Position numbers and translations under genes: made by a program. The notes below the pieces were generated by a model. The model did not search any database. It had not been told where the DNA came from and was given only the letters and a program-made list of their open reading frames with translations. Positions 1 through 64,000 of a stretch of 64,000 nucleotides of DNA are shown in pieces; the stretch's first letter is position 1, and every line of letters starts with the position of its first letter. This DNA is from Polyangium fumosum (GTDB lineage Bacteria; Myxococcota_A; Polyangia; Polyangiales; Polyangiaceae), in NCBI RefSeq assembly GCF_005144585.1, contig NZ_SSMQ01000051.1, positions 1 through 64,000 on the forward strand, given 5' to 3'.

Positions 1-3000
1 CCGCCGCTGCCTCCCGCCCCACCCATTCCCCCGGCCCCGCCCGCGCCGCCGCTGCCCGTGTTCTCCGTGAAATCGATCACCCGCGCCTGAACCCGCGCCG
101 TGCCGAACGGGGCCTCCACGAAAAACGTCGAATACGTGACCAGCACCTTGCCGTCGTTCGTCGACGCGAGTGACGGCGGGCCCTTCGGCTTGTCGTCCGC
201 CGTGATCGGCAAGCTCGTGACGACCGCGAGATGGCCGTCCAGCACGAGGGCCGCCTCGTCGGTCATCGTGGGGCCACAAGCCCGGTAGGCGACGATGAAC
301 CGGCCGCCATCCCTCACCACGCCGCGCTCCTCCAGCGCGAGGTAGGCGCAGCCGGCGTGGCTCGCGAGCTCGATCGGCGCCGCGTCCACGAGCGCGCCCG
401 CCGGGCTCACCCGCGTCCCGACGAGCTTCTGCGCCGCCTTGTCGATCCAGAACACCACATGATTCGTCCCGTCGAACACCGTCGAGACACCCCCGAAGCT
501 GCCCGGGCCCGCGAGCGTGAGCGGCGACGGATCCAAGGGCGCCCCCATCCCATCGACGCGCGCCACGCGCACTGCCGAGCCGTTCGACGGCTCCCACGCG
601 ACGAGGTGGTTCGTCCCGTCGAACGACGCGCTCAGGGCCGAGGACGTCGCCTCCAGCGAGACGACACCGCCGAGGGAGACCTGTCCCCCCGCGTCCATCG
701 TCAACGAGGCGAGCACGTCGTCCCCGAGGTCCGTGTCGTATGCGGAGCCCACGGCGAGCGTCCGGCCCGCGCCGACGGAGAGCGCCACACGCGCGCTCAG
801 GTCGGAGAAATTCGGCAGCTCGATCGACGGCGGATCGATCACGACGCCCTGCGTATCCATCCGGTTCACGAAGCTCGCGCAGGTGGAAGAGTCATAACCA
901 TTGATGCAATTCGAGAAGCCGAGGATCGTGCGCGTCCCGTCGAACGCGACGCTCGTGTGCGCCACGTCGCCCCCCCCGTCCTCCACGAAGATCCCGTTCG
1001 GATCGAGGGAGACGCCCGCCGGGGTGATACGCGCGGCATACAGGTTCGTGCCCTGCTCCAGCAGGAAGTCACGCGCGTCGGACCACGCGACGACGAAGTT
1101 TTGCCCGTCGAAGGCCGCCGATGGCGACCGCTGGTCGTTCGCGCCCCCCGAGACCAGGATCGGCGCCGCGTCGAGCGCCGCGCCGGTCGGGTCGAAGCGC
1201 CGCGCCTGGATCGAATACCCGCCGGGGAAGAAGCCATCGAAATACGCGTTTTGCCACACGACGAGCGCCTGCGACCCATTCGAGGCACCTTGCCCCTTCG
1301 CGCCCAGGTCCGTGTACGTCACGCCGCCCGGATCGAGCACCACGCCCTCGGGGGACACACGCGCGCGGCGCAGCGGGTAGGCGACGAAATCCGTCCAGTA
1401 ATTGCACCATGTCACGACGGCGTTCGTGCCGTCCGTCGTCACGTCGATCTCCGTCAAGTCGTAGACCGGATCGCCGATGGCGATGCCATCGGGATCCAGC
1501 ACCTCGCCCTGCTGCGCGTCGAAGCGCGTCCCCTTGATCGTCGTCTCGTACGTGTCGTCGTCGTATTGGCCGTACGCGATGAAGTAATTCTGCCCCGTCC
1601 ACACCGGCACCGGATCCCACGTGTCGAGGATCGGCGAAGGCGTCATGATTTCGATGCCCGCCGCATCCACGAGCGCGCCCTGGGCGTCGACGCGGTGTGC
1701 ATACCCGGACCCGCCCGTCTCGCGCAGGAGGAGCGCCCCCGCGCCGTTCGACGCGACGTCGAGCCGGTAGCCCGGCCCCACCACGATCCCGCCCGGATCG
1801 AGGGCCTGCCCGGCCGGCGAGACGCGCCCGTACAGGCCCGTGGAATTGTCGATCCACGCGACGAGGTAATTCACGCCGTCATAAGCGACCCGCGTCTTCT
1901 GCTGGATCGTCGTCGACGTCGAGAGCGTGACCGGCGCGCCCACGGGTTTGCCGTTCGCGTCGAGGCGCTGGCCGTAGACGCCCGTGCTCGAGATCGTGAA
2001 CGGGCTGCCCGTCTGGTACGTCAAGAAAAAGCCGTTCCCGTCGCTCGCGAGCGCGGGCTTGATCGGGTTCGAGCCTTCGACGACGGGAAACCCGGTCGTG
2101 TCGAGCACGGTGCCGTCGGCGGCGATACGCGCCGCATAGATACGCTTGTCCTGGATCGGGTCGAGATAACGATCCTCCTCCCAGGCGACGAGGTAATGGC
2201 TTCCGTTCGACGCGACTGCCGGCCGGAACCGACGCCGCCCCGCCGGCAGGCCCGCGATCGGCGCATCGATCCCGAACTCCGGCGTGAGGAGCGGATCCAG
2301 CACCGCCGGATACGCCGACGCCGCGAGCACGCGCGCCGGCACGCGCATCACGATGCGCCCCTGCTCGCCGCGCACGTCCACGCGTGTCTTTTTCCCCGTC
2401 GCGTCAATCCACGTCGCCCGGCCGAACCGCACGCCGATCCCCGTGGCCGCGTCGATGAAATGGTGACCGTCGTGGGTCTCGCCGATGAACGCCTCGCCCC
2501 CGACGTCGAGCGTGACCACGAGATCCCCCGCGCCTTCGGGCGCGCGCGCGAACGAATACGAGAGCTCGACGCCGCCGTCCCGATTTTCGAGGTGCTCGTC
2601 GACGTCCCCGCGCGAAACGACGAGGTGCCCATCCGCCTCGACGCGCCCCGCGCCCGCCCCGCGCCCAAGCTCGGTCCCGCCCCGCGTGACCCGCGCCGTC
2701 TTCACGCGCAGCGGCGCGCCGGCCCGCGGCGACGTGCGCGGCGACGCGGCCGGCGCGATCGGCACGATCTCGAACCCTTCTGCCGTCGCCGCGATCTGGT
2801 GTGCGGACCCCGCGCCGACGAACCTGCCGTTCTCCGCCCGGAACCTCGCGCGGGACGCGCGGACGCTCGCGTCGAGATCAAACGCGGGTGACACCTTCGC
2901 CCCGGACGCCGCGTCCCCGAGCGCGTGGCCCTCGGCCGGCGCCGGGCTCTCGCCGCGCGCGCACGCGGCGAGCAGGGCCGCCGAGAGGAGCAGGCTCACG

Positions 3001-3044
3001 CGATCGGCGAGAAAACGGAGGCGTGGGAAATTCTTGGGCATCAT
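1..3044 (-). CDS. Large secreted lipoprotein with repeated LVAW-type modules (partial, runs off left edge)
   Basis: Reading leftward from ATG ATG at 3044/3041 there is an open frame of about 1014 codons with no stop before the window edge. It begins with a hydrophobic signal segment ending in a lipobox (LLAAC followed by ARG), so the mature protein should be an acylated envelope lipoprotein. The body is built of repeated stretches of the type 'xYLVAWxD ... LDxxG', for example YLVAWEEDR, YLVAWIDN, FVVAWSDA and HLVAWEPS, which suggests a beta-propeller or beta-sandwich array. Near the left edge it changes to a Gly/Ala-rich linker (GGAGGAGGMGGAGG), so the rest could carry a further domain or a sorting tail. 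It diverges from the sigma factor gene with about 115 bp between them. Enzymatic function is unknown; gene identity is clear but the family name is not. Confidence 0.85.
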   Translation of the reverse strand, partial: MMPKNFPRLRFLADRVSLLLSAALLAACARGESPAPAEGHALGDAASGAKVSPAFDLDASVRASRARFRAENGRFVGAGSAHQIAATAEGFEIVPIAPAASPRTSPRAGAPLRVKTARVTRGGTELGRGAGAGRVEADGHLVVSRGDVDEHLENRDGGVELSYSFARAPEGAGDLVVTLDVGGEAFIGETHDGHHFIDAATGIGVRFGRATWIDATGKKTRVDVRGEQGRIVMRVPARVLAASAYPAVLDPLLTPEFGIDAPIAGLPAGRRRFRPAVASNGSHYLVAWEEDRYLDPIQDKRIYAARIAADGTVLDTTGFPVVEGSNPIKPALASDGNGFFLTYQTGSPFTISSTGVYGQRLDANGKPVGAPVTLSTSTTIQQKTRVAYDGVNYLVAWIDNSTGLYGRVSPAGQALDPGGIVVGPGYRLDVASNGAGALLLRETGGSGYAHRVDAQGALVDAAGIEIMTPSPILDTWDPVPVWTGQNYFIAYGQYDDDTYETTIKGTRFDAQQGEVLDPDGIAIGDPVYDLTEIDVTTDGTNAVVTWCNYWTDFVAYPLRRARVSPEGVVLDPGGVTYTDLGAKGQGASNGSQALVVWQNAYFDGFFPGGYSIQARRFDPTGAALDAAPILVSGGANDQRSPSAAFDGQNFVVAWSDARDFLLEQGTNLYAARITPAGVSLDPNGIFVEDGGGDVAHTSVAFDGTRTILGFSNCINGYDSSTCASFVNRMDTQGVVIDPPSIELPNFSDLSARVALSVGAGRTLAVGSAYDTDLGDDVLASLTMDAGGQVSLGGVVSLEATSSALSASFDGTNHLVAWEPSNGSAVRVARVDGMGAPLDPSPLTLAGPGSFGGVSTVFDGTNHVVFWIDKAAQKLVGTRVSPAGALVDAAPIELASHAGCAYLALEERGVVRDGGRFIVAYRACGPTMTDEAALVLDGHLAVVTSLPITADDKPKGPPSLASTNDGKVLVTYSTFFVEAPFGTARVQARVIDFTENTGSGGAGGAGGMGGAGGSG

Positions 3045-3158
3045 CCCACATCGATTACCACGGAGCAGGCGGGCGCGGGAAGCGGCTCTACGCCCGCGCT
3101 TGCTCCCCGGGCGGACCGGGTGGTATGAGCGGCAGACCGGGAAGCACCAGGAAGTTTC

Positions 3159-3821
3159 GTGTCGGAGAGCAGCGGAGCGCACGGTTCGTCGGAGATCGAG
3201 GCGCTCGTACGAGGCGCGCTCGGCGGCAATCGTGCGGCCCAACGCGCGCTCATCGAGGACGTGCTCGCGCCGGTCGTCCAGGCCCGCGTCGCCCGTGTCC
3301 TCGTCCGGCGCCTGAACTCGAAGGGGGATCTGCGCACCGAGATGATGGATCTCTGCCAGCAGGTCTTCGTGCACGTCTTCGGCCATCACCTGCTCGCGCG
3401 CTGGGATCCGGCCGCGGGCCCGCTCGGCGCGTTCGTCGGGACCATCGCGGAGAACCACGTCCGCTCGATCCTGCGCAGCCGCGTGCGGAGCCCCTTCACC
3501 GAAATCGCGACCGAGCAGGAGGCCTTGGAGCTCGCGCTGCCCCGCGGCGAGCAGAGCCACGAGACGACGATCGTCTCGCGCGAGGCGCTGCGGAGGCTCG
3601 AAGCCGAGCTCGACGACGAGGAGCGGGAGGGGTTTTTCGCGTTCTTCGTGGACGAGCGTTCCATCGAGGAGATGTGCGTGGTCACGGGCAAGAGCCGGGA
3701 GGCGGTCTACAAGCAGCGCCAGCGGCTCCGGGAGCGCGTGCGGCGGATCCTCGACGACGAGGCCGAAAGCTCGCGTCCGCCCGTGCGCGGGGCGCCGAGG
3801 ACCCGGGAGGAGGGGCTGTGA
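3159..3821 (+). CDS. ECF-type RNA polymerase sigma factor
   Basis: A 220-residue protein with the layout of a group 4 (ECF) sigma factor. A region-2-like segment carries DLCQQVFVHVF, where typical members have DxxQxxFxxxF. A C-terminal region-4 helix-turn-helix carries SIEEMCVVTGKSREAVYKQ followed by a basic helix. The GTG start at 3159 is chosen because an AGGAAG ribosome site lies 5-10 bases upstream and the next upstream starts lack one. It overlaps the next gene by GTGA at 3818-3821, so sigma factor and CHAT protein are almost certainly co-translated. No classical ZAS anti-sigma gene is adjacent. The membrane CHAT protein occupies the position where an anti-sigma factor is usually found, which suggests, as inference only, that it controls this sigma factor. 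Confidence 0.88.
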   Translation: MSESSGAHGSSEIEALVRGALGGNRAAQRALIEDVLAPVVQARVARVLVRRLNSKGDLRTEMMDLCQQVFVHVFGHHLLARWDPAAGPLGAFVGTIAENHVRSILRSRVRSPFTEIATEQEALELALPRGEQSHETTIVSREALRRLEAELDDEEREGFFAFFVDERSIEEMCVVTGKSREAVYKQRQRLRERVRRILDDEAESSRPPVRGAPRTREEGL

Positions 3822-6800
3822 GCGAAGAGCAGGATCCGCGGATCGAGGACCTCGCCCGGCGCGCGCGCGAGCGCGAAGAGAAAGAGCTCGCCGAGCTTTT
3901 GCGTCCGCTCGACAAGGCCGAACGAAGCGCGCTCGCCGACGCCGTGTTCGCCACGCTCGACGCGAAGGGCGCGCCGGAAGAAGCCCGCCCGGCGCCGGTC
4001 GTCCCGATCGAGAGGCCCAAGAAACTCGGCGCGCGCCGGAGGTTCGGGCTCGTCGGGGCGCTCGTCGCCGCGGCGCTCGGGGCGCTCGCGCTCTTCGTCC
4101 TCCTGCGCCGGGACGCGCCGGCCCCGATCGCGGCGTACACGCTCTCCGTCGAGGGCGGCAACCAGGCCGAGCGGGGGGACAGGCCGCCGGAAGACGTGGT
4201 GATCCGGCTGGATCCGGCTTCGCGGCTCTCGCTCGCGCTCCGGCCCGGATCACCCGTGGCGGGGGCGATCGCGGTGCGTGGGTTTCTCGTGCGGGAGGGC
4301 GCCGCGAGGGCGTGGGAGCCGCCCATGGTCGTCGGGGCGGGCGGCGTCGTGCGGATCGAGGGGACCGCGGCGGCGCTCTTCGGGGACGTGCCCGAAGGCG
4401 CGTGGGACGTCGTTTTGCTCGTGGGCCGGCCCGAGGCACTCCCGGACGAAGCGACGCTCGCGAAGGCGGCGGCATCCGGAGACAACCTCGCCGCGTTGTC
4501 GACGCATCGGCTGCGGATCACGCTCTCGCGGCCGCGCGGGGCGCTCGGCGGGGGCGGGGAGAACGAGGGCGCGCCGAAGAATCGCGTTTCCCAGTGCGCC
4601 TCCGCCCCGGCGGAGGTTCTCCCGGACGCCCTGGTGCAGGCGGAGGCGGCGCGGAAGCGCGGCGAGCTCGATCGGGCCTCGTCGCTCGTGGAGGGCGTGC
4701 TCGCGCAGGGGGCGCCGGACACGAGGCGGGCCGCGATCCGGCAAAAAGCCCGGATCCTCATGGCCACGCGCGGGCGGTTCGACGAAGCGGCCGCGCTGTT
4801 TCGCGAGGCCATCACGCAGGATCACGCGGCGGGGCGGCTCGCGGACGAGCTCGACGATACGTTCGCGCTTTCGTACGGGCTCCTGCTGGACAAGCGCGCG
4901 TTCGGCGAGGCGCGGGCCTTGCTCGATGGGCTCGGGCCGCTCCTTTTGGCGTGCCCCGAGGGCGAGCCCAAGGCGGCGTATTACAAGGGCCTGCTCGGGA
5001 TCGAGACGGGGGATCTGCGCGCGGCGCTGGCCTCGTTTTCGGCCGCGGCGGCGGGCGCGGAGCGGCTCGGGCTCGACGTGTATCGAAGCGCGGTGCTGGA
5101 GCAGGAGGCCGAGGTGCTGGCGGTGCTCGGGCGGCACGAGGAGGCGGCGGCGCGGCTCGGGCAGGCGCGGGCGCTCGCGGGGCCTTCGGCGGACGCGTGC
5201 CGGCGCGCGCAGCTCGCGAGCAATGCCGGGTGGATCGCGCTCCGGGCCTCCGCGCGCTCGGGGCGCGGGCTCGACGAAGCCAAACGGGAGCTCGACGAGG
5301 CGCTCGTGATCACGCGCGAGGGCTGTCCGGCGGGGCTCGGGAACGTCCTCGTGAATCTCGCGCTCGTCGAGCATGAGAGGGGGCGCGGCAAGGAGGCGCG
5401 GGCGCGTTTGGAGGAAGCGAAGCGCGCGGGCGGCTGGGCCGAGCTCGGCGGGTGGCAACGGATGATCGAGGCGCGGCTGCTCCTGTCCGAGGGAAACCCC
5501 AACGACGCGCTCGCGGCGCACGAGGCGCTGCGGGCCGAGGGGGAGCGGCTGCTCTTGCCCGAGCTCGTCTTCGAGGGCGCGCTCGGCCGGGCGGAGGCGC
5601 TCGCGGCGCTCGGAAAACGCGGGGAGGCGCGCGCGGCGTTCGGGGAGGCCGAGGCGGCGCTCGTGGCGTGGGGGCGGGGCGTGCCGCTCGGCGAGGGGCG
5701 GGGGTCGTTTCTCTCGGCGCGGCAGCGCGGCGCGCGGCTCTGGGTGGAGTTCTTGTTGCGCGAGGCGGAGCGGGGCGATGCGCGGGCCGCGCGGGAGGCG
5801 ATGGAGGCGGCGCGGCGGTCGCTCGCGGGATTCGTCCAGGCATTTCATTGGGTGAACCGCGTGGGCGCGCTCCCCGCGGAGGCGCGAAGGCGCTGGGACG
5901 AGGCGGTGGCGGCGTACCGGCACGAGCGCGCGGTGCTGGAGGAGAAGGCCGCGGCGCGTGGTCCGGGCGCGGGAGGGCTCGAACCGGAGCGGGCGGCGTT
6001 GCGGGGCGCGCTCGATCGGGCGCTCGCGGCGCTCGGCGCGGGCGAGGCGCGAGAGGCGGCGCCGCCCTTGTCCGTTCCGGCCGCGGAGGAGGCGCTTTTC
6101 GTGGTGCACCCGGCGCACGAGGGCCTCGCGGGGTTCGTCGTGACGGAGGGCGGGCGGAAGGTCGAGGCCCGGCGGCTCGGAGCGCTGGAGCCTTCGAGCG
6201 CGCCGGCCGCGCGCGCCGAGGCGTGGCTCGCGCCTTTTCGAGGCGCCCTCGCGAACGTGCGTCGCGTGCGTCTGGTGGTACCGGGGGAGCTTCTGTCCAC
6301 GGATTGGCACGCGCTCCCGCTCGATGGAGCGCCGCTGATCGAGCGCGCGGAGGTCGTGTATTCGATGGACCTCGCGCCGCGGCCCGGGGCGCCCGAAGGC
6401 ACGACGGCCGTGGTGATCGCCGATCCGACCGAGGATCTGCCCGGCGCGCGCGGGAGCGCGGGGGCGGTCGTCGCGGCGCTCGAAGCCCGGGGCTTGCGTG
6501 TCGTCTCGCTCCTCGGCGAGGCCGCGACGCACGAGGCCGTGCGGGACGCGCTGGAGCTGCCCTCCGTGCGGCTCTTGCATTATGCGGGGCATGCCACGTT
6601 CGAGGGGCCGGACGGGCTCGAAGCCTCGCTCCGCCTCGCCCGCCGGGGTCGTTTTTCGGTGGCCGACGTGATGGCCTTGGCCCGTGTCCCCGCGGTCGTG
6701 GTGCTCGCGGGGTGCGACACCGCGCGCGCCGCGGAGGTCGACGCGGGCGCCGGGGGGCTTGGCCTCGCGCAGGCCTTCCTCTTGAAGGGCGCCCGCGCGG

Positions 6801-6973
6801 CCGTCGCGACGCCCCGCCCGATGGGCGACGCGCTCGCCGAGCAAGCGACGCGCCTCCTTTATGCAGAGCCTATCGAGCGCGACCCGGCCCACGCCCTGCG
6901 CGCTGTGACCCTCGCCCTCCGGAAGGCGTCGCCCGAGGCCGACGGGACCGCCCTGCGCCTGCTCGGGGAGTGA
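3818..6973 (+). CDS. Membrane-anchored TPR-CHAT domain (caspase-like) protein
   Basis: 1051 residues from a GTG at 3818 behind a strong GGAGGAGG site. The layout is a charged N-terminal segment (about 1-75), one transmembrane helix (about 76-96, preceded by KKLGARRR so the N-terminus is predicted cytoplasmic), a beta-rich segment (about 105-250), tetratricopeptide-like helical repeats (about 280-640), and a C-terminal CHAT domain. The caspase-type dyad is visible as His925 in HYAGHA and Cys966 in LAGCDTA. CHAT proteins are clan CD peptidases related to caspase and separase. Here the peptidase and its TPR region would lie outside the cytoplasmic membrane and only the short N-terminus would reach the sigma factor. 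Coupling with the sigma gene argues for a signalling role. Whether it cleaves anything, and what, cannot be told from sequence. Confidence 0.88.
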   Translation: MSEEQDPRIEDLARRAREREEKELAELLRPLDKAERSALADAVFATLDAKGAPEEARPAPVVPIERPKKLGARRRFGLVGALVAAALGALALFVLLRRDAPAPIAAYTLSVEGGNQAERGDRPPEDVVIRLDPASRLSLALRPGSPVAGAIAVRGFLVREGAARAWEPPMVVGAGGVVRIEGTAAALFGDVPEGAWDVVLLVGRPEALPDEATLAKAAASGDNLAALSTHRLRITLSRPRGALGGGGENEGAPKNRVSQCASAPAEVLPDALVQAEAARKRGELDRASSLVEGVLAQGAPDTRRAAIRQKARILMATRGRFDEAAALFREAITQDHAAGRLADELDDTFALSYGLLLDKRAFGEARALLDGLGPLLLACPEGEPKAAYYKGLLGIETGDLRAALASFSAAAAGAERLGLDVYRSAVLEQEAEVLAVLGRHEEAAARLGQARALAGPSADACRRAQLASNAGWIALRASARSGRGLDEAKRELDEALVITREGCPAGLGNVLVNLALVEHERGRGKEARARLEEAKRAGGWAELGGWQRMIEARLLLSEGNPNDALAAHEALRAEGERLLLPELVFEGALGRAEALAALGKRGEARAAFGEAEAALVAWGRGVPLGEGRGSFLSARQRGARLWVEFLLREAERGDARAAREAMEAARRSLAGFVQAFHWVNRVGALPAEARRRWDEAVAAYRHERAVLEEKAAARGPGAGGLEPERAALRGALDRALAALGAGEAREAAPPLSVPAAEEALFVVHPAHEGLAGFVVTEGGRKVEARRLGALEPSSAPAARAEAWLAPFRGALANVRRVRLVVPGELLSTDWHALPLDGAPLIERAEVVYSMDLAPRPGAPEGTTAVVIADPTEDLPGARGSAGAVVAALEARGLRVVSLLGEAATHEAVRDALELPSVRLLHYAGHATFEGPDGLEASLRLARRGRFSVADVMALARVPAVVVLAGCDTARAAEVDAGAGGLGLAQAFLLKGARAAVATPRPMGDALAEQATRLLYAEPIERDPAHALRAVTLALRKASPEADGTALRLLGE

Positions 6974-6998
6974 GCCAAGGCGCCCGCGAGATTTTTTT
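6955..6998 (+). terminator. Possible rho-independent terminator after the CHAT gene
   Basis: GCGCCT and AGGCGC form a stem, extended by GCTC/GAGC with a 2-nt bulge, spanning the CHAT stop codon. A few bases later comes an uninterrupted run of seven T at 6992-6998. The stem is imperfect and the gap to the T-run is about seven bases, so strength is uncertain. Confidence 0.45.
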
Positions 6999-7007
6999 CT
7001 CCACCTC

Positions 7008-7035
7008 TGTCCAATCTCCGGATCCGAAGGCGTAA
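7008..7035 (+). promoter_or_regulatory. ECF-like promoter motif, copy 1
   Basis: TGTCCAATCTCC, nine variable bases, then GGCGTAA. The identical pattern with the same spacing occurs at 10078-10105 before the next gene. Spacing from TGTCC to CGTAA is 18 bp, which fits a -35/-10 pair for an ECF sigma factor. The candidate regulator is the sigma factor encoded at 3159, which is inference. The start codon of the downstream gene is about 100 bp away. Confidence 0.6.
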
Positions 7036-7133
7036 GCCCCGCCGAACACGCCGCGAGGTAGGTCCCGCGTGCGCGCCGCATGGCCGTGGCGCGCCCTCGG
7101 GGCGCGCTCGGGCTTTTTTTCGAGAGGTGGGAC

Positions 7134-10061
7134 ATGGCTCGCATGTCGAAGAGGACGGTTCTGTCCACGCTCATCGGTGTATCCATCGTATTGCCTTGCA
7201 CGACGGCCTTCGCGGACGTCGTGCTGGAGCCCAACGTCATCAAAGGACAGGCGCGGTTCTCCAATACGAACCCCAGTGTCGTCGCGCTGCTCCAGCAGCT
7301 CGGGATGACGTCGGCCCAGGTGAACGCCTCGAGCTCGTCGCCCTCCGGGTACACCAGCAACACGAACGCGCTCGTCGGCACGCCGCTCTCGCGCAGCTTC
7401 GAGCTCTCCGCCGAGTCGGGCGCCGGGGGGCCGGGCGGCGTCACGTACAGCCTGGGCGCGACCGGCTTCCTGTATGCGGCGGCCGGGTACACCGCGTCGG
7501 GGCAGTACTGGTTCCAGCCCACGACGGGCGTCGTGCTGAAGCCCCTCGCGCAGCAGCCCGGCGGGACGACCGCGGACATCGCGGACTGCATTGGCCTCGT
7601 GCGCGTCCGCTGGGGGCTCGATCCGCAGTGCAATACGCCCTTCACCATCGGCTCGGGCTCGATCCAGACGAGCTACAGCACGAGCAACTTCCAGAACACC
7701 GCCGAGCATTACATCCTGCAGCTCGGCGGCACGAGCGAGACCAGGCTCCTCTCGATCACGACGGGGAACGACCCGACGCTGAACACCATCACGTTCCAGA
7801 TCCCGCTGGATTTGCATCCGGCGTGTGACGAGATCCAGGACATCTGCATCGACATGTCCCAGTACATCGACGGCGGCGGCGCGCTCGGCTCGCTGACGGG
7901 CCCGTTCGACGTGCTCGGGGAGGTCGAGCTGGGCCAGACGTACATTCGCGCGCAGGACGGGCCCTCCGGCAACAGCCGTTACGGGTATTTCTCGCCCCCC
8001 GAGATGCCCGTCGCATCCCCCGCCGACTGGTGGACCCTGCCCAACATGATCCCCGGTGATTACCGCGGGTATGGTCAGACGCTCGTCCGCACGGGCCGCC
8101 TCGCCACGCAGCTCGTCACGCCGCGCATGGGACCCGGTTTTCCCGCCGGCCCGATGACCGTCCAGTCCGGCGTGAGCTCCGATTTGCAGCAAAACATCGG
8201 CGGGCAGCTCCGCTATCCGTTCGTCATGACGCCCGCCCGGTTCGCTGGGAAAATCCACCTCGCCGACCCCTACGTGGCGGCGAACAGCGGCGCGTACAGC
8301 TCGCTCTCGGCCCTGCGGTTTTCGGCCGATCCCCCCTGGTCGAGCCAGTATCCCTGGGGCACCACCCTGCGGGCGCTGGACACCGACACCTACGGCGGCC
8401 AGAGCATCACCTCGTTCGAGGGCACCTTCGACCCGGCGATCGGCGCGCTTTCGTCCGTGTACGAGCAGCTCGTCGTCAATCCGTACGACATCCCGACGCA
8501 GTGGACACAGACGGGTCTGATGCTCGATTTCGACGCCCCGGCCGCCCAGCGCCAGGGCTTCCTCACGATGCGGCGCGACGGCACGAGCCACCTCGTCGGC
8601 CCGGGCGACGTCGTGCCCATCGACCACATCTATTGCTTCAACGAGGTCGAGCTGCCCTATTCCATCGCGAGCGGGCTGCTCTTTGATCCCTACGCCCAGG
8701 TGACCGGCTCGTTCACGGGGACGGACTGGATGGGGAACGCGACGTCGTACACGGCCCAGGGCACGTTCCAGGGATGGCCGCAGACCCAGGCGAACGCCGC
8801 CACGAACGGCATGGTTCGCCTCGCGCTCCCCCAGGGGTCGTATACCATCCAGCCTGGATCGAGCGTAGAATCGGTCTCCGGCGCGGTCAGCAACGCGACG
8901 TTCGCCAAGACCACGCTCACGCTCGGCTGCGGGCAGCGCGTGACGGTCTCGCCGGGCCTCAGCGTCTCGGCCGAGCTCCCGCTCTGCGCGACGTCGGCGA
9001 CGCCCGACATCGTCGGCGCCGTGGCGAGCAGCGGCGTCCCCGTCGATCACATCTGGTACACGATCAACGGCGGCCCCGCCGTCGACATTTGCACCTCGAA
9101 CTGCGGCGCCGATCCGCAATTCAGCGCGCCCGTGAGCCTCGCGGCCTGCGGCAACACGATCCAGGTCTTCGCGAGCGCGGGCGGACAAACCACCTCGGTC
9201 ACGACGCAGACGACGTGGGAGGATCCGAACGACGGCGTCGATTGCGAGGGCTCCTGCGAGCCGCCGCCGTCCTCCGGTGAGACGTGCGCCACGGTGGACG
9301 TGAAGCCGCTCGCCTGCGAGGGCGGCGGGGGTGGATATTCGCTGACGCTCGAGATCAAGAACGAGCTCGACGAGCCCATCACCTACGTGCTCCTGCCCGA
9401 TCCGCACGTGTCCCCGAACGTCGTCACGCTGGCCGATCCGCTCCAGCCCGGGGCGTCGACGAAGGTCACGGTGACGGTCTCCGGCGTCAATCCCGGCGCC
9501 GGGGTTTGCCTCAACCTGGGGATGTCGAACCCCTCGCAAAATGAATGCTGCTCGAAGGAGGTCTGCTTCGAGGTGCCGGCGTGCTGCTTCTCCGTCGAGG
9601 GGCAAAAGACCTCTTGTATCCAGGGCGCGCCGGGCGGGACGTTCGAGGCCTCGTTCAACTTCGAGAACCGCACGCTCGACACGATCGAGCACGTCTTCCT
9701 GTTCCCGCCGAGCGGCGTGACCGTCTCGCCGCAATACGTGGACGTCCCGGCCACGCCCCCGGGGGGCCTCGCGCACGTGGGTGGGCTCTCGTTCACGGGC
9801 GCGACGCCCGGCGAGGAGCTTTGCCTCACCGTGGGGATTCACGACGAAGAGATGAACGAGTGCTGCGCGGACGAGGTTTGCTTCCAGGTGCCCCAGCCTT
9901 GCAAAAAGGAGCTCCCCGGCGACATCCTCTCGCCGACGAAAAACCTCGCCGCCGCCGAGAGCTGCTCCGTCAGCGCGGCGGGCGGTGAGCGAGGCTCCGT
10001 CGTGGGCCTCCTTCTCGGCCTCGCGGCCCTCGGTGGGCTCGCGCGACGCCGCCGCCCGTGA
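7134..10061 (+). CDS. Secreted Cys-rich protein with MYXO-CTERM-like sorting tail
   Basis: 975 residues. The ATG at 7134 is chosen because GAGAGGTGGG lies just upstream and the product then begins with a clean signal peptide (basic start, hydrophobic core, cleavage near TAFA-DV). The large N-terminal part is unrecognised. A central segment (DHIWYTINGG and following) resembles a chitobiase C-terminal-like beta domain. Two related Cys-rich beta modules follow, each ending NECC...EVCFxVP. The C-terminus has a Cys (SCSV), a Gly-rich spacer, a hydrophobic helix (VVGLLLGLAALGGLA) and RRRRP, the MYXO-CTERM pattern used by Myxococcota for surface sorting. The protein is therefore predicted to be exported and displayed. 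It shares its promoter motif with the subtilase downstream. Function unknown. Confidence 0.85.
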   Translation: MARMSKRTVLSTLIGVSIVLPCTTAFADVVLEPNVIKGQARFSNTNPSVVALLQQLGMTSAQVNASSSSPSGYTSNTNALVGTPLSRSFELSAESGAGGPGGVTYSLGATGFLYAAAGYTASGQYWFQPTTGVVLKPLAQQPGGTTADIADCIGLVRVRWGLDPQCNTPFTIGSGSIQTSYSTSNFQNTAEHYILQLGGTSETRLLSITTGNDPTLNTITFQIPLDLHPACDEIQDICIDMSQYIDGGGALGSLTGPFDVLGEVELGQTYIRAQDGPSGNSRYGYFSPPEMPVASPADWWTLPNMIPGDYRGYGQTLVRTGRLATQLVTPRMGPGFPAGPMTVQSGVSSDLQQNIGGQLRYPFVMTPARFAGKIHLADPYVAANSGAYSSLSALRFSADPPWSSQYPWGTTLRALDTDTYGGQSITSFEGTFDPAIGALSSVYEQLVVNPYDIPTQWTQTGLMLDFDAPAAQRQGFLTMRRDGTSHLVGPGDVVPIDHIYCFNEVELPYSIASGLLFDPYAQVTGSFTGTDWMGNATSYTAQGTFQGWPQTQANAATNGMVRLALPQGSYTIQPGSSVESVSGAVSNATFAKTTLTLGCGQRVTVSPGLSVSAELPLCATSATPDIVGAVASSGVPVDHIWYTINGGPAVDICTSNCGADPQFSAPVSLAACGNTIQVFASAGGQTTSVTTQTTWEDPNDGVDCEGSCEPPPSSGETCATVDVKPLACEGGGGGYSLTLEIKNELDEPITYVLLPDPHVSPNVVTLADPLQPGASTKVTVTVSGVNPGAGVCLNLGMSNPSQNECCSKEVCFEVPACCFSVEGQKTSCIQGAPGGTFEASFNFENRTLDTIEHVFLFPPSGVTVSPQYVDVPATPPGGLAHVGGLSFTGATPGEELCLTVGIHDEEMNECCADEVCFQVPQPCKKELPGDILSPTKNLAAAESCSVSAAGGERGSVVGLLLGLAALGGLARRRRP

Positions 10062-10077
10062 GGCCACGCGGATTCTC

Positions 10078-10105
10078 TGTCCAATCTCCACGGTGAGCGG
10101 CGTAA
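10078..10105 (+). promoter_or_regulatory. ECF-like promoter motif, copy 2
   Basis: TGTCCAATCTCC, nine bases, GGCGTAA: the same sequence and spacing as at 7008-7035. It ends 30 bp before the GTG start of the subtilase gene. Conservation of both blocks while the nine-base spacer differs argues for a selected promoter rather than a recent duplication. Confidence 0.62.
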
Positions 10106-10130
10106 AGTCTCACGATCGCTCACCGTGGAG
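10086..10130. promoter_or_regulatory. Perfect 13-bp inverted repeat around a putative -10 and the ribosome site
   Basis: CTCCACGGTGAGC at 10086-10098 is exactly mirrored by GCTCACCGTGGAG at 10118-10130, with a 19-bp loop. The left arm lies inside the promoter motif, the putative -10 is at the start of the loop, and the right arm contains the ribosome-binding GTGGAGG of the next gene. It may be an operator for a dimeric repressor. If transcripts enter from upstream, it would act as a hairpin hiding the ribosome site. Confidence 0.6.
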
Positions 10131-10135
10131 GTCTC

Positions 10136-12211
10136 GTGTCCCGCTTCCTGTCGTCCCGCTTCGGGCTTTCTCTGGTCGTCCTCGGCGCCGTGCTCGCCCC
10201 CGGATTCGCCTGCGGTCCCGCGCCCGCGCCGTGTCCTCCCGCGGAGGATGACGCCGGCTGCACCGGCCAGCGCTGGATCTCCATCGGCAACCCCAGCGCC
10301 CCTTGCCCCGCCGATTCCCTCGGCATCTGGGCGGAGGAGAAGCTCTTCAAGGGGCCCGTGGGCGGCCCTCCGCCCGCGCTCGCGCGTTATTGCGTCTACG
10401 AGTGGACCGGCGCGCGCGTGAACCCCGGCGCGACGCAATGCTTGCCGTACGGCGCGAATGGACCGGGGGATGACGAGATCAATCACCTCCAGACGGTCGT
10501 CACGGCGGGCGCGGAACTCGGCGAGGACTGCATCGACACGGCGCCGCTCGGCTTCGAGGAGGACGCCGCGGGCTGGGCGCGCAAATCGCTCACCCGACGG
10601 GCCGGCGGCGTCGATTCGCTTGCGCCGTCGGCCATGGATCCGACGCTCCCGCGCCCCGTGCGGGTCGTCGCCGTCGACACGTCGCCCGACGCGCTCTCCG
10701 GCGGTATTGCCGTCGGCCAGAGCCGGCACGGCGATACCGTGGCGCACGTCGCCCGGGATCTCGCGTGTCCAAACACCGAGGCGGCCCCTTGCGCGGCCCA
10801 CGTCACGACGGCGCTCGGTTTGCCCCGCGAGGACCTCGCGAATCCCCTGGTCACCTCGCCGGCGCAGGGCGGGTTTTTCGGCACGGAGGGAGATCTCGCG
10901 CAGGCCATCGAGCGGAGCGTGCTCTCCTTTCGGACCGAGGTCGCCGCAGGGCAGGGGGATCCGCGGCTCGTCCTCAATTTGAGCGTGGGATGGGAGGACG
11001 ATCCGGAGCGGAACAATTGCGCGCCCGCTCAGCTCGCCCAGAACCCTGATTCGCTCGCGCCGCCCGCGCGCGCCGTGCTCGATGCGATGCGGTATGCCGC
11101 GTGCCACGGCGCGCTCCTCCTCGCGGCCGCCGGCAACGACACCGGCGGACCCAAGCCGCCGAGTGGCCTCGTGTGTCCCGCGCGCTGGGAGGTGATCTCG
11201 ACGCCCGACGCCGCGACGTGCGACGCGCTCGTCGGCGCCAAGTTCATCACGGCGTGGGCCGAGCGATGGCCGAGCTTCCCGCGCAGGCCCGCGTCCGCGC
11301 AGGCCTACGATCGCGTCGTGTATGCCGTCGGCGGCGTCGATTACAACGACGCCCCCCTCGTCCCGTCGCGCCCGCTCGCGCGCCCGCGCCTCGCGGCCCT
11401 CGGCCTGCTCGCGGCCGGCTGGGATATGTCGTCGAACGCCGCGGTCACGCCCAATACGAACGGGCAACCCCCCACGGCGCCGCCGCTCTTGACGGGCACG
11501 TCCGTCGCGACGGCGGTCGCCAGCGCGATCGCCGCGGGCAGGTGGGCGTACAACCCCGCGGCCACCGCGCCCGAGATCCTCGACGCGATCTATCAATCGG
11601 GCGTGGTGCTCCAGCAGAATGGCTCGAACATCCGCGCGGATCCGGATACGTGCATCGGGACGAGCGCGTGCGCCGTGCACCGCCTCTCCTTATGTCGCGC
11701 GCTTGGCGTGCCTTGCGACGATGCCGCGCCCGTGGGAGCGCAGAACGATCCGTTGCCCAATCCGGCCCTTTCGTCCACGCTCTTGGCCACGCTCGCGGGC
11801 GAGTTCAATGCGGCGATCGTCTCGCAGGCGTCGTTCCCGGACACCTTGCCCCTTCCGAGCGCCGGCCACCCGACGGTCGCCGCCTCGCCGTGGACGTTCC
11901 CGCAGCCGAACTGGCCTGCGTGCCCGGCCTGCGTGCTGGCCGTCGATGGCCCGAACAACGTGATCCTTTATGCGAGGCCCGGCGTCACGATGACCGACCT
12001 CACGCTCGTGATCGTCGATCGCCAGGGTATCGTTCGCTCGGCGCGCGTGGCGGCCACGGCTCCGCGCAATGATGCCCTGCGGATCACGATCACGCCGCAG
12101 ACCGGGTTTTCCGTGGCCAACGCGCGCAGCGTATGGCTTTCGGGGACGGCGACGACGCAGAGCGGGAGCCCTGTCTCCGTCGTTCAGCAAATCGCGGTGA
12201 CCGGGCTCTGA
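10136..12211 (+). CDS. Subtilisin-like (S8) serine protease lipoprotein
   Basis: 691 residues from a GTG with GTGGAGG five bases upstream. The signal peptide ends in a lipobox-like GFAC (Cys26), so membrane anchoring is expected. The S8 catalytic triad is recognisable: Asp181 in VVAVDTSPD, His198 in SRHGDTVAH, and Ser456 in GTSVATA. The oxyanion Asn is in AAGND at about 334. Spacing is longer than in secreted subtilisins, with Cys-containing insertions between His and Ser. The C-terminal 200 residues are a separate domain without recognisable catalytic motifs. The gene follows the MYXO-CTERM-like protein with a 74-bp gap and has the same promoter motif, so the two are probably co-regulated. 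An exported protease under control of a CHAT/sigma pair would fit a surface-processing role, which is speculative. Confidence 0.87.
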   Translation: MSRFLSSRFGLSLVVLGAVLAPGFACGPAPAPCPPAEDDAGCTGQRWISIGNPSAPCPADSLGIWAEEKLFKGPVGGPPPALARYCVYEWTGARVNPGATQCLPYGANGPGDDEINHLQTVVTAGAELGEDCIDTAPLGFEEDAAGWARKSLTRRAGGVDSLAPSAMDPTLPRPVRVVAVDTSPDALSGGIAVGQSRHGDTVAHVARDLACPNTEAAPCAAHVTTALGLPREDLANPLVTSPAQGGFFGTEGDLAQAIERSVLSFRTEVAAGQGDPRLVLNLSVGWEDDPERNNCAPAQLAQNPDSLAPPARAVLDAMRYAACHGALLLAAAGNDTGGPKPPSGLVCPARWEVISTPDAATCDALVGAKFITAWAERWPSFPRRPASAQAYDRVVYAVGGVDYNDAPLVPSRPLARPRLAALGLLAAGWDMSSNAAVTPNTNGQPPTAPPLLTGTSVATAVASAIAAGRWAYNPAATAPEILDAIYQSGVVLQQNGSNIRADPDTCIGTSACAVHRLSLCRALGVPCDDAAPVGAQNDPLPNPALSSTLLATLAGEFNAAIVSQASFPDTLPLPSAGHPTVAASPWTFPQPNWPACPACVLAVDGPNNVILYARPGVTMTDLTLVIVDRQGIVRSARVAATAPRNDALRITITPQTGFSVANARSVWLSGTATTQSGSPVSVVQQIAVTGL

Positions 12212-12351
12212 CGTTTCCGAGGATACTCCCCAGCCAGCCGCAAGCTGCACGGAGGCCCGCCCGGTTGGCCGCCGCACGGGGAGCATGCTACGCGTCGAGG
12301 AGGCCCCGCGCCGAGAGCGCAGGCGATGCGGGTGTTCAAGAAGGCGCAAGG

Positions 12352-13155
12352 ATGACCGCCACGACCCCTCTGCCCGTTTCCACCGCCCCGTGGAAGCCCG
12401 ACCTGAAGATCGCCGTGCTGCTCGGCGTGGTGTCGGCGCTGGCCGTGGCCGCGCTGATCCCGTACCTGGTGCAGCTCATGCCGGACAAGTTCGCGAAGCT
12501 GCCGGTGCCGCTCCCGGTGTTGGTCGTCGCGCAGTCGCTGCAGGCGCTCGTCCTGATGGGCCTGACGTCGCTGGCCGGCCTGCGCATGGGCCGTCGCGTC
12601 GGCCTCGGCGCGCCGCTGCTGCAACGCTGGATCAACCACGAGCCGCTGGTCCTCGCGCCGCGGCCGCTGCAGGCGATCCTGCTCGGCGTCGCCGCCGCGC
12701 TTGGGGTCGTCGCCCTGTCCGCGGGGATCGATCCGTTCCTGCCGCCGATGCTGCACCCGCCGGCGAAATCCGGTGCCGGAGAATCGGCGCTGAACGGTTT
12801 CCTCGCTTCGTTTTACGGCGGCATCGCCGAGGAGCTGCAACTGCGCCTGTTCCTGATGACGCTGATGGTGTGGCTGGTCGCGGTGCTGCGCAAGGCCAGG
12901 CCATCGCCGCGCGTCTACGGGATCGCGATCGCCATGGCCGCGCTGCTGTTCGGCGTAGGCCACCTGCCTGCCGCGCACCATGTCTGGGGGCTCGATGCGG
13001 TGGTCGTCGTACGCACCGTGCTGCTCAACTCCATCGCCGGACTGGCGTTTGGCTGGCTGTACTGGAAGCGCGGGCTGGAGATGGCGATCCTCGCCCACTT
13101 CAGCGCCGACATCGTGTTGCACGTCCTGGCTCCCCTGGTAGCGAAAGCAGCCTGA
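12352..13155 (+). CDS. CPBP family intramembrane glutamic endopeptidase (CAAX/Abi type)
   Basis: 267 residues with about seven hydrophobic segments. The family signature is present: EELQLR (EExxxR), then FGVGHLP and AHFSAD carrying the later His residues of the active site. CPBP proteases cut substrates within the membrane; roles include prenyl-protein processing and bacteriocin self-protection. The ATG at 12352 follows an AAGG and is preferred over upstream in-frame starts, which would add an Arg-rich segment without membrane character. Codon use differs from its neighbours: CTG outnumbers CTC about two to one in the first 100 codons, while flanking genes favour CTC, and Lys/Gly choices also differ. 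This suggests acquisition from another high-GC lineage such as a gammaproteobacterium. Confidence 0.87.
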   Translation: MTATTPLPVSTAPWKPDLKIAVLLGVVSALAVAALIPYLVQLMPDKFAKLPVPLPVLVVAQSLQALVLMGLTSLAGLRMGRRVGLGAPLLQRWINHEPLVLAPRPLQAILLGVAAALGVVALSAGIDPFLPPMLHPPAKSGAGESALNGFLASFYGGIAEELQLRLFLMTLMVWLVAVLRKARPSPRVYGIAIAMAALLFGVGHLPAAHHVWGLDAVVVVRTVLLNSIAGLAFGWLYWKRGLEMAILAHFSADIVLHVLAPLVAKAA

Positions 13156-13503
13156 CGTTGCCCATTCCAAGGGCGAGCATCCTCGCCTCGGCCGTGATCC
13201 ACCTCCGCTCCGCGACCGAACGCGGCCAGGTGACCCCGTCTCTCGCCCGCTCCGCGTCCACCCCACAGAAGGGACGCCCCGATCCTCCCCCGCGCCGCCG
13301 CCGCGCGCACCAAGTCGAGCCGTGATCCTCCGGTGGTCACGCCATGTTCCCCGGTAGGACGCCCCGTCCCTCCCGTGGTCACGACGCGCGCGGGGGCAGG
13401 CGAGCCGTGATCGTACCCCCTCGACACGACGCGCGGGGGTAGGAGAGGCCCGCCGTTCCCTTTCGCTTGACGTGGCAACGGGCAGTCCGGTAGCACACCT
13501 CGC
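13156..13503. other. Intergenic stretch with degenerate short repeats
   Basis: No convincing gene. Between about 13310 and 13450 there are related words in loose tandem: GAGCCGTGATC twice, GTGGTCACG twice and CACGACGCGCG twice, each followed by G-rich then C-rich tracts. This may be debris of a small repeat or hairpins. It borders the foreign-looking CPBP gene. Confidence 0.4.
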
Positions 13504-14187
13504 ATGCGCCAGATTCCGCTCTCCTATGGCCTGCTTTATTTCCTCGACGAGCTCGAGTTCACCGAGGCTGCGCTCAGCGCCGACGAGGACGCCGCCTTGC
13601 TCGCGCCGCCGTTCACGGAGGCCATCGGGGAGTGGGAGGGCCTCTTCGCGCAGGAGCGCGCGGCGCGCCGGGGCGTGACCCGGGCCGAGGCGGTGGTCGC
13701 GGTCCGCGACGAGCGGCTCGATTCGTCCACGAAGCGCTTCGGGGCCGCCGTGCGCGCATTCGCGCCGGAGCTGCTCGGGAAGTTCTTCGGCGGCGCGGCG
13801 CCGGGGCAATTCGTGCGAAAGGGGCTGCGCTCGCAATGCGAGAAGACGCGCGACGTGCTCCTCGTCGAGGTTAAGAAGCTCAACCCCCACCACGAGCTCA
13901 TCCCCTTCGCGGCCCCCCTCGGCACAGGCAGCGAAGCCGCGCTCGATGCGCTCGACGTCCGCGTCAAGGCCAAAGGAAAGCGGCAGCTCGTCACGAACGA
14001 GACCGACGAATGGAAAGAAGGCATCAACGCCCTGCGGACGACGACCTACGCGGAGCTGCTCAAGATCGCGACCAAGAAGAAGTTCCCCAAGTCGTGGGTC
14101 GAGTCCTTCTTCCGAAAGCCCGACGGGGCCAAGAGCGAAGAGGCGAATACGGACGCAGGCGCCGAATCCGAAGGCGAAGAGCCCTGA
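13504..14187 (+). CDS. Hypothetical protein, 227 aa
   Basis: The start is ATG at 13504; no signal peptide or membrane segment is visible. The N-terminal half is acidic and helical. The second half is basic, with a Lys-rich patch (KIATKKKFPKSW), and the protein ends in an acidic Glu/Ala tail. Amino-acid composition and third-position GC are those of a real gene. I do not recognise a family. It converges with the P450 gene, and the two stop codons are adjacent. Confidence 0.7.
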   Translation: MRQIPLSYGLLYFLDELEFTEAALSADEDAALLAPPFTEAIGEWEGLFAQERAARRGVTRAEAVVAVRDERLDSSTKRFGAAVRAFAPELLGKFFGGAAPGQFVRKGLRSQCEKTRDVLLVEVKKLNPHHELIPFAAPLGTGSEAALDALDVRVKAKGKRQLVTNETDEWKEGINALRTTTYAELLKIATKKKFPKSWVESFFRKPDGAKSEEANTDAGAESEGEEP

Positions 14188-15384
14188 TCAGGAGGAATGC
14201 AAGACGATCGGGAGCGAGCTCGGGCCACGCACCAGAAGCGTGCGGTGCCAGGCCATCGGCTCGGGCCCGGGTGAGATGCGGCGCGCGTGATCGAAGAGCG
14301 CCTCCAGCGCGAGGCGTCCCTCCAGGCGCGCGAGCTGCGCGCCGAGGCAGAAGTGCACGCCGTGGCCGAAGGGCAGGTTCTTCGGGCCGGGCCGCTCCAG
14401 GTGGAACTGGCCCGCGTCGGGGAATTGGGATTCGTCGTGGTTGGCCGAGCCGACCATCACGAGCAGCGGCGCGCCTTTGGGTAGTTTCACGCCGCCGAGC
14501 TCGACCTCCGCGGTCGTCGTGCGGGGCACCGCGTGGAGCGGCGGCTCGTAGCGCAGCACCTCGTCGATGAAGGCAGGGAGGAGCGATCGATCCGCGCGGA
14601 GTTTTTCCCATAACTCCGGCCGTTCGAGGAGGACGACGAGCGAGGTGCCGAGCATGTTCACCGCGGTCTCGATGCCGCCCACGAGGAGCAGGGTCATGAA
14701 GGCAATCAGCTCGTCCTCGGTCAGCGCCTCGCCGTCGACCTTGGCCGTGAGCAGGTCACTCACGAGATCCTCGGCGGGCGCGCGCCGGCGTTCTTGCAAA
14801 AGCTCACCGAAATAACGCCGCAGGTCCGCCACGGCGTCGCGGGCGAGCTGCTTCCGATCGTGTTCGTCCGGACGCACGGTGGTGACGCCGCCGGTGATGA
14901 GGTCCGCCCATCGCTTGAGGCGCGCGTGCAGCGAGGGGGAGAGCCCCATCAGGTCGCCGATGACGAAGGCCGGGATTCGCAGGGCATAAGGCGGCATGAT
15001 GTCGACGGGTTGTTCGCGCGGCAGCTCGGCGACGGCTTGTTCGGCAAAGGCCCGCACGCGTGGCTCCACCCGCGCCATGGCGAAGGTGCCGAAGGCCTTC
15101 GAGACGAGCGCGCGGAGCCGCCCGTGCTGGGGCGGATCCAGGGTGATCATCGAATCGGCGAACGGATTGCCGCCGAGCCACGGCGGGTTCACCGCCAGGC
15201 CAAAGCCGCGCGAGGAAAAGAGCTCGGGATGCTTGAGGACGAAGAGGACGTCGTCGTGCCGCGTGACGGCCCACATGCCACCCGGGTCCACCTGGCACAC
15301 GGGCGCGTCGCGGCGCATGTCCGCATAAATCGGGTAGGGGTTGGTTCTGAACTCCGGCGAGAGCACGTTGTATCGAGAGGTCAT
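14188..15384 (-). CDS. Cytochrome P450
   Basis: 398 residues, the usual length for a soluble bacterial P450. The heme-binding loop is FGHGVHFCLG with the thiolate ligand at Cys346. The K-helix ExxR motif is E275-VL-R278. The I-helix segment reads GGIETAVN (about 236-243), in place of the common AGxET, keeping Glu-Thr for oxygen activation. The substrate is unknown. No ferredoxin or ferredoxin reductase lies nearby, so redox partners must come from elsewhere. The gene is divergent from the lipoprotein at 15436 with a 51-bp gap that must hold both promoters. Confidence 0.95.
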   Translation of the reverse strand: MTSRYNVLSPEFRTNPYPIYADMRRDAPVCQVDPGGMWAVTRHDDVLFVLKHPELFSSRGFGLAVNPPWLGGNPFADSMITLDPPQHGRLRALVSKAFGTFAMARVEPRVRAFAEQAVAELPREQPVDIMPPYALRIPAFVIGDLMGLSPSLHARLKRWADLITGGVTTVRPDEHDRKQLARDAVADLRRYFGELLQERRRAPAEDLVSDLLTAKVDGEALTEDELIAFMTLLLVGGIETAVNMLGTSLVVLLERPELWEKLRADRSLLPAFIDEVLRYEPPLHAVPRTTTAEVELGGVKLPKGAPLLVMVGSANHDESQFPDAGQFHLERPGPKNLPFGHGVHFCLGAQLARLEGRLALEALFDHARRISPGPEPMAWHRTLLVRGPSSLPIVLHSS

Positions 15385-15435
15385 GAAGGAACTCCAAGGG
15401 GGAAGGTCGACGCGCTCCGGCGCGTTTTCGCCGCC

Positions 15436-16296
15436 ATGCCCGTGCTCCCTCCCGCGACCCGGCAGAAAGGCAAACCCCAGGCCGCGCTCATGATAGCCGC
15501 GGCTTTGGTCGCGTCTGGCTGTTCACGCGGGGAGAGCAAGGATCCCGCGCCTTCCGCGAAGTTGGAGGCGACCCCGGCTGCGTCCGCGTCGCCCCCCGAA
15601 GCTTCCGCCGCGGCCGCGCCGAGCGCTTCCGTCGCCGCCGCGGCCGCGCCGCCGTGCGTGGGGGCCGAGGCGCGCCCCGGCGTGGAGGCCCACGAGGGCC
15701 ATATCTATTTGTGCGCGCAGGATGGATCGGCGCGCAAGCTGACCGACTCCGGGAAAGACAAATCGCCCGCGCTCTCTCCGGATGGCAAGTGGGTCGTCTT
15801 CGTGCGGGCCGAGGGGATTGCGCCGGTCGACGAGGAAGGTATGCAGCTCACCGACAATCGCATTCTGCTCCACGACCTCGCGACCGGGCAAACCCGTGAG
15901 ATCGCGAAAAACGGCACGTGCTTGAGCTTGTGGTCCCCGGTCTTCGCGTTCGACGATCTGGTGTTGATCGACGCGCGGGGCTACGAGATCCCCCGCTATA
16001 CCCACACGAGCGTCTGCGGCGTCGACCTGCGGGAAAAAACGCCCGTGGTGAAGGCCATCGCGGGAGGGACCGATTGCGTCGTCGCCATTCGCACCGGGCC
16101 TCATCGCGGTCACTTGTACGCCGAGGGGTGGCGTAGTCCCGGCCCCACGGAATATTACGAGATCGTCGATCGCGCCGGGCGCACCGTGCGCCCGCTCGAA
16201 GCTTCGGCCTTCACCGACGATCCCCCCGAGGGCCCGGGGGCCCAGACCGGGGCCTTCTGCCGTCCCCCGCGGCGGCTCGATTTCCACAAGAGGTGA
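15436..16296 (+). CDS. TolB/PD40-like beta-propeller lipoprotein
   Basis: About 286 residues from ATG 15436 (an internal ATG at 15490 is a second possible start). A hydrophobic segment ends in the lipobox VASGC followed by SRGE. An Ala/Pro/Ser-rich linker leads to a domain with WD40-like PD40 motifs, most clearly LTDSGKDKSPALSPDGKWVVF, so a partial TolB-type propeller is predicted on the envelope side. Five Cys in the domain could form disulfides. Only about three blades fit in the length. Its neighbour at 16322 is also a lipoprotein in the same direction with a 25-bp gap, so they may be co-transcribed. Confidence 0.8.
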   Translation: MPVLPPATRQKGKPQAALMIAAALVASGCSRGESKDPAPSAKLEATPAASASPPEASAAAAPSASVAAAAAPPCVGAEARPGVEAHEGHIYLCAQDGSARKLTDSGKDKSPALSPDGKWVVFVRAEGIAPVDEEGMQLTDNRILLHDLATGQTREIAKNGTCLSLWSPVFAFDDLVLIDARGYEIPRYTHTSVCGVDLREKTPVVKAIAGGTDCVVAIRTGPHRGHLYAEGWRSPGPTEYYEIVDRAGRTVRPLEASAFTDDPPEGPGAQTGAFCRPPRRLDFHKR

Positions 16297-16321
16297 GCCC
16301 GTCATGATAGAAGGGTGGGCG

Positions 16322-17125
16322 ATGTCCCGGAACCCTCGCCTCCTTCTTGGCGCCGCGCTCTCCGCGTTTTCTTTGAGCTGCAACGTCATCTCCCCTCCGC
16401 CGCTCATGCCGAACCTCGCGAGGATCGCGCCGAACGAGCCGGGCGACATGCGGGTCATGCTCGTCGTGGGGCTCGGCGGGGGGATCTGGCTCGATGGCGG
16501 GGTCGGGGCCGAGCTGCGGGTCGAATCCCAAGTCAACCCGTGGGCGACCGTGGGCGGCGGGCTCTCGGGCGCGCTCAATCTGGAGTACGACAACGACGAT
16601 CCCGCGTCGGGCATCATCCCCCGGTACGGTCATCCGCGCTTTCTTTATGCGGCGCGGGCGTGGGGCCGCTTCAATCCGGGGGAGCTCGATTGGTTCGCGC
16701 TGAAGGCAGGCGCGGGGATCGCGGGCACGAACAAGGGGACGGTCGCGCTCACGCTCGACGGCGCCCCGCTCTTCGGCCATTCGTTCGAGGTCGGCGGGGA
16801 AGCGGGGAGCGCGCCCTGGCTCGTGAGCCCGTACGGCGGGCCCGTCGTGGCGCTGTCGGTCCCTCTGCGGCAGGGCGAAAACATCATGGACCAAAAAATC
16901 TCGCTCGGGCTCGGGCCCGATATGCATACGACGAGCCACAGGGAGCCGGTGCCGTTCACCACGACGTTTTTCGTGGGCGCGCAAGGAGGGCTCGCCGTGG
17001 ACGCGCCCGGCGCCCCGGCCTGGACAGGGGCGCTGGAGATCCTTTCGCTGCTCGGGATCTCCGATACGCATGCAGCGGTGCTCATGGGCGTTGCGACGGG
17101 GCAAGGGGTGCGCGTGCGCCCGTGA
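16322..17125 (+). CDS. Putative outer-membrane lipoprotein
   Basis: 267 residues when started at ATG 16322, which has GGGTGGG upstream; an ATG at 16304 would add MIEGWA. The signal peptide ends in a lipobox-like SLSC. The body is rich in Gly and in alternating hydrophobic/aromatic residues (VGLGGGIWLDGGVGAELRV), as in small outer-membrane beta barrels. No catalytic motif is visible. It converges with the DUF2169 gene, only 12 bp away. Confidence 0.72.
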   Translation: MSRNPRLLLGAALSAFSLSCNVISPPPLMPNLARIAPNEPGDMRVMLVVGLGGGIWLDGGVGAELRVESQVNPWATVGGGLSGALNLEYDNDDPASGIIPRYGHPRFLYAARAWGRFNPGELDWFALKAGAGIAGTNKGTVALTLDGAPLFGHSFEVGGEAGSAPWLVSPYGGPVVALSVPLRQGENIMDQKISLGLGPDMHTTSHREPVPFTTTFFVGAQGGLAVDAPGAPAWTGALEILSLLGISDTHAAVLMGVATGQGVRVRP

Positions 17126-17137
17126 GCGGGCGAGCCT

Positions 17138-19777
17138 TCATCGTTTCGGGCGTCCCGCTATGGTGCGCGCGAGCGCGAGCACGCGGAGCGCGACGACTTG
17201 CGATTCACTCTGATCCTGCTGCGGCAAGGCCAAGGCGAGGAGGCGGGCCGAGAACCTCGAAAAGAGCGGCAGCTTTTTCGCGAGGTCGATGGGCAGGTAC
17301 GTGGGGAGGCCCTTGTCCGCCATCGGGCCGTGGAGCAACGCGCGGATCCATTCGGCGCCGGAGAGCTCGCGTCTCTGGTACTTGCGTTGATCGAGCAGCA
17401 CCCGACGTGTATGCACGTCGAGGTAATCGGGCGGGAGCATGCGGTTTGCCTTCGCCCACGCCTCGCGCACGCGGAGCGAGAAGCTCGCCGCGACCTCGGC
17501 GGAGCTGCCGAGGGGCGTGCCGAGCGCCTCGTTCGCGAGATCGAGCGTCTCCTTGAGCTTCTTGTCGCCCACCGCGAGCGGCGCGGCGGCGCTCGACAGG
17601 ACCTTGAGGACCTCGATTTCGTCGAAGGGGAATTCGAGATCCCCCGCGACGACGAGCAGCGGGGGTTCGAGCACGCCGTCGTCGTTGACCGCCGAGAAGA
17701 GCGCATGCTCCACGTCGAGCGTGGGCGTGGCCCGCGTGAGGACCCTGGAGACGCGAGATTTGTCGTCCTTCGCTTTTTCCTCCAGGGTCTTTTCTTTCTT
17801 GCGCTCGGGCTTCTTGCGAGGCTTGGGCGGAGCTTCCGGATCTTCGTCGTTCCAAGGATCCTCGGAGGCTTCGTCGGCGGGCTCTTCGGGAGCAGGGGGC
17901 GCTGCCGGCTCGAAGAGGGGTTTCCAGGCTTCGTTTTCGGGGAGCCGTGGGGGAAGCTCGGGGGCGAACCACAGGAGGTCCACGAGAAAACCGGCGGTCG
18001 TAGGGGCCGCGGCAATAAGTTTGTCGCGCCGCTCCTTTTCGCGATCGTCCTCCGCCGGCGTCGTGGCGGCGGCGGCGTGGGAGGCCTCGGCCGCGCCGAG
18101 GAACGCGGCTGTGGCGAGGACACGCGGATCGGCCTTGGCGGGGCGAGGGCGATCCTTTTCGAGCGGCGCCGGCGGCGGGGCGGGGGGCGGGGCCTCGGGC
18201 GCGGGGCGCGCCTTTTGCGCGGCGAGCACCGCCGCTTGCCCCACCGTGGTGCCGGCAGGACGCGCGACGGGCGGCGGCTGCATGGGGAGGGCGGGCGCGG
18301 GCGGCGCCGAATGCGGGACGACGATGCCCGGGAGCGATGGGGCCTGCGGGCGCAAAGGTGCGGGCGCGAGGTGCGTCTGCGGCGGCGTCGCCAGGGGAGG
18401 CGGCGGCGCTGCCATGGGCGGCGGTGGGGCCATTCCCGGCGGCGGCGCGACGGGCATTCCTGGCGGAGGCGCGGCCCTGGGCGGCGCGGGCGCAGATGCG
18501 GGCACGGGCGCGGGCGTCTTCGCCCCGGCGAGCCACGTCGGTATCGCATGACGTGGGATGGTCTCGACGAATACCGCGGTGTCCTGCTGATCCTCGGGCG
18601 GCGCTTGGGGGGGCGGCGCTTTGGGGGGCGGCTGCGGCGCGGCCGGGCCCGGGGCGGCGAAGGGCAATGCCGGCGAGGCCTTGAAGGGCAGGGGACTCAT
18701 GCCGAGGCCCTGGAGGCTGTCGGCCGTCGTTTGCGTGAGGTCGAGGTCGTCGTCGTCTTCCAAAGAAGGCTCGGGCGCGGCGCGCGGCGATTCGGGGAAA
18801 CGCGCGGGTTCGCCCGGGTACTCGACGCCGATGAAGATGCGGCCCGGCTGATCACGGCCGTCGAGGGGGATTTGCGCGCGGAACGTGAGGCTCGCGATGG
18901 CGCGGTTCGTGTCGATCCACAAAGTGTCGGGGACGAGATCCGGCTCCCAGGGCGGCAGGCCCTCGATTTCCACGCGCATGCGCGGCTTGACCCCCGGCAG
19001 GCGCGTGGAGAATCGTTCGATGTCCGGGTGCATGTTTTCGAGCACAAGGGGCTCGTCCGGACGCAGCTCGGAGACGAGCTGATCCGGCGGCGCGCTCTGG
19101 AAATACGAGCCGTCGAACTCCATCCCGAGCGGCGTCTCGGTCCACGTGTTGTTCGCGAATGCCCCCACGAGCGCGCCGAGCTTGGCGCTGCGGACGAGCC
19201 ACCGGGAGGCAATGGGGCCGAACCCGACCGTGGGGATGGGGCGAGATACGTCCGCATCCGTGAGCCCCGGGGGCCTCAGGTTTGGCAAGGTACGCCGCCC
19301 GTACGCGTCGACGATGGACGGGTCGATCCCGACGGGGTTCCATGAATCCTCGCCGCCGGCGGCGCGCTCGTAGCGGAGGGGCATCTGCGTCCATTTTTGC
19401 CCCTCCGAGACGGCGCCGTCCCTCGTGATCGTGCGCGCGCCGAGGACCTCGATCGATTTGTCGACGTCCGCGACGACGAGCCGCGCGAAGAGCGAACGCA
19501 CGGGCTCCCGCCGCGGCGCGAACGCGCTGCCGACGAGCACGACCTCCGGCCGGGGTTTGGAGGGCGCGAGGTCGCTCGGGGCATAGACGCATTTGCCCGG
19601 GTCGTCGTCCCAGTGGTTGTCACGCTCGTTGATGCCCTCGGGCTCGGTCGCGACGATCGACGTGCCGGGCTTGAGCGCGTACGTCAACTTGCAGACGACC
19701 GTGAGCGACCATTGCCCCGGCTGCTCCTGCCACGTGACGGAGCCCGTGAGGACGGGCGGGAGGGTGATGATCTCCAT
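17138..19777 (-). CDS. DUF2169 domain protein of a type VI secretion cassette
   Basis: 879 residues with no signal peptide. The N-terminal 340 residues match the DUF2169 pattern (VTWQEQPGQWSLTVVCKLTYAL, then conserved blocks around NHWDDDP and YGRRTLPNL), a family found with VgrG and PAAR genes and thought to help assemble or load the T6SS spike. A long Pro/Ala-rich linker (about 345-560) follows, and then a helical C-terminal domain with a Lys/Glu-rich patch. It is the last gene of a four-gene minus-strand cassette, 22 bp after the PAAR gene. The C-terminal domain is not recognised. It could be an adaptor surface for the lysozyme-like cargo encoded just upstream. Confidence 0.85.
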   Translation of the reverse strand: MEIITLPPVLTGSVTWQEQPGQWSLTVVCKLTYALKPGTSIVATEPEGINERDNHWDDDPGKCVYAPSDLAPSKPRPEVVLVGSAFAPRREPVRSLFARLVVADVDKSIEVLGARTITRDGAVSEGQKWTQMPLRYERAAGGEDSWNPVGIDPSIVDAYGRRTLPNLRPPGLTDADVSRPIPTVGFGPIASRWLVRSAKLGALVGAFANNTWTETPLGMEFDGSYFQSAPPDQLVSELRPDEPLVLENMHPDIERFSTRLPGVKPRMRVEIEGLPPWEPDLVPDTLWIDTNRAIASLTFRAQIPLDGRDQPGRIFIGVEYPGEPARFPESPRAAPEPSLEDDDDLDLTQTTADSLQGLGMSPLPFKASPALPFAAPGPAAPQPPPKAPPPQAPPEDQQDTAVFVETIPRHAIPTWLAGAKTPAPVPASAPAPPRAAPPPGMPVAPPPGMAPPPPMAAPPPPLATPPQTHLAPAPLRPQAPSLPGIVVPHSAPPAPALPMQPPPVARPAGTTVGQAAVLAAQKARPAPEAPPPAPPPAPLEKDRPRPAKADPRVLATAAFLGAAEASHAAAATTPAEDDREKERRDKLIAAAPTTAGFLVDLLWFAPELPPRLPENEAWKPLFEPAAPPAPEEPADEASEDPWNDEDPEAPPKPRKKPERKKEKTLEEKAKDDKSRVSRVLTRATPTLDVEHALFSAVNDDGVLEPPLLVVAGDLEFPFDEIEVLKVLSSAAAPLAVGDKKLKETLDLANEALGTPLGSSAEVAASFSLRVREAWAKANRMLPPDYLDVHTRRVLLDQRKYQRRELSGAEWIRALLHGPMADKGLPTYLPIDLAKKLPLFSRFSARLLALALPQQDQSESQVVALRVLALARTIAGRPKR

Positions 19778-19799
19778 GAATAACGATTCCTACCGCCGA

Positions 19800-20687
19800 T
19801 CAGTCCCACTTGAGGCGCTTCGAGAAATACCGCGCCCGCGCCCACACGTCGCGTGAATAATCATCCCCTGCCGAGCCGTCGTCGAGCTTGGCCCAGCTCG
19901 CCGAATCCCTCGGCTGGGTCCGGACGTTGCCCGACCCGAAATTGTAGCCGGCGATGGAGCCCGCGAGGAGCTGCTCCCGGGTCCAGCTCGGGTGCGCGGC
20001 TTTCACGGATTTGTACGTGTCGCTCCAGATTCGCATGGCCTGCTCGGCGTGATCCAGGCTGAAAGGACCGCCCTTCGGCTTGTGGAACTCCTTGTCGACC
20101 TGGAACATGCCATACCCGTCGGGATCGTACTTGCCGTACCCGTCCGCGCGGAGGTGCCTGCCGAAGCCGGATTCGCGGCTCGCGAGCCCGAGCAGGAGCG
20201 CCGGGGGAATGCCGTATTTCGCGCCGAGCTTCTTCGCGAGCGGAACGAGCTTCTGCGCCCGCGCCCGGTCCATCGGCGCCTCCACGCTCGCTCGGGGCAT
20301 CTTGCCGGGCTTCATCTTGAGCAAGACCTTGTTCTGCCGCTCGGCCCGGTTCGGGCGATCCTCGGCCTCCTCCGGCGCCTTTTTCGGCGTCTTTTTCCCG
20401 CCGGCAAACAGCGCCATGCTGCCGGTCTTCACGACGCTGCCGCAATCGAGGCAATCCCCGACGCGGACGACGGCCTTGCCGTTGACGTAAATCTCGTCGG
20501 ATCCCTCTTCGGCCACGCTGTCGTGGTGCGGGTGGTCGGGGCCGTCGTGGGGCTCCCAGAGGTCGCCGACCCGCACGACGGCGTGTCCGTCGAGGAAGAC
20601 GTCCGGGCTGCCCTCGATGGCCTTGCGCGGCAGGCACCCGTCGTGGCCGCTGCATTCGTCGATGCCCTTGCGAGCTACCTGTGCCAT
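19800..20687 (-). CDS. PAAR-domain protein with C-terminal lysozyme-like effector domain
   Basis: 295 residues. About 1-95 form a PAAR-type spike tip with repeated AVVRVGD motifs and paired Cys/His residues that can bind zinc. After a Lys-rich linker, about 130-295 form a lysozyme/lytic-transglycosylase-like domain with the probable catalytic Glu172 in SRESGFG, followed by GMFQVDK and AGYNFGSGN. The domain is closely similar to the C-terminus of the VgrG encoded upstream (PPALxLxxxxRES, FQVDKxxHxPKGGP, DDYSRDVWA shared). The protein lacks a signal peptide, consistent with delivery on the T6SS spike into the periplasm of a target cell to cut peptidoglycan. No immunity gene is obvious next to it. 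Confidence 0.88.
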   Translation of the reverse strand: MAQVARKGIDECSGHDGCLPRKAIEGSPDVFLDGHAVVRVGDLWEPHDGPDHPHHDSVAEEGSDEIYVNGKAVVRVGDCLDCGSVVKTGSMALFAGGKKTPKKAPEEAEDRPNRAERQNKVLLKMKPGKMPRASVEAPMDRARAQKLVPLAKKLGAKYGIPPALLLGLASRESGFGRHLRADGYGKYDPDGYGMFQVDKEFHKPKGGPFSLDHAEQAMRIWSDTYKSVKAAHPSWTREQLLAGSIAGYNFGSGNVRTQPRDSASWAKLDDGSAGDDYSRDVWARARYFSKRLKWD

Positions 20688-20700
20688 CGACCCCTCCCCG

Positions 20701-23166
20701 TCACCACTTCAGGTTTTTCGAATACCACTGCGCCTCGGCCCATACGTCGCGCGAGTAATCGTCGTGCGCCGTGCCATTGTCGAGCTGCGCCCACGCCGCC
20801 GTGGACGAGGGCCGCGTCTGCGCGTTGCTCGGGCCCGCGTTGTACGCGACGAGGCCCGCGGCGAGGTACTCCTCCTCGCTCCAGCCGGGGTGCTTGTCCT
20901 TGACCTGGCGCATGTACCCCTTGTAGATGTCCATGGCCTGATCGATGTGGTGCCAGTCGGAAGGGCCGCCCTTCGGCGTGTGGTACCGTTTGTCGACCTG
21001 GAACAACCCGAAGCCCATCCCGTCGAATTTGCTGTAGCCGTTCGCGTCGAGGAACTCGCCGAACGCCGACTCGCGGTTCATCCAGGCGAGCGCGAGGGCC
21101 GGCGGGATGTCGTACCGCTCGCCGATCTTTTTCGCGAGTTCTTTGTAATGCTCCGCCTTCGCTTTGCGGGCCGCGGCGATCTGGTGGTATTTGCCCGCGG
21201 GGCCGGGGTTCATCTTGCCGAGCAGCTCGTTCTGCCTCGCGGCCTTCGATTTGCCGTGAGGCTCCTTGGCGTGGTCGTGCTTGGGCGGCTCTTTTTCCTT
21301 CTCGTGCTTCGCGGGCTCGTGCTTCGCGGGCTCGTGTTTCGCCTCGCTCGGCTCGTGCTTCGCGTGTTTTTTGGAGCCGTGTCCGCCGAGCTTCTTCGGT
21401 TTGCGCGCCGCGGGCACCTCGACGGGTGGGTTGAGCTGGATCTTCGGGCCGCCCTTGACGACGAGCTCTTTGCCGGCCTGGATGATGACGTTGCCCTTCG
21501 CCGAGAGGATGAGATCCCCCTCGACCGTGACGTGCCGGTTGCCCTTCGTCTCTTCGAGCTCGTCTTCCTGGACGACCTTGTGCAGGTCCTTCGTGGCTTC
21601 GAGGTAAAAAAGCTCGCCGTCCGCCTTGTCGTCGAACGTGATCTCGTTGCCGCCGTTCTTCGAGCTCGATTTGAGCGTGGTGCGGGTCTTGTTCTCCGGG
21701 ATCGAATAAGGCACCGGGGAGATCGTGCCGAACAGGCGGCCGACGACGACCGGGAGGTCCGGATCCCCTTCGAGGAACGCGACGAGCACCTCCTGCCCGA
21801 CGCGCGGCAGCGTGACCATGCCAAACCCGGGTCCCGCCCAGGCCTGGGAGACGCGCACCCAGCACGAGCCCTTCTCGTCGCCCTTCGCCTCGCGATCCCA
21901 CGGGAACTGCACGCGCACGCGGCCATGTTCGTCGCAATGGATGTCCTCGCCGGGCGGCCCGACGACGACCGCGCTCTGGACGCCGTGGATGCGCGGTTTG
22001 CTCGTCTTCGAAAGCGGCTTGAACGCGCCGTCTTCGCCGCTCCGGTGCGCGTCTCCAGGGCTCATCGTGGTGAGCAGGGGGCGGAAAGGCTTGTCCGCCG
22101 AGACGGCCTCACCGCCCGCGTGCCAATCGTCATCGACCTCGCCCGAGAGGAATGAGGAGAGGACGAGGAGCTTTTCCTGATTTCCGAGATCCCGGTGCGG
22201 ATGTCCTTTCATCGAAAAGACGGTGCCGGGCGCGACGTCGGTCGCCGATGTATTGAAGCTGATGCGCGAGGCCGCGCCGCGCATGGCCTCGACGTGCCGC
22301 TGCGCCTTGCGCTTGGCTTCTTTCTCGTTGTGCCGGTAGTTGCCCTCCGCGTCGCCGACGGGCGTGCTGCCGTCGCCGTCGCCCGCGGCGTGGCTCGATC
22401 CGGGGAGGAAAAAATACTCCTCGAGCAGGCTGTCGGGCCCGTCGTCGTCCGCGCTGTGCACGCCGGCGAGCGGGAACGTCGGGCGGCGGAAATCGAAATC
22501 ACGCACGACCGCGCGCCCCGGGCGCACGTCGTGGGCGAGGCTCACGTCCGTGATGTGCTCCGCCTTCTCCGCCAGGCTCGCCGAACGCACGAACGGCAGC
22601 GCCTTCTCGCGGGGCTCCGCGGTGGTCGGCGCGTCGGTGAGGATCATCTTCGTCTCCTTCTCGCCCGCGGGGGTGGTGAAGAAAAACGAGATGCCCGCGT
22701 CGACGAGGAGGCGCCGCACGAAATCGTGGTCGGTCTCGCCGTATTGCACCTTGAACTCGCGTTTCGTGTAGTCGTCCTCGTCGAGCCGAAGCTCGAAGGG
22801 CAAACGCCACTCGTCGAGGACCTTCTTCACGATCTGCGGCACGGACGCGTGTTTGTAGACGCGGTGGTTGCGGCGATGGCTCAAGAGCCAAAATGCGGGG
22901 ACGATCCGGAGCGCGTAGGTCGAGAGCCCGTCGGACTCGACCTCCGTCTGCGCGATCCGCGCGCACACGCCCGTCCAGATGCGCCGGCCGCTGGGGCCCA
23001 CGAGGCCAAACGACGCAGGGCGGCCGCTGATCTTTTTCAGATCGACGTCGTCGTCGCCGACCGCGATGACGTCGATCTGGAACGACGCGCTCAACGCCTC
23101 GTGCACCGCGAAGCTGCGGACGTCGAGCTGTTCCCCGGACTCCAGTGAGATTTTAACGTTGCTCAT
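20701..23166 (-). CDS. vgrG: VgrG spike protein fused to a lysozyme-like effector domain
   Basis: 821 residues. About 1-580 are a standard VgrG: gp27-like N-terminus (phage late-control D type), the gp5-like OB segment with GFGMVTLPRVGQEVLVAF and PVVVGRLFG, then beta-helix repeats. A His/Lys/Glu-rich linker with repeated KHEPA units (about 595-635) leads to a C-terminal lysozyme/transglycosylase-like domain with probable catalytic Glu699 in NRESAFG. This is an 'evolved' VgrG carrying its own peptidoglycan-degrading cargo. The extension is paralogous to that on the PAAR protein 13 bp downstream. T6SS sheath, tube, baseplate and ATPase genes are not in the window, so this is a spike/effector cassette using an apparatus encoded elsewhere. 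Confidence 0.93.
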   Translation of the reverse strand: MSNVKISLESGEQLDVRSFAVHEALSASFQIDVIAVGDDDVDLKKISGRPASFGLVGPSGRRIWTGVCARIAQTEVESDGLSTYALRIVPAFWLLSHRRNHRVYKHASVPQIVKKVLDEWRLPFELRLDEDDYTKREFKVQYGETDHDFVRRLLVDAGISFFFTTPAGEKETKMILTDAPTTAEPREKALPFVRSASLAEKAEHITDVSLAHDVRPGRAVVRDFDFRRPTFPLAGVHSADDDGPDSLLEEYFFLPGSSHAAGDGDGSTPVGDAEGNYRHNEKEAKRKAQRHVEAMRGAASRISFNTSATDVAPGTVFSMKGHPHRDLGNQEKLLVLSSFLSGEVDDDWHAGGEAVSADKPFRPLLTTMSPGDAHRSGEDGAFKPLSKTSKPRIHGVQSAVVVGPPGEDIHCDEHGRVRVQFPWDREAKGDEKGSCWVRVSQAWAGPGFGMVTLPRVGQEVLVAFLEGDPDLPVVVGRLFGTISPVPYSIPENKTRTTLKSSSKNGGNEITFDDKADGELFYLEATKDLHKVVQEDELEETKGNRHVTVEGDLILSAKGNVIIQAGKELVVKGGPKIQLNPPVEVPAARKPKKLGGHGSKKHAKHEPSEAKHEPAKHEPAKHEKEKEPPKHDHAKEPHGKSKAARQNELLGKMNPGPAGKYHQIAAARKAKAEHYKELAKKIGERYDIPPALALAWMNRESAFGEFLDANGYSKFDGMGFGLFQVDKRYHTPKGGPSDWHHIDQAMDIYKGYMRQVKDKHPGWSEEEYLAAGLVAYNAGPSNAQTRPSSTAAWAQLDNGTAHDDYSRDVWAEAQWYSKNLKW

Positions 23167-23205
23167 GGCTTCATCGTTCTCTGCAAGGGTCTTCCCGAGG
23201 AGCGC

Positions 23206-24138
23206 TCACTTGAACGTCAATCGATGGAGTTTGTCGATGAGCGGCGTGGGGTTCTTCAGCGCGGGGTGCCTTCGATAGGGGCCGCTCATCTGCGTCAGCG
23301 CCTGTCCGCGCGCCCGCTCGCCGAAGAGCTCGAAATGGATCATCGACATGCCGAGCGAGTCGAGCAGGCCGACGTACGCGATGTGCTCGCCGCATTTTAC
23401 CTTTTGCCCGGCCCGGACGTTGACCCGCTTGCTGCTCGAGATCTCGCCATACCGGACGACGCCGACGCCCGGGTGGAAGACCTCGAGCGCGTTCGTCCCG
23501 TCATAGAAGAAATAGGGGGGGCGGATGATGACGCCGTCGGCGATCGCGCGGATCTTCGAGCCAAACGGGGCATACAGATCCACGCCGCCGTGCTTGCGAC
23601 CTCCCGAGCGTGGGCAGCCGAAGTACCGCGGACCGTCTTTCCAGCTCGCCGTGGGTTTTTTCCAGAGCGGGAAGACGAGCTTGCGCGCGGCCTTCGAATC
23701 CTTGTCGTCGTCCTTGTCTTTGGCGGGCGCCGGCTTCTTCGGCGGGGGTTTCTTCGGCGGCGGTTTGGGCTGGCTCGGCTGCGGCGAGGCGCCGCCGGTG
23801 CCGCCGGACGCGCCGGGGAGCTTGATCTGCTGCCCGACGGAGATCTGATTCGGGTTCGAGATCTGCGGGTTTGCCTTGAGGATCGCGCCGACGGTGGTGT
23901 CGTATTTCTCCGCGATCGCGCCGAGCGTATCGCCCGACTTCACGGTGTACGAGCCCGGGGCCTTCGCCGACAGCGCCATGATCCTCTGCGGCTGCGCGGG
24001 CGCTGGAGCTTCCGGCACAATCGCACGCGCGGCGAACGCCACGGGCGCGGGCGGAGGCGCGCCGGCGACGGGCCCGGGCGGCGGGAGGAAGATGGGAGGC
24101 GGCGGCCCGAGGTCGAAAGGCGTGTCGTCGTTCGACAT
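23206..24138 (-). CDS. LysM plus M23-like peptidase protein of the T6SS cassette
   Basis: 310 residues from ATG 24138 (longer forms are possible but add non-conserved residues). A Pro-rich N-terminus without signal peptide is followed by one LysM domain (about 62-108, [16 protein letters not shown]), a Pro/Lys linker and an M23 (lysostaphin-like) fold (about 155-300). The zinc ligands are present: His183 and Asp187 in KHGGVD, and His268 in MIHFE. The two residues usually acting as catalytic His are Glu232 (RYGEIS instead of YxHLS) and Met266 (instead of HxHFE), so activity may be altered. Position directly upstream of vgrG and absence of an export signal suggest spike-borne delivery or a role in spike passage through the wall. 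Confidence 0.87.
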
Positions 24139-24353
24139 GAGGGATCCGGGGCAAGCAAGGTCGTTGCCAACGGCGCGCCCTCGACAACTACGCGAAAGGA
24201 CATCGGGTGCAAATGGGGATCCCGGGGCGAGGGTGGATCCGTCAAGATCCATCCCTGGGGCTCAAGTCCCCCAGGAGGGCCCGGCGCGCGCATGGAAGCT
24301 CCGTGGGCCCACGAACTTCAATCCGGTGCCCGTCGACGGATGCGCGGGCGTCT

Positions 24354-25799
24354 CTACCCCGCGCACTCCGCGCAGAGCTTCCCGAGCGTACGAATCGCGT
24401 GATCGAAGAGCTCCGACCACGGGTGCCCGCACGACAAGCGGATGTACCCCGTGAAGCGCTGCTTCGCCGAGAAGAGCGGCCCCGGCGCAATGGCAATGCC
24501 ACGCGCGAGCGCGCGCTCGAAGAGCAGGAGCGCGCTCGTGCCCGGCGGCAGCTCCACCCACAAAAGAAACCCTCCCGCAGGCCGCGAAATGCGCGTTCCG
24601 GGCGGGAAATGCTCGGCCACGGCCTCGCTCACCCGCTCGACCTGCGCCGCGAGCTTGCGCCGCAGCGCGCGCAGGTGATGGTCGTAGCCGCCATTGTCGA
24701 GGAAATCCGCGACGGCCATTTGCGGCAAGGTCGCGGTGGCCACGCTCTGCGCGAACTTGAGGTGCTCGACCTCCTCGCGGAAGATGCCCGGCGCGGCCCA
24801 GCCGACACGATAGCCAGGCGCCACCGTCTTCGAGAACGAGGAGCAGAGCATCACGAGGCCACGTTTGTCGAAGGCCTTGGCCGGCCGCGGGCGCTCGTCG
24901 CCGAAATGGAGGTCGCCGTAGATGTCGTCCTCGATGAGCGGGATTTCCCGCCGTCCGAGCATCTCCACGAGCTCCTCCTTCGCCTCGTCCGGCATCAAGG
25001 AGCCGAGCGGGTTGTTGAAGTTCGGGATCGCCATCACGGCGCGAATGCGGTGGCGCCCCATCGCCTCCGCGAGCGCGGAGAGATCGAGGCCCGTGCGCGG
25101 GTGCGAGGGGATCTCGATGACCCGCATGTGGAGGCTGGCGAGGAGGCGCAAGAGGCCGTAATACGCGGGCGATTCGACGGCCACCGTGTCGCCCGGCCGC
25201 GTGGCGGCGCGCAGGCAGAGGTGGAGCGCCTCGGCCGCGCCGACGGTGGTGACGATGTCGTCCGTCGAGAGCGCGCAGCCCCATTCGATGGACCGACGCG
25301 CGATTTGCCGGCGCAGCGCGACGAGGCCGGGCGGCAGGTCGTAGCCCACGCCCGCGCCGCCCGCGCTCCGGGCGATGAGGCTCAAGGAGCGGTTCAGCCG
25401 CTCGGTCGGCAAGAGCTCGGGATCGAGGAACCCCGCGCCGAGCGGCACGATGCTCGGATCTCGGCCGGCGCCATAGAGCCTCGCGACGAGGGTTCCGATG
25501 CTCGGGCGGCTCGTGGTCGTGCACGCGCGCGCCGCGCGGGGCTCGGGCGGGAGCGGCGCGCGGCGCGCCCGCACGTAATGTCCCGACTGGGGCCGCGCCT
25601 CGATGACCCCACGATTCTCGAGCTCGAGGTAGGCCTGCAGGACCGTCGCGATGCTGACGCCCTGCTGGCGCGCGAGCCGCCGCACCGAGGGGATCCGATC
25701 GCCGGGGCGGAGCGTGCCCCGCTCGATCAGCTCCTCGATGTGCGCGGCGACGCGCTCGTAAAGAAGCCCCTGCCCGGCGGTGACGGTTTCTTCCTGCAC
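24354..25799 (-). CDS. MocR-type (GntR/aminotransferase) transcriptional regulator
   Basis: 481 residues. The N-terminal winged helix-turn-helix of GntR type (about 12-80, GDRIPSVRRLARQQGVSIATV) is fused to a fold-type I aminotransferase domain with the pyridoxal-phosphate lysine at about Lys324 in SSFSKTVAPGYRVGW and the downstream RLSCG arginine. MocR proteins use PLP or an aminated ligand to control neighbouring genes. Here the divergent neighbour is an EamA-type exporter, a common MocR partner, and a perfect 11-bp inverted repeat lies in the shared promoter region. The target is therefore probably export of an amino acid or amine. No PdxST synthesis genes are adjacent, so this is not an obvious PdxR. 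Confidence 0.92.
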   Translation of the reverse strand: MQEETVTAGQGLLYERVAAHIEELIERGTLRPGDRIPSVRRLARQQGVSIATVLQAYLELENRGVIEARPQSGHYVRARRAPLPPEPRAARACTTTSRPSIGTLVARLYGAGRDPSIVPLGAGFLDPELLPTERLNRSLSLIARSAGGAGVGYDLPPGLVALRRQIARRSIEWGCALSTDDIVTTVGAAEALHLCLRAATRPGDTVAVESPAYYGLLRLLASLHMRVIEIPSHPRTGLDLSALAEAMGRHRIRAVMAIPNFNNPLGSLMPDEAKEELVEMLGRREIPLIEDDIYGDLHFGDERPRPAKAFDKRGLVMLCSSFSKTVAPGYRVGWAAPGIFREEVEHLKFAQSVATATLPQMAVADFLDNGGYDHHLRALRRKLAAQVERVSEAVAEHFPPGTRISRPAGGFLLWVELPPGTSALLLFERALARGIAIAPGPLFSAKQRFTGYIRLSCGHPWSELFDHAIRTLGKLCAECAG

Positions 25800-25834
25800 G
25801 AAGGCCGAGGATACCGCGCGTGGGCCTCCCGCGC

Positions 25835-25895
25835 ACCGGTACAGTTGCCGCGGGTGTCGACCAGCACAGCACGGGTTTCGTTCGACTGTACCGGT
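25835..25895. promoter_or_regulatory. Inverted repeat operator between the MocR and EamA genes
   Basis: ACCGGTACAGT at 25835-25845 and its exact reverse complement ACTGTACCGGT at 25885-25895 face each other 50 bp apart (start to start), about five helical turns. They sit in the 154-bp divergent intergenic region. MocR regulators are known to bind two spaced sites, so these are the likely operator half-sites. Confidence 0.7.
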
Positions 25896-25953
25896 CGCAC
25901 ATGCCGAGCAACTGCATCTGTGCCGGCTGCCGGTCCGGGGTCAAGCTTGGGGT

Positions 25954-27168
25954 ATGATGACCGTGCCAAGGTTTCGCGCGGGCGTGGCTCCCTTGACGCC
26001 GCACCCTGTCGAGCTCGATCTCGCCAAAGGTGCGTTGTGGGCGCAGAAGCTCCGGGGGCCGTTCGCCCTCGCGTGTACGAGCGGGTCGGTCTGGCTCACG
26101 CGCGAGGGTGATCCGGACGACGTGGTGCTCTCGGCGGGCGGCTGCTACCGTGGCGCCGATCAAGGGCTCGTGGTGGTCGAGGCCCTTTCGCGGGCGCACA
26201 TCACGGTGTCGAGAGAAGGTGTCTCCGGGAAGCTTCGGCGGGTCCTCGCGGCCGTGCGGCAGCAATGGCTCGTCTTGGTCTCGCTCTTTTCCCTCTACGT
26301 CATCTGGGGCTCGACGTACCTCGGGATGCACATCGCGCTGGAGACGTTGCCGCCGTTTTACATGGGCGGCACGCGGTTCGTGCTGGCGGGCGGCATTCTG
26401 TACGGTGCGCTGCGGCTGCGCGGCGAGGCCGCGCCGACGCGGAGGCAATGGGCCGGGGCCGCGCTCGTGGGCGCGCTCTTGCTCGCGTGTGGCAATGGGT
26501 TTCTCGCGATCGGGCAGCAGCGGGGGTGGGTGAGCTCGGGCGTGGCCGCGGTCGTCGTGACGACGATGCCGCTCTGGGTCGCCGTGCTCGGCAGCGCCGC
26601 GGCGTTCGTGCAGCGCCGGAGGGGCCGCGAAGGCTCGTCCGCCGCGCCTTCGGCCGGAGAATGGACGGGCCTCCTGGTCGGCTTCACGGGCGCCGCGCTT
26701 TTGCACCTCGGCGGCGCGATGGGCGGCTCGACGGGCGGGCTCTTGTTGATGATGCTGTCGCCGTTCGCCTGGGCGCTCGGCTCGCTCTTCAGCCGATCGA
26801 TGGACCTGCCGAAGGGCCTCATGGCCTCGGCCGCGCAGATGATCGCGGGCGGCGTGATCATGCTCTCCCTCGCGCCGCTCCTCGGTGAGTCGTTTCCGGT
26901 CGCGCCCTCGGCACGCTCGCTCGCGGCGCTCGCGTATCTGACGGTGTTCGGCTCGATCGTGGGGTTCTCCGCGTACGGCTACCTCATCCGGAACACGCGG
27001 CCGGCCATTGCGACGAGTTATGCGTACGTGAATCCGCTCGTCGCCATCGCGCTCGGGATCTGGCTCGGCGGCGAGGCGGCCTCGGCGACGACGTGGCTCG
27101 CGGCGATCATCGTGATCGCGGGCGTCGTGATCGTGTCGGTCGCGCGGGCGCGGCCGTCGAGGTCGTGA
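25954..27168 (+). CDS. EamA/DMT-family exporter with N-terminal DUF2917 domain
   Basis: 404 residues from ATG 25954 (a second ATG follows at once). Residues about 15-85 form a soluble beta-rich domain with the DUF2917 pattern: SGSVWLTREGDPDDVVLSAGGCY, then GLVVVEAL. After this comes a ten-helix EamA transporter starting at VIWGSTYLGM and containing the two repeated halves, the second ending in GVVIVSVARARP. DMT exporters move amino acids or other metabolites out of the cell. DUF2917 and EamA are normally separate proteins; here they are one continuous frame. Expression is probably controlled by the divergent MocR regulator. The soluble domain could sense or gate, which is speculative. Confidence 0.87.
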   Translation: MMTVPRFRAGVAPLTPHPVELDLAKGALWAQKLRGPFALACTSGSVWLTREGDPDDVVLSAGGCYRGADQGLVVVEALSRAHITVSREGVSGKLRRVLAAVRQQWLVLVSLFSLYVIWGSTYLGMHIALETLPPFYMGGTRFVLAGGILYGALRLRGEAAPTRRQWAGAALVGALLLACGNGFLAIGQQRGWVSSGVAAVVVTTMPLWVAVLGSAAAFVQRRRGREGSSAAPSAGEWTGLLVGFTGAALLHLGGAMGGSTGGLLLMMLSPFAWALGSLFSRSMDLPKGLMASAAQMIAGGVIMLSLAPLLGESFPVAPSARSLAALAYLTVFGSIVGFSAYGYLIRNTRPAIATSYAYVNPLVAIALGIWLGGEAASATTWLAAIIVIAGVVIVSVARARPSRS

Positions 27169-27179
27169 TCCGCAAAGCG

Positions 27180-27851
27180 TCAGGCCTTCGGGGCGCAGCC
27201 GCCGTGCGCGTGCGCCTCGGGATCGCACGTGCAATCGACGCAGCCGTGCTCGGCGCAGGTCCCGCAGGAGATGGCGACCTGCTTCCGTAACGCCTCGCGC
27301 GCGCGGAAGACGCGCACGGCCGCGTTCGAGGGCGTGATGCCCTGCTCGTCGGCGAAGTCCTTCACCGCGACGCCCTCCACCTCGATGCGCTCGAGCGCGG
27401 CGCGGTATTCGGGTTTGAGCGTCTTCGCGAGGCGCGTGACGCATTGGCAGATCGCGCCGCGGACCTCCTGGTTCGGCTCGGCGTGATCCTCGACCTCGGA
27501 GGCGAAGGCGTCGAGCGCGCGGCGCGCGGAGCCCTGGCGGCGGCGGTGATCGACGACGGCGTTGCGCAGGAGGCGGTAGAACCAGGCGATCGCGGATTCG
27601 TCCTTCTGGAGCGTGTCGAGGCGCTGGAGCCCACGCGTGAACGCCTCTTGCAGGATGTCCTCGGCGAGGGCGCGGTCCCCGAGGCGGCGTTCGAGGAACG
27701 CCAGAAACGCCCGGTGGTTGTCGACGAGGACACGCGCGACGTCGCCCTCCACGGGCAAGGCGGCGGTCGTCTCGGCGGTCGGGCGAGGATCGGCCATGGG
27801 CTCGTTTGTCCCCTCGGTGGGGGCTTCTGTCAACACGGCGCGTTTGCTCAT
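27180..27851 (-). CDS. CorE-like ECF sigma factor with Cys-rich metal-sensing tail
   Basis: 223 residues from the ATG at 27851 that overlaps the stop of the copper ATPase gene (ATGA); an internal ATG at 27797 is an alternative. Region 2 ([14 protein letters not shown]) and region 4 ([26 protein letters not shown]) are clear. The last 30 residues hold six Cys at 196, 199, 204, 207, 209 and 219 plus several His, and a further Cys-x-Cys lies at 135-137. This resembles CorE of Myxococcus xanthus, a copper-dependent sigma factor that needs no anti-sigma protein because its own Cys-rich domain senses the metal. Coupling to a copper-exporting ATPase supports copper as the signal. Confidence 0.88.
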
Positions 27852-30163
27852 TTGTTCGCGCCGTACGCGCGCAGCCGCAAGGAGCTGAGGAGGACGGACA
27901 CGCTCGACAGGCTCATGGCCGCGCTCGCCAGCACCGGCGAGAGGAGCCAGCCAGTCAGCGGATAGAGCGCGCCCGCGGCGATGGGAATGCCGAGCACGTT
28001 GTAGGCGAAGGCCCAGAAGAGGTTTCGGCGGATGGTGTGCAACGTGGCGCGCGCGAGGCCGAGCGCGGTGGGGAGAGAGGCGATTCCGCCGCGGAGCAGG
28101 GCGATGTCGGCCGTGGCGACCGCGATGTCGGTGCCGCTCGCGACCGCGATGCCGACGTGGGCGCCGGCGAGCGCCGGAGCGTCATTGATGCCGTCGCCGA
28201 CCATCGCGACGACGCGCCCGTTTGCGCGCGCTTCGGACACGATTCGTGCTTTGTCCTCGGGCCGCACGTCCGCGTGCAGCTCGTCGATCCCGAGCGATCG
28301 CGCCACGGCGCGCGCGGTGGCCTCGCGATCGCCCGTCGCCATGGCGATATGCACGCCGAGCGCGTGCAGGCCGGCGACGGCTTCTTTCGCCTCCGCCGTC
28401 GGCAGATCCGCGACCGCGACGAGGCCGGCGAGCTTGCCCTCGATGGCGACGAAGGAAGGCGTGTTCCCGCCCTGCGCGAGCGCGTCCGCAGCTTCTTCGA
28501 GGGGGGAGGCATCGATGCCGTGCTCCGCGAGGTAACGCGTGGTGCCGATACGAACCTCGCGCCCCGCGACACGCGCGATCACGCCGCGCCCCGCGTCCGC
28601 GCGGAACTCCTCGGGGGCCACGAGGGCGAGGCCTCGCGCGCGCGCCCCGTCGACGAGGGCTTTTGCGACCGGATGCTCACTCCCGAGCTCGGCGGATCCC
28701 ACGAGGTGCAGCAGCTCGATGTCGTTGAAGCTCGGCAGGGGCTGCACGGCCGAGAGCGTGGGCCGTCCGGCCGTGACCGTGCCCGTTTTGTCGAGGATCA
28801 CCGTGTCCACGCGGCTCGCCGCTTCGAGCGCGGTGCCGCCCTTCACGAGCACGCCGAGCTCGGCGCCGCGGCCCGTGCCCACGGCGACGGCCGCAGGCGT
28901 GGCGAGGCCGAGCGCGCAGGGGCAAGCAATGACGAGCACCGCGACGAACCGCTCGACCGCAGCGGCGAGGCCCGTCGCGGAAGGGTCGACGAAGAGCCAC
29001 GCGGCAAACGCGACGGTCGCGATGCCGAGCACCACCGGGACGAAGACCCCGCTGACCGTGTCCGCGAGGCGCGCAATGGGCGCTTTCGAGCCCTGGGCTT
29101 CTTCGACGGCCACGGCGATCTGCGCGAGCGTGGTCTCCGCGCCGGTCTTCGTGATGCGCACCGTGAGCTGTCCGCTCTGGTTCAGCGTGCCGCCGAACAC
29201 AGCGGATCCTGCGGTTTTGTCGACGGGCAGGCTCTCGCCGGTGAGCATCGATTCGTCGACGGCCGACGCGCCGGAGACCACGTCGCCGTCGCTCGGCAGG
29301 CGTTCGCCGGGACGAACCCGCACGAGATCGCCCGGCGCGAGCTGGGAAAGCGGGATCTCCTCCTCGACGTCGCCGCGCAGGCGCCGCGTGGTGTTCGGCT
29401 GGAGCGCGACGAGCCCGCGTACGGCGTCGGTGAGGCGTTTTTTCGCGCGGGTTTCGAGGAGCTTGCCGAGAAGGACGAAGCTCACGATGGCGCCGACGGC
29501 CTCGAAATAGACGTGCGGGCGCTGGCCGTGCGCGGCGTGCGGGAAGAGGCCGGGCGCGAGGACGGCGATCGCGGAGTAGACCCACGCGGCGCCGGTCCCG
29601 AGGCCCACGAGCGTGTTCATGTCGGCGGCGTGATGCCGGTGCGCGGCCCAGGCGAGGCGGAAGAAGCGGCGGCCGGGGCCGAGGATCACGGCGGTCGCGA
29701 GGGCGAGCTGCACGAAGCGCCCGAGGGGCCCGTCCGCGCCGGGGAAACGGCCGTGTGACATGCCGAGGACGAGCAGCGGGACGGAGAGCCCAAGCGCAAG
29801 GGCGAAGTCGCGCCGGAGCCCGCGGCGCTCGTGGTCGAGGCTCGCGTCGGCGGCGTGGGTTCGTTCGATCGGCGCGGCGGCGGAGGTGGCCGGCGCGGCC
29901 GCGGGTTGCGGGACGGTGTAGCCCGCGCGCTCGATGGCGGTGACGAGCGCGTTGGGGTCGGAGGCCGCGGGATCGTACGTGATCGTGGCCGTGCGCGTGA
30001 CGAGGTTGACCTTGGCCTCGTGGACGCCTTCGGTCGCGAGCAAGGCGCGCTCGATGCGCCGCACGCAGGCGGCGCAGGTCATGCCTTCGACGGGCAGGTC
30101 GATACGGCGGGCCGCGGCGGCGGAAGGTTCGGGGAGGAAGGCGGGGGCGGATGCGGTCGACAT
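27848..30163 (-). CDS. copA: Copper-exporting P1B-type ATPase
   Basis: 771 residues with the full architecture. There is one N-terminal heavy-metal domain with GMTCAAC (Cys30, Cys33), eight membrane helices, the metal-translocating CPC at 414-416 in IACPCALG, the phosphorylated Asp458 in DKTGT, the HPVA motif and [10 protein letters not shown]. It moves Cu(I) out of the cytoplasm using ATP. The next gene downstream is the CorE-like sigma factor, translationally coupled by ATGA, and a CopZ-like chaperone is divergent upstream. The 139-bp region between the divergent starts should hold copper-responsive promoters, but I could not define them. Confidence 0.95.
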
Positions 30164-30302
30164 GAAACCTCGCTGTCGACCGGCGCAGACGCGCTCCGGC
30201 CTGGCGCATTACACCGGCGGAGGGGGTGAAATGAAAGGCAGGCGGCTGCGTCTTCGGGGTGTGGGCGGCGAACGGGCCGCTCCCGGAAGAAGGAAAGACG
30301 CC

Positions 30303-30521
30303 ATGAAGGAAACGTTGCTCCACGTCGAGGGGATGAGCTGCCCCTCCTGCATTCGCCACATCGACAGCGCGCTGCGCGGGATCCAGGGCGTCGAGAAGGT
30401 GGACGTGAAGCTCCGCGAGGGCACCGTCCTCGTGACGCACGACCCGTCGAGCGCGCCGACGACCGCGCTCATCGACGCGCTGCGGGACGCGGGTTATTCG
30501 TCGCGCCCCCGCGCGGCCTGA
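30303..30521 (+). CDS. copZ: CopZ-like copper chaperone (single HMA domain)
   Basis: 72 residues, one heavy-metal-associated domain: LHVEGMSCPSCIRHID with the metal-binding Cys pair, then the expected beta-alpha-beta pattern (VEKVDVKLREGTVLV). Such proteins hand Cu(I) to the HMA domain of the exporter. It is divergent from copA, and GGAAGAAGGAAAG upstream of the ATG gives a plausible ribosome site. Confidence 0.9.
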   Translation: MKETLLHVEGMSCPSCIRHIDSALRGIQGVEKVDVKLREGTVLVTHDPSSAPTTALIDALRDAGYSSRPRAA

Positions 30522-30580
30522 TGCGCGGGCGAGCGCGCCGGGGCTCTCGGCCCTCCCCGCGAGCTCCGGCGCTTCGTGCT

Positions 30581-31015
30581 TCACCCGCAAGAACCTTCCC
30601 CGCAGCTCATCTGCGCGCCGTGGTTTCGCGCGGCCGTCGGGGTCGTCGCGGGGGCCGGCGTGGGCTTTTCAGCAGGTTCGACCGGGGTCGTGGTCACGGG
30701 CGACGGGGCGGGAGGCGCGGCGGCCTGCGTTTCGGCGGGAGGCGCCGTCGTCGCGCGTGGCGCTGCGGCGGGGGTTGCCGCGGCCTTCGCTGGAGCCGCG
30801 GAAGGGGGGAGCGTTGCGCTCGGGGGCGCGGGGGGGGTGGATGCAGGTGTCGCGGCTGCGGGCATGTCGTGGGCCGGCGGAGGCATTGCGGCGGGGGCCT
30901 CGGCCACCGGTTTCACGTCCGGGCCGTCCGTCGGCGCCGGGGACGTGGTGCAACCGGCGAGCAGGGCGCCCGCCCCGAGGGCGGCCAGCGCCTCGTAGAT
31001 ACGCTTTGCATGCAT
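30581..31015 (-). CDS. Low-complexity lipoprotein ending in a CGEGSCG motif
   Basis: 144 residues from ATG 31015, which has GGAG upstream. The signal peptide ends in the lipobox LLAGC followed by TTSP. The mature part is almost entirely Ala/Pro/Thr, an extended linker. The final residues are MSCGEGSCG, two Cys in a Gly/Glu-rich motif resembling the EGKCG repeats of HvfA/BufA-type copper-related precursors. It faces the copper module with its 3' end 59 bp from copZ. A periplasmic or surface metal-binding tether is plausible. The modification enzymes that act on HvfA-type peptides are not nearby, so the resemblance may be superficial. Confidence 0.75.
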   Translation of the reverse strand: MHAKRIYEALAALGAGALLAGCTTSPAPTDGPDVKPVAEAPAAMPPPAHDMPAAATPASTPPAPPSATLPPSAAPAKAAATPAAAPRATTAPPAETQAAAPPAPSPVTTTPVEPAEKPTPAPATTPTAARNHGAQMSCGEGSCG

Positions 31016-31165
31016 GACCAAGCTCCTTCACGTGGTGCAGGGGTACGACCCTGCCGACGCAGGAGGGCGCCGCCCATTACAGCCGTCCGTCGTGCGCCCG
31101 TGACAGCTCCCCCGCGGCCCGGCGGGGCCCCTTGAAACCAAACACGAAGGGTGTAGACATGGATC

Positions 31166-32623
31166 ATGGCGCGACGGGAAGGCCTGTTCGTCCGGCGGTC
31201 CGTTTGTCTGGGCCTGTTCCTCCTCAGCGGGTGCGGAGGCGCGCCCACGACGCCGGCGAGCGGCGCGACGGGGGATACCCCGGCGGTGCATTACTCCTTT
31301 GGGGTCGATCCCGAGCTGCGCACGCTTTCGGCCACGGTGTGTCCCCGGGATCTGCGGTTCACCCACCTGCGCATGACGACGCCCGAGCTCCTCGATCGCG
31401 TGCGCCGGCCGCGCCTCGTGCAGGCCACGGGCGACGTGCCGCTCGAATTCGAGGAAGACGCCGTGCCCATTGCATCGATGGCGGACGGCGCTTGCATCGG
31501 GTACGACGTGGACCTGGGGCCGCCGGGGGAGGGTTTCTGGATCACGCACGGGGATGCCCACGTGCTCGCGGCGCCCGACGTCTGGTTGCTCGCGCCCGAG
31601 CCCAGGCCCCCCGGGACGCGCTTGACGGCGAGCTTCACGCTCCCGCCAGGCGTTCACGCCGCCGTCCCCTGGCCCGGGGATCCACGAGGGTATCGTGTGC
31701 CGGAGACCGCATTCACGATGCGTGGCGCGGGTGCCTTTGGAAAACTCGAACGGGAGACGGTGCGCGTGGGCGGGGCCGAGCTCGATCTCGTCTCGCTCGG
31801 CGGCGGGTTCGGCGCGCGGGCGCCGCTCGTCACGCAATGGATGCAGAGGAGCGCGTCCGCGCTGACCCACCTCCACGACGGGTTTCCCGTTCCGCGCGTG
31901 ATGGCGCTGCTCATCCCGCAGTCGGGATCGGACGTCGGATTCGGCATGGCGCTGCGTGGCGGCGGACCGACGGTGATGATCCTGGTGGGATCGTCCATCA
32001 CGCCCGAGGCGCTCGACGCGGAGTGGACGGCCGTGCACGAGCTTTTCCATCTGTCGGCGCCGCGGTTCCAGTCGAAGGACGTCTGGCTGTCGGAGGGGCT
32101 CGCGACGTATTACACGTACATCCTGATGGCGCGGGCGGGGATGACGAAGGAACAGGGCGCCTGGGACGATTTGCAGGACGGCTTTCGGCGGGGGAGCCGC
32201 CGCGGGACAGGGCGTACGTTGCGGCAGGAGAGCATCGACATGCACGAGACACACGCCTACCAGCGCGTGTATTGGGCTGGCGCGGCCCTTTCGCTCCTCG
32301 CGGACGTCGAGCTCCGGAAGCGGGGCGTCGAAGGCGGCCTCGATGGCCCCCTGCGCGAGCTCGCGCGCTGTTGCGCCCGATCCGAGGAGGCGTGGTCTGC
32401 CGAGCAGTTCGCCGCGTTCGTCGATCAAAAGACGGGGCAAGCCGTCATGGGGCCGCTCTTCGAGCGGTACATCGATCGAGCGGATTTTCCCGAGACGGCC
32501 GAGATCCTCGCGGCGCTCGGCGTGAAGGGGGCCGGGCGGGAGATGACGCTCGCCGCGGATGCCCCGCGCGCCGGCGTGCGGAGCGCGATGATGGCGCCGC
32601 GCGCCGGGGGCAAGGGTCCCTGA
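31166..32623 (+). CDS. HExxH metallopeptidase-like lipoprotein (M1/M61-type)
   Basis: 485 residues with a lipobox at LLSGC (Cys23). A beta-rich N-terminal domain (about 45-215) is followed by a gluzincin-like core: His291-Glu292-LF-His295 in VHELFHLS and a second Glu310 in WLSEGLATYY, with the spacing of M1/M61 aminopeptidases. A helical C-terminal domain follows. M61 members are glycyl aminopeptidases; specificity here is unknown. The membrane anchor places it in the envelope. It converges with the MFS gene (12-bp gap) and stands alone on its strand. Confidence 0.82.
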   Translation: MARREGLFVRRSVCLGLFLLSGCGGAPTTPASGATGDTPAVHYSFGVDPELRTLSATVCPRDLRFTHLRMTTPELLDRVRRPRLVQATGDVPLEFEEDAVPIASMADGACIGYDVDLGPPGEGFWITHGDAHVLAAPDVWLLAPEPRPPGTRLTASFTLPPGVHAAVPWPGDPRGYRVPETAFTMRGAGAFGKLERETVRVGGAELDLVSLGGGFGARAPLVTQWMQRSASALTHLHDGFPVPRVMALLIPQSGSDVGFGMALRGGGPTVMILVGSSITPEALDAEWTAVHELFHLSAPRFQSKDVWLSEGLATYYTYILMARAGMTKEQGAWDDLQDGFRRGSRRGTGRTLRQESIDMHETHAYQRVYWAGAALSLLADVELRKRGVEGGLDGPLRELARCCARSEEAWSAEQFAAFVDQKTGQAVMGPLFERYIDRADFPETAEILAALGVKGAGREMTLAADAPRAGVRSAMMAPRAGGKGP

Positions 32624-32635
32624 GCGCGCCTTGGC

Positions 32636-33964
32636 TCAGGCGGCTTCGGGTTTTGGCGTGGCCTCCGCGGGCGCGCGGCGCTCGATGTTCCGGCGGAAGA
32701 CGAGCATGCAGACCGGCGCCGCGATCGTCATGAGCCCGATCACGAGCCACATCGGCTGCGAGTCCCGCGGGCCGGTCTGTGGGCAATACACGCTGAGCAG
32801 GTAGCCGCTGAGGAAGCCCACGAAAGGTTTGGCGAGGAACAGGGGAATCTCCGAGAGCCCCATGTAGCTCGACTCGCGCCCGGGCGGGGCGATCGTCGCC
32901 GTGTATTCATAGAGCCGCGGCGACCAGAGCGCCTCGCCGATCGAGAGCAGGACGATGAACACCACGCTCGCGGCCACGGTCGTCGAGACGGCCATCGCGA
33001 GCACGGAGAACGCGGTGATCGTCGCGCCGATCGTGATCACGGGGTAGGGCGGGTACCTGCGCGTGAGCGCCGTCGCCACCGGCGTCAGGACGATGATCAT
33101 GGCGGGGTTGATCGACCAGTAATACGCGAACGGGAAATCCTGCCCGAACTCGCGGAGCGTGTACTTCGGCCAGGTCAAATGCGCGTGCTGGAGGACGAGG
33201 CGGACGAACGTGAGCAGCGCGATGAACCCCAGGAAGATCCAGAAGGACGGCTCGCGCAGCACCTCGCGCGCGATCATGAGCGGGTTTTTCGTGGGCTTGT
33301 CCAAGGACGCGGTCGGCTTCGCCTCGCGCATCGAGAGCGCGAGGACGACGTTGACGCAGGAGACGACGAACCCGACGAGGAAGACCATCTGGCTCGACGA
33401 GAACGTGACCCCGGCGATCGTCGCGCCGCCCTTGAACCATTTGCGGAACTCGGTGATGAGCGGCCCTTGTGCGAGGGAGCCGATGTTCATGAGCACATAA
33501 TAAAACGAGAACGCGAACGAGACCGTCGCCGGGGTCGTGTAGCTGCGCACGGCCGCGTTCATCGTGGGCTTCATGCACGCAATGCCCCAGACCGACGCGG
33601 CGAGCGACGCATAAATGGTCATCTTGTCGCCGGCGAACGCGAGCATGCCCCGGCCGACGGCGGTGGAGAGCGCCGCGATCACGAGCGCCCGCCGGATCCC
33701 GAGGCCATCGGCGATGAAGCCCGCGAAGAACATGACGAGGCTGATGACCGTGAGCCAGGTGCCCGCGACCGAGCCGGCGGCGGTATCGGAGAAGCCGTGG
33801 TCATCCGACAAGAAAATCACGAGGAGCGACCAAATGGCGAAATACGCGACGGACTCGAGGAGCTTCATCGCGTACACGGTCCACAGCTCGCGCGGAGAGG
33901 CGACGAGCGCGCGCAGATCGGCCGAGAGGGAGCCATCGGCGCGCGCTTCGGGAGGGGCAGCCAT
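32636..33964 (-). CDS. MFS transporter (possibly POT/peptide-like)
   Basis: 442 residues from ATG 33964. About twelve hydrophobic helices are present, starting with VYAMKLLESVAYFAIWSLLVIF. The segment SFYYVLMNIGSLAQGPLI resembles the FYxxxNxGS motif of proton-dependent oligopeptide transporters, while the ExxER signature of that family is not evident. The central loop after helix 6 is basic. Substrate cannot be assigned. It is preceded by a 289-bp region shared with the divergent siderophore-interacting protein gene. Confidence 0.87.
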   Translation of the reverse strand: MAAPPEARADGSLSADLRALVASPRELWTVYAMKLLESVAYFAIWSLLVIFLSDDHGFSDTAAGSVAGTWLTVISLVMFFAGFIADGLGIRRALVIAALSTAVGRGMLAFAGDKMTIYASLAASVWGIACMKPTMNAAVRSYTTPATVSFAFSFYYVLMNIGSLAQGPLITEFRKWFKGGATIAGVTFSSSQMVFLVGFVVSCVNVVLALSMREAKPTASLDKPTKNPLMIAREVLREPSFWIFLGFIALLTFVRLVLQHAHLTWPKYTLREFGQDFPFAYYWSINPAMIIVLTPVATALTRRYPPYPVITIGATITAFSVLAMAVSTTVAASVVFIVLLSIGEALWSPRLYEYTATIAPPGRESSYMGLSEIPLFLAKPFVGFLSGYLLSVYCPQTGPRDSQPMWLVIGLMTIAAPVCMLVFRRNIERRAPAEATPKPEAA

Positions 33965-34143
33965 GCGCGAACGATACACGCGCCGCGGCCGGAATCTGTC
34001 TGTGTTCGAATCGCTCGGGCGGATTCGCCTGGTATCGAGAGCTGCACCGCACCCCCTGCCGCTTTCCCCCTCCTGACCGCGGAAGCCCCTCGCGCGAACG
34101 ATGCTTTCCCGAGGGGGCGATCGGCAGGTCCGCGCTGCCCTTC

Positions 34144-34163
34144 GTGTCGGTGCGGACCGACAC
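34144..34163. promoter_or_regulatory. 8-bp inverted repeat upstream of the siderophore-interacting protein gene
   Basis: GTGTCGGT, four bases, ACCGACAC: a perfect 8-bp palindrome with a GCGG loop. It lies in the divergent region between the MFS transporter and the siderophore-interacting protein, 90 bp before the ATG of the latter. It could be a repressor operator of TetR size or a short hairpin. Confidence 0.45.
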
Positions 34164-34253
34164 CTACCGTGGGCCGTCGATGCCAGGGGGGACGTATCTC
34201 GCTTGCCTGATCCACGAAGGCCGCCCACCTTCGTCTCCGCAGGAGTGTCCTCC

Positions 34254-35081
34254 ATGAACCGTGAAGACTCGCCCTTCGAGATCGTTCGTCATCCGCTGAA
34301 GGTTCGCCGTTTGGTCGTCGCCCACGTCCGCGAGCTCTCGCCGCGGATGCGTCGCATCACGCTCGGCGGTCCCGAGCTCGAGGGCTTCGTCTCCCTGGCA
34401 CCGGAGGATCACGTAAAACTCTTGTTCCCCGCCGAGGGACAGTCCGAGCCTGCGCTGCCCATCGTCGACGAGCGCGGCGAAATTCGGCCGCCGCCGGGCG
34501 CGCGTCCGATCGCGCGCGACTACACCATCCGGGCGCGGCACGTGGACACCATCGACGTCGACTTCTTGTTGCACGCGCATGGCGTCGCCTCCTCCTGGGC
34601 GGCGCGCGCGACGCCGGGCGACGTGCTGGGCCTCGCCGGGCCACGTGGCTCGCGCCTGCTCCGGCTGCAACCGGCGTGGCAGCTCTTCGTGGGCGACGAG
34701 ACGGCGCTGCCGGAGATGGCACGTCGCCTGGAGGAGACGCCGGCGACCGTGCACAACTTCGTGGTCGCGCTGGTGGAGGACACGAACGACCAGGCCGCGT
34801 GGCCCGAGCTCGCCCGGCCGGGCGTGGAGACCCGCTGGGTGCACCGCGCAGAGGGGGGCGGAGCGCGGGACGTGGCCCAGCGGCTCGGGGACATCGTGCG
34901 CGCGGCCGAGCTTCGTGATCCGGGCGAGGGATTCGCCTGGCTCGCGGGGGAGGCCTCCGAAACCTCTGCGGTGATGCGCGTGCTCCTGCGCGAACGAGGC
35001 TTCGCGCGCGCACGGATCCACGCCTCGGGGCACTGGAAGCGCGGCGTGGTCGCGCACGATCATCACGAGCCGCTGAGCTGA
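34254..35081 (+). CDS. Siderophore-interacting protein (FAD-dependent ferric reductase, ViuB type)
   Basis: 275 residues from ATG 34254. The flavin-binding domain carries MRRITLGGPELEGF and RDYTIR (usually RxYTxR), and the C-terminal half has GDETALPEMARRLE, typical of the SIP family's NAD(P)H-binding region. These enzymes reduce ferric siderophores in the cytoplasm to release iron. The next gene encodes a DUF6607-like lipoprotein behind a Fur-box-like site, supporting an iron-acquisition context. No siderophore receptor or synthesis genes lie in the window. Confidence 0.92.
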   Translation: MNREDSPFEIVRHPLKVRRLVVAHVRELSPRMRRITLGGPELEGFVSLAPEDHVKLLFPAEGQSEPALPIVDERGEIRPPPGARPIARDYTIRARHVDTIDVDFLLHAHGVASSWAARATPGDVLGLAGPRGSRLLRLQPAWQLFVGDETALPEMARRLEETPATVHNFVVALVEDTNDQAAWPELARPGVETRWVHRAEGGGARDVAQRLGDIVRAAELRDPGEGFAWLAGEASETSAVMRVLLRERGFARARIHASGHWKRGVVAHDHHEPLS

Positions 35082-35193
35082 CGCACGCTCCCCGCGCGGG
35101 TCGGCGCGGGCCACCTCCTTCTGCACGCCGCGGTCGCGCGCCTTTCGTTCGCGACGTGAGCGAGCGTTCGTTTTTTTGCCGCGCCCTCCTTTT

Positions 35194-35212
35194 GATATTG
35201 ACTTTCATTCGC
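35194..35212 (+). promoter_or_regulatory. Fur-box-like site
   Basis: The 19 bases starting GATATTGACTTTC match the classical Fur consensus at 13 of 19 positions. It is one of the few AT-rich patches in this GC-rich window and lies 22 bp before the start of the lipoprotein gene at 35235. Iron repression of that gene is inferred. Confidence 0.6.
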
Positions 35213-35234
35213 AACGAAACCTACGAGCCTCCGT

Positions 35235-36287
35235 ATGCGCACTGTGGCTCTGGCTCTGTCTCTGGCGACGACGATGCTCGTGGGATGTGGACATGCAGGC
35301 TCGCGGGGCGACCGGCTCGCCCAGGGCGTCCCCCGCACCGAGGCCTGGTGTGGGCCGGGCGTCGCTGCCTTCGACTGTGACCGCCGCGCGATCCTCGCGA
35401 TGGCCGGCAACTACCGCGTGTCGTTCCACTTCGACGAGACGACGCTCCTCGAACCGGGCTACCTCCCGCGCCCCGTGAAGGACGTGACCGGCACGGAGGC
35501 GGTGGTGGTGGTGAGCGACGAGCCGCGGCGCATCGAGCTCCAGCACCTGCTGGTGCTCCCCGCGGGCATGGTGGTCAAGCACTGGCGCCAGGTGTGGGTC
35601 TACGAGGCGCCCGAGCATTTCCGGTTCCTCGGCGCGCAGCAGTTCGACCGGCGCACGCGGAGCGAGCAGGAACGCGCGGGCACGTGGACCCAGCTCGTCT
35701 ACGAAGTCAACGATGCGCCCCGTTACGCCGGCAGCGGCGCCTGGGTGCACCAGAAGAGCTCGTCGACGTGGACCTCGGAGACGACGCTGCGCCCGCTCCC
35801 GCGCCGCGAGTACTCCTCGCGCAAGGACTACGACGTCATCATCGCCGAGAACCGGCACACCATCACGCCGCTCGGCTGGACCCACGAGCAGGACAACACC
35901 AAGGTCATCCGCCGCGACGGCGCCGAGCGGCCGCTCGTTCGGGAGTTCGGCTTCAACGAATACACCCGCATCGCCGATCCGCTGAGCGCCGCGCAGCGCT
36001 ACTGGAAGGAGACCGCCCCGTTCTGGGCCGCGGTGCGCGGCCGCTGGGAGACGCACCTCGCGGATGGAGCGCTGTCGCTGGCCTACCCCGTCCACGAGGA
36101 GACGTTGCTCATCGACGTGCTCAAGCGCGCCGAGTCGTTCCGCAGCACCCCCGATCTCGCAGAAGCCGAGCGCTGGCTCGACGCGCACTTCGCGAAGATG
36201 GTGCGCGCCGATCCCGCGCCTGCGCCCGTGCCCGCGCCCGCGCCCGCCGTGGCCCTCGCGGGGCGGCGTGCCCGGAACGTTCCGTAG
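35235..36287 (+). CDS. DUF6607-like lipoprotein, probably iron-regulated
   Basis: 350 residues, signal peptide with lipobox LVGC followed by GHAG. The sequence is rich in aromatic and conserved-looking blocks: ELQHLLVLPAGMVVKHWRQVW, GTWTQLVYEVNDAPRYAGSG, RPLPRREYSSRKDYDV and GWTHEQDNTKV. I believe these belong to the DUF6607 family, often found near siderophore uptake genes, but this is from memory. The C-terminus is an Ala/Pro linker. The Fur-box-like sequence just upstream and the siderophore-interacting protein before it support a role in iron acquisition. Biochemical function is unknown. A tandem repeat array begins 36 bp after its stop. Confidence 0.75.
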   Translation: MRTVALALSLATTMLVGCGHAGSRGDRLAQGVPRTEAWCGPGVAAFDCDRRAILAMAGNYRVSFHFDETTLLEPGYLPRPVKDVTGTEAVVVVSDEPRRIELQHLLVLPAGMVVKHWRQVWVYEAPEHFRFLGAQQFDRRTRSEQERAGTWTQLVYEVNDAPRYAGSGAWVHQKSSSTWTSETTLRPLPRREYSSRKDYDVIIAENRHTITPLGWTHEQDNTKVIRRDGAERPLVREFGFNEYTRIADPLSAAQRYWKETAPFWAAVRGRWETHLADGALSLAYPVHEETLLIDVLKRAESFRSTPDLAEAERWLDAHFAKMVRADPAPAPVPAPAPAVALAGRRARNVP

Positions 36288-36323
36288 AAAGGACCTCGGG
36301 GCAGAGCGCGTCGACGAGCGCCA

Positions 36324-36642
36324 GGAGGTCGTCGACGAGCGCCAGGAGGTCGTCGACGAGCGCTAGGAGGTCCTTGCGCTGGTCGAGGAGGTCCTTGCGC
36401 TGGTCGAGGAGGTCCTCGACCTCTGCCAGGAGGTCACTCGACCTCCGCCAAAAGGTCCTCGACGAGCGCCAGGAGGTCCTCGACCAGCTCGAGGAGAGCA
36501 CTCGACGAGCGCCAGGAGGTCACTCGACCTCTGCCAGGAGATCGTCGACCTCTGCCAGGAGATCGTCGACCTCTGCCAGGAGGTCCCTCGACCTCCTCCA
36601 GGAGGTCCTCGACCGGCGCCAGGAGGTTGTGCAACCGGGATC
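36324..36642. repeat. Array of about 15 degenerate 21/22-bp tandem repeats
   Basis: The unit has the form GGAGGTCxTCGACxxxxGCCA, beginning at 36324, 36345, 36366, 36387, 36408, 36429, 36451, 36472, 36493, 36515, 36537, 36558, 36579, 36601 and 36622. Eleven units are 21 bp and about four are 22 bp, the extra base being in CACTCGAC or CCCTCGAC variants. Because of the mixed lengths no single frame reads a regular heptad peptide across the array, although each frame stays open for long stretches. It fills the 395-bp gap between the DUF6607-like gene and the VOC gene. I treat it as non-coding. Confidence 0.85.
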
Positions 36643-36682
36643 TTGGGTGACACCGCGGCGCCGGCCGCCATACACTTGGTTC

Positions 36683-37075
36683 ATGCGAATGAACCAGGTC
36701 ACCGTGCCGGCCACGGACATCGCCGCCTCGATTGCCTTCTACCAGGCGCTCGGCTTGCGGCTGATCGTCCGCGCCGACCACTACGCGCGCTTCGAATGCC
36801 CCGACGCGGCCGGCGGCGAACCGGCCACGTTCTCATTGCACCTCCAGAACACGCCGCCCGGAAAGGACGGCGTGGTCGTTTATTTCGAGGAGGACGATCT
36901 CGACGCGACGGTCGAGCGCCTATCGAAGGCGGGTCTCACCTTCGACGTGCTTCCCACGGACCAGCGCTGGCTCTGGCGCGAGGCGTACCTCACGGATCCG
37001 GCGGGCAACCGTGTATGTCTCTATCGGGCCGGGGAGGCGCGACGTTTTCCGCCCTGGCGATTGCAGGGTTCCTGA
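36683..37075 (+). CDS. VOC/glyoxalase superfamily protein
   Basis: 130 residues with one vicinal-oxygen-chelate half (beta-alpha-beta-beta-beta repeats): MNQVTVPATDIAASIAFYQALGL at the start and LTDPAGNRVCLYRAG at the end are typical of glyoxalase/bleomycin-resistance-like proteins. Metal-ligand positions cannot be assigned with certainty. No clear ribosome site precedes the ATG, and the upstream DNA is the repeat array. It converges with the phosphotransferase gene, only 2 bp apart. A detoxification role is possible given that neighbour. Confidence 0.87.
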   Translation: MRMNQVTVPATDIAASIAFYQALGLRLIVRADHYARFECPDAAGGEPATFSLHLQNTPPGKDGVVVYFEEDDLDATVERLSKAGLTFDVLPTDQRWLWREAYLTDPAGNRVCLYRAGEARRFPPWRLQGS

Positions 37076-37077
37076 GG

Positions 37078-38040
37078 TTACCCGCTCTCTTGGGCGATCG
37101 TCGCGAGCATCGTCCGGGAGAACTCGATCACGCTTTCATTTCCCGTCGTGAGCCCCCACTTCGCGCCGAGCGCGGGGAACGCGGCCCAGCGCTCGGCGGC
37201 GTGCGCGGCGAGTCCACTCCACGTCGTGCCTCCGGCCGCCTCGAACCGCTCGATACACGATTCGAGCGCGGCCTTGCCGAACGTGCCGACGAAGAGCGCG
37301 AAATCGATCGACGGATCCCCGAGGTGGGCCTCGGTCCAGTCGAGGATCCCCGTCAACCGACCCTCCTCGTCGAGCAGCAGGTGGCCCGGGTGGAGATCGC
37401 CGTGCACCAGGGCGCGGTGGCGCGGCCAGATCGCGTCGTTCGCGAGCCAGCGTTGCCAGCGCGCCCAGACCCCCTCGGGCGGCGCGAGCACGGCGCGTGT
37501 ATCGTCCATGGCACGGGCGAGCTCGGCGCGGGCCTCGTCGATCGATTTCGTGGGAACACCTGCCGCTTCGATCGCACGGGCGTCCACCTTCTGGAGGGCC
37601 GCGAGGGCCTCGGCGAACGACGTGATGAACACGGCCGCGGGGGCTTGTGGATCGATACGATTCCAGACGACGCCGGCCGCGGGATCCACGGTGACGGCCG
37701 GGACGCCGCCGAGGCGCGGGTAGGCGATCACCTGATCGGTGAACACGCGCCAATGCGGCACGGCGACGGGCAGGTGCGCGCGCACGAGGTCGAGCACCCG
37801 CGCTTCGACGCGCGCGGCGGAGGCCACGGACAAGCGCCGCGGCGTCCGCACGACCCACGGCACGCCTTCCTCGTCGTGGGCGTGCACCACGAGGAAATCG
37901 AGGCCACTTCGATCGAAATCGGCCATTTCGGTCGTGACCCGGAGCCCCGCGCGGCGCGCGGCCGCGAGGAGCGCGGGGGCAGAATCGAGTGGCTCGAAGG
38001 ACGAAGATGCCGCGGACGAGAGATTGTTACCTTCAGTCAT
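37078..38040 (-). CDS. Macrolide 2'-phosphotransferase-like kinase (APH superfamily)
   Basis: 320 residues from ATG 38040 with GAGGAG upstream. The APH catalytic loop is HGDLHPGH at 213-220 with catalytic Asp215. The metal-binding segment GILDWTEAHLGDPSIDF has Asp234. The HGDLHPGH...DWTEA...GDPSIDF series is characteristic of Mph enzymes that phosphorylate macrolides with GTP. The N-terminal hinge region (WVVRTPRR) also fits. Chromosomal Mph-like genes occur in antibiotic producers and soil bacteria. Actual resistance is not shown, and another small hydroxylated substrate is possible. Confidence 0.85.
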   Translation of the reverse strand: MTEGNNLSSAASSSFEPLDSAPALLAAARRAGLRVTTEMADFDRSGLDFLVVHAHDEEGVPWVVRTPRRLSVASAARVEARVLDLVRAHLPVAVPHWRVFTDQVIAYPRLGGVPAVTVDPAAGVVWNRIDPQAPAAVFITSFAEALAALQKVDARAIEAAGVPTKSIDEARAELARAMDDTRAVLAPPEGVWARWQRWLANDAIWPRHRALVHGDLHPGHLLLDEEGRLTGILDWTEAHLGDPSIDFALFVGTFGKAALESCIERFEAAGGTTWSGLAAHAAERWAAFPALGAKWGLTTGNESVIEFSRTMLATIAQESG

Positions 38041-38530
38041 GAAAAACTCCTCTTCGCGCGCCCGAAGGCGCATACGGAAGGGGAAGACGCGCAACGCGTC
38101 GTCTCACGACCGGCAGCTCGAGAGAGAGCATTCACCGTGGGCTGCCAGGCTGCCGGCGTGAGCCACCGCGCCCCGTCTTCCCCGAGGGAAGCGGGCACGG
38201 ACAAGCACCCACGCGCTCGCTGCATCGACCCAGCCATGCCGGGGATACAAGGAGACGAGGATGCCGAGCTCAGCGCAGCCGAAGGAATGCCACGGCGCGA
38301 CCCTGCCACACGACGGGCGAGAAGGCAACCCTCTCGTCGCTTCAGCCGGAGAACGTGCACGACGAAGAGCGCATTTCGAGCGCAACGGACTCCCGACAAC
38401 CGCCGAAACCCTGTGTTCCGTGATTCAATTGTGGGCTACACTGGGGCTCGCCGACGGACGAGCCGGACGGCCTTGCGTGACGCGCGGGCCGTCCCGTCCT
38501 CGACGATGGGGGCCATTCCGGGGGACTTTC
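38041..38530. other. 490-bp divergent intergenic region without a recognised gene
   Basis: Open frames here are Arg-rich and lack ribosome sites. The region separates the minus-strand phosphotransferase from the plus-strand GTPase and should contain both promoters. No tRNA, repeat or strong palindrome was seen. Confidence 0.4.
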
Positions 38531-39529
38531 ATGTCGATGCTCATCGCCTCGTGCATCTTGCTCGCATTCGCCCTGGCCGGGCTCGTCCTCATGGCGTCGC
38601 GACATCGGCGGACGACACAAGCCGAAATCGACGCTCGCAAGCGCGCCGAGGTCCTGGAACATGAAAACAGGGCGCTCGGGGCGAAGCTCCACGTCGCCGT
38701 GGAAGAAGACAAGAAAAAGGTCGGCTGGCTCGACCACCAGGAGCAGGAGATCCTCTGGCTCCGGGCCGAGCTCGAAAAGCGGCCCAAGATCACGCGCAAG
38801 ACGTACAAGATCCTCACCCTCGGCGTCAAGGCCACGGGAAAGACCTCGCTCACGCTCAAATGGGCGAACCCGCTCATCGACCTCGGCGTCCTCGCGGGCA
38901 CCAAGATCGATCGGTACGAGCGGACGGTGAGCCACGTGTCCCAGAAGGACGTGGTCATCGAGCACGTCTTCGAGGTCGGCGATTGGGGCGGCGAGCACAT
39001 CGTCGACGCGCAGCAGGAGCTCATCGGGGACGAGATTCACGGCCTGCTCATCGTGGTCGATCTCGGCGGCAAGGACGCAAAAAAGGTCGAGCCCGGGCGC
39101 ATCCAGGAGCAGCTCCAGGAGTTCCAGTCGCAGGCGCTCAAGTACTTCTTCGGCCCGAAGACCGTGGCGTCGTGCAAGACGGTCGTGCTCTTCATCAACA
39201 AGAGTGACCTGCTCTCGGGCACGCCGCTCGAAGTGGAGGAGCAAGCGAAGAAGCTTTATGCCCCGCTCATCGAGAACCTGATGAAATACTCGATGCAGCT
39301 CGACATCCGTGTCTTCGTCGGCTCCGCGAACTTCGGGCACTCGACCCACCTTCTGTTCTCGCATTTCGTGGAGCGTATCCTCCCGAAACACGCGTACGAT
39401 TCGCAGCTCTTGCAGCGCATGGTGAAGGACTTCTCGGAGGCGCCGAAGGCGGCGACGTCGGAGAAGACGATCCCGCTGCCCGCGGTGAGCGCGTCGTCCG
39501 AACCTCCCAAACTTTCGCGGGTGAACTGA
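38531..39529 (+). CDS. Membrane-tethered small GTPase-like protein
   Basis: 332 residues from ATG 38531. One transmembrane helix (about 4-22) is followed by a coiled coil (about 30-85), then a Ras/Arf-like P-loop GTPase. The G1 loop GVKATGKTS is at 98-106, the DxxG element DWGGEH at 151-156 and the NKSD guanine-specificity motif at 223-226. The C-terminal 60 residues are a Ser/Pro/Ala tail. The N-out, C-in arrangement puts the GTPase in the cytoplasm at the membrane. It is followed without any gap by a protein with a C-terminal membrane anchor, so the two probably act together. The GTPase is longer and more divergent than MglA; its role is unknown. Confidence 0.85.
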   Translation: MSMLIASCILLAFALAGLVLMASRHRRTTQAEIDARKRAEVLEHENRALGAKLHVAVEEDKKKVGWLDHQEQEILWLRAELEKRPKITRKTYKILTLGVKATGKTSLTLKWANPLIDLGVLAGTKIDRYERTVSHVSQKDVVIEHVFEVGDWGGEHIVDAQQELIGDEIHGLLIVVDLGGKDAKKVEPGRIQEQLQEFQSQALKYFFGPKTVASCKTVVLFINKSDLLSGTPLEVEEQAKKLYAPLIENLMKYSMQLDIRVFVGSANFGHSTHLLFSHFVERILPKHAYDSQLLQRMVKDFSEAPKAATSEKTIPLPAVSASSEPPKLSRVN

Positions 39530-40888
39530 ATGAGCGCGCGCGGCGGCGACCGAAGGGGAAGCTACGTGGCGCCGACGTACAAGGCGCCTCCCGACGTGGC
39601 ATGGTACCATTTCCTGCACGGGAACGTCCCAGGGCACCAGATCGATTTCATCCATCACCCCGAGGTGCCGCAGGGGCCCTTGTCCCGGCAGCATTTCGGC
39701 CACCTTTCGCGGCTGCTCAAGTACATCGAGCCGCGGACGACGAGTGATTGCGCGTTCGCCATCGGGAACCTCTCCCGCGACGATACCCAGCACGAGCCGG
39801 GGCGCGGCGGCGTGGCGCTCATCTTCGGGCTGCGCATCCGCGGCGCCCGCGACCACGCGGGCCGGCAAGACCCGCCGTTTTCGCACGCCATCGTGGCCAT
39901 CGAGCGGGATCTCGACGCGGCGTTCGTGCAGCGCGCCGCGCTCGAATTCCGGGCGCGGCTCTTCGAACGTACGGCGGTGACGGCCGAGGGCAGCGGCTGG
40001 TATCACACGTATGCCCGCCGCGGCGAGGATCCGGCCGCGGCGCTGCCGCTCTTGCAAGCCTACCAAGCGAGCTTCGAGGGGCTGCCGGCCGCGGGCCCGG
40101 GGACACGCTCGCTCCGCTGGGCGGTGGCCGAAGAGGTCAAGCTGCCGGGGCGTATCGTGATCGTGCACGACGACGAGGCCCCCTTCGAGCAGATCGCAGG
40201 GTGCGCGGCGCGGATCGCGGCTGTCCTCTATCGATCGAACATCAAATGGACGGCCCTTTCGAACGGGCGCGAGTCCGACCTGCCGAACGGCGTCACGATC
40301 CGATTTTTGCCTGCGAGCGAGGTCGGCCCGCAGCCTTCGGGGACGCCGGTGCTCCCGCTCGAACGCGTGCCGCTCGACGAGGACGAGCTCGCGCGGGAGC
40401 TGTTCGGCGCGACGCCCGTACGTGGGGACGACGAACCCGAGCGCGGGCGTGGCTGGCGAGATCAATATCGTGGACCCGCGGAGGCCCTGTGCGCGGAGGG
40501 GCCCGCGCCGGCGGACGAGGCCGCTCCCTGTGCCGAAATGCCATTGCCCGTGGCCAAACGATGGCCCTGGGCCGGGCTCGGCGCGGTCGTGGCCATGGGC
40601 TGCTTTGGCCTGGTTCTCCTGCGCGGGACGAATCCGGACGCCGAATCCGTGGCAGAATCGCCGGCGCCGCTCCTCACGCCCGGCGCGGAGGTCGCGCCGC
40701 TCGGCGCCGCGCGGCCCGCGGAGACGCCCTTGGCGAGCCCGTCTTCCGCGGCGCCGAACCCGCAGCACAAGGCCGGCGCGGGCCTCGCCGAGCAGGAGAG
40801 CGCCTCGTCGAACAAGCAAGCGAAAGCGCGGTCGCCGAAGGCGCCCCGCAAGCCGCCGCCGGTCGTCGGGGGCCCGCCGAGGTTCTGA
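39530..40888 (+). CDS. Tail-anchored partner protein of the GTPase, function unknown
   Basis: 452 residues; the ATG directly follows the TGA of the GTPase gene. The N-terminal 300 residues form a mixed alpha/beta domain with the patterns WYHFLHGNVPGHQIDFIHHP and HAIVAIERDLDAAF that I cannot assign to a named family. The opening vaguely recalls the N-terminal domains of GTPase-activating partners in bacterial GTPase conflict systems, but the match is weak. A single transmembrane helix lies at about 346-364 (WPWAGLGAVVAMGCFGLVLL), followed by a Pro/Ala/Lys-rich tail. With the GTPase it forms a two-gene membrane module ending in a strong terminator. Confidence 0.72.
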   Translation: MSARGGDRRGSYVAPTYKAPPDVAWYHFLHGNVPGHQIDFIHHPEVPQGPLSRQHFGHLSRLLKYIEPRTTSDCAFAIGNLSRDDTQHEPGRGGVALIFGLRIRGARDHAGRQDPPFSHAIVAIERDLDAAFVQRAALEFRARLFERTAVTAEGSGWYHTYARRGEDPAAALPLLQAYQASFEGLPAAGPGTRSLRWAVAEEVKLPGRIVIVHDDEAPFEQIAGCAARIAAVLYRSNIKWTALSNGRESDLPNGVTIRFLPASEVGPQPSGTPVLPLERVPLDEDELARELFGATPVRGDDEPERGRGWRDQYRGPAEALCAEGPAPADEAAPCAEMPLPVAKRWPWAGLGAVVAMGCFGLVLLRGTNPDAESVAESPAPLLTPGAEVAPLGAARPAETPLASPSSAAPNPQHKAGAGLAEQESASSNKQAKARSPKAPRKPPPVVGGPPRF

Positions 40889-40908
40889 ACGTCCGCGTTT
40901 GGCAGGGA

Positions 40909-40947
40909 ACGTCGCCGCGCCCCGGAGGAGCGCGGCGACGTCGTTTT
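40909..40947. terminator. Bidirectional rho-independent terminator
   Basis: ACGTCGCCGCGC (40909-40920) and GCGCGGCGACGT (40930-40941) form a perfect 12-bp stem with a 9-base loop, followed by CGTTTT. It lies between the convergent tail-anchored protein and Gly-rich lipoprotein genes. Confidence 0.8.
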
Positions 40948-40954
40948 CAGCGAA

Positions 40955-42496
40955 TCAGTCGAAGGCTTGCGTGCTTGCGCGGACGCCCGCGGGCGCCGGA
41001 TCCTGGGGATCGCCGCCCGTGCCGCCGGGACCCTCGAGCCCGAGCTCGAACGAGACGCCCGTGGCCGGCGGTGCATTCCCCACGTAGGCAATGCCGATCG
41101 AATGCCCACCCCGCCCGCCGCCGCCGTGCCCGCCGTCGCCGCCCTTGCCGCCGCTCCCACCGCCGCATCCGGGCTTCAAAGGGGAGATCAGGGGCGGCGT
41201 GCCGCCGATTCCTCCCGCGCCGCCTTTGCCGCCCGCCTGGCCCGCGGCCCCGCTCCCGCCCTTGCCGCCGCTCGCCGTGACGATCGTGACGGCCTCGAAG
41301 GAGAGCCGCGCGTCGAGGCTCATCAGGCCAAAGCTCCCGCCGCCCGCGCCCCCGCCCGCGCCGCCTTTGCCGCCGCAGCCGCCCGTGCCGCCGCTTCCGC
41401 CGCCGGCCCCGTGGAGCGTCGCGCTCCCCGTCGGGCATTTGTTCGCGCCCGACCCGCCCAAAGAGGCGCCGCCGCCGCCGCCGGCCAATCCCACGCCGCC
41501 TTCGCCGCCGATCGTCCCCGGCGCCCCTACGTATCCATTCGCCGAGAGCGCCCCCATTTCCAGGCCGTTTGCGCCGTGCACGCCCATGCTCCCGTTCACG
41601 CCGGGCCCGCCCGGCGTGCATTCGGTCAGCGTGAATTCTTCGGGCTCGCCGCCCTGCCCGCCGCTCACGTCCTTGCCGAACGAGCTATTGCGGCCGGCCT
41701 TTCCCCAAGGCGATGTGCCGAATCCTCCCGATCCCCCCGTCGATTCGACGGCGCCGCACACCGAGGAGACTTCTTGCACCGTGGAATAGGTGCATGCGGC
41801 AAACCCCATTTTCCCGGGGACGCCGCCGGTCGCGCCGGCCGCTTCGCTCGGCGGGGCAACCCCGTCCGCGCCGAGGCCGGCCTCCAGATGGCAACGGACG
41901 AGCTTCAAATCGGCCCGGTCCGCGACGACCGCGATGGAGGAGCCTCCACTCGAAACGGCGTCCGCGGCGACGACCTTGAAATTCGTCACGACCGTCGGCC
42001 CCTCCGCGCCGACCCGCAAGGGCACCTCCTCCGCGCTCGCGGACAGCGTCGTCACGCCGGCTTGTGTGGTCCACGGCGAGCCGCCGGTGCAATTGTATCC
42101 GCCGTGGAGCACCTCTCCGCCGCGGAGCACGAGCGGCTCGATGAACGCCTCGGCGCACGCGTAAATGGGCCTCGCGCCCTGCGTCTGCGCCTTCTCGACG
42201 GCCGCGCGCAGCGTCCGCAGCGGGCGCTCGGCCGTCCCCGGATGGTCGTCGTCGCCCGAGGTTGCCACATAGAGCCCGCACGGCGAAGGCCGGCTCGGAT
42301 CCTCGCCGAGGGGACATCCCGCCTGCGAGCTCGCCTCCCCGGCGCACGTCTTCGTCACGCTGCAATCGGCGAACACGTCGAGCCCGCAGCCCCCGAACGC
42401 GACGGCGCCCGCGGCGCAGGCGAGCAGCGCCAGCGCGGAGCTCGCGCCAGGACGGCGCATGGGCCGCGAACCTCCCCCATTCACACCACGCATCAT
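40955..42496 (-). CDS. Gly-rich lipoprotein with DUF1565/parallel-beta-helix-like start
   Basis: 513 residues. Start 42496 is favoured by GAGG ten bases upstream and by a 9-bp gap from the preceding gene; an internal ATG with GGGGGAGG also exists. The lipobox is FGGC. Residues about 70-110 (GLYVATSGDDDHPGTAERPLRTLRAAVEKA) are the typical opening of right-handed beta-helix surface proteins. The rest is dominated by Gly/Ser/Ala repeats (GGSGGTGGCGGKGG and similar) with scattered Cys, as in many myxobacterial surface lipoproteins. It is the last gene of the kinase-TPR-lipoprotein run. No enzymatic motif is visible. Confidence 0.83.
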   Translation of the reverse strand: MMRGVNGGGSRPMRRPGASSALALLACAAGAVAFGGCGLDVFADCSVTKTCAGEASSQAGCPLGEDPSRPSPCGLYVATSGDDDHPGTAERPLRTLRAAVEKAQTQGARPIYACAEAFIEPLVLRGGEVLHGGYNCTGGSPWTTQAGVTTLSASAEEVPLRVGAEGPTVVTNFKVVAADAVSSGGSSIAVVADRADLKLVRCHLEAGLGADGVAPPSEAAGATGGVPGKMGFAACTYSTVQEVSSVCGAVESTGGSGGFGTSPWGKAGRNSSFGKDVSGGQGGEPEEFTLTECTPGGPGVNGSMGVHGANGLEMGALSANGYVGAPGTIGGEGGVGLAGGGGGASLGGSGANKCPTGSATLHGAGGGSGGTGGCGGKGGAGGGAGGGSFGLMSLDARLSFEAVTIVTASGGKGGSGAAGQAGGKGGAGGIGGTPPLISPLKPGCGGGSGGKGGDGGHGGGGRGGHSIGIAYVGNAPPATGVSFELGLEGPGGTGGDPQDPAPAGVRASTQAFD

Positions 42497-42505
42497 CGTT
42501 TTTCC

Positions 42506-43570
42506 TCAAAAAGTTCCCAGGACCACGAGCGAGCCCCCCTGCGAGGACACCGCGGGGAGCGCGTACACCGAGCCCGTCGTTTCGCGTTTCGGCCCCGAAA
42601 GGCCGTACACGAGCGTCCCGACCGCGATCACGCCTCCCCCGACGAAGCTCCAGAGCGCGGCCTCGCCGAGCTGGTTTTGCGCGGCTTTCAGGCGAATGAG
42701 ATCGGGGCACGGGCCCGCGCCGGGGTTTGACGTGCAGTAATCGTCCTTCGCGCCGGCGAGGGGCTCCGCCTTCGCCGCCGCCTCGCGGCCGCGCGCCTGC
42801 GAGAGGGCCGTGAACACGATTCCCCCCACGATTCCGATCCCCGCGGTCACGCTGCCCGCGACGAGCAGCGGCTTGCGCATCGATCCCGGGACGCCCGGCG
42901 GCGCGTCCATACCTGCCTCGTCCTCCGTTGGCGCGAGCCCCCCCGCGCGCGGCGCCTCGCCCTTCGGCAGATCCAGCCGCAAGAGCTGCGACGCGCCGGG
43001 CTTGGCGTGGATCACGACCGGGCCCGACGAACGCTCGCCGAGCCGCGCCTCGATCGTCCGCCTCCCCGGCTCGACGAAGACGCCGGCGTTCGCCTCGGGC
43101 CACGGCATGTCTTCGCCGTCCACGATCAAATGGACGCCCGCCACGTTCGACTGCACGGACAGCTCCGTGACCTTGGCGCGCGCCTCGGACAGCATGGTGG
43201 ACGTGGCCTTCATCTCGTCCGCCGCCACGTCCTCGGCGTGCCGCAGAAAATACGAGAGGTGCGTTGCCGCGTCGCGGTGGTGGCCGAGCTCGAGCTCGAC
43301 CCACCCGAGCGTGCCCGCGATCTGGAAGTGCTGCATGATCCGCCACGCGGCCTGCAGTTCGTCGAGGGCGGCCTGCCATTGCTTCGCCTTCGCCGCGTCT
43401 TTGCCGCGCACGTAATGCGCGCGGGCCACGTCGGCGGGCGAGGACGACACCTCCGGCGGCTCCGCAGGATCGGCCGCAGCGGCGGGCCGCGCGGCGCTCT
43501 GCACGGCGAGCCCCAGGACGAGCGGCAAGAAATACACCGCTCGTTGGGTCCTTTTGATGCTCCCACCCAT
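42506..43570 (-). CDS. Secreted/membrane TPR and PEGA-like protein
   Basis: 354 residues from ATG 43570 (an upstream in-frame start at 43585 is possible). After a signal peptide (VYFLPLVLGLAVQSAARPAAA) comes a TPR-like helical part (about 45-130, VRGKDAAKAKQWQAALDELQAAW). A PEGA-type beta segment with GVHLIVDGEDMPW and FVEPGRRTIEARLGE follows, and then two hydrophobic helices near the C-terminus (about 232-252 and 298-316). This architecture recurs in Myxococcota downstream of Ser/Thr kinases. It lies 58 bp after the kinase gene and 9 bp before the Gly-rich lipoprotein, so it probably belongs to one operon. A scaffold role is likely. Confidence 0.82.
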   Translation of the reverse strand: MGGSIKRTQRAVYFLPLVLGLAVQSAARPAAAADPAEPPEVSSSPADVARAHYVRGKDAAKAKQWQAALDELQAAWRIMQHFQIAGTLGWVELELGHHRDAATHLSYFLRHAEDVAADEMKATSTMLSEARAKVTELSVQSNVAGVHLIVDGEDMPWPEANAGVFVEPGRRTIEARLGERSSGPVVIHAKPGASQLLRLDLPKGEAPRAGGLAPTEDEAGMDAPPGVPGSMRKPLLVAGSVTAGIGIVGGIVFTALSQARGREAAAKAEPLAGAKDDYCTSNPGAGPCPDLIRLKAAQNQLGEAALWSFVGGGVIAVGTLVYGLSGPKRETTGSVYALPAVSSQGGSLVVLGTF

Positions 43571-43628
43571 GCGGCAGGATAACACGAATTGCCAATGAAT
43601 CGAGCGCTTCTGCGGAAAACTCGCCCGC

Positions 43629-45296
43629 TCAGCGCTTGCAATTCGGGAAGAACCGAGGGCACGCCTTCGGGCCCGCAGGCGCCTTCGTGCTCGGGGCGGG
43701 TGATTTCGCCTTTGTCGTCGCCGGTGCGCGCGGCGCCGGGGGATCGGCCGGCGGTTTGCCCCCGCGGACGGGCAATGCGCTCCGTTTGTCCGTGCTCTCG
43801 ACTTGTGGCGCGGGCCCTGCGTCCGCCGACGACGACGGCGCGGGCTCGGCTTCCGGCAACGACACGGGCGCAGGCGCCATGTGCGCCCGATCGTCCGGCG
43901 CGGGCGGAGGCGAGGGGAGCGCGATCGTCTCCTTCGGCGCGGCCGTGTCCGCGGGCTTTTTCGAGGTCGCCCGCGACGCCACCATGAAAATCAAGAACGG
44001 CGCCGCGACGAGCAGGAACAAGAGCGCGCCCCGGCGCATCACCTGCCGCTTTCGCCGCTGTTTCAGCGATGCACCATCCGCCGGCTCGGTCCCGGCCGTC
44101 ATGGTGATGGCTCCGACCGTCATCACGGTGCTCGGCGTGGTGCCGTTCCCGGTGGTCGGGGAGACCTGCGTCGTCGCGGTGAGAATGGCGCTCAAGGACG
44201 CATTGCGCCACGGCGCCCGCGGTCCATCGAACCCCGCGGGGCGCAGCTCGTCCCCGTCGGTCGTTGGATTCGTCCCGGGGGGAAGGATGACCGTGCCATT
44301 CAGGGCGACTTCCCCGAGCTGCGTCGGCGCCTCGGCCTCCTCGGGCGTCGTCCCGTCGATCGCAAGCGTGAACTTCTGCGTCTCCGGCAGGACGTCGGGT
44401 CGCGGGAGCGTCGACGGAATGGGCAGCTCGAGCGCCGGATCCACGAAGGAAAGGCTCTCGCGCGCGCCTGCCATGGACTCGAGCAGGGCCGCGGCTTCTT
44501 GCGCGGACTGGAGACGTTTGGCCCTTTCACGCTGCAAGCATCGGTCGACGAGAGCCGCGAGCCGTGGATCGACGTGACGGACGCGGCTCGCGACCGGCGG
44601 AATCTCGGCCGTCAGGATTTGCTGAAAGAGGACGTCCACATTGCCCTTGAAGGGCCGCACGCCGGTGAGCATTTCGTACAGGACGACGCCCAGCGACCAC
44701 ACATCCGTGCGGAAATCGAGATCCTCGACGCATAACACCTGCTCGGGGCTCATGTACCCCGGCGTGCCGACCATGACGCCCGTGACGGTGCGGACGCAGT
44801 CCTTCGTATCGAGCTGCTTGGCCACGCCGAAATCGAGGACCTTCACGACGAAGCCGTCGGCGCTCGATTCCCGGTGGAGAAACACGTTCTCCGGCTTCAG
44901 ATCGCGGTGAATGATGCGGGCCCCGTGCGCCGCCGCGAGGGCGAGCGCGACGTCCCGGCCGATCCGCGCGGCCTGCTTGGATGGCAGCCTGCGCTCGCGC
45001 TCCAGGAGATCGGCGAGCGTCTCTCCCGAGAGGAGCTGCATGACGAGAAAAGGATCCCCCGCGGACGTCTCACCAGCGTCGTAGACGTCGACGATATTCG
45101 GGTGGGACAAACTCTTGAATGCACGCGCCTCGCGGCTGAGGCGAAGGCGGAGGTCCGCGCTCGGCCGCAGAATCAACTTGATGGCGACGCGACGCGCGGT
45201 GCGTTCGCTTTGCGCCTCCCACACCGACCCCATCGCCCCCTCGCCGAGTGGACGGACGAGGCGATAGTCACCCCCGATGCAGTCTCCGGCTTTCAT
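43629..45296 (-). CDS. Transmembrane eukaryotic-type Ser/Thr protein kinase
   Basis: 555 residues from ATG 45296. The kinase domain (about 10-275) has the Gly loop GEGAMGSVW, catalytic Lys40 in VAIKLI, HRDLKPEN with Asp132, DFG with Asp155 and the GTPGYMSPEQ activation segment, so it should be active. A Thr/Pro-rich juxtamembrane linker leads to one transmembrane helix (about 423-441, GALLFLLVAAPFLIFMVAS). A Pro/Ala/Lys-rich extracytoplasmic tail follows, ending CPRFFPNC. No PASTA or other sensor domain is seen. It heads the TPR and Gly-rich lipoprotein genes in the same direction. Confidence 0.95.
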   Translation of the reverse strand: MKAGDCIGGDYRLVRPLGEGAMGSVWEAQSERTARRVAIKLILRPSADLRLRLSREARAFKSLSHPNIVDVYDAGETSAGDPFLVMQLLSGETLADLLERERRLPSKQAARIGRDVALALAAAHGARIIHRDLKPENVFLHRESSADGFVVKVLDFGVAKQLDTKDCVRTVTGVMVGTPGYMSPEQVLCVEDLDFRTDVWSLGVVLYEMLTGVRPFKGNVDVLFQQILTAEIPPVASRVRHVDPRLAALVDRCLQRERAKRLQSAQEAAALLESMAGARESLSFVDPALELPIPSTLPRPDVLPETQKFTLAIDGTTPEEAEAPTQLGEVALNGTVILPPGTNPTTDGDELRPAGFDGPRAPWRNASLSAILTATTQVSPTTGNGTTPSTVMTVGAITMTAGTEPADGASLKQRRKRQVMRRGALLFLLVAAPFLIFMVASRATSKKPADTAAPKETIALPSPPPAPDDRAHMAPAPVSLPEAEPAPSSSADAGPAPQVESTDKRSALPVRGGKPPADPPAPRAPATTKAKSPAPSTKAPAGPKACPRFFPNCKR

Positions 45297-45387
45297 GACC
45301 CCCCCGGCGCGCGATGTTACCACTGGCGGTGAGCAACAACACGGAAAAGCCGAGCGGGCTCCCGTTTTGATCGAGATTCGTCCGGGG

Positions 45388-46218
45388 CTAATTCCCCCGG
45401 CGCGCCTTGGGACGTGAGCCGCGCGTGCTCACGAAGCTCCACACGGCGACCACGACGACGATCCCCCCGATCACGGCGGCCGATATCAACAGATTGCGGA
45501 GCACGTCCTGCTCCGGATTGCTCTCGAAGGGGAGCACCGGCGCCGCGGGGCCGAGCTTTTCGAGCATTCCCTTCACCACCTCGATCGGGATGCCGAAGTT
45601 CAAGCTCTGGGCTCGATTCAACGTGCCCACCGCGACGGCGACGACCTCGCCGCGCCTCGTCATGATGGGGGATCCGCTCGATCCCGGGGAAATCGCGGCC
45701 GTGATCTGGATGCCCCACGATTCGAGCTCCGAGGCGCGATCGATTTCCTTGCCCACGCCGCGCTCGCGTTTCGCGGAGACGATCCCCACCGTCAGCGTGC
45801 CCGAGAGCCCCAGCGGGCTGCCGATGACCACGACCTCGTCGCCCGTCGCAATGCCGCTCGAATCGCCGAGCGTGAGCGCCGGCAGCCCCGCCCCATCCGC
45901 TTTCAGAATGGCGATGTCCCGCGCCTCGTCGTCGCCGAGGCGCCCGAGGACGTCGAGCTTCGAGCCGTCGGCGAGCGCCGCCGTCACCTTCGCGGCGCCG
46001 TCCACGACGTGGTGGTTCGTGACGATCCGCCCGTCCGACGAAACGAAAAAGCCCGTCCCCGTCCCGACCGTGTGGCCCGTCGCGTCCTCCACCGTGAGAA
46101 GGACGACCGAGGGCTTCGTGCGCTCCGCGAGCTCGGCGAGCTCACTGCCGGCCGCCCAGGCGAGGGCCGGCGAAAAGCAGAGCGTCCATGTCATCGCTGC
46201 CGCGAGCCGACGAACCAT
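45388..46218 (-). CDS. Membrane-bound trypsin-like (S1C, HtrA-type) serine protease
   Basis: 276 residues from ATG 46218. The signal peptide (about 1-23) is followed by a chymotrypsin-fold domain with the triad His70 (VTNHHVV), Asp101 (ARDIAIL) and Ser181 (SPGSSGSP). There is no PDZ domain, unlike DegP/DegQ. Instead a transmembrane helix sits near the C-terminus (about 243-262) with a short basic tail (RGSRPKARRGN). The protease would be held at the outer face of the inner membrane. It lies between the hybrid histidine kinase (67 bp upstream) and the Ser/Thr kinase on the same strand, so a signalling-linked processing role is possible. Confidence 0.9.
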   Translation of the reverse strand: MVRRLAAAMTWTLCFSPALAWAAGSELAELAERTKPSVVLLTVEDATGHTVGTGTGFFVSSDGRIVTNHHVVDGAAKVTAALADGSKLDVLGRLGDDEARDIAILKADGAGLPALTLGDSSGIATGDEVVVIGSPLGLSGTLTVGIVSAKRERGVGKEIDRASELESWGIQITAAISPGSSGSPIMTRRGEVVAVAVGTLNRAQSLNFGIPIEVVKGMLEKLGPAAPVLPFESNPEQDVLRNLLISAAVIGGIVVVVAVWSFVSTRGSRPKARRGN

Positions 46219-46285
46219 GGCGGGACGGAATGCGAACAGGCTGCGTTTGTCAAGCGTGATTCGCAATCCGCCTTCCCTTTCGCGC

Positions 46286-48796
46286 TCAGGCCGAACGACG
46301 CACGGGCCTCCGCGCGACGGCCCGCGGGCGTTCGCGGCGCATGTCCGCAACGGAGGAAAGGACACGTTCGAGCTCCGCGGGATCCATCGGCTTCGTCATG
46401 TGGGCATCGAATCCTGCGGCGAGCGTGCGGCGGCGATCCTCCGCGCCGCCGTATCCGGTCTGCGCGATGAGGTAGCTGCCCGCCGTCGCCGGGAGCGCCC
46501 GGAGCGCGCGGGCCACCGCGAACCCATCCATGTCCGGCAGGCCGAGATCACAGAGCACCACGTCGGGGCGCAGCCGCTTTGCCACCTCGATTCCCTCGGG
46601 GCCCGTGTACGCCACCTCGGCGCGATAGCCGAGGAGCACGAGCAGGTTCTGCAGGATGTCGGCGGTGTCGTGGTTGTCTTCGATGACGAGGATCCGCAAA
46701 GGGCCCTCGGTTTGTCGGGGCGCCGGGGCTGAGGGCGCCGGGGCTGCGAGCGCGGCCTCCGCCGAGAGCGGGAGCCGCACGCGGAGCGTCGAGCCTTTCC
46801 CCGGCCCCGCGCTCTCGGCCTCGACGTCTCCGCCGTGCAATTCGACGAGCCCCTTGACCACGGCGAGCCCGAGCCCGAGCCCGCCGCGCGATCGATCGAG
46901 GCTCCGATCCGCCTGGCTGAAGGTCTCGAAGAGCCGCCCGAGCATGGCCGCATCCATTCCGATCCCGGTATCGCTGACCGTGATGCTGACCAGGTTCGTC
47001 GGTGGGTCCTCGTCCACCCGCACCTCGATCCGCCCGCCCGCGTCCGTGAATTTGACCGCGTTGTGCAGCAGATTGCCGACGACCTGCGAGAGCCGGGTGG
47101 GATCTCCCTCCACCCAGCGGGGCTCCTCCGGCACGGAGAGCGAGAGCGCGAGGCCATTGCCCGACACGATGGACGCGTAATCGTGGACGACGTCGCGGAC
47201 GATCTGCACGACGTCACAAGGCTCTTGGCGCAGCTCCATCTTGCCGCGGGTGATGCGCGAGACGTCGAGGAGATCGTCGATCATCCGGGCCATGTGCGCG
47301 ACCTGCCGCTCGATCATGGCGAGCGTCTGGCGCGCCTCCGGCGAACGGCCGGCCTGCATGTCGAGGACCTTCACGGCCGTACGAATGGGGGCCAGGGGAT
47401 TTCGGAGCTCGTGCCCGAGCATGGCCAGAAACTCGTCTTTGCGGCGATCGGCCTCCTCGAGCGCGAGCCCCGCCTCGCGCAGCGCGCGCTCGGTTTGCTT
47501 CAGCCGGGTGACCTCTTGCACCATGACGTTGACGGCCTGCACCAGGCCCGCCGGGTCCTTGATCGGCACGTAGCTCGAAATCCAATCCCGCAGGACCCCA
47601 GGCTGCGCGGGGGTCTCCATTCGATACTCGTGGTCCATCGAGCTCTCGCCGGTCTCGAAGACGCGACGGAGCAAGGGCTCGATGGACTCCGGCAAGCCAG
47701 GCACGACCTCCCCGAGCGTGCGGCCGATGTGGGCGGCGACGGAGGCGCCATTGTAGCGGGCCAGCGTCTCGTTGATGTTCACGTACCGGAGCTCGGTGTC
47801 GAGGACACAGAGGCCCGCGGGCGAGGTCTTGTACACGCTCTGGAGCTCGGCGAGGTGGCGCTGCGCGGCTCGCTCGCTCTCCTTGAGCCTGTGGAGCAGC
47901 TCGCCGCGATCGATGACGGCGGCCACCTGATCGCTGAGCGTCTGCATGAGCCGGAGCTCGTCGTCCGAGTACCGGGGGCGCCGGCTCGTCGCGAAGGCCA
48001 GCGTGCCGAGCACGCGGCCGTGGGCGATGAGCGGATACCCTGCGTAGACCTGCGCGCCGACCGCCTTGAGCGGGTCGGATCCGTGGAACGTGGAATGCTG
48101 GAGGTCTTCGAGGATGAGGGGCTTGCCCGTCTCGGCCACCGCGCCGCAGAGGAGCTCGCCGAAATGGAGCACATGGTATCGCTTGCGCTGCTCGTCCGTG
48201 AGCCCCCCGCTCGATTCGAGTTCGAGCGTCTTCGGCGTGGGCCCCTTCATGTAATTGAAATAAAGCTCCACGCCGAGCCCGGCGCCGAGCTCGGCGAACA
48301 TCGGCCCGAGCAGCTCCCCGGGCTCGTCGCTGAGGACGAGGCGCCCGGCGGCCTTGGCGAGCAGGCCGAGGTGCGTGTTTTGGGCCTCCAGGGCCTCCTG
48401 CATGCGCCTCCGTTCGGCGACCTCCTGCGCGCTCTGCTCTGCGACCTTGCGAAGCCGCTCGGCCGCGCGCCGCCATTGCACGCCGAACGCCGTCGTGACC
48501 CAGAGGACCACCACGCTGGCCACGCGGCCCGTGGCATCGACCCACGGCGGAACGACGGGCGTCCCCGTGGTGAGAAAGAAGCCGAGCGTCGTGAGGATTG
48601 TGCATCCCCCGACGACGACGAGCGTCGCGCCGCGACGGGGGAGCCACACGGCGAGGGAGACGGGCACGACGTATCCGTAGGGAAACATGAATCCCAGGGG
48701 TGTCGTGATATCCAGAAGGAAGAGGCCGACCATGAGCACCCCGAGGACGAGCGGACGCACCACGGCCATCCCCGCGAAATGGCGCCGCCGGGCCAT
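46286..48796 (-). CDS. Hybrid sensor histidine kinase (membrane, GAF, PAS, HisKA, HATPase, REC)
   Basis: 836 residues from ATG 48796, which has AAGGACGAG upstream; an upstream start at 48916 would add 40 Arg-rich residues. Order: four transmembrane helices (about 10-105), a short coiled coil, a GAF domain (about 145-300), a PAS domain (about 310-430), then HisKA with phosphoacceptor His462 in GHELRNP. HATPase follows with N, G1 and G2 boxes (NLLHNAVKF, DTGIGMD, GLGLGLAVVKGL), and a C-terminal receiver has Asp750 in LCDLGLPDMDG. The receiver and kinase in one chain suggest a phosphorelay; no output response regulator is adjacent. The sensed signal is unknown. Confidence 0.93.
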   Translation of the reverse strand: MARRRHFAGMAVVRPLVLGVLMVGLFLLDITTPLGFMFPYGYVVPVSLAVWLPRRGATLVVVGGCTILTTLGFFLTTGTPVVPPWVDATGRVASVVVLWVTTAFGVQWRRAAERLRKVAEQSAQEVAERRRMQEALEAQNTHLGLLAKAAGRLVLSDEPGELLGPMFAELGAGLGVELYFNYMKGPTPKTLELESSGGLTDEQRKRYHVLHFGELLCGAVAETGKPLILEDLQHSTFHGSDPLKAVGAQVYAGYPLIAHGRVLGTLAFATSRRPRYSDDELRLMQTLSDQVAAVIDRGELLHRLKESERAAQRHLAELQSVYKTSPAGLCVLDTELRYVNINETLARYNGASVAAHIGRTLGEVVPGLPESIEPLLRRVFETGESSMDHEYRMETPAQPGVLRDWISSYVPIKDPAGLVQAVNVMVQEVTRLKQTERALREAGLALEEADRRKDEFLAMLGHELRNPLAPIRTAVKVLDMQAGRSPEARQTLAMIERQVAHMARMIDDLLDVSRITRGKMELRQEPCDVVQIVRDVVHDYASIVSGNGLALSLSVPEEPRWVEGDPTRLSQVVGNLLHNAVKFTDAGGRIEVRVDEDPPTNLVSITVSDTGIGMDAAMLGRLFETFSQADRSLDRSRGGLGLGLAVVKGLVELHGGDVEAESAGPGKGSTLRVRLPLSAEAALAAPAPSAPAPRQTEGPLRILVIEDNHDTADILQNLLVLLGYRAEVAYTGPEGIEVAKRLRPDVVLCDLGLPDMDGFAVARALRALPATAGSYLIAQTGYGGAEDRRRTLAAGFDAHMTKPMDPAELERVLSSVADMRRERPRAVARRPVRRSA

Positions 48797-49059
48797 CTCG
48801 TCCTTCGCCTCGGCGGCAGGCAGCCGGTCTCCCGATAGGATCTCCACAGCGTGCTGGCGGCGCCTCCATCGCACGGCGCATGCATCCCCTTTGGGACGAT
48901 AAGATGCGTGACACATCGTCCTTCGTCGAGCCGTGAGGCGAGCCGGGCTGGGCTTGCCAAACCAATCGCTCGTGCGGGCTCACCCGGACGAGGATGAAGG
49001 AATTCCCCGAAGGCGCTCGGGATACCGTATTCCAGCGTGGATGCTATGGACAGGACTCC

Positions 49060-51222
49060 ATGCCCGCACGCTTCTGGCCCGGTCGCGAGTACCCCTTGGG
49101 ATCCTTCTACGACGGATTCGGCGTCAACTTCGCCGTCTTCTCGGAGAACGCCGAGCGGGTCGAGCTTTGCCTCTTCGAGAGGCCCGACGACCGGTCCGAG
49201 CGGGACAGGATCGTCCTTTCGGAGCGGACCGCGCACGTCTTCCACGGTTATGTCCCGGCGCTGCGCCCGGGACAACTGTATGGATATCGCGTCCATGGCC
49301 CGTACGACCCGACGCGGGGCTTCCGGTTCAATCCGCACAAGCTCTTGTGCGATCCGTATGCTCAGGCCGTCGCCAATGAGGTCGACTGGCGGGCGCCGAT
49401 GTTCCCCTACAAGCTCGGCCACCCCGACGAGGATCTCGCCATGTGCGAGGAGGACAATGCGTGGGGCGCGCCGAAGGCCGTCGTCGTCGACAACGTCTTC
49501 GACTGGGAGAACGACAAACACCCGCGGACGCCCTGGCGCGACACGGTGATCTACGAGCTCCACGTCAAGGGTTTTACGGTGCGGCACCCCGACATCCCGG
49601 ATTCGCTCCGGGGCACGTACGCGGCGCTCGCCTCCGAGCCGGTGATCACCTACCTGAAGAAGCTCGGCGTCACCGCCGTCGAGCTTCTCCCCGTGCACGA
49701 GATGGTCGACGATCAGATGCTCGTCCACCGGGGGCACCGGAACTACTGGGGGTACAATACGCTCTCGTATTTCGCGCCGGCGGGCCGGTATGCCTCGATG
49801 GGCCGGAGGGGCGAGCAGGTCGCCGAGTTCAAGCGGATGGTGAAGACGCTCCACGCGGCCGGGATCGAGGTCATCCTCGACGTCGTCTACAACCACACCG
49901 CCGAGGGCAACCACCTCGGGCCGATGCTCTGCTACGAGGGCATCGACAACCCCACGTATTATCGCCTCGTCCCCGGGGACCCGCGGTATTACATGGATTA
50001 TACGGGCACGGGGAACTCGCTCAACATGCGGCACCCGCAGACGCTCAAGCTCGTCATGGACAGCTTGCGGTACTGGGTGACGGAGATGCACGTCGACGGC
50101 TTCCGCTTCGATCTCGCCTCCACGCTTGCGCGCGAGCTCCACGACGTCGACCGGCTGAGCGCGTTTTTCGACATCATCCACCAGGATCCAATCCTCTCGC
50201 GGGTCAAGCTCATCGCCGAGCCCTGGGACGTCGGCGAGGGCGGGTATCAGGTGGGCAATTTTCCGGTCTTGTGGACCGAGTGGAATGGTCGGTATCGCGA
50301 CGCCGTGCGCCGCTACTGGAAGGGCGACGCCGCGGTCACGGCCGAGCTCGGGTATCGGCTCACCGGGTCGAGTGATCTGTACGAGGGTGGCGGGCGGCGG
50401 CCCACCGCGAGCATCAATTTCGTCACGGCCCACGACGGATTCACGCTGCGCGACCTCGTCACGTACGACCACAAGCACAACGAGGCGAACGGCGAGGAGA
50501 ACCGCGACGGCGCGGACAACAACGAGAGCTGGAACCACGGCGTCGAAGGCGAGAGTGATGACCCGGCCCTCGTGGCCTTGCGTGATCGGCAGATGCGGAA
50601 TTTCTTCACGACCCTGATGATCTCGCAGGGCGTGCCGATGATCTGCGGCGGCGACGAGCTCGCCCGGACCCAGCGCGGGAACAACAATGCCTATTGCCAG
50701 GACAACGAGATGTCCTGGCACGACTGGGAGATCTCGGCCCGGCAGCGATCGATGCTGGAGTTCGTCCGGCGCCTCTCGGCGTTCCGGCACGAGCAGCCCG
50801 TGCTGCACCGAAAGAAGTTTTTCTCGGGCGGCTACGTTCGCGGCAGCGAGATGAAAGACATCGTCTGGTTCCGACCGGACGGCCGGGAGATGTGCGCCGA
50901 GGACTGGCAAAACCCGCACGGGCGGGCCCTCCAGATGTTCCTCAACGGCGACGCCATTCCCTCGACCGACGTGCACGGCGAGCCCATCGTGGGGGACACG
51001 CTGCTCGTCCTCTGCAATGCGCACCACGAGCCCATGCCCTTCGTCCTCCCGGCCATCGAGTGGGGCGAGCGCTGGGAGGTCGTCATCGATACCCGCACCG
51101 CGGCGGCGCCCGAGATTGGCCTGCCGACCGGGGCGGGGGAGCCATACGCCCTCGAGTCGCGCTCGATGGCGGTGCTCCGCCTTTGCCGCAAGCAAGAGCC
51201 CGGCGCGAAGAGCGTGATCTGA
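49060..51222 (+). CDS. glgX: Glycogen debranching enzyme GlgX/TreX (isoamylase type)
   Basis: 720 residues from ATG 49060 (start of MPARFWPG; AGGACT upstream). The N-terminal CBM48 is followed by a GH13 barrel with catalytic nucleophile Asp351 in FRFDLAS, acid/base Glu387 in IAEPWD and stabiliser Asp459 in TAHDGFTL. GlgX removes alpha-1,6 branches of glycogen or limit dextrins, releasing linear maltodextrins. It is first in an operon with treY (10-bp gap) and treZ, so it acts as TreX, supplying substrate for trehalose synthesis. Length is normal for the family. It diverges from the hybrid kinase gene. Confidence 0.96.
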   Translation: MPARFWPGREYPLGSFYDGFGVNFAVFSENAERVELCLFERPDDRSERDRIVLSERTAHVFHGYVPALRPGQLYGYRVHGPYDPTRGFRFNPHKLLCDPYAQAVANEVDWRAPMFPYKLGHPDEDLAMCEEDNAWGAPKAVVVDNVFDWENDKHPRTPWRDTVIYELHVKGFTVRHPDIPDSLRGTYAALASEPVITYLKKLGVTAVELLPVHEMVDDQMLVHRGHRNYWGYNTLSYFAPAGRYASMGRRGEQVAEFKRMVKTLHAAGIEVILDVVYNHTAEGNHLGPMLCYEGIDNPTYYRLVPGDPRYYMDYTGTGNSLNMRHPQTLKLVMDSLRYWVTEMHVDGFRFDLASTLARELHDVDRLSAFFDIIHQDPILSRVKLIAEPWDVGEGGYQVGNFPVLWTEWNGRYRDAVRRYWKGDAAVTAELGYRLTGSSDLYEGGGRRPTASINFVTAHDGFTLRDLVTYDHKHNEANGEENRDGADNNESWNHGVEGESDDPALVALRDRQMRNFFTTLMISQGVPMICGGDELARTQRGNNNAYCQDNEMSWHDWEISARQRSMLEFVRRLSAFRHEQPVLHRKKFFSGGYVRGSEMKDIVWFRPDGREMCAEDWQNPHGRALQMFLNGDAIPSTDVHGEPIVGDTLLVLCNAHHEPMPFVLPAIEWGERWEVVIDTRTAAAPEIGLPTGAGEPYALESRSMAVLRLCRKQEPGAKSVI

Positions 51223-51232
51223 GGGATGACCC

Positions 51233-54200
51233 ATGATGCAGATGGATGCGACCGACAAGGCACCCGCACCGGGCCCGAAGGCCGCCGGAGCGGACCCGGC
51301 CGAGGGGCTTTACGAGACGATCCTCGTGGGCGCGCGCGTGCCCGGGGCGACCTATCGTGTCCAGTTGAACCACGCGTTCACGTTCCAGGACGCCGCGGCC
51401 ATCGTGGAGTACCTCGACCTGCTCGGGGTGACGGATCTCTATGCATCACCCTTCTTCAAGGCGCGGCCGGGCAGCATGCACGGCTACGACCTCGTCGATC
51501 ACAACAGCCTGAATCCCGAGATCGGCACCAGCGCCGATTTCGACGCGCTTCATGCGCGGCTCGTGGCCCGCGGCATGGGGCTGCTCCTCGATTTCGTGCC
51601 GAACCACATGGGGGTCCACACGGCGGAGAACGCCTGGTGGATGGACGTGCTCGAAAATGGGCCGAGCTCGCTCTACGCGCCGTTTTTCGACATCGACTGG
51701 AACCCGCTGAAGAGCGAGCTCGAGCGGCGGGTGCTCCTGCCGGTGCTCGGCGAGCATTACGGCAAGGTGCTGGAGAACGGCGATCTCCAGCTCTCGTTCG
51801 AGCACGGCGCGTTTTTCGTGCGTTGTTATGGCAATCCGCTGCCGCTCTCTCCGCGGACGTTCCCGCTCATCCTGGAGCCGATCGTGCCGTCGCTCGCGCA
51901 CGCGCTCGGCGAGGAGGATGATGCGGTGCTCGAGCTCATGAGCATCCTCACGGGCCTCGGGCACCTGCCGCCGCAGGGCGAGACGCATCGATCGAAGGTG
52001 ATCGAGCGCCGGCGCGAAAAGGAGATCCTCAAGCGGCGGCTCGCGGCCGTCGTCGCCGAGTCGCCCGCGGTCGCGCGGGCCATCGAGGAGCGGATCCGCG
52101 TGATGAACGGGCAAAAGGGTGATCCGCGGAGCTTCGACGCGCTCGACGCGCTCCTCGAAAACCAGGCCTACCGGCTGAGCTACTGGCGCGTGGCCGCGGA
52201 GGAGATCAACTACCGGCGTTTCTTCGACATCAACGATCTCGGGGCGATCCGCATGGAAAACCCCGTGGTCTTCGAGGAGGCGCACCGGCTCCTGTTCCAG
52301 CTCATGGACGAAGGAAAGGTCACGGGCCTCCGGATCGATCACCCGGACGGCCTATGGGCGCCCTCCACGTATTTCTGTCGGCTCCAGCGCACGTTTTTTC
52401 TTCACCGCATCCGGCGCGAGCTCGCCGGGGCCGAGGACGGCAAGGGCGCGGCGGCGGCGTTGCAATCGCTCCTCCTGAGCCGCTTCGATCGCGACGCCGA
52501 AAAACGCCCGGAGGATCCGCCGCGGCCCCTTTACATCGCCGTGGAGAAGATCCTCTCGCGCAGCGAGGAGCTGCCGCGCGATTGGGCGGTCCAGGGGACG
52601 AGCGGCTACGATTTTACCGCGCTCGCCTCCGCGCTCTTCGTGGATCGGAGCGCCGAGCGGACGATCACGTCCATTTACGAGGGGTTCACGGGGCTCCACC
52701 TCGATTTCGGGACGCTCGCCTACCAGAAGAAGAAGGTCATCCTGGAGAGCTCGCTCGCGAGCGAGCTCAACGTCCTCGCGAGCGCGCTGAACCGCATCTC
52801 CGAGCGGGATCGGCATACCCGCGATTTCACGCTCGGCACGCTCACGGACGCGCTGCGCGAGGTCATCGCGTGTTTCCCGGTGTACCGGACCTACCTCCAC
52901 GAGGGCACGACGAGCGTGGCGCCGCGCGACGCCGCGGCCATTCGCGCGGCCTTGCGGGCGGCGCGCCGGCGCAATCCCACGACGGACGCCTCGGTGTACA
53001 CGTTCCTCGGCGGGATCCTCCTCCTCGAACGCCCGCCACACCTCGCCGAGCAGGAGCTCGCGAGCCGCCGTGATTTCGTGATGCGCTTCCAGCAGCTCAC
53101 GGGCCCCGTGACCGCGAAGGGATTGGAGGACACGGCGTTTTACGTGTACAACCGCCTCGTCTCGCTCAACGAGGTCGGCGGTGAGCCGGAGCGGTTCGGG
53201 ATCGGCGTGGACGAGCTGCACCGCGGGAACGAGGCCCGAAAGCGGCTCTGGCCTTCGTCGATGCTCACCACCACGACACACGACACGAAGCGGAGCGAGG
53301 ACGTCCGCGCCCGGATCCACGTGCTCTCCGAGCTGCCCTCGGACTGGGCGGGCACCTTGTATCGCCTGGCCGAGGCGACCGCGCCGTTCCGCGAGGAGCT
53401 CGAAGGGATCTTCGCGCCCGATCGCAATGAAGAGTACCTGTATTACCAGACCTTGCTCGGGACGTGGCCGTTCGGCGCCGAATCGGCCTCGCCCGTGTAC
53501 GTCGAGCGGCTCGTCGACTACATGCGCAAGGCCACGAAGGAGGCGAAGGTCAATACCTCGTGGATCAACGCGGATCCCACGTACGACGCGGCCGTCGAGC
53601 ATTTCGTCCGCAAGACGCTCTCGGACGGGCCCGAGACGCGCGCGTTCCGCGACGCGCTGCTCCCGCTCGCGCGCACCGTGGCCTTCCACGGCATGTGGGG
53701 CTCGCTCGCGCAGCTCCTCCTCAAGCTCACGTCGCCCGGCGTGCCGGACATTTATCAAGGCAATGAGCTCTGGGATTTCAGCCTGGTCGACCCGGACAAC
53801 CGAAGGCCCGTCGATTTCGGGGTTCGCCGGCAGATCCTCGTGGACATCGAGGCGCAGCGGCGCGCGCCCGAATCCAGGGCGGCGCTCGCGCGGGCGCTCG
53901 TCGCGCATGCGAGCGACGGCCGCATCAAGCTCTACGTCACGCGGGTCGCCCTCGAAGCACGGCGAACGGCGCGGGCGCTCTTCGGTCCGGAGGGCGCTTA
54001 CGTGCCGCTCGGGGTCTCGGGGCCCCTCAAGGACCACGTGGTGGCGTTCGCGCGGCGGACCCGGGACCAGGAGATCCTCGTCGTGACGCCGCGCCTCACC
54101 GCGCGGCTCTCGAATGGGCGGAGCGAGCCGCCGATCGGCGCCGTATGGGGTGACACCACGCTCTGCATTGATCCTCCCGCCGGCGGGACCACGAAATACG

Positions 54201-54343
54201 TGTACGAAAACCTGTTCACCGCTGAGACGATGGAAGCGACGCCCGCGGACGCCGGGCTCGGGTTGCCCCTCTCGCGCGTGCTCGGCGGCTTTCCGGTGGC
54301 GCTGCTCGCGCGGCAGGCGCCGGACGGCGAGGGGCTCGCATGA
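51233..54343 (+). CDS. treY: Malto-oligosyltrehalose synthase TreY
   Basis: 1036 residues, slightly longer than usual because of a 30-residue N-terminal extension. GH13 family features: TYRVQLNHAFTFQDA, YASPFFKARPGSMHGYD, DFVPNHMG, the catalytic Asp369 in LRIDHPDG, and TTTHDTKRSEDVRAR, all hallmarks of TreY. It converts the reducing-end alpha-1,4 bond of maltodextrins into an alpha,alpha-1,1 bond, making maltooligosyl trehalose in the cytoplasm. It overlaps treZ by ATGA, and glgX directly precedes it, giving the complete TreX-Y-Z route. The pathway makes trehalose for osmotic, desiccation or spore stress. Confidence 0.96.
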   Translation: MMQMDATDKAPAPGPKAAGADPAEGLYETILVGARVPGATYRVQLNHAFTFQDAAAIVEYLDLLGVTDLYASPFFKARPGSMHGYDLVDHNSLNPEIGTSADFDALHARLVARGMGLLLDFVPNHMGVHTAENAWWMDVLENGPSSLYAPFFDIDWNPLKSELERRVLLPVLGEHYGKVLENGDLQLSFEHGAFFVRCYGNPLPLSPRTFPLILEPIVPSLAHALGEEDDAVLELMSILTGLGHLPPQGETHRSKVIERRREKEILKRRLAAVVAESPAVARAIEERIRVMNGQKGDPRSFDALDALLENQAYRLSYWRVAAEEINYRRFFDINDLGAIRMENPVVFEEAHRLLFQLMDEGKVTGLRIDHPDGLWAPSTYFCRLQRTFFLHRIRRELAGAEDGKGAAAALQSLLLSRFDRDAEKRPEDPPRPLYIAVEKILSRSEELPRDWAVQGTSGYDFTALASALFVDRSAERTITSIYEGFTGLHLDFGTLAYQKKKVILESSLASELNVLASALNRISERDRHTRDFTLGTLTDALREVIACFPVYRTYLHEGTTSVAPRDAAAIRAALRAARRRNPTTDASVYTFLGGILLLERPPHLAEQELASRRDFVMRFQQLTGPVTAKGLEDTAFYVYNRLVSLNEVGGEPERFGIGVDELHRGNEARKRLWPSSMLTTTTHDTKRSEDVRARIHVLSELPSDWAGTLYRLAEATAPFREELEGIFAPDRNEEYLYYQTLLGTWPFGAESASPVYVERLVDYMRKATKEAKVNTSWINADPTYDAAVEHFVRKTLSDGPETRAFRDALLPLARTVAFHGMWGSLAQLLLKLTSPGVPDIYQGNELWDFSLVDPDNRRPVDFGVRRQILVDIEAQRRAPESRAALARALVAHASDGRIKLYVTRVALEARRTARALFGPEGAYVPLGVSGPLKDHVVAFARRTRDQEILVVTPRLTARLSNGRSEPPIGAVWGDTTLCIDPPAGGTTKYVYENLFTAETMEATPADAGLGLPLSRVLGGFPVALLARQAPDGEGLA

Positions 54344-56202
54344 AGAACCCGACGAACATCCCTCCGCTCGGCGCGTCGTTCGAGGGGAACGACGTCGTCT
54401 TTCGCATCTGGGCGCCCGATCATGATCACGCCGAGCTCGTCCTGTACGACGCGGACGCCGTGACCGAGCGGGTGCGCGTCCCCATGGAGGCCGAGCCAGG
54501 CGGGTGTTTCCGGGCGCGTGTCGGCGGCGCCTCCGGGGCCGAGGCGTCCGTGCTCTACAAATTCGGCGTGGGTGGCGCCGGGCCATTTCCCGACCCGTCT
54601 TCGCGCTCGCAGCCATTCGGGGTGCACGGGCCGTCGGAGGCCAGGCGTTTCTCGTTCTCGTGGACGGATCAAGGGTTTGGCGGGGTGCGCCCCGAGGACC
54701 TCGTGCTTCAGGAGATCCACGTGGGCACGGCGACGGCCGAGGGCACGTTCGAGGCGCTGATCCCGCACCTCGCCGAGCTGCGTGCCCTCGGGATCACGGC
54801 CCTCGAGCTGATGCCCCTCGCGAGCTTCCCGGGGCGCTGGAACTGGGGCTACGACGGGGTATGTCTTTACGCGCCGCAGGTCTCCTACGGCGGGCCACTC
54901 GGGCTCATGCGCCTCGTCGACGCGGCGCACGCGCACGGGCTCGCCGTGCTCATCGACGCCGTGTACAACCACCTCGGGCCCGACGGCAATTACCTCCGCG
55001 CCTACACGCGGCGTTATTTCACGGATCGGCACGAGACGCCGTGGGGCGAAGGGCTCAATGTCGACGGCGAGGATGCGCGGCCCGTCCGCGAGCTTCTCGC
55101 GCGCAGCGCCGAGATGTGGATCCGCGACTATCACGCCGACGGGCTCCGGCTCGACGCGACCCACGAGATCCGCGACGACAGCGACCCGCACATCCTTCGC
55201 GAGATCGCCGAGCGTGCCCGCCGCGCGGGCGGGGGAAAACGGATCGTGGTGATCGCCGAGGACGAGCGAAACGAAGAGCGCCTCGTCCGGCCCGTGAACG
55301 AAGGAGGGCTCGGGCTCGACGCCGTATGGGCCGACGATTTCCACCACCAGATGCGCCGCGCGTTCGCCGGTGACAAGGACGGCTATTTTCAAGATGTTTC
55401 GGGGAGCGCCGCAGACATCGCCCGGACCCTGAACGAGGGCTGGTTCTACAGCGGACAAACGTCGCCGCGGACGGGCAAACCCCGGGGGACGAATCCGCGA
55501 TCGATCGCGCCGACGCAGCTCGTCCATTGCATCCAGAATCACGACCAGATCGGCAACCGCGCGTTCGGCGACCGCCTGGGCGAGCGGGTGAGCCCCGCGG
55601 CCTTCCGGGCGATGAGCGCGCTGCTTTTGCTCTCGCCGTACGTGCCGCTGCTCTTCATGGGGCAGGAGTGGAATGCAAAGACGCGGTTTCAATACTTCAC
55701 GGATCACCACGCGGAGCTCGGCCGCCTCGTGACGGAAGGGCGGCGGAAGGAGTTCTCCGCCTTTGCGTCGTTCCAGGGCGCCGAGATTCCCGATCCCCAG
55801 GCGACGTCGACGTTCCTCGCCTCGAAGCTCTCGTACGAGGAGCGCGACGCTCCCGCCCACGCCGGCGTGCGTGAGCTCTACCGCGAACTCTTGCACTTGC
55901 GCGCAACACACCCGGCCCTGCGCGCGCGGGAGCGTGGCACGTTCGAGGCCCGCGCCGTAGGCGAGGACGCGCTCGTGCTCGTGCGGCGGGGCGGCGGGAA
56001 GGAGGTCTCGGTCCACGTGAACTTGCGCGGGAGGCTGCGGGAGAAGCTCCCGAAGGGTTTGTCCCATGAGCTCGTTCTCGCGACCGAAGAGAGCCGCTTC
56101 GGCGGCGCCGGGGGTGAGGCCGTGCGGGAGGGTCTCGCCGCGGGCGAGCTGCGGCTCGACGGGCCGGCCGCGGCGGTGCTAGCGTCGCGCGCGTCCGCGT
56201 GA
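54340..56202 (+). CDS. treZ: Malto-oligosyltrehalose trehalohydrolase TreZ
   Basis: 620 residues; ATG overlaps the treY stop. The N-terminal E-set/CBM48 domain starts FRIWAPDHDHAELVLYD. The GH13 barrel has nucleophile Asp272 in LRLDATHEI, acid/base Glu307 in IAEDERN, and QNHDQIGNRAFGDR near the third acidic residue. It releases free trehalose from maltooligosyl trehalose made by TreY. Its stop overlaps the GTG of the PIN-domain gene. The C-terminal beta domain is complete. Confidence 0.96.
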   Translation: MKNPTNIPPLGASFEGNDVVFRIWAPDHDHAELVLYDADAVTERVRVPMEAEPGGCFRARVGGASGAEASVLYKFGVGGAGPFPDPSSRSQPFGVHGPSEARRFSFSWTDQGFGGVRPEDLVLQEIHVGTATAEGTFEALIPHLAELRALGITALELMPLASFPGRWNWGYDGVCLYAPQVSYGGPLGLMRLVDAAHAHGLAVLIDAVYNHLGPDGNYLRAYTRRYFTDRHETPWGEGLNVDGEDARPVRELLARSAEMWIRDYHADGLRLDATHEIRDDSDPHILREIAERARRAGGGKRIVVIAEDERNEERLVRPVNEGGLGLDAVWADDFHHQMRRAFAGDKDGYFQDVSGSAADIARTLNEGWFYSGQTSPRTGKPRGTNPRSIAPTQLVHCIQNHDQIGNRAFGDRLGERVSPAAFRAMSALLLLSPYVPLLFMGQEWNAKTRFQYFTDHHAELGRLVTEGRRKEFSAFASFQGAEIPDPQATSTFLASKLSYEERDAPAHAGVRELYRELLHLRATHPALRARERGTFEARAVGEDALVLVRRGGGKEVSVHVNLRGRLREKLPKGLSHELVLATEESRFGGAGGEAVREGLAAGELRLDGPAAAVLASRASA

Positions 56203-56666
56203 ACGTCCGCCTGGTCCTCGATAGCTCGGTGCTCGTCGCCGCGATGAAAGAAGCCGATCCCGGCCATGCGGACGCGGTCGATTTCCTCGATCGCCTGCGC
56301 GCCGCCCACGCGGCCGGCCGGGCCGAGGTCTTCGCGCCCCCGGAGCTCTGGTTCGAGGTGCGCGCCGTCGCGCAAAAGCTCGGGCGTTTCGGCGTCCCTT
56401 CCGCGTGGCCGGGCATGGCCGAGCTCCTCGCCGCGCTCGCCGTCGAGCTCGTGCCGATCACGAGCGTCGAGGAGATCGACGTGCTCTTCGAGCGCCTCGC
56501 GCGTCACGCGCGGAATCACGCGCCGTTCACGAATGCGACGGATCTCGTGTACCTGTGGGTCGCGTTCCAGCGGAGCGCGGCGCTCGTGACGTTCGACGCC
56601 GGCCTGATCAAGTATCACGGAAGGGTCTGCGACGTCCTGCGGCCGTTCCACGTTCGCCTGGATTGA
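56199..56666 (+). CDS. PIN-domain protein (VapC-like) coupled to treZ
   Basis: 155 residues from a GTG that overlaps the treZ stop (GTGA). The PIN active-site acidic set is present: Asp8 in LVLDSSVL, Glu49/Glu53 in PPELWFEVR, Asp115 in NATDLVYLW and Asp133 in VTFDAGL. PIN proteins are Mg-dependent RNases, mostly VapC toxins. There is no antitoxin gene upstream, where treZ lies instead, nor an obvious small one downstream. It may be a domesticated RNase or rely on an antitoxin elsewhere. Tight coupling to trehalose synthesis is unusual. Confidence 0.85.
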   Translation: MNVRLVLDSSVLVAAMKEADPGHADAVDFLDRLRAAHAAGRAEVFAPPELWFEVRAVAQKLGRFGVPSAWPGMAELLAALAVELVPITSVEEIDVLFERLARHARNHAPFTNATDLVYLWVAFQRSAALVTFDAGLIKYHGRVCDVLRPFHVRLD

Positions 56667-56770
56667 CGGGTCGCGGCGGTCGAGCCGAGCCACGCGGCGC
56701 CGCTTGTATCGGGAAAGCCTCGGTACCACGTCCGCTTTTGCCGCGAGAGGAACGCGCGGAGGAGGACGAC

Positions 56771-57181
56771 GTGAAGCATCCGAAAGCACCCCAGGCCACG
56801 ACGCCGGACAAGCATCCCGAGGAATACCTCCACGACCTCAACCCGACCGCGCTCGCCGGGCAAAACATCGGAAAGGACGCGTCGCACCCGGAGAAGGAGG
56901 AGGGACACAGCGCCTACGACATCAAGGAGGCCCACGAGGCCCTGCCCGACCTGACCGCGGACGAGCTGCGTGATCTCCGCGTGCTGCCGCCGGGCGCCCC
57001 GCTCTTCGAAAATGCGACGTACATGGATATCCGGCACCGCGAGCGCGGCGAGATCCTCGGCCGCGCGGGCATGTTCGCCGACGACGTGCACTGGTACGTG
57101 ATGAAGAAGGAGGTCGATTACGAGCTCTGGAACAAGCTGCTCGGCATTCACCACGTCAAGCGGACCGGCACCAGCGGGTAA
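56771..57181 (+). CDS. Conserved hypothetical protein, 136 aa, stress-type
   Basis: A GTG start at 56771 with GGAGGAC upstream. The N-terminus is polar and disordered (KHPKAPQATTPDKHPEEYLHDLNP). The C-terminal half is compact, with LTADELRDLRVLPPGAPLFENATYMDI and a final VDYELWNKLLG. I recall similar small proteins of unknown function in soil bacteria, with the same ELxxLxVLPxGxxLxxxxxYxD pattern. It follows the trehalose operon with a 104-bp gap, so co-regulation under stress is possible but unproven. Confidence 0.75.
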   Translation: MKHPKAPQATTPDKHPEEYLHDLNPTALAGQNIGKDASHPEKEEGHSAYDIKEAHEALPDLTADELRDLRVLPPGAPLFENATYMDIRHRERGEILGRAGMFADDVHWYVMKKEVDYELWNKLLGIHHVKRTGTSG

Positions 57182-57214
57182 TCCCGCCTGCGGCGGCCTG
57201 CGCGCGGGGACTTT

Positions 57215-58096
57215 TCAGGGCGCGACGCCGCGCGCGGAGAGCGTGCCCTCGAACGGCGCTCCCGGGCAGCTCCCGAGCGCCGAGGGCACCGCGAGCGTGA
57301 ATTCGATGTCGATTCGCGTGTCCTCGATCCTGCCTCGCACGACCGACGCTGGCCCGCCGCAGAAAAACGCGACGCGCGCCTCGTCGAACGGATACGCGAG
57401 ATACGCCTCGTCGATCATGGTCTCGAACGCGCCTTCCCCGATGGGGGCATGCAGCTTCAGCTCGAGCAGGCCCCGCTTCCCCGCGACCTCGAACGTGACC
57501 TCGCACGCGCGACCCGAGCACGTGAGGCCGTCCGCGCCGCCGAGCGCAACGCCGTCGAGCGTCCCTCCGACCTCCGTCGTGAGCCCCGTCATCAGGTCAC
57601 CCGTGACGAAGGCCGTGACCATGTCCGTCGTGGCCTCGCCGCCCGGGCAGGCGCCGAGCCGCGTGAGCGAGGGCAACGTGAAGGAATCCTTGTCCGGCGT
57701 GGATCCACGCGTCACCGAGCTGGTTTTCCCGACGCACAGGATCTCGCGCGGCGCGTCGGGGGACGAGACCTCCACGATCCCCACGACCGGCGTCACGGCC
57801 TGATCCTCCTCGACGTTGCCCGTGCCCCAGAATCGCGCGCTGAGCGTGCCGTCCGCGGGGTCGTCCGTCACCTGGTATTCGGCCGAAATGCGCCACGCGT
57901 CGCCCGATTGCATCCGCGCCATGCCGCCCGTGCAATAGGCCTCTGCCGCCGAGGCGCCGCCCAGCGTGCCCTCGGTTTCGAGGATCGCCGCGCAGGTCGG
58001 CCCGGGATCGGGCGTCTCGCCCAGTGTAGTATCGGCGCCACACGCCGACAGGAACGCCATGGAGGACAGGATGCCGAGGATCGAAGGAGCACGCAT
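57215..58096 (-). CDS. Secreted lipoprotein of unknown function
   Basis: 293 residues from ATG 58096, with GAGGAGAATCTC upstream. The lipobox is LSAC (Cys at about 19). The mature protein has about nine Cys, many paired across short loops (ILCVG, RLGACPGG, LTCSGRACEV), and two similar-looking beta-rich halves, suggesting a disulfide-stabilised surface protein. No known family is recognised. A TGCTC-GAATT-GAGCA inverted repeat lies about 130 bp upstream of its start. Confidence 0.75.
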   Translation of the reverse strand: MRAPSILGILSSMAFLSACGADTTLGETPDPGPTCAAILETEGTLGGASAAEAYCTGGMARMQSGDAWRISAEYQVTDDPADGTLSARFWGTGNVEEDQAVTPVVGIVEVSSPDAPREILCVGKTSSVTRGSTPDKDSFTLPSLTRLGACPGGEATTDMVTAFVTGDLMTGLTTEVGGTLDGVALGGADGLTCSGRACEVTFEVAGKRGLLELKLHAPIGEGAFETMIDEAYLAYPFDEARVAFFCGGPASVVRGRIEDTRIDIEFTLAVPSALGSCPGAPFEGTLSARGVAP

Positions 58097-58275
58097 GAGA
58101 TTCTCCTCCCGAGGACGGGGGGTTGTTCTGTGCGGCTTCGTATTGGCAACCGGCGTGCCAGCGCGCGAGCGGCGCGTTTCAGGCGGGGAAAACCGAGGGG
58201 AGGGGAGCAATCGGGGCGCGTGTTGCTCGAATTGAGCAGATGTCGCGCGCCTGGAATTTCACACCCGGTAGGACA

Positions 58276-59514
58276 TCAGGGACAGACGGCGCTGCGTTCG
58301 CCGAGGCCGTGGGTGATGAACTGGATCGGGTGGCTGCCGGGGAACGCGCCCGCCGGCAGCTCGTCCCAGGTCACGCCGTCCGTGCTTCGGAAAAACCGCT
58401 GCTGGTCGTACCATTGCCCCCAGTTGCCATTGACGGCGACGTACGTGCCCCCGTCGCTGCGGGTCACGGCACCGACGAGGGGCCCGGGGCTCGTCTGCGT
58501 GGTGCCGTCCGCGTTCTTCTTGCGCACCTGGATCGGCGTCTTCGTCCACGTGGCGCCGTCCGGGCTCGTGTACCGCTGCGAGACGTAGTCCGCGTCCCGG
58601 CCCCACGTGACGAAGGTGTCGCCGGTCCAGAGCAGGCGCGCGTCGACCTCGCCGCCGATGTCCGACGCGGTCCACGTGTCGCCGCCGTCGAGGGAACGGC
58701 AGGCGACGCCCGTGCCGCCGAGGGCGACGATCGTGCCGTTGCCGTACGCGAAGCCGCCGGCCCATTGAATGTCGCCCGCGCATGCGGCCGGGAGCGTGGT
58801 CGGTCGCGTCCAGGTCGCGCCCTTGTCCTTGCTCACGTTGATGTCGTTGCCATTGCCGCTGTTGAACGCGAGCAGGAAGCGTCCTCCGTCGTGCGGCGCG
58901 AAGCCGGTCCGGCGCACGTTCCACACCTCGGAATCCACGTCGCCGCCCGGGGCCCACGCCCCGCCGAACGCGTCCGCGACCTGCGGCGGGCGCTCCCCGG
59001 CGAGGAAGACGTCGCTCCCGTACACGATCCCCGCGAACGTCTTGCCTTCGAGCACGGTCTCCCAGTCGACGCCGTTTTTGCTGCGGCGGATCGAGCCGGG
59101 CTCGCCCCAGCCGAACGTCGCGACGAAGAAGCCATTGCCGTAGGTGATGCCGCGGCCCGCGCCGGGGCGGTGATCACAATCGAATTCGATGCTGGAGAAG
59201 CAAGGATACGTGTCGTCGTCGGAGCGGTTGCCGACCCAGGTCATTCCGTCGTCGCAAGAGACGACCGTCCGGCCGACCATGCCCTGCGCGACGAAGATGG
59301 GCACGAGATCCGGGTCGACGATGCCGCCGCCTTGTCCTCCCTGCCCGCCGCCGCCCGGTCCGCCGCCGCCCTGTCCTCCCGCGCCGCCCGGGCCCGCGCT
59401 GCCGCCCTCGCCCGAGCCTCCCGCGGTCTCGCCCCCACAAGCGACGAGCACGAGCGCCGCCGCAGCGAGCGCCGCCTTCCCATATTTGCCTACGAACGCC
59501 GCCGAATCGAGCAT
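58276..59514 (-). CDS. BNR/sialidase-like beta-propeller lipoprotein with Gly-rich linker
   Basis: 412 residues from ATG 59514. The lipobox is LVAC (about Cys26), followed by a Gly-rich tract (about 30-62) and then a propeller with Asp-box-like repeats: SDDGMTWVG-type motifs recur as SCDDGMTWVGN, RSKNGVDWET, SKDKGATWTRP, SLDGGDTWTAS, SPDGATWTKT and STDGVTWDEL. Asp-box (SxDxGxTW) repeats are typical of sialidase-like and photosystem-stability-factor-like propellers. The catalytic Arg triad of sialidases is not evident, so it is more likely a binding protein. It diverges from the DUF1592 gene across 241 bp. Confidence 0.85.
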   Translation of the reverse strand: MLDSAAFVGKYGKAALAAAALVLVACGGETAGGSGEGGSAGPGGAGGQGGGGPGGGGQGGQGGGIVDPDLVPIFVAQGMVGRTVVSCDDGMTWVGNRSDDDTYPCFSSIEFDCDHRPGAGRGITYGNGFFVATFGWGEPGSIRRSKNGVDWETVLEGKTFAGIVYGSDVFLAGERPPQVADAFGGAWAPGGDVDSEVWNVRRTGFAPHDGGRFLLAFNSGNGNDINVSKDKGATWTRPTTLPAACAGDIQWAGGFAYGNGTIVALGGTGVACRSLDGGDTWTASDIGGEVDARLLWTGDTFVTWGRDADYVSQRYTSPDGATWTKTPIQVRKKNADGTTQTSPGPLVGAVTRSDGGTYVAVNGNWGQWYDQQRFFRSTDGVTWDELPAGAFPGSHPIQFITHGLGERSAVCP

Positions 59515-59755
59515 GCCGAGAATCCTCCGCGGCAAAGGAGATCCGCGCGACGGCGGCGCGTCAAGGGGCCTGTCTCGCGACGTGCCTTGACGCGGAGCCC
59601 TGGATCCAGGGGCGGGATACAATGCCATCTTTGCGCGATGCGGCGCGGGTCTCGGCCGTTCGACGCGCTGGCGCGCGCCTGCCGATGCGGATACGTTGGG
59701 GCCCTCGTTCACGGGGGAAAGCCTCGTGAACGCTCTTGCCAGGAGGTCCTTTTCG

Positions 59756-61504
59756 ATGATGCGAAGACGCTGGCCATGGCTTTTGGGACTCGGCGCCCTC
59801 ACGGGTGCCTGCACGGGGCTCATTGGTGAGCCTCTGGACGGGGAGGGGGGCTCGACGCCCACATCGTTCGTGTGCGACACGGAGGCGGTGCCGGAGGCGC
59901 TGCCGCTGCGCCGGCTGAGCCACCTGCAATACCGCAATACGGTGTCGGATCTGGTGCGCTTCGCGGCGCCCTCTGCGGCCGCGGAGATCCTCGGCGCGGC
60001 CGATCCGCTGTTCGCGCAGCTCCCGGACGATCGGCGTGTCGGCCCGGATAAGCATTACGCGGGCTTCACGCGCCTCGATCAGGCGCTCCAGCAGCAGCAC
60101 GTGGACGGCGCGTATCGCGTGGGCGGCGAGATCGGCAAGGCGCTCACGGCCTCGCCCGCGCGGCTCGCGGAGCTCGCGGGCGCCTGCGCGACGGACGCCG
60201 ACGCGGCGAACGACGACGCCTGCCTCGACGACATGATCCGCCGCCTCGGCGAGCGCGCCCTGCGCAGGCCCGTGACGGACGAGGACGTGGCCTTTTATCG
60301 AGGCCCGGCCGGCGCGGCTCCCTTCGAGGCAGCCGACTACGCCGACGTCGTCGCGCTCCTCCTGAATGCGCCGCACCTGATGTATTTCGTCGAGCACGGA
60401 CAGGACGGGAGTGATTCCACGGCGCCGCTCGACGCGTACGAGGTCGCCGCGCGGCTCTCCTACCATTTCTGGCAGACGCTGCCCGACGAGGCCCTTTTCG
60501 CGTCGGCGCGGAGCGGCGCGCTGCTCACCGAGGCCGGCTACGAGGCCGAGGTCGAGCGCATTTTCAACGACCCGCGCACGCACGTGGCCATGGGCGAGCT
60601 CTTCGGGCAATGGCTCGACAACACCACGCTGGAAGAGCTCGACGCCCGCGTGGGCACGCCGCTCTTCGACGCATTCACCGCTGGCTATACCCCGGGGCCC
60701 GATCTGCGCGAGCACATGCTCGCCGAGGTGACGGACGCGGCGCTTTATTACACGTTCGAGGAGCCGGGCACGTTCCGCGATTTGCTCACGAGCCGCAAAT
60801 CGTTCGCCCGGACCGAGGACCTCGCGAGCCTGTATCACGTGCCGGTCTGGTCGGGGAGCGGCGAGCCGCCGACATTCACCGAGCCGGAGCGCGTCGGGCT
60901 CTTGACCCGCGCGGCGTTCCTTTCGACAGGCTCGGCGAATACACGCCCCATCATGAAGGGCGTGTTCCTCCGCAAGGCGCTGCTCTGCGACGACATCCCG
61001 CCGCCGCCGCCGAACGCCGCCGCGAATCCGCCGCAGCTCAGCGAGAGCCTGTCCACGCGGCAGGTCGTCGAGGAGCTGACGGGGCAAGGCGCGTGCGCAG
61101 GTTGCCACAAGGTCGTCATCAACCCGCTCGGCTTCGCCACGGAGAATTTCGACTCCCTCGGCCGCGTCCGCACCGAGCAGCCGCTCTTCGATCCGGCGAC
61201 GGGCGACGTCGTGGGGACGGCCAGCGTGGACACGGAGGTCGTGCCGCGCGTGGAGAGCGGCGACGAGCGGGTCGCGAAAAACGCGGCGGACCTGACGAGC
61301 CTCATCGCCGCGAGCCCCAAGCCGTATGCATGTTTCGCCAGGCAATACTTCCGGTTCACCTTTGGCCGGGTGGAGGACCTCGATCGCGACGCCTGCGCGC
61401 TCGAAGACGTCAAGCTCGCCCTCGACGAGGGCAAGCCCATGGCGGACGTCCTCCGATCCATCGCGCGGAGCAAGGCGTTCCGCATGCGCTCGTTCGTGGA
61501 TTGA
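59756..61504 (+). CDS. DUF1592/DUF1588 protein with CxxCH cytochrome-like motif
   Basis: 582 residues from ATG 59756 with AGGAGGT eight bases upstream. A lipobox-like GAC follows the signal segment. Order: DUF1587-type LRRLSHLQYRNTVSDL, DUF1595-type RLGERALRRPVTDEDVAFY, DUF1592-type YEVAARLSYHFWQTLPDEALF, DUF1588-type RAAFLSTGSANTRPIMKGVFLR and DUF1585-type INPLGFATENFD. CAGCH at 447-451 is a potential c-type heme site. These families are paired with DUF1552 in Planctomycetes and Myxococcota, where they are suspected envelope oxidoreductases. The downstream DUF1552 gene begins 36 bp later. Substrate unknown. Confidence 0.9.
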   Translation: MMRRRWPWLLGLGALTGACTGLIGEPLDGEGGSTPTSFVCDTEAVPEALPLRRLSHLQYRNTVSDLVRFAAPSAAAEILGAADPLFAQLPDDRRVGPDKHYAGFTRLDQALQQQHVDGAYRVGGEIGKALTASPARLAELAGACATDADAANDDACLDDMIRRLGERALRRPVTDEDVAFYRGPAGAAPFEAADYADVVALLLNAPHLMYFVEHGQDGSDSTAPLDAYEVAARLSYHFWQTLPDEALFASARSGALLTEAGYEAEVERIFNDPRTHVAMGELFGQWLDNTTLEELDARVGTPLFDAFTAGYTPGPDLREHMLAEVTDAALYYTFEEPGTFRDLLTSRKSFARTEDLASLYHVPVWSGSGEPPTFTEPERVGLLTRAAFLSTGSANTRPIMKGVFLRKALLCDDIPPPPPNAAANPPQLSESLSTRQVVEELTGQGACAGCHKVVINPLGFATENFDSLGRVRTEQPLFDPATGDVVGTASVDTEVVPRVESGDERVAKNAADLTSLIAASPKPYACFARQYFRFTFGRVEDLDRDACALEDVKLALDEGKPMADVLRSIARSKAFRMRSFVD

Positions 61505-61540
61505 TGGTGCGTGAACACGGCCCGGAAACTGGAGATGGAC

Positions 61541-63073
61541 ATGGTAAAGAAGCTCAACCGACGCATGTGGCTCCGAGGCGCGGCGGGGTTCACGCTGGCG
61601 ATCCCGTTCCTTCCCTCGCTCTTCGGCAAGGACGAGGCGTTCGCCGCCGGCGGACCCAAGCGCTTCGTCGCGCTCGCGACGCAACACGGCGGCGTCTGGC
61701 AGCCGCGGATGTACCCGAATGACGCGACGCTCACGCAATCGATGATGTATGCCGGTCACGAGGTCCGGCGCGGCGCGCTCGCGCTCGAAGCCGCGAATGG
61801 GCTGGCCTCGCTCTCCCCGGTCCTCGCGGGGGATTCGAGCAAGCTCACGAGCGCGCTCGTGCAAAAGATGAACGTGCTGCGCGGGCTCGACGTCACGTTT
61901 TACCTGGCGCACCACCGCGGCGGCCACCTCGGCAATTACGCGGACAATGACGGCAACGGCGCGGACGGCCAGGCGATCTGGGAGAAGAAGAAGCAGACCC
62001 TCGATCAGATCCTCGCCTGGTCGAGCAAGTTCTACCCGGATCTCGGCTCGATCCGCGAGCGATCGGTCGTGATCGGCAGCGGCGGGATGTCGCACGGGTG
62101 GTCGAACCCCGGCAACCAGACGGGCACGATCCAGGCGGTGGCGCCGGAGAACGACTCGCTCGCGCTCTTCAACAAGATCTTCGTGCCCCCGCAGGATCCG
62201 ACGGAGACGCGCCCGCCGATCGTCGACCGCGTGCTCGCGGATTACAAGCGCCTGCGGGACGGGAGCCGCCGCCTCTCCTCGAAAGACAAGCAGCGGCTCG
62301 ACGACCACATGGATCGCGTGAACGAGCTCGATCGCAAGCTCAACGTGAGCGCGTCGTGCGGCGACATCCAGACGCCTTCGAGCTCGTCGATCGACGAGTG
62401 GGGCTCCTCGTTCTCGGTCGATCCCGAGGCGCAGAAGCGGTTCTGGCAGCTCATGAACGACGTCATCGTGGCCGCGTTCGCCTGCGACACCTGCCGCGTC
62501 GTGACGATGAACATCGGCGACCATTTCTCGAATTACGTCGGCGATTGGCACCAGGACGTGGCGCACCAGGCGAACGTGAGCGCCGAGAGGCACGAGCTCA
62601 ACTTCGCGGGGCACCGGCGTTTCTTCGAGGACGTCTACCTCGACCTCGTCTCCAAGCTGGACGCATTGCAAGACGCGAGCGGCGGCTCCGTGCTGGACCA
62701 TTCCCTCGTGCAATGGACCCAGGAGTCGGGCTGCGTCACGCACGATCCCATCGAGATGGCCGTGGTCACGGCGGGCAGCGCCGACGGGTTCTTCTCGACG
62801 GGCACGTATTGCGATTATCGCAACCTGGGAAAACCGGCGAGCAAGGCGGACGGGAACAACCTCGTCGACTCGCACGTCGGGCTCGTCTACAACCAGTGGC
62901 TCGGGACCGTGCTACAGTCGATGGGCCTCGCGCCCTCGGACTACGAGTCGGACGGGTACGGCGGCTACGGGCTCGTGCAGCTCTCGACGGAGAGCTGGTA
63001 TGGCGGGTACAACAAGTACACGAACGCCGAGCTCGGCGTGATGAGCGAGATTCTCCCCTTCCTGAAGGCCTGA
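61541..63073 (+). CDS. DUF1552 protein, Tat-type export
   Basis: 510 residues from ATG 61541 (GGAG six bases upstream; in-frame starts at 61511 and 61535 are alternatives). The N-terminus LNRRMWLRGAAGFTLAIPFLP is a twin-arginine-like signal with cleavage near FAAGG. The body matches DUF1552 (GGPKRFVALATQHGGVW, HHRGGHLGNY, SHGWSNPG, and VQWTQESG near the end) and is rich in Gly, His and Asp that may bind metal. Such proteins belong to the DUF1501/alkaline-phosphatase-like superfamily and always accompany DUF1592-type partners. Tat export suggests folding with a cofactor before transport. Confidence 0.9.
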   Translation: MVKKLNRRMWLRGAAGFTLAIPFLPSLFGKDEAFAAGGPKRFVALATQHGGVWQPRMYPNDATLTQSMMYAGHEVRRGALALEAANGLASLSPVLAGDSSKLTSALVQKMNVLRGLDVTFYLAHHRGGHLGNYADNDGNGADGQAIWEKKKQTLDQILAWSSKFYPDLGSIRERSVVIGSGGMSHGWSNPGNQTGTIQAVAPENDSLALFNKIFVPPQDPTETRPPIVDRVLADYKRLRDGSRRLSSKDKQRLDDHMDRVNELDRKLNVSASCGDIQTPSSSSIDEWGSSFSVDPEAQKRFWQLMNDVIVAAFACDTCRVVTMNIGDHFSNYVGDWHQDVAHQANVSAERHELNFAGHRRFFEDVYLDLVSKLDALQDASGGSVLDHSLVQWTQESGCVTHDPIEMAVVTAGSADGFFSTGTYCDYRNLGKPASKADGNNLVDSHVGLVYNQWLGTVLQSMGLAPSDYESDGYGGYGLVQLSTESWYGGYNKYTNAELGVMSEILPFLKA

Positions 63074-63477
63074 TGGAAAAGACGCACCTCCCGCTCGATC
63101 CGGATCTCGCCACCGAGCGGGAGGCGCCCGTCGATCCCGAGACGGGCGAGCCGCTCGATTGCACGCGCTGCGGCGCCTGCTGCGAGGCAGGGCCGGGGAA
63201 CATCCCCCTGACGGAGGACGACCTCGTCCTCTGGCGTCGAGCAGGCAGGCAGGACCTTGCCGAGCGCGTGGACGAGGGCCATTTCGGCATGATGGCCTTC
63301 CCGACGACGCACGAGGGCGCCTGCATCTACTTCACGCGTCCCGAGGGCCGGAGCATCTGCTCGATTTACGCGGAACGCGCGAGCACGTGCCGCGAGTTCC
63401 AGGCGGGATCGTGGCAATGCCTCGAGTTTCGGCGGGACGCGCGGAAGAAGGGGCGGCTCGGGCGCTCGAAGGGGTGA
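63073..63477 (+). CDS. YkgJ-family cysteine cluster protein
   Basis: 134 residues; the ATG overlaps the DUF1552 stop as TGATG. Cys clusters typical of the family are CTRCGACC near residue 30, then CIYF, CSIYAERASTCREF and WQC, probably binding an Fe-S cluster or zinc. It has no signal peptide, so it is cytoplasmic. YkgJ-type proteins are suspected metal-cluster proteins of unknown role. Its coupling to an exported DUF1592/DUF1552 pair suggests involvement in maturation of that system. Confidence 0.88.
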   Translation: MEKTHLPLDPDLATEREAPVDPETGEPLDCTRCGACCEAGPGNIPLTEDDLVLWRRAGRQDLAERVDEGHFGMMAFPTTHEGACIYFTRPEGRSICSIYAERASTCREFQAGSWQCLEFRRDARKKGRLGRSKG

Positions 63478-63544
63478 GCGCCCGAGCGTCCTGCTTGAAG
63501 AGGCGCGGAGTACCCGCGTACAGAGGGCACCCCGCGCGAAGCCG

Positions 63545-63712
63545 CTACTTCTTGGGCTCCTGCTTGGGGGCCTCGGGCTGTCCCTGCGGCGGCGGAGGCA
63601 CGTTGGGGTGCCCCTGCTCGATACGGTTTTGGCGGTCGTCTTCGTACGCAGGGTTGTTGGGGTTCTTCACGTCCGAACGCTGATCGTTGGGGCTCGGCTG
63701 ATTCTTCGCCAT
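63545..63712 (-). CDS. Small disordered hypothetical protein, 55 aa
   Basis: ATG at 63712 with AAGGAG eight bases upstream (a second ATG at 63718 is too close to it). The product is polar and rich in Pro, Gln and Asn (NPNNPAYEDDRQNRIEQGHPN), with a Lys-rich end, so it is predicted unfolded. Possibly a stress-related or nucleoprotein-like small protein. No family recognised. Confidence 0.65.
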   Translation of the reverse strand: MAKNQPSPNDQRSDVKNPNNPAYEDDRQNRIEQGHPNVPPPPQGQPEAPKQEPKK

Positions 63713-63880
63713 CGTCATATCTCCTTCGTGCTTGTTGCACGCGCCCTTCACGGCGCGCGCCGATCGTTCACTGCATCCGCTGTGCCCATCGATTTCCGGC
63801 CTTCTACGGCCGTTTCTGCGTGTCACGCGCCGATCGCGATCACCTCTCCGGGGCAGCGGCGGTGATCGCGATCGCGCCAC

Positions 63881-64000
63881 TCAGCCCTTCTTGAACTGCC
63901 CGTCCTTTCCCCGGTACCTGCGCACGCTCGCGTCCCACTCCGGACGGCCCTCGGCGAGCGCGGCAAGCGCGACAAGTGCTGCGACCGTCAGGAGCGCCCC
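63881..64000 (-). CDS. C-terminal part of a small protein (runs off right edge)
   Basis: An open minus-strand frame ends in a TGA at 63881-63883. The visible 39 residues show a hydrophobic helix (LLTVAALVALAALA) followed by a polar tail RPEWDASVRRYRGKDGQFKKG. This is the end of a short membrane or secreted protein; the start is outside the window. Confidence 0.55.
   Translation of the reverse strand, partial: GALLTVAALVALAALAEGRPEWDASVRRYRGKDGQFKKG

Follow-up and report, generated by a model that had tools for sequence, protein, structure and literature searches.

An ECF sigma factor gene overlapping a gene for a fused anti-sigma-like and TPR-CHAT protein in Polyangium fumosum

The sigma gene, the fused gene and their neighbours

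The window, by which we mean the whole stretch of 64,000 nucleotides from P. fumosum that was analyzed, carries on its forward strand, as are all features given below, an ECF sigma factor gene (3159..3821; 220 aa, GTG start) followed by a gene for a fused anti-sigma-like/TPR-CHAT protein (3818..6973; 1,051 aa, GTG start). As the initial annotation had stated, the two genes overlap by GTGA: open reading frames 3159-3821 and 3818-6973 share positions 3818..3821, which hold the GTG start codon of the fused gene and the TGA stop codon of the sigma gene. The fused gene is preceded by a Shine-Dalgarno-like GGGAGGAGG (3805..3813) that matches AGGAGG at 6/6 positions. The sigma factor has the Sigma70 regions 2 and 4 of an ECF sigma factor; their Pfam scores lie slightly below the cut-offs, and the TIGR02937 match (44.3 bits) lies above its cut-off of 42.9. 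A whole-genome search found orthologues with 89 to 95% identity in at least four genomes of the genus. Among the 300-bp upstream regions of 38 module sigma genes, from which five close relatives had been removed beforehand, no spaced dyad stood out against shuffled sequences, and GGAAC was less frequent than in the latter. An upstream alignment of the window with four relatives, which partly covers the start of a divergent gene, revealed no clear promoter.

The N-terminal third of the fused protein, which we call the brake (residues 1-250), begins with a segment placed in the cytoplasm (residues 1-75; 3818..4042), in which the alignment and a structural model predict helices at residues 7-27 and 33-50. 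This segment has no Cys or His, the first such residue of the protein coming not before residue 230, and it looks like a shortened form of an anti-sigma-like domain in the same alignment and model. One strongly hydrophobic helix follows (residues 78-96; 4049..4105; hydropathy, 2.74 over 19 residues), in agreement with the earlier claim of a short N terminus and one membrane helix. The conserved extracytoplasmic domain (residues ~100-236; 4115..4525), recognized by alignment, is modelled as an Ig-like beta-sandwich in a split homologue and has a pLDDT below 50 in the model of the fused protein. When the split-brake model was used in a fold search, Ig-like folds filled the list, the best being NPC2 (Z, 9.3). 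Residues ~237-268 (4526..4621), of low confidence in the model, form a linker at the fusion joint; here the split relatives and one further protein (L075) have an FAGC..C-type domain, so that L075 retains an outer domain lost from the window protein. The N-terminal segment matched no known anti-sigma family, and Pfam anti-sigma matches were absent in 22 brake homologues.

Beyond the linker, the model predicts a TPR-type helical superhelix (residues ~269-738; 4622..6031), which bears out the TPR-like repeats claimed at the outset even though the Pfam TPR matches are weak, and then a CHAT caspase-like domain (residues ~758-1050; 6089..6967). The latter is a member of the CHAT family PF12770, matched at residues 803-1038 with 95.3 bits against a cut-off of 24, and has the His-Cys dyad: His925 (6590..6592; motif HYAGH) and Cys966 (6713..6715; motif LAGCDT) are both where they had been said to be. 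Both residues are kept in 56/56 full-length relatives (55 by pattern and 1, L150, by eye). A fold search with the window model retrieved the Craspase TPR-CHAT protein (Z, 28.6) and separase (Z, 23.3). When the window protein was searched by sequence against solved structures, there was no match. The same search with A1 and A4 as queries (for A4, the best 60 of 64 matches) yielded TPR proteins along with others that were mostly helical. Chains of DdvA and Csx29 were absent from these matches and were retrieved by fold search only. PADLOC, run on four proteins, gave only weak BovA matches, within the CHAT region.

Downstream lie a gene for a secreted protein of unknown family (7134..10061; 975 aa), which stands between module genes and is not counted in the module, and a gene for a subtilase-like (S8) secreted protein (10136..12211; PF00082, 29.7 bits; cut-off, 21.8), which we count as the fourth module member. 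The subtilase has Asp181, His198, Asn334 and Ser456, and the Asp, His, Ser and oxyanion Asn are present in 19/19 complete copies aligned.

Linkage, splitting and fusion across relatives

The initial annotation had called for a genome survey of sigma-CHAT pairing, and the pairing proved to be conserved: homologues of both the sigma factor and the brake lie near the CHAT gene in 43/48 loci whose flanks extend 3 kb or more. Part of this count comes from a scan of named genomes, whose loci, unlike the other relative regions, were not chosen by hand from match lists, though its one search pattern was a CHAT motif; tblastn with the full window protein served as confirmation. In the scan, 31 full-length loci were flanked by 3 kb or more on each side; a sigma homologue was found in 26 of them, a homologue of the N-terminal segment in 28, upholding the expectation that this segment is kept alongside the sigma factor, and sigma and brake homologues together in 26. 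The whole-genome searches scored 5, up to 20 or 7 candidates per genome, so that their tallies are lower bounds. In the window's own genome, both loci of this CHAT family carry the sigma gene; the four other CHAT loci had no ECF gene nearby among the matches listed (150 of 187 ECF candidates scored). When the brake alone was the query, matches came from at least 43 of the 377 genomes searched in the phylum; among 16 regions picked from these matches, the CHAT family was present in 14 and the sigma factor in 14, the brake itself not being refound by our own profile in 3. One of these regions has sigma and brake without CHAT (L239), and another has none of the four module members (L232). Sigma relatives also occur without CHAT in the stretches fetched (L090, L092, L099, L104, L105 and L107), and CHAT proteins occur without a brake or sigma homologue nearby (L121, L142 and L145). 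Judged from gene neighborhoods, the pairing of sigma and CHAT is not due to chance. Evolutionary distances between module members correlate over 41 loci (r = 0.76 to 0.88; among distant pairs, 0.34 to 0.61); such a correlation also arises through shared descent.

After 14 duplicate loci had been merged, the family comprised 56 loci, and in 41 of these the brake is a separate open reading frame, a zinc-less single-pass anti-sigma-like protein, with TPR-CHAT encoded by another gene. The brake is fused in 6, including the window, and was not seen in 9. This result changes how the supposed lack of an anti-sigma gene is to be read: there is indeed no separate zinc-finger gene, but an anti-sigma-like protein is present, fused as residues 1-250, and because this N-terminal third is anti-sigma-like and a gene of its own in 41/56 relatives, the claim that the anti-sigma factor is missing is unsupported. 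The split CHAT proteins also provide separate support for the CHAT domain's position outside the membrane, as 40/42 have a hydrophobic, export-type N-terminal stretch, compared with 3/26 sigma factors and 74/264 other open reading frames; the signal was judged from the hydrophobic stretch at modelled start codons, and L123, L131 and L136, whose starts are unclear, were excluded. Fusion, topology and conservation are all read here from sequence, and the window protein is best explained as having arisen by fusion of the brake gene with the gene for an exported protease, which are apart in most relatives. The fused proteins form one clade (SH-like support, 99) of Polyangium and Minicystis. An independent origin of the Minicystis fusion is thus unsupported; the Minicystis end branch is long. 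A tblastn search of plasmid records with the window protein gave no match.

Comparison with known sigma control systems

The closest architecture is that of DdvS/DdvA of Myxococcus xanthus (PDB 8rot, 8rw5 and 8rlz), in which, as read in the DdvA-like L184, an ECF sigma gene likewise overlaps the gene for a single-pass TPR-CHAT protein. L184 matches 8rot over its length (E = 1e-134), and its N terminus also matches DdvA chain 8rlz. DdvA is a solved transmembrane anti-sigma factor (8rot and 8rw5), and the window model matches its TPR-CHAT region: VIA-align gave a Z of 21.6 with 8rot (615 aligned residues, 5.3 Å), and hhalign of the window TPR-CHAT region with the DdvA-like set gave a probability of 98 and an E of 7e-14 over 518 columns. 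The window protein thus has a DdvA-type TPR-CHAT ectodomain, as well as the sigma gene overlap and single membrane helix that are also found in L184, L185, L189 and L190. Whole-chain Foldseek TM-scores to DdvA are low (0.21 to 0.24), which we attribute to a different placement of the domains. Because DdvA is already a transmembrane anti-sigma factor with a matching TPR-CHAT region, the architecture is of a known kind, and the earlier suggestion of a new type of sigma control does not hold; as judged by sequence and fold comparison, the window system is a variant of the known DdvA-like architecture, from which it differs by its zinc-less N terminus. DdvA-like proteins have a zf-HC2 N terminus (5/5, although they were chosen partly for such a motif), whereas the window family lacks it. 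The N-terminal profiles of the two groups align over the membrane helix only, the brake profile did not match the DdvA anti-sigma chain, and BLASTP of the window protein with L184 gave an E of 0.35. The window family differs further from DdvA in that it is mostly encoded by two genes, often with an adjoining subtilase gene. No match to a DdvA-like query was seen in 98 genomes from the taxonomic family of the window, a weak result, as the set held no positive genome. The 2024 DdvA paper reportedly proposes autoproteolysis in trans followed by RseP and is said to call the active site of DdvA incomplete. The split module had no recognizable description in the literature searched, the key DdvA and ECF group papers being outside that search.

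Craspase (Csx29/Csx30/CASP-sigma, type III-E CRISPR) likewise co-encodes a TPR-CHAT protease, an ECF sigma factor and a sigma inhibitor; a passage in PMC10028731 describes cleavage by Csx29 of Csx30, the inhibitor of an ECF sigma factor. The window model is predicted to have the same TPR-CHAT protease fold with a His-Cys dyad, and the Craspase matches in the fold search had Z values of 21.7 to 28.6 (best, 7y83_D; Z, 28.6). However, the Craspase protease belongs to the Cas7-11 complex, with RNA as its trigger, whereas the window protease would, from its sequence, be outside and membrane linked. The brake profile did not match any Csx30 chain at E ≤ 1 in a sequence search, and no CRISPR-type repeat array was seen in positions 1-20000 of the window. 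In having CHAT and subtilase genes in its context, the module resembles ECF54, for which PMC8999054 reports both of these proteins, as well as a carboxypeptidase, in the gene neighborhood. ECF54 is said to function with no anti-sigma factor, and its model member is from the actinobacterium Geodermatophilus. RseA, finally, is a single-pass anti-sigma factor whose cleavage outside the membrane is followed by cleavage within it, as summarized in PMC10028731. Compared with RseA/DegS/RseP, the site-1 protease in the window would be caspase-like and fused to the brake.

A proposed membrane switch and its alternatives

Taken with the kept catalytic residues, the module, its fusion and its topology point to a membrane sigma/anti-sigma switch, which we consider probable, in which the N-terminal helices hold the sigma factor and the outer CHAT protease cuts the brake. 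We infer the binding, the cleavage, the order of events and the cue as follows. The cytoplasmic helices in residues 1-75 would hold the ECF sigma factor, and a single membrane crossing would link them to the Ig-like domain and the TPR-CHAT cysteine protease outside. The TPR superhelix would read an envelope cue, perhaps with involvement of the neighboring subtilase. CHAT would then cleave the brake in its outer part, in trans in split systems and in cis or between two copies in the fused form, after which a site-2 protease would free the sigma factor. The window genome contains M50 site-2 protease matches. We counted it against the anti-sigma reading that the N-terminal segment of the window protein has only two short helices.

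Another reading is that TPR-CHAT is a sensor rather than a protease, much as MucB acts as a binding and sensing partner for MucA, with release carried out by some other protease, such as the neighboring subtilase as the site-1 protease. The subtilase suits this role, in that all complete copies have their catalytic residues and the gene is present in 29/56 loci, frequently right behind CHAT; in L142 and L145, a CHAT gene is accompanied by a subtilase gene while the flanks contain neither sigma nor brake. Yet pure sensing does not require the dyad that every full-length relative keeps, and the subtilase was not seen in 27/56 loci, though flanks were short in many, and we regard a sensor without protease activity as doubtful. 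The same two loci would fit an effector role, in which sigma and brake regulate an exported CHAT/subtilase pair directed at outside targets (prey, phage or envelope proteins) and CHAT has no control over the sigma factor. The export-type starts of the split CHAT proteins favor this, as does the location of CHAT on the opposite strand in 11/43 linked loci; in the Polyangium-Minicystis clade, however, CHAT is part of one protein with the membrane brake, which puts it in the regulator itself, as does the DdvA precedent, and an effector role seems unlikely to us. We consider it very unlikely that the two genes are orthologues of DdvS and DdvA controlling a phage defense island: gene order, overlap and architecture are the same, and the TPR-CHAT regions are homologous by profile and fold, but the zinc finger is absent, the N-terminal parts share only the membrane helix, BLASTP with L184 gave the E of 0.35 noted above, and the repeat search was negative.

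Extending the switch with CHAT as the cutting protease, we put forward tentatively, and with less conviction, an envelope-sensing sigma system with two proteases, belonging to Myxococcota and Acidobacteriota, in which an exported, partly lipid-anchored TPR-CHAT protein would serve as the site-1 protease for a new family of zinc-free membrane anti-sigma factors, in a cascade with the subtilase, and would, in Polyangium, have become one protein with its substrate through fusion. If this is true, the same outer protease would have been joined to unrelated sigma-binding domains separately in the DdvA type and in the window family. The module may also bear on the description of ECF54 as lacking an anti-sigma factor. 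To our knowledge, few myxobacterial CHAT domains have a known substrate. That one module exists both split and fused indicates a likely CHAT substrate and partner, and in the split form, unlike in the fused DdvA, protease and brake are separate molecules. Myxobacteria commonly carry CHAT domains, with 4 to 31 matches per genome in six genomes.

Conservation and linkage of the module

The ECF sigma ORF at 3159-3821 (plus strand), which passes TIGR02937, overlaps a 1051-aa ORF at 3818-6973 on the same strand in the GTGA manner, and a strong ribosome-binding stretch precedes the overlap. The 1051-aa protein carries a CHAT domain with a His925/Cys966 pair, weak TPR matches and one helix at 78-96; its nearest relatives are in Polyangium strains, and the host genome is 12.98 Mb. 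Its first 250 residues correspond to a single-pass membrane protein that we call the brake. After 14 duplicates were merged, we counted 63 CHAT loci, 56 of them full-length family members, and these had a sigma homologue in 44 cases, a brake in 47 and a subtilase in 29, with 6 fused. The sigma/CHAT pair recognized in the initial annotation proved to be real. Of the full-length members, 48 had flanks of 3 kb or more in each direction, and both sigma and brake were present at 43 of these loci (26/31 in the named-genome scan alone); sigma and CHAT lay on the same strand in 32 of these 43 loci and on opposite strands in 11. Matches in the named scan came mostly from Myxococcota (Polyangium, Sorangium, Byssovorax, Pyxidicoccus, Labilithrix, Minicystis and Enhygromyxa) and Acidobacteriota (Holophagales, SZUA-115), the remaining few being weak or unplaced. 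Within the order, the family was present in 26 of 144 genomes when five candidates were scored per genome.

When the brake alone was the query and seven candidates were scored per genome, 43 of the 377 genomes of the phylum gave a match. Among 16 regions hand-chosen from these matches, two of which (L234 and L238) repeat earlier loci, we found a CHAT-family match in 14 (partial and at the end of the stretch in L230, L235 and L242), a sigma in 14 and, by our own profile, a brake in 13. Sigma, brake and CHAT distances were correlated over 41 loci (r 0.76, 0.84 and 0.88; permutation maximum 0.20), with lower values for distant pairs (0.34, 0.56 and 0.61). One locus, L239, had sigma and brake homologues with no CHAT gene within its 11-kb stretch, and at L142 and L145 CHAT and subtilase genes adjoined, with neither a sigma nor a brake homologue in the flanking DNA. 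The Sorangium cellulosum genome that contains locus L133 had 31 CHAT matches, some perhaps pieces.

A putative brake fused to, or separate from, the CHAT protein

It had been thought that the usual anti-sigma gene was missing beside the sigma gene. Instead, the brake is fused to CHAT in the window protein: outside the genus Polyangium, and in further copies within it, the first 250 residues match a separate ORF of ~200 to 340 residues and the CHAT part another, and Polyangium has fused orthologues plus split copies. Among the 56 full-length members, the brake was separate in 41, fused in 6 and not seen in 9. The separate protein combines a helical part in the cytoplasm with a single membrane helix and an outer domain that is conserved. 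A model of one split homologue (mean pLDDT 83) shows five cytoplasmic helices plus an Ig-like sandwich. Of the cytoplasmic helices, the window protein keeps just the first and last; this part is similarly short in several split homologues. The brake matched none of the Pfam anti-sigma families, so it is called a putative anti-sigma on the grounds of its position, topology and linkage.

The fused proteins form a single clade (SH-like 99). L075, a locus on the earliest branch among the fused members of Polyangium, retains the FAGC..C-type domain found at the start of split CHAT proteins, and the window protein has lost it, which reads as fusion first and trimming later; the absence of this domain in Minicystis would be a second loss. 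In Minicystis rosea (L143), the fused form is overlapped by a divergent ECF sigma (L143:5114-5725; TIGR02937 42.4 bits, slightly below the cut-off) that the sigma profile of the module does not detect, which suggests that the sigma partner has been exchanged.

The topology of the fused protein hangs on a single helix; the N termini of split CHAT proteins are a separate test of the predicted outside location of the protease. A hydrophobic N-terminal stretch was present in 40 of 42 split CHAT proteins with a usable start and a strict lipobox in 14, compared with 3/26 and 0/26 for the sigmas and 74/264 and 31/264 for other ORFs at the same loci; examples are MKTAALALVLLGLGC (Sorangium, L133) and MRRRFELILILSLSLAGC (Enhygromyxa, L147). 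The outside placement of CHAT in the initial annotation holds up.

Relation to DdvA and other systems

The arrangement had also been taken to be a new type of sigma control, but the architecture is already known: a fold search with the full window-protein model placed the Myxococcus xanthus transmembrane anti-sigma factor DdvA first by E-value. A structural aligner ranked the Craspase TPR-CHAT protein first (Z 28.6), ahead of others including separase (23.3) and DdvA (21.6). The DdvA paper reportedly proposes autoproteolysis in trans with RseP acting next, and describes the active site as incomplete. For a direct comparison, we took 15 CHAT regions from two Sorangium genomes, Pyxidicoccus and one genome of the Myxococcaceae. 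In five proteins from Pyxidicoccus and the Myxococcaceae genome (L184, L185, L189, L190 and L191), TPR matches were accompanied by a zinc finger and a helix, and His and Cys were visible in all five C termini. Four reached PF12770; L189 fell below it, yet aligned over its full length with the other four. L184, L185, L189 and L190 are each overlapped by an ECF sigma gene, and L184 matched the DdvA structure 8rot with an E value of 1e-134. By profile, the TPR-CHAT parts of these DdvA-like proteins are homologous to those of the window family, whereas alignment of the N-terminal parts is confined to the membrane helix. DdvA appears to belong to a larger family.

A phage-defence island is under the control of DdvS, the sigma partner of DdvA (PMC12288465), Csx30 is cut by Csx29 (PMC10028731), and ECF54 has CHAT and subtilase neighbours without an anti-sigma (PMC8999054). 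Judged from the literature searched, what is new is the zinc-free family of brakes (putative anti-sigmas), the split three-gene form with a predicted exported CHAT protease and the subtilase adjoining the module.

The subtilase and other neighbours

The subtilase was one neighbour family, found in 20 of 47 loci compared. Seven of the proteins were scanned, one of which (L143) fell slightly below the Pfam cut-off; Asp, His and Asn were present in 20/20 copies, and each of the 19 complete ones had the Ser. In the window, the subtilase (10136-12211) is separated from the fused gene by one unrelated gene (7134-10061), which encodes a 975-aa secreted protein with no Pfam match over the cut-off and no NCBIfam match. 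This protein ends in a small-residue helix followed by RRRR, resembling a sorting signal. Divergent from the sigma gene, and starting ~115 bp before it, is a minus-strand gene (3-3044) that continues beyond the window edge; its lipoprotein-like product of at least 1014 aa had no match in a Pfam scan. A further ECF sigma match (58.7 bits) lies at 27279-27728 on the minus strand.
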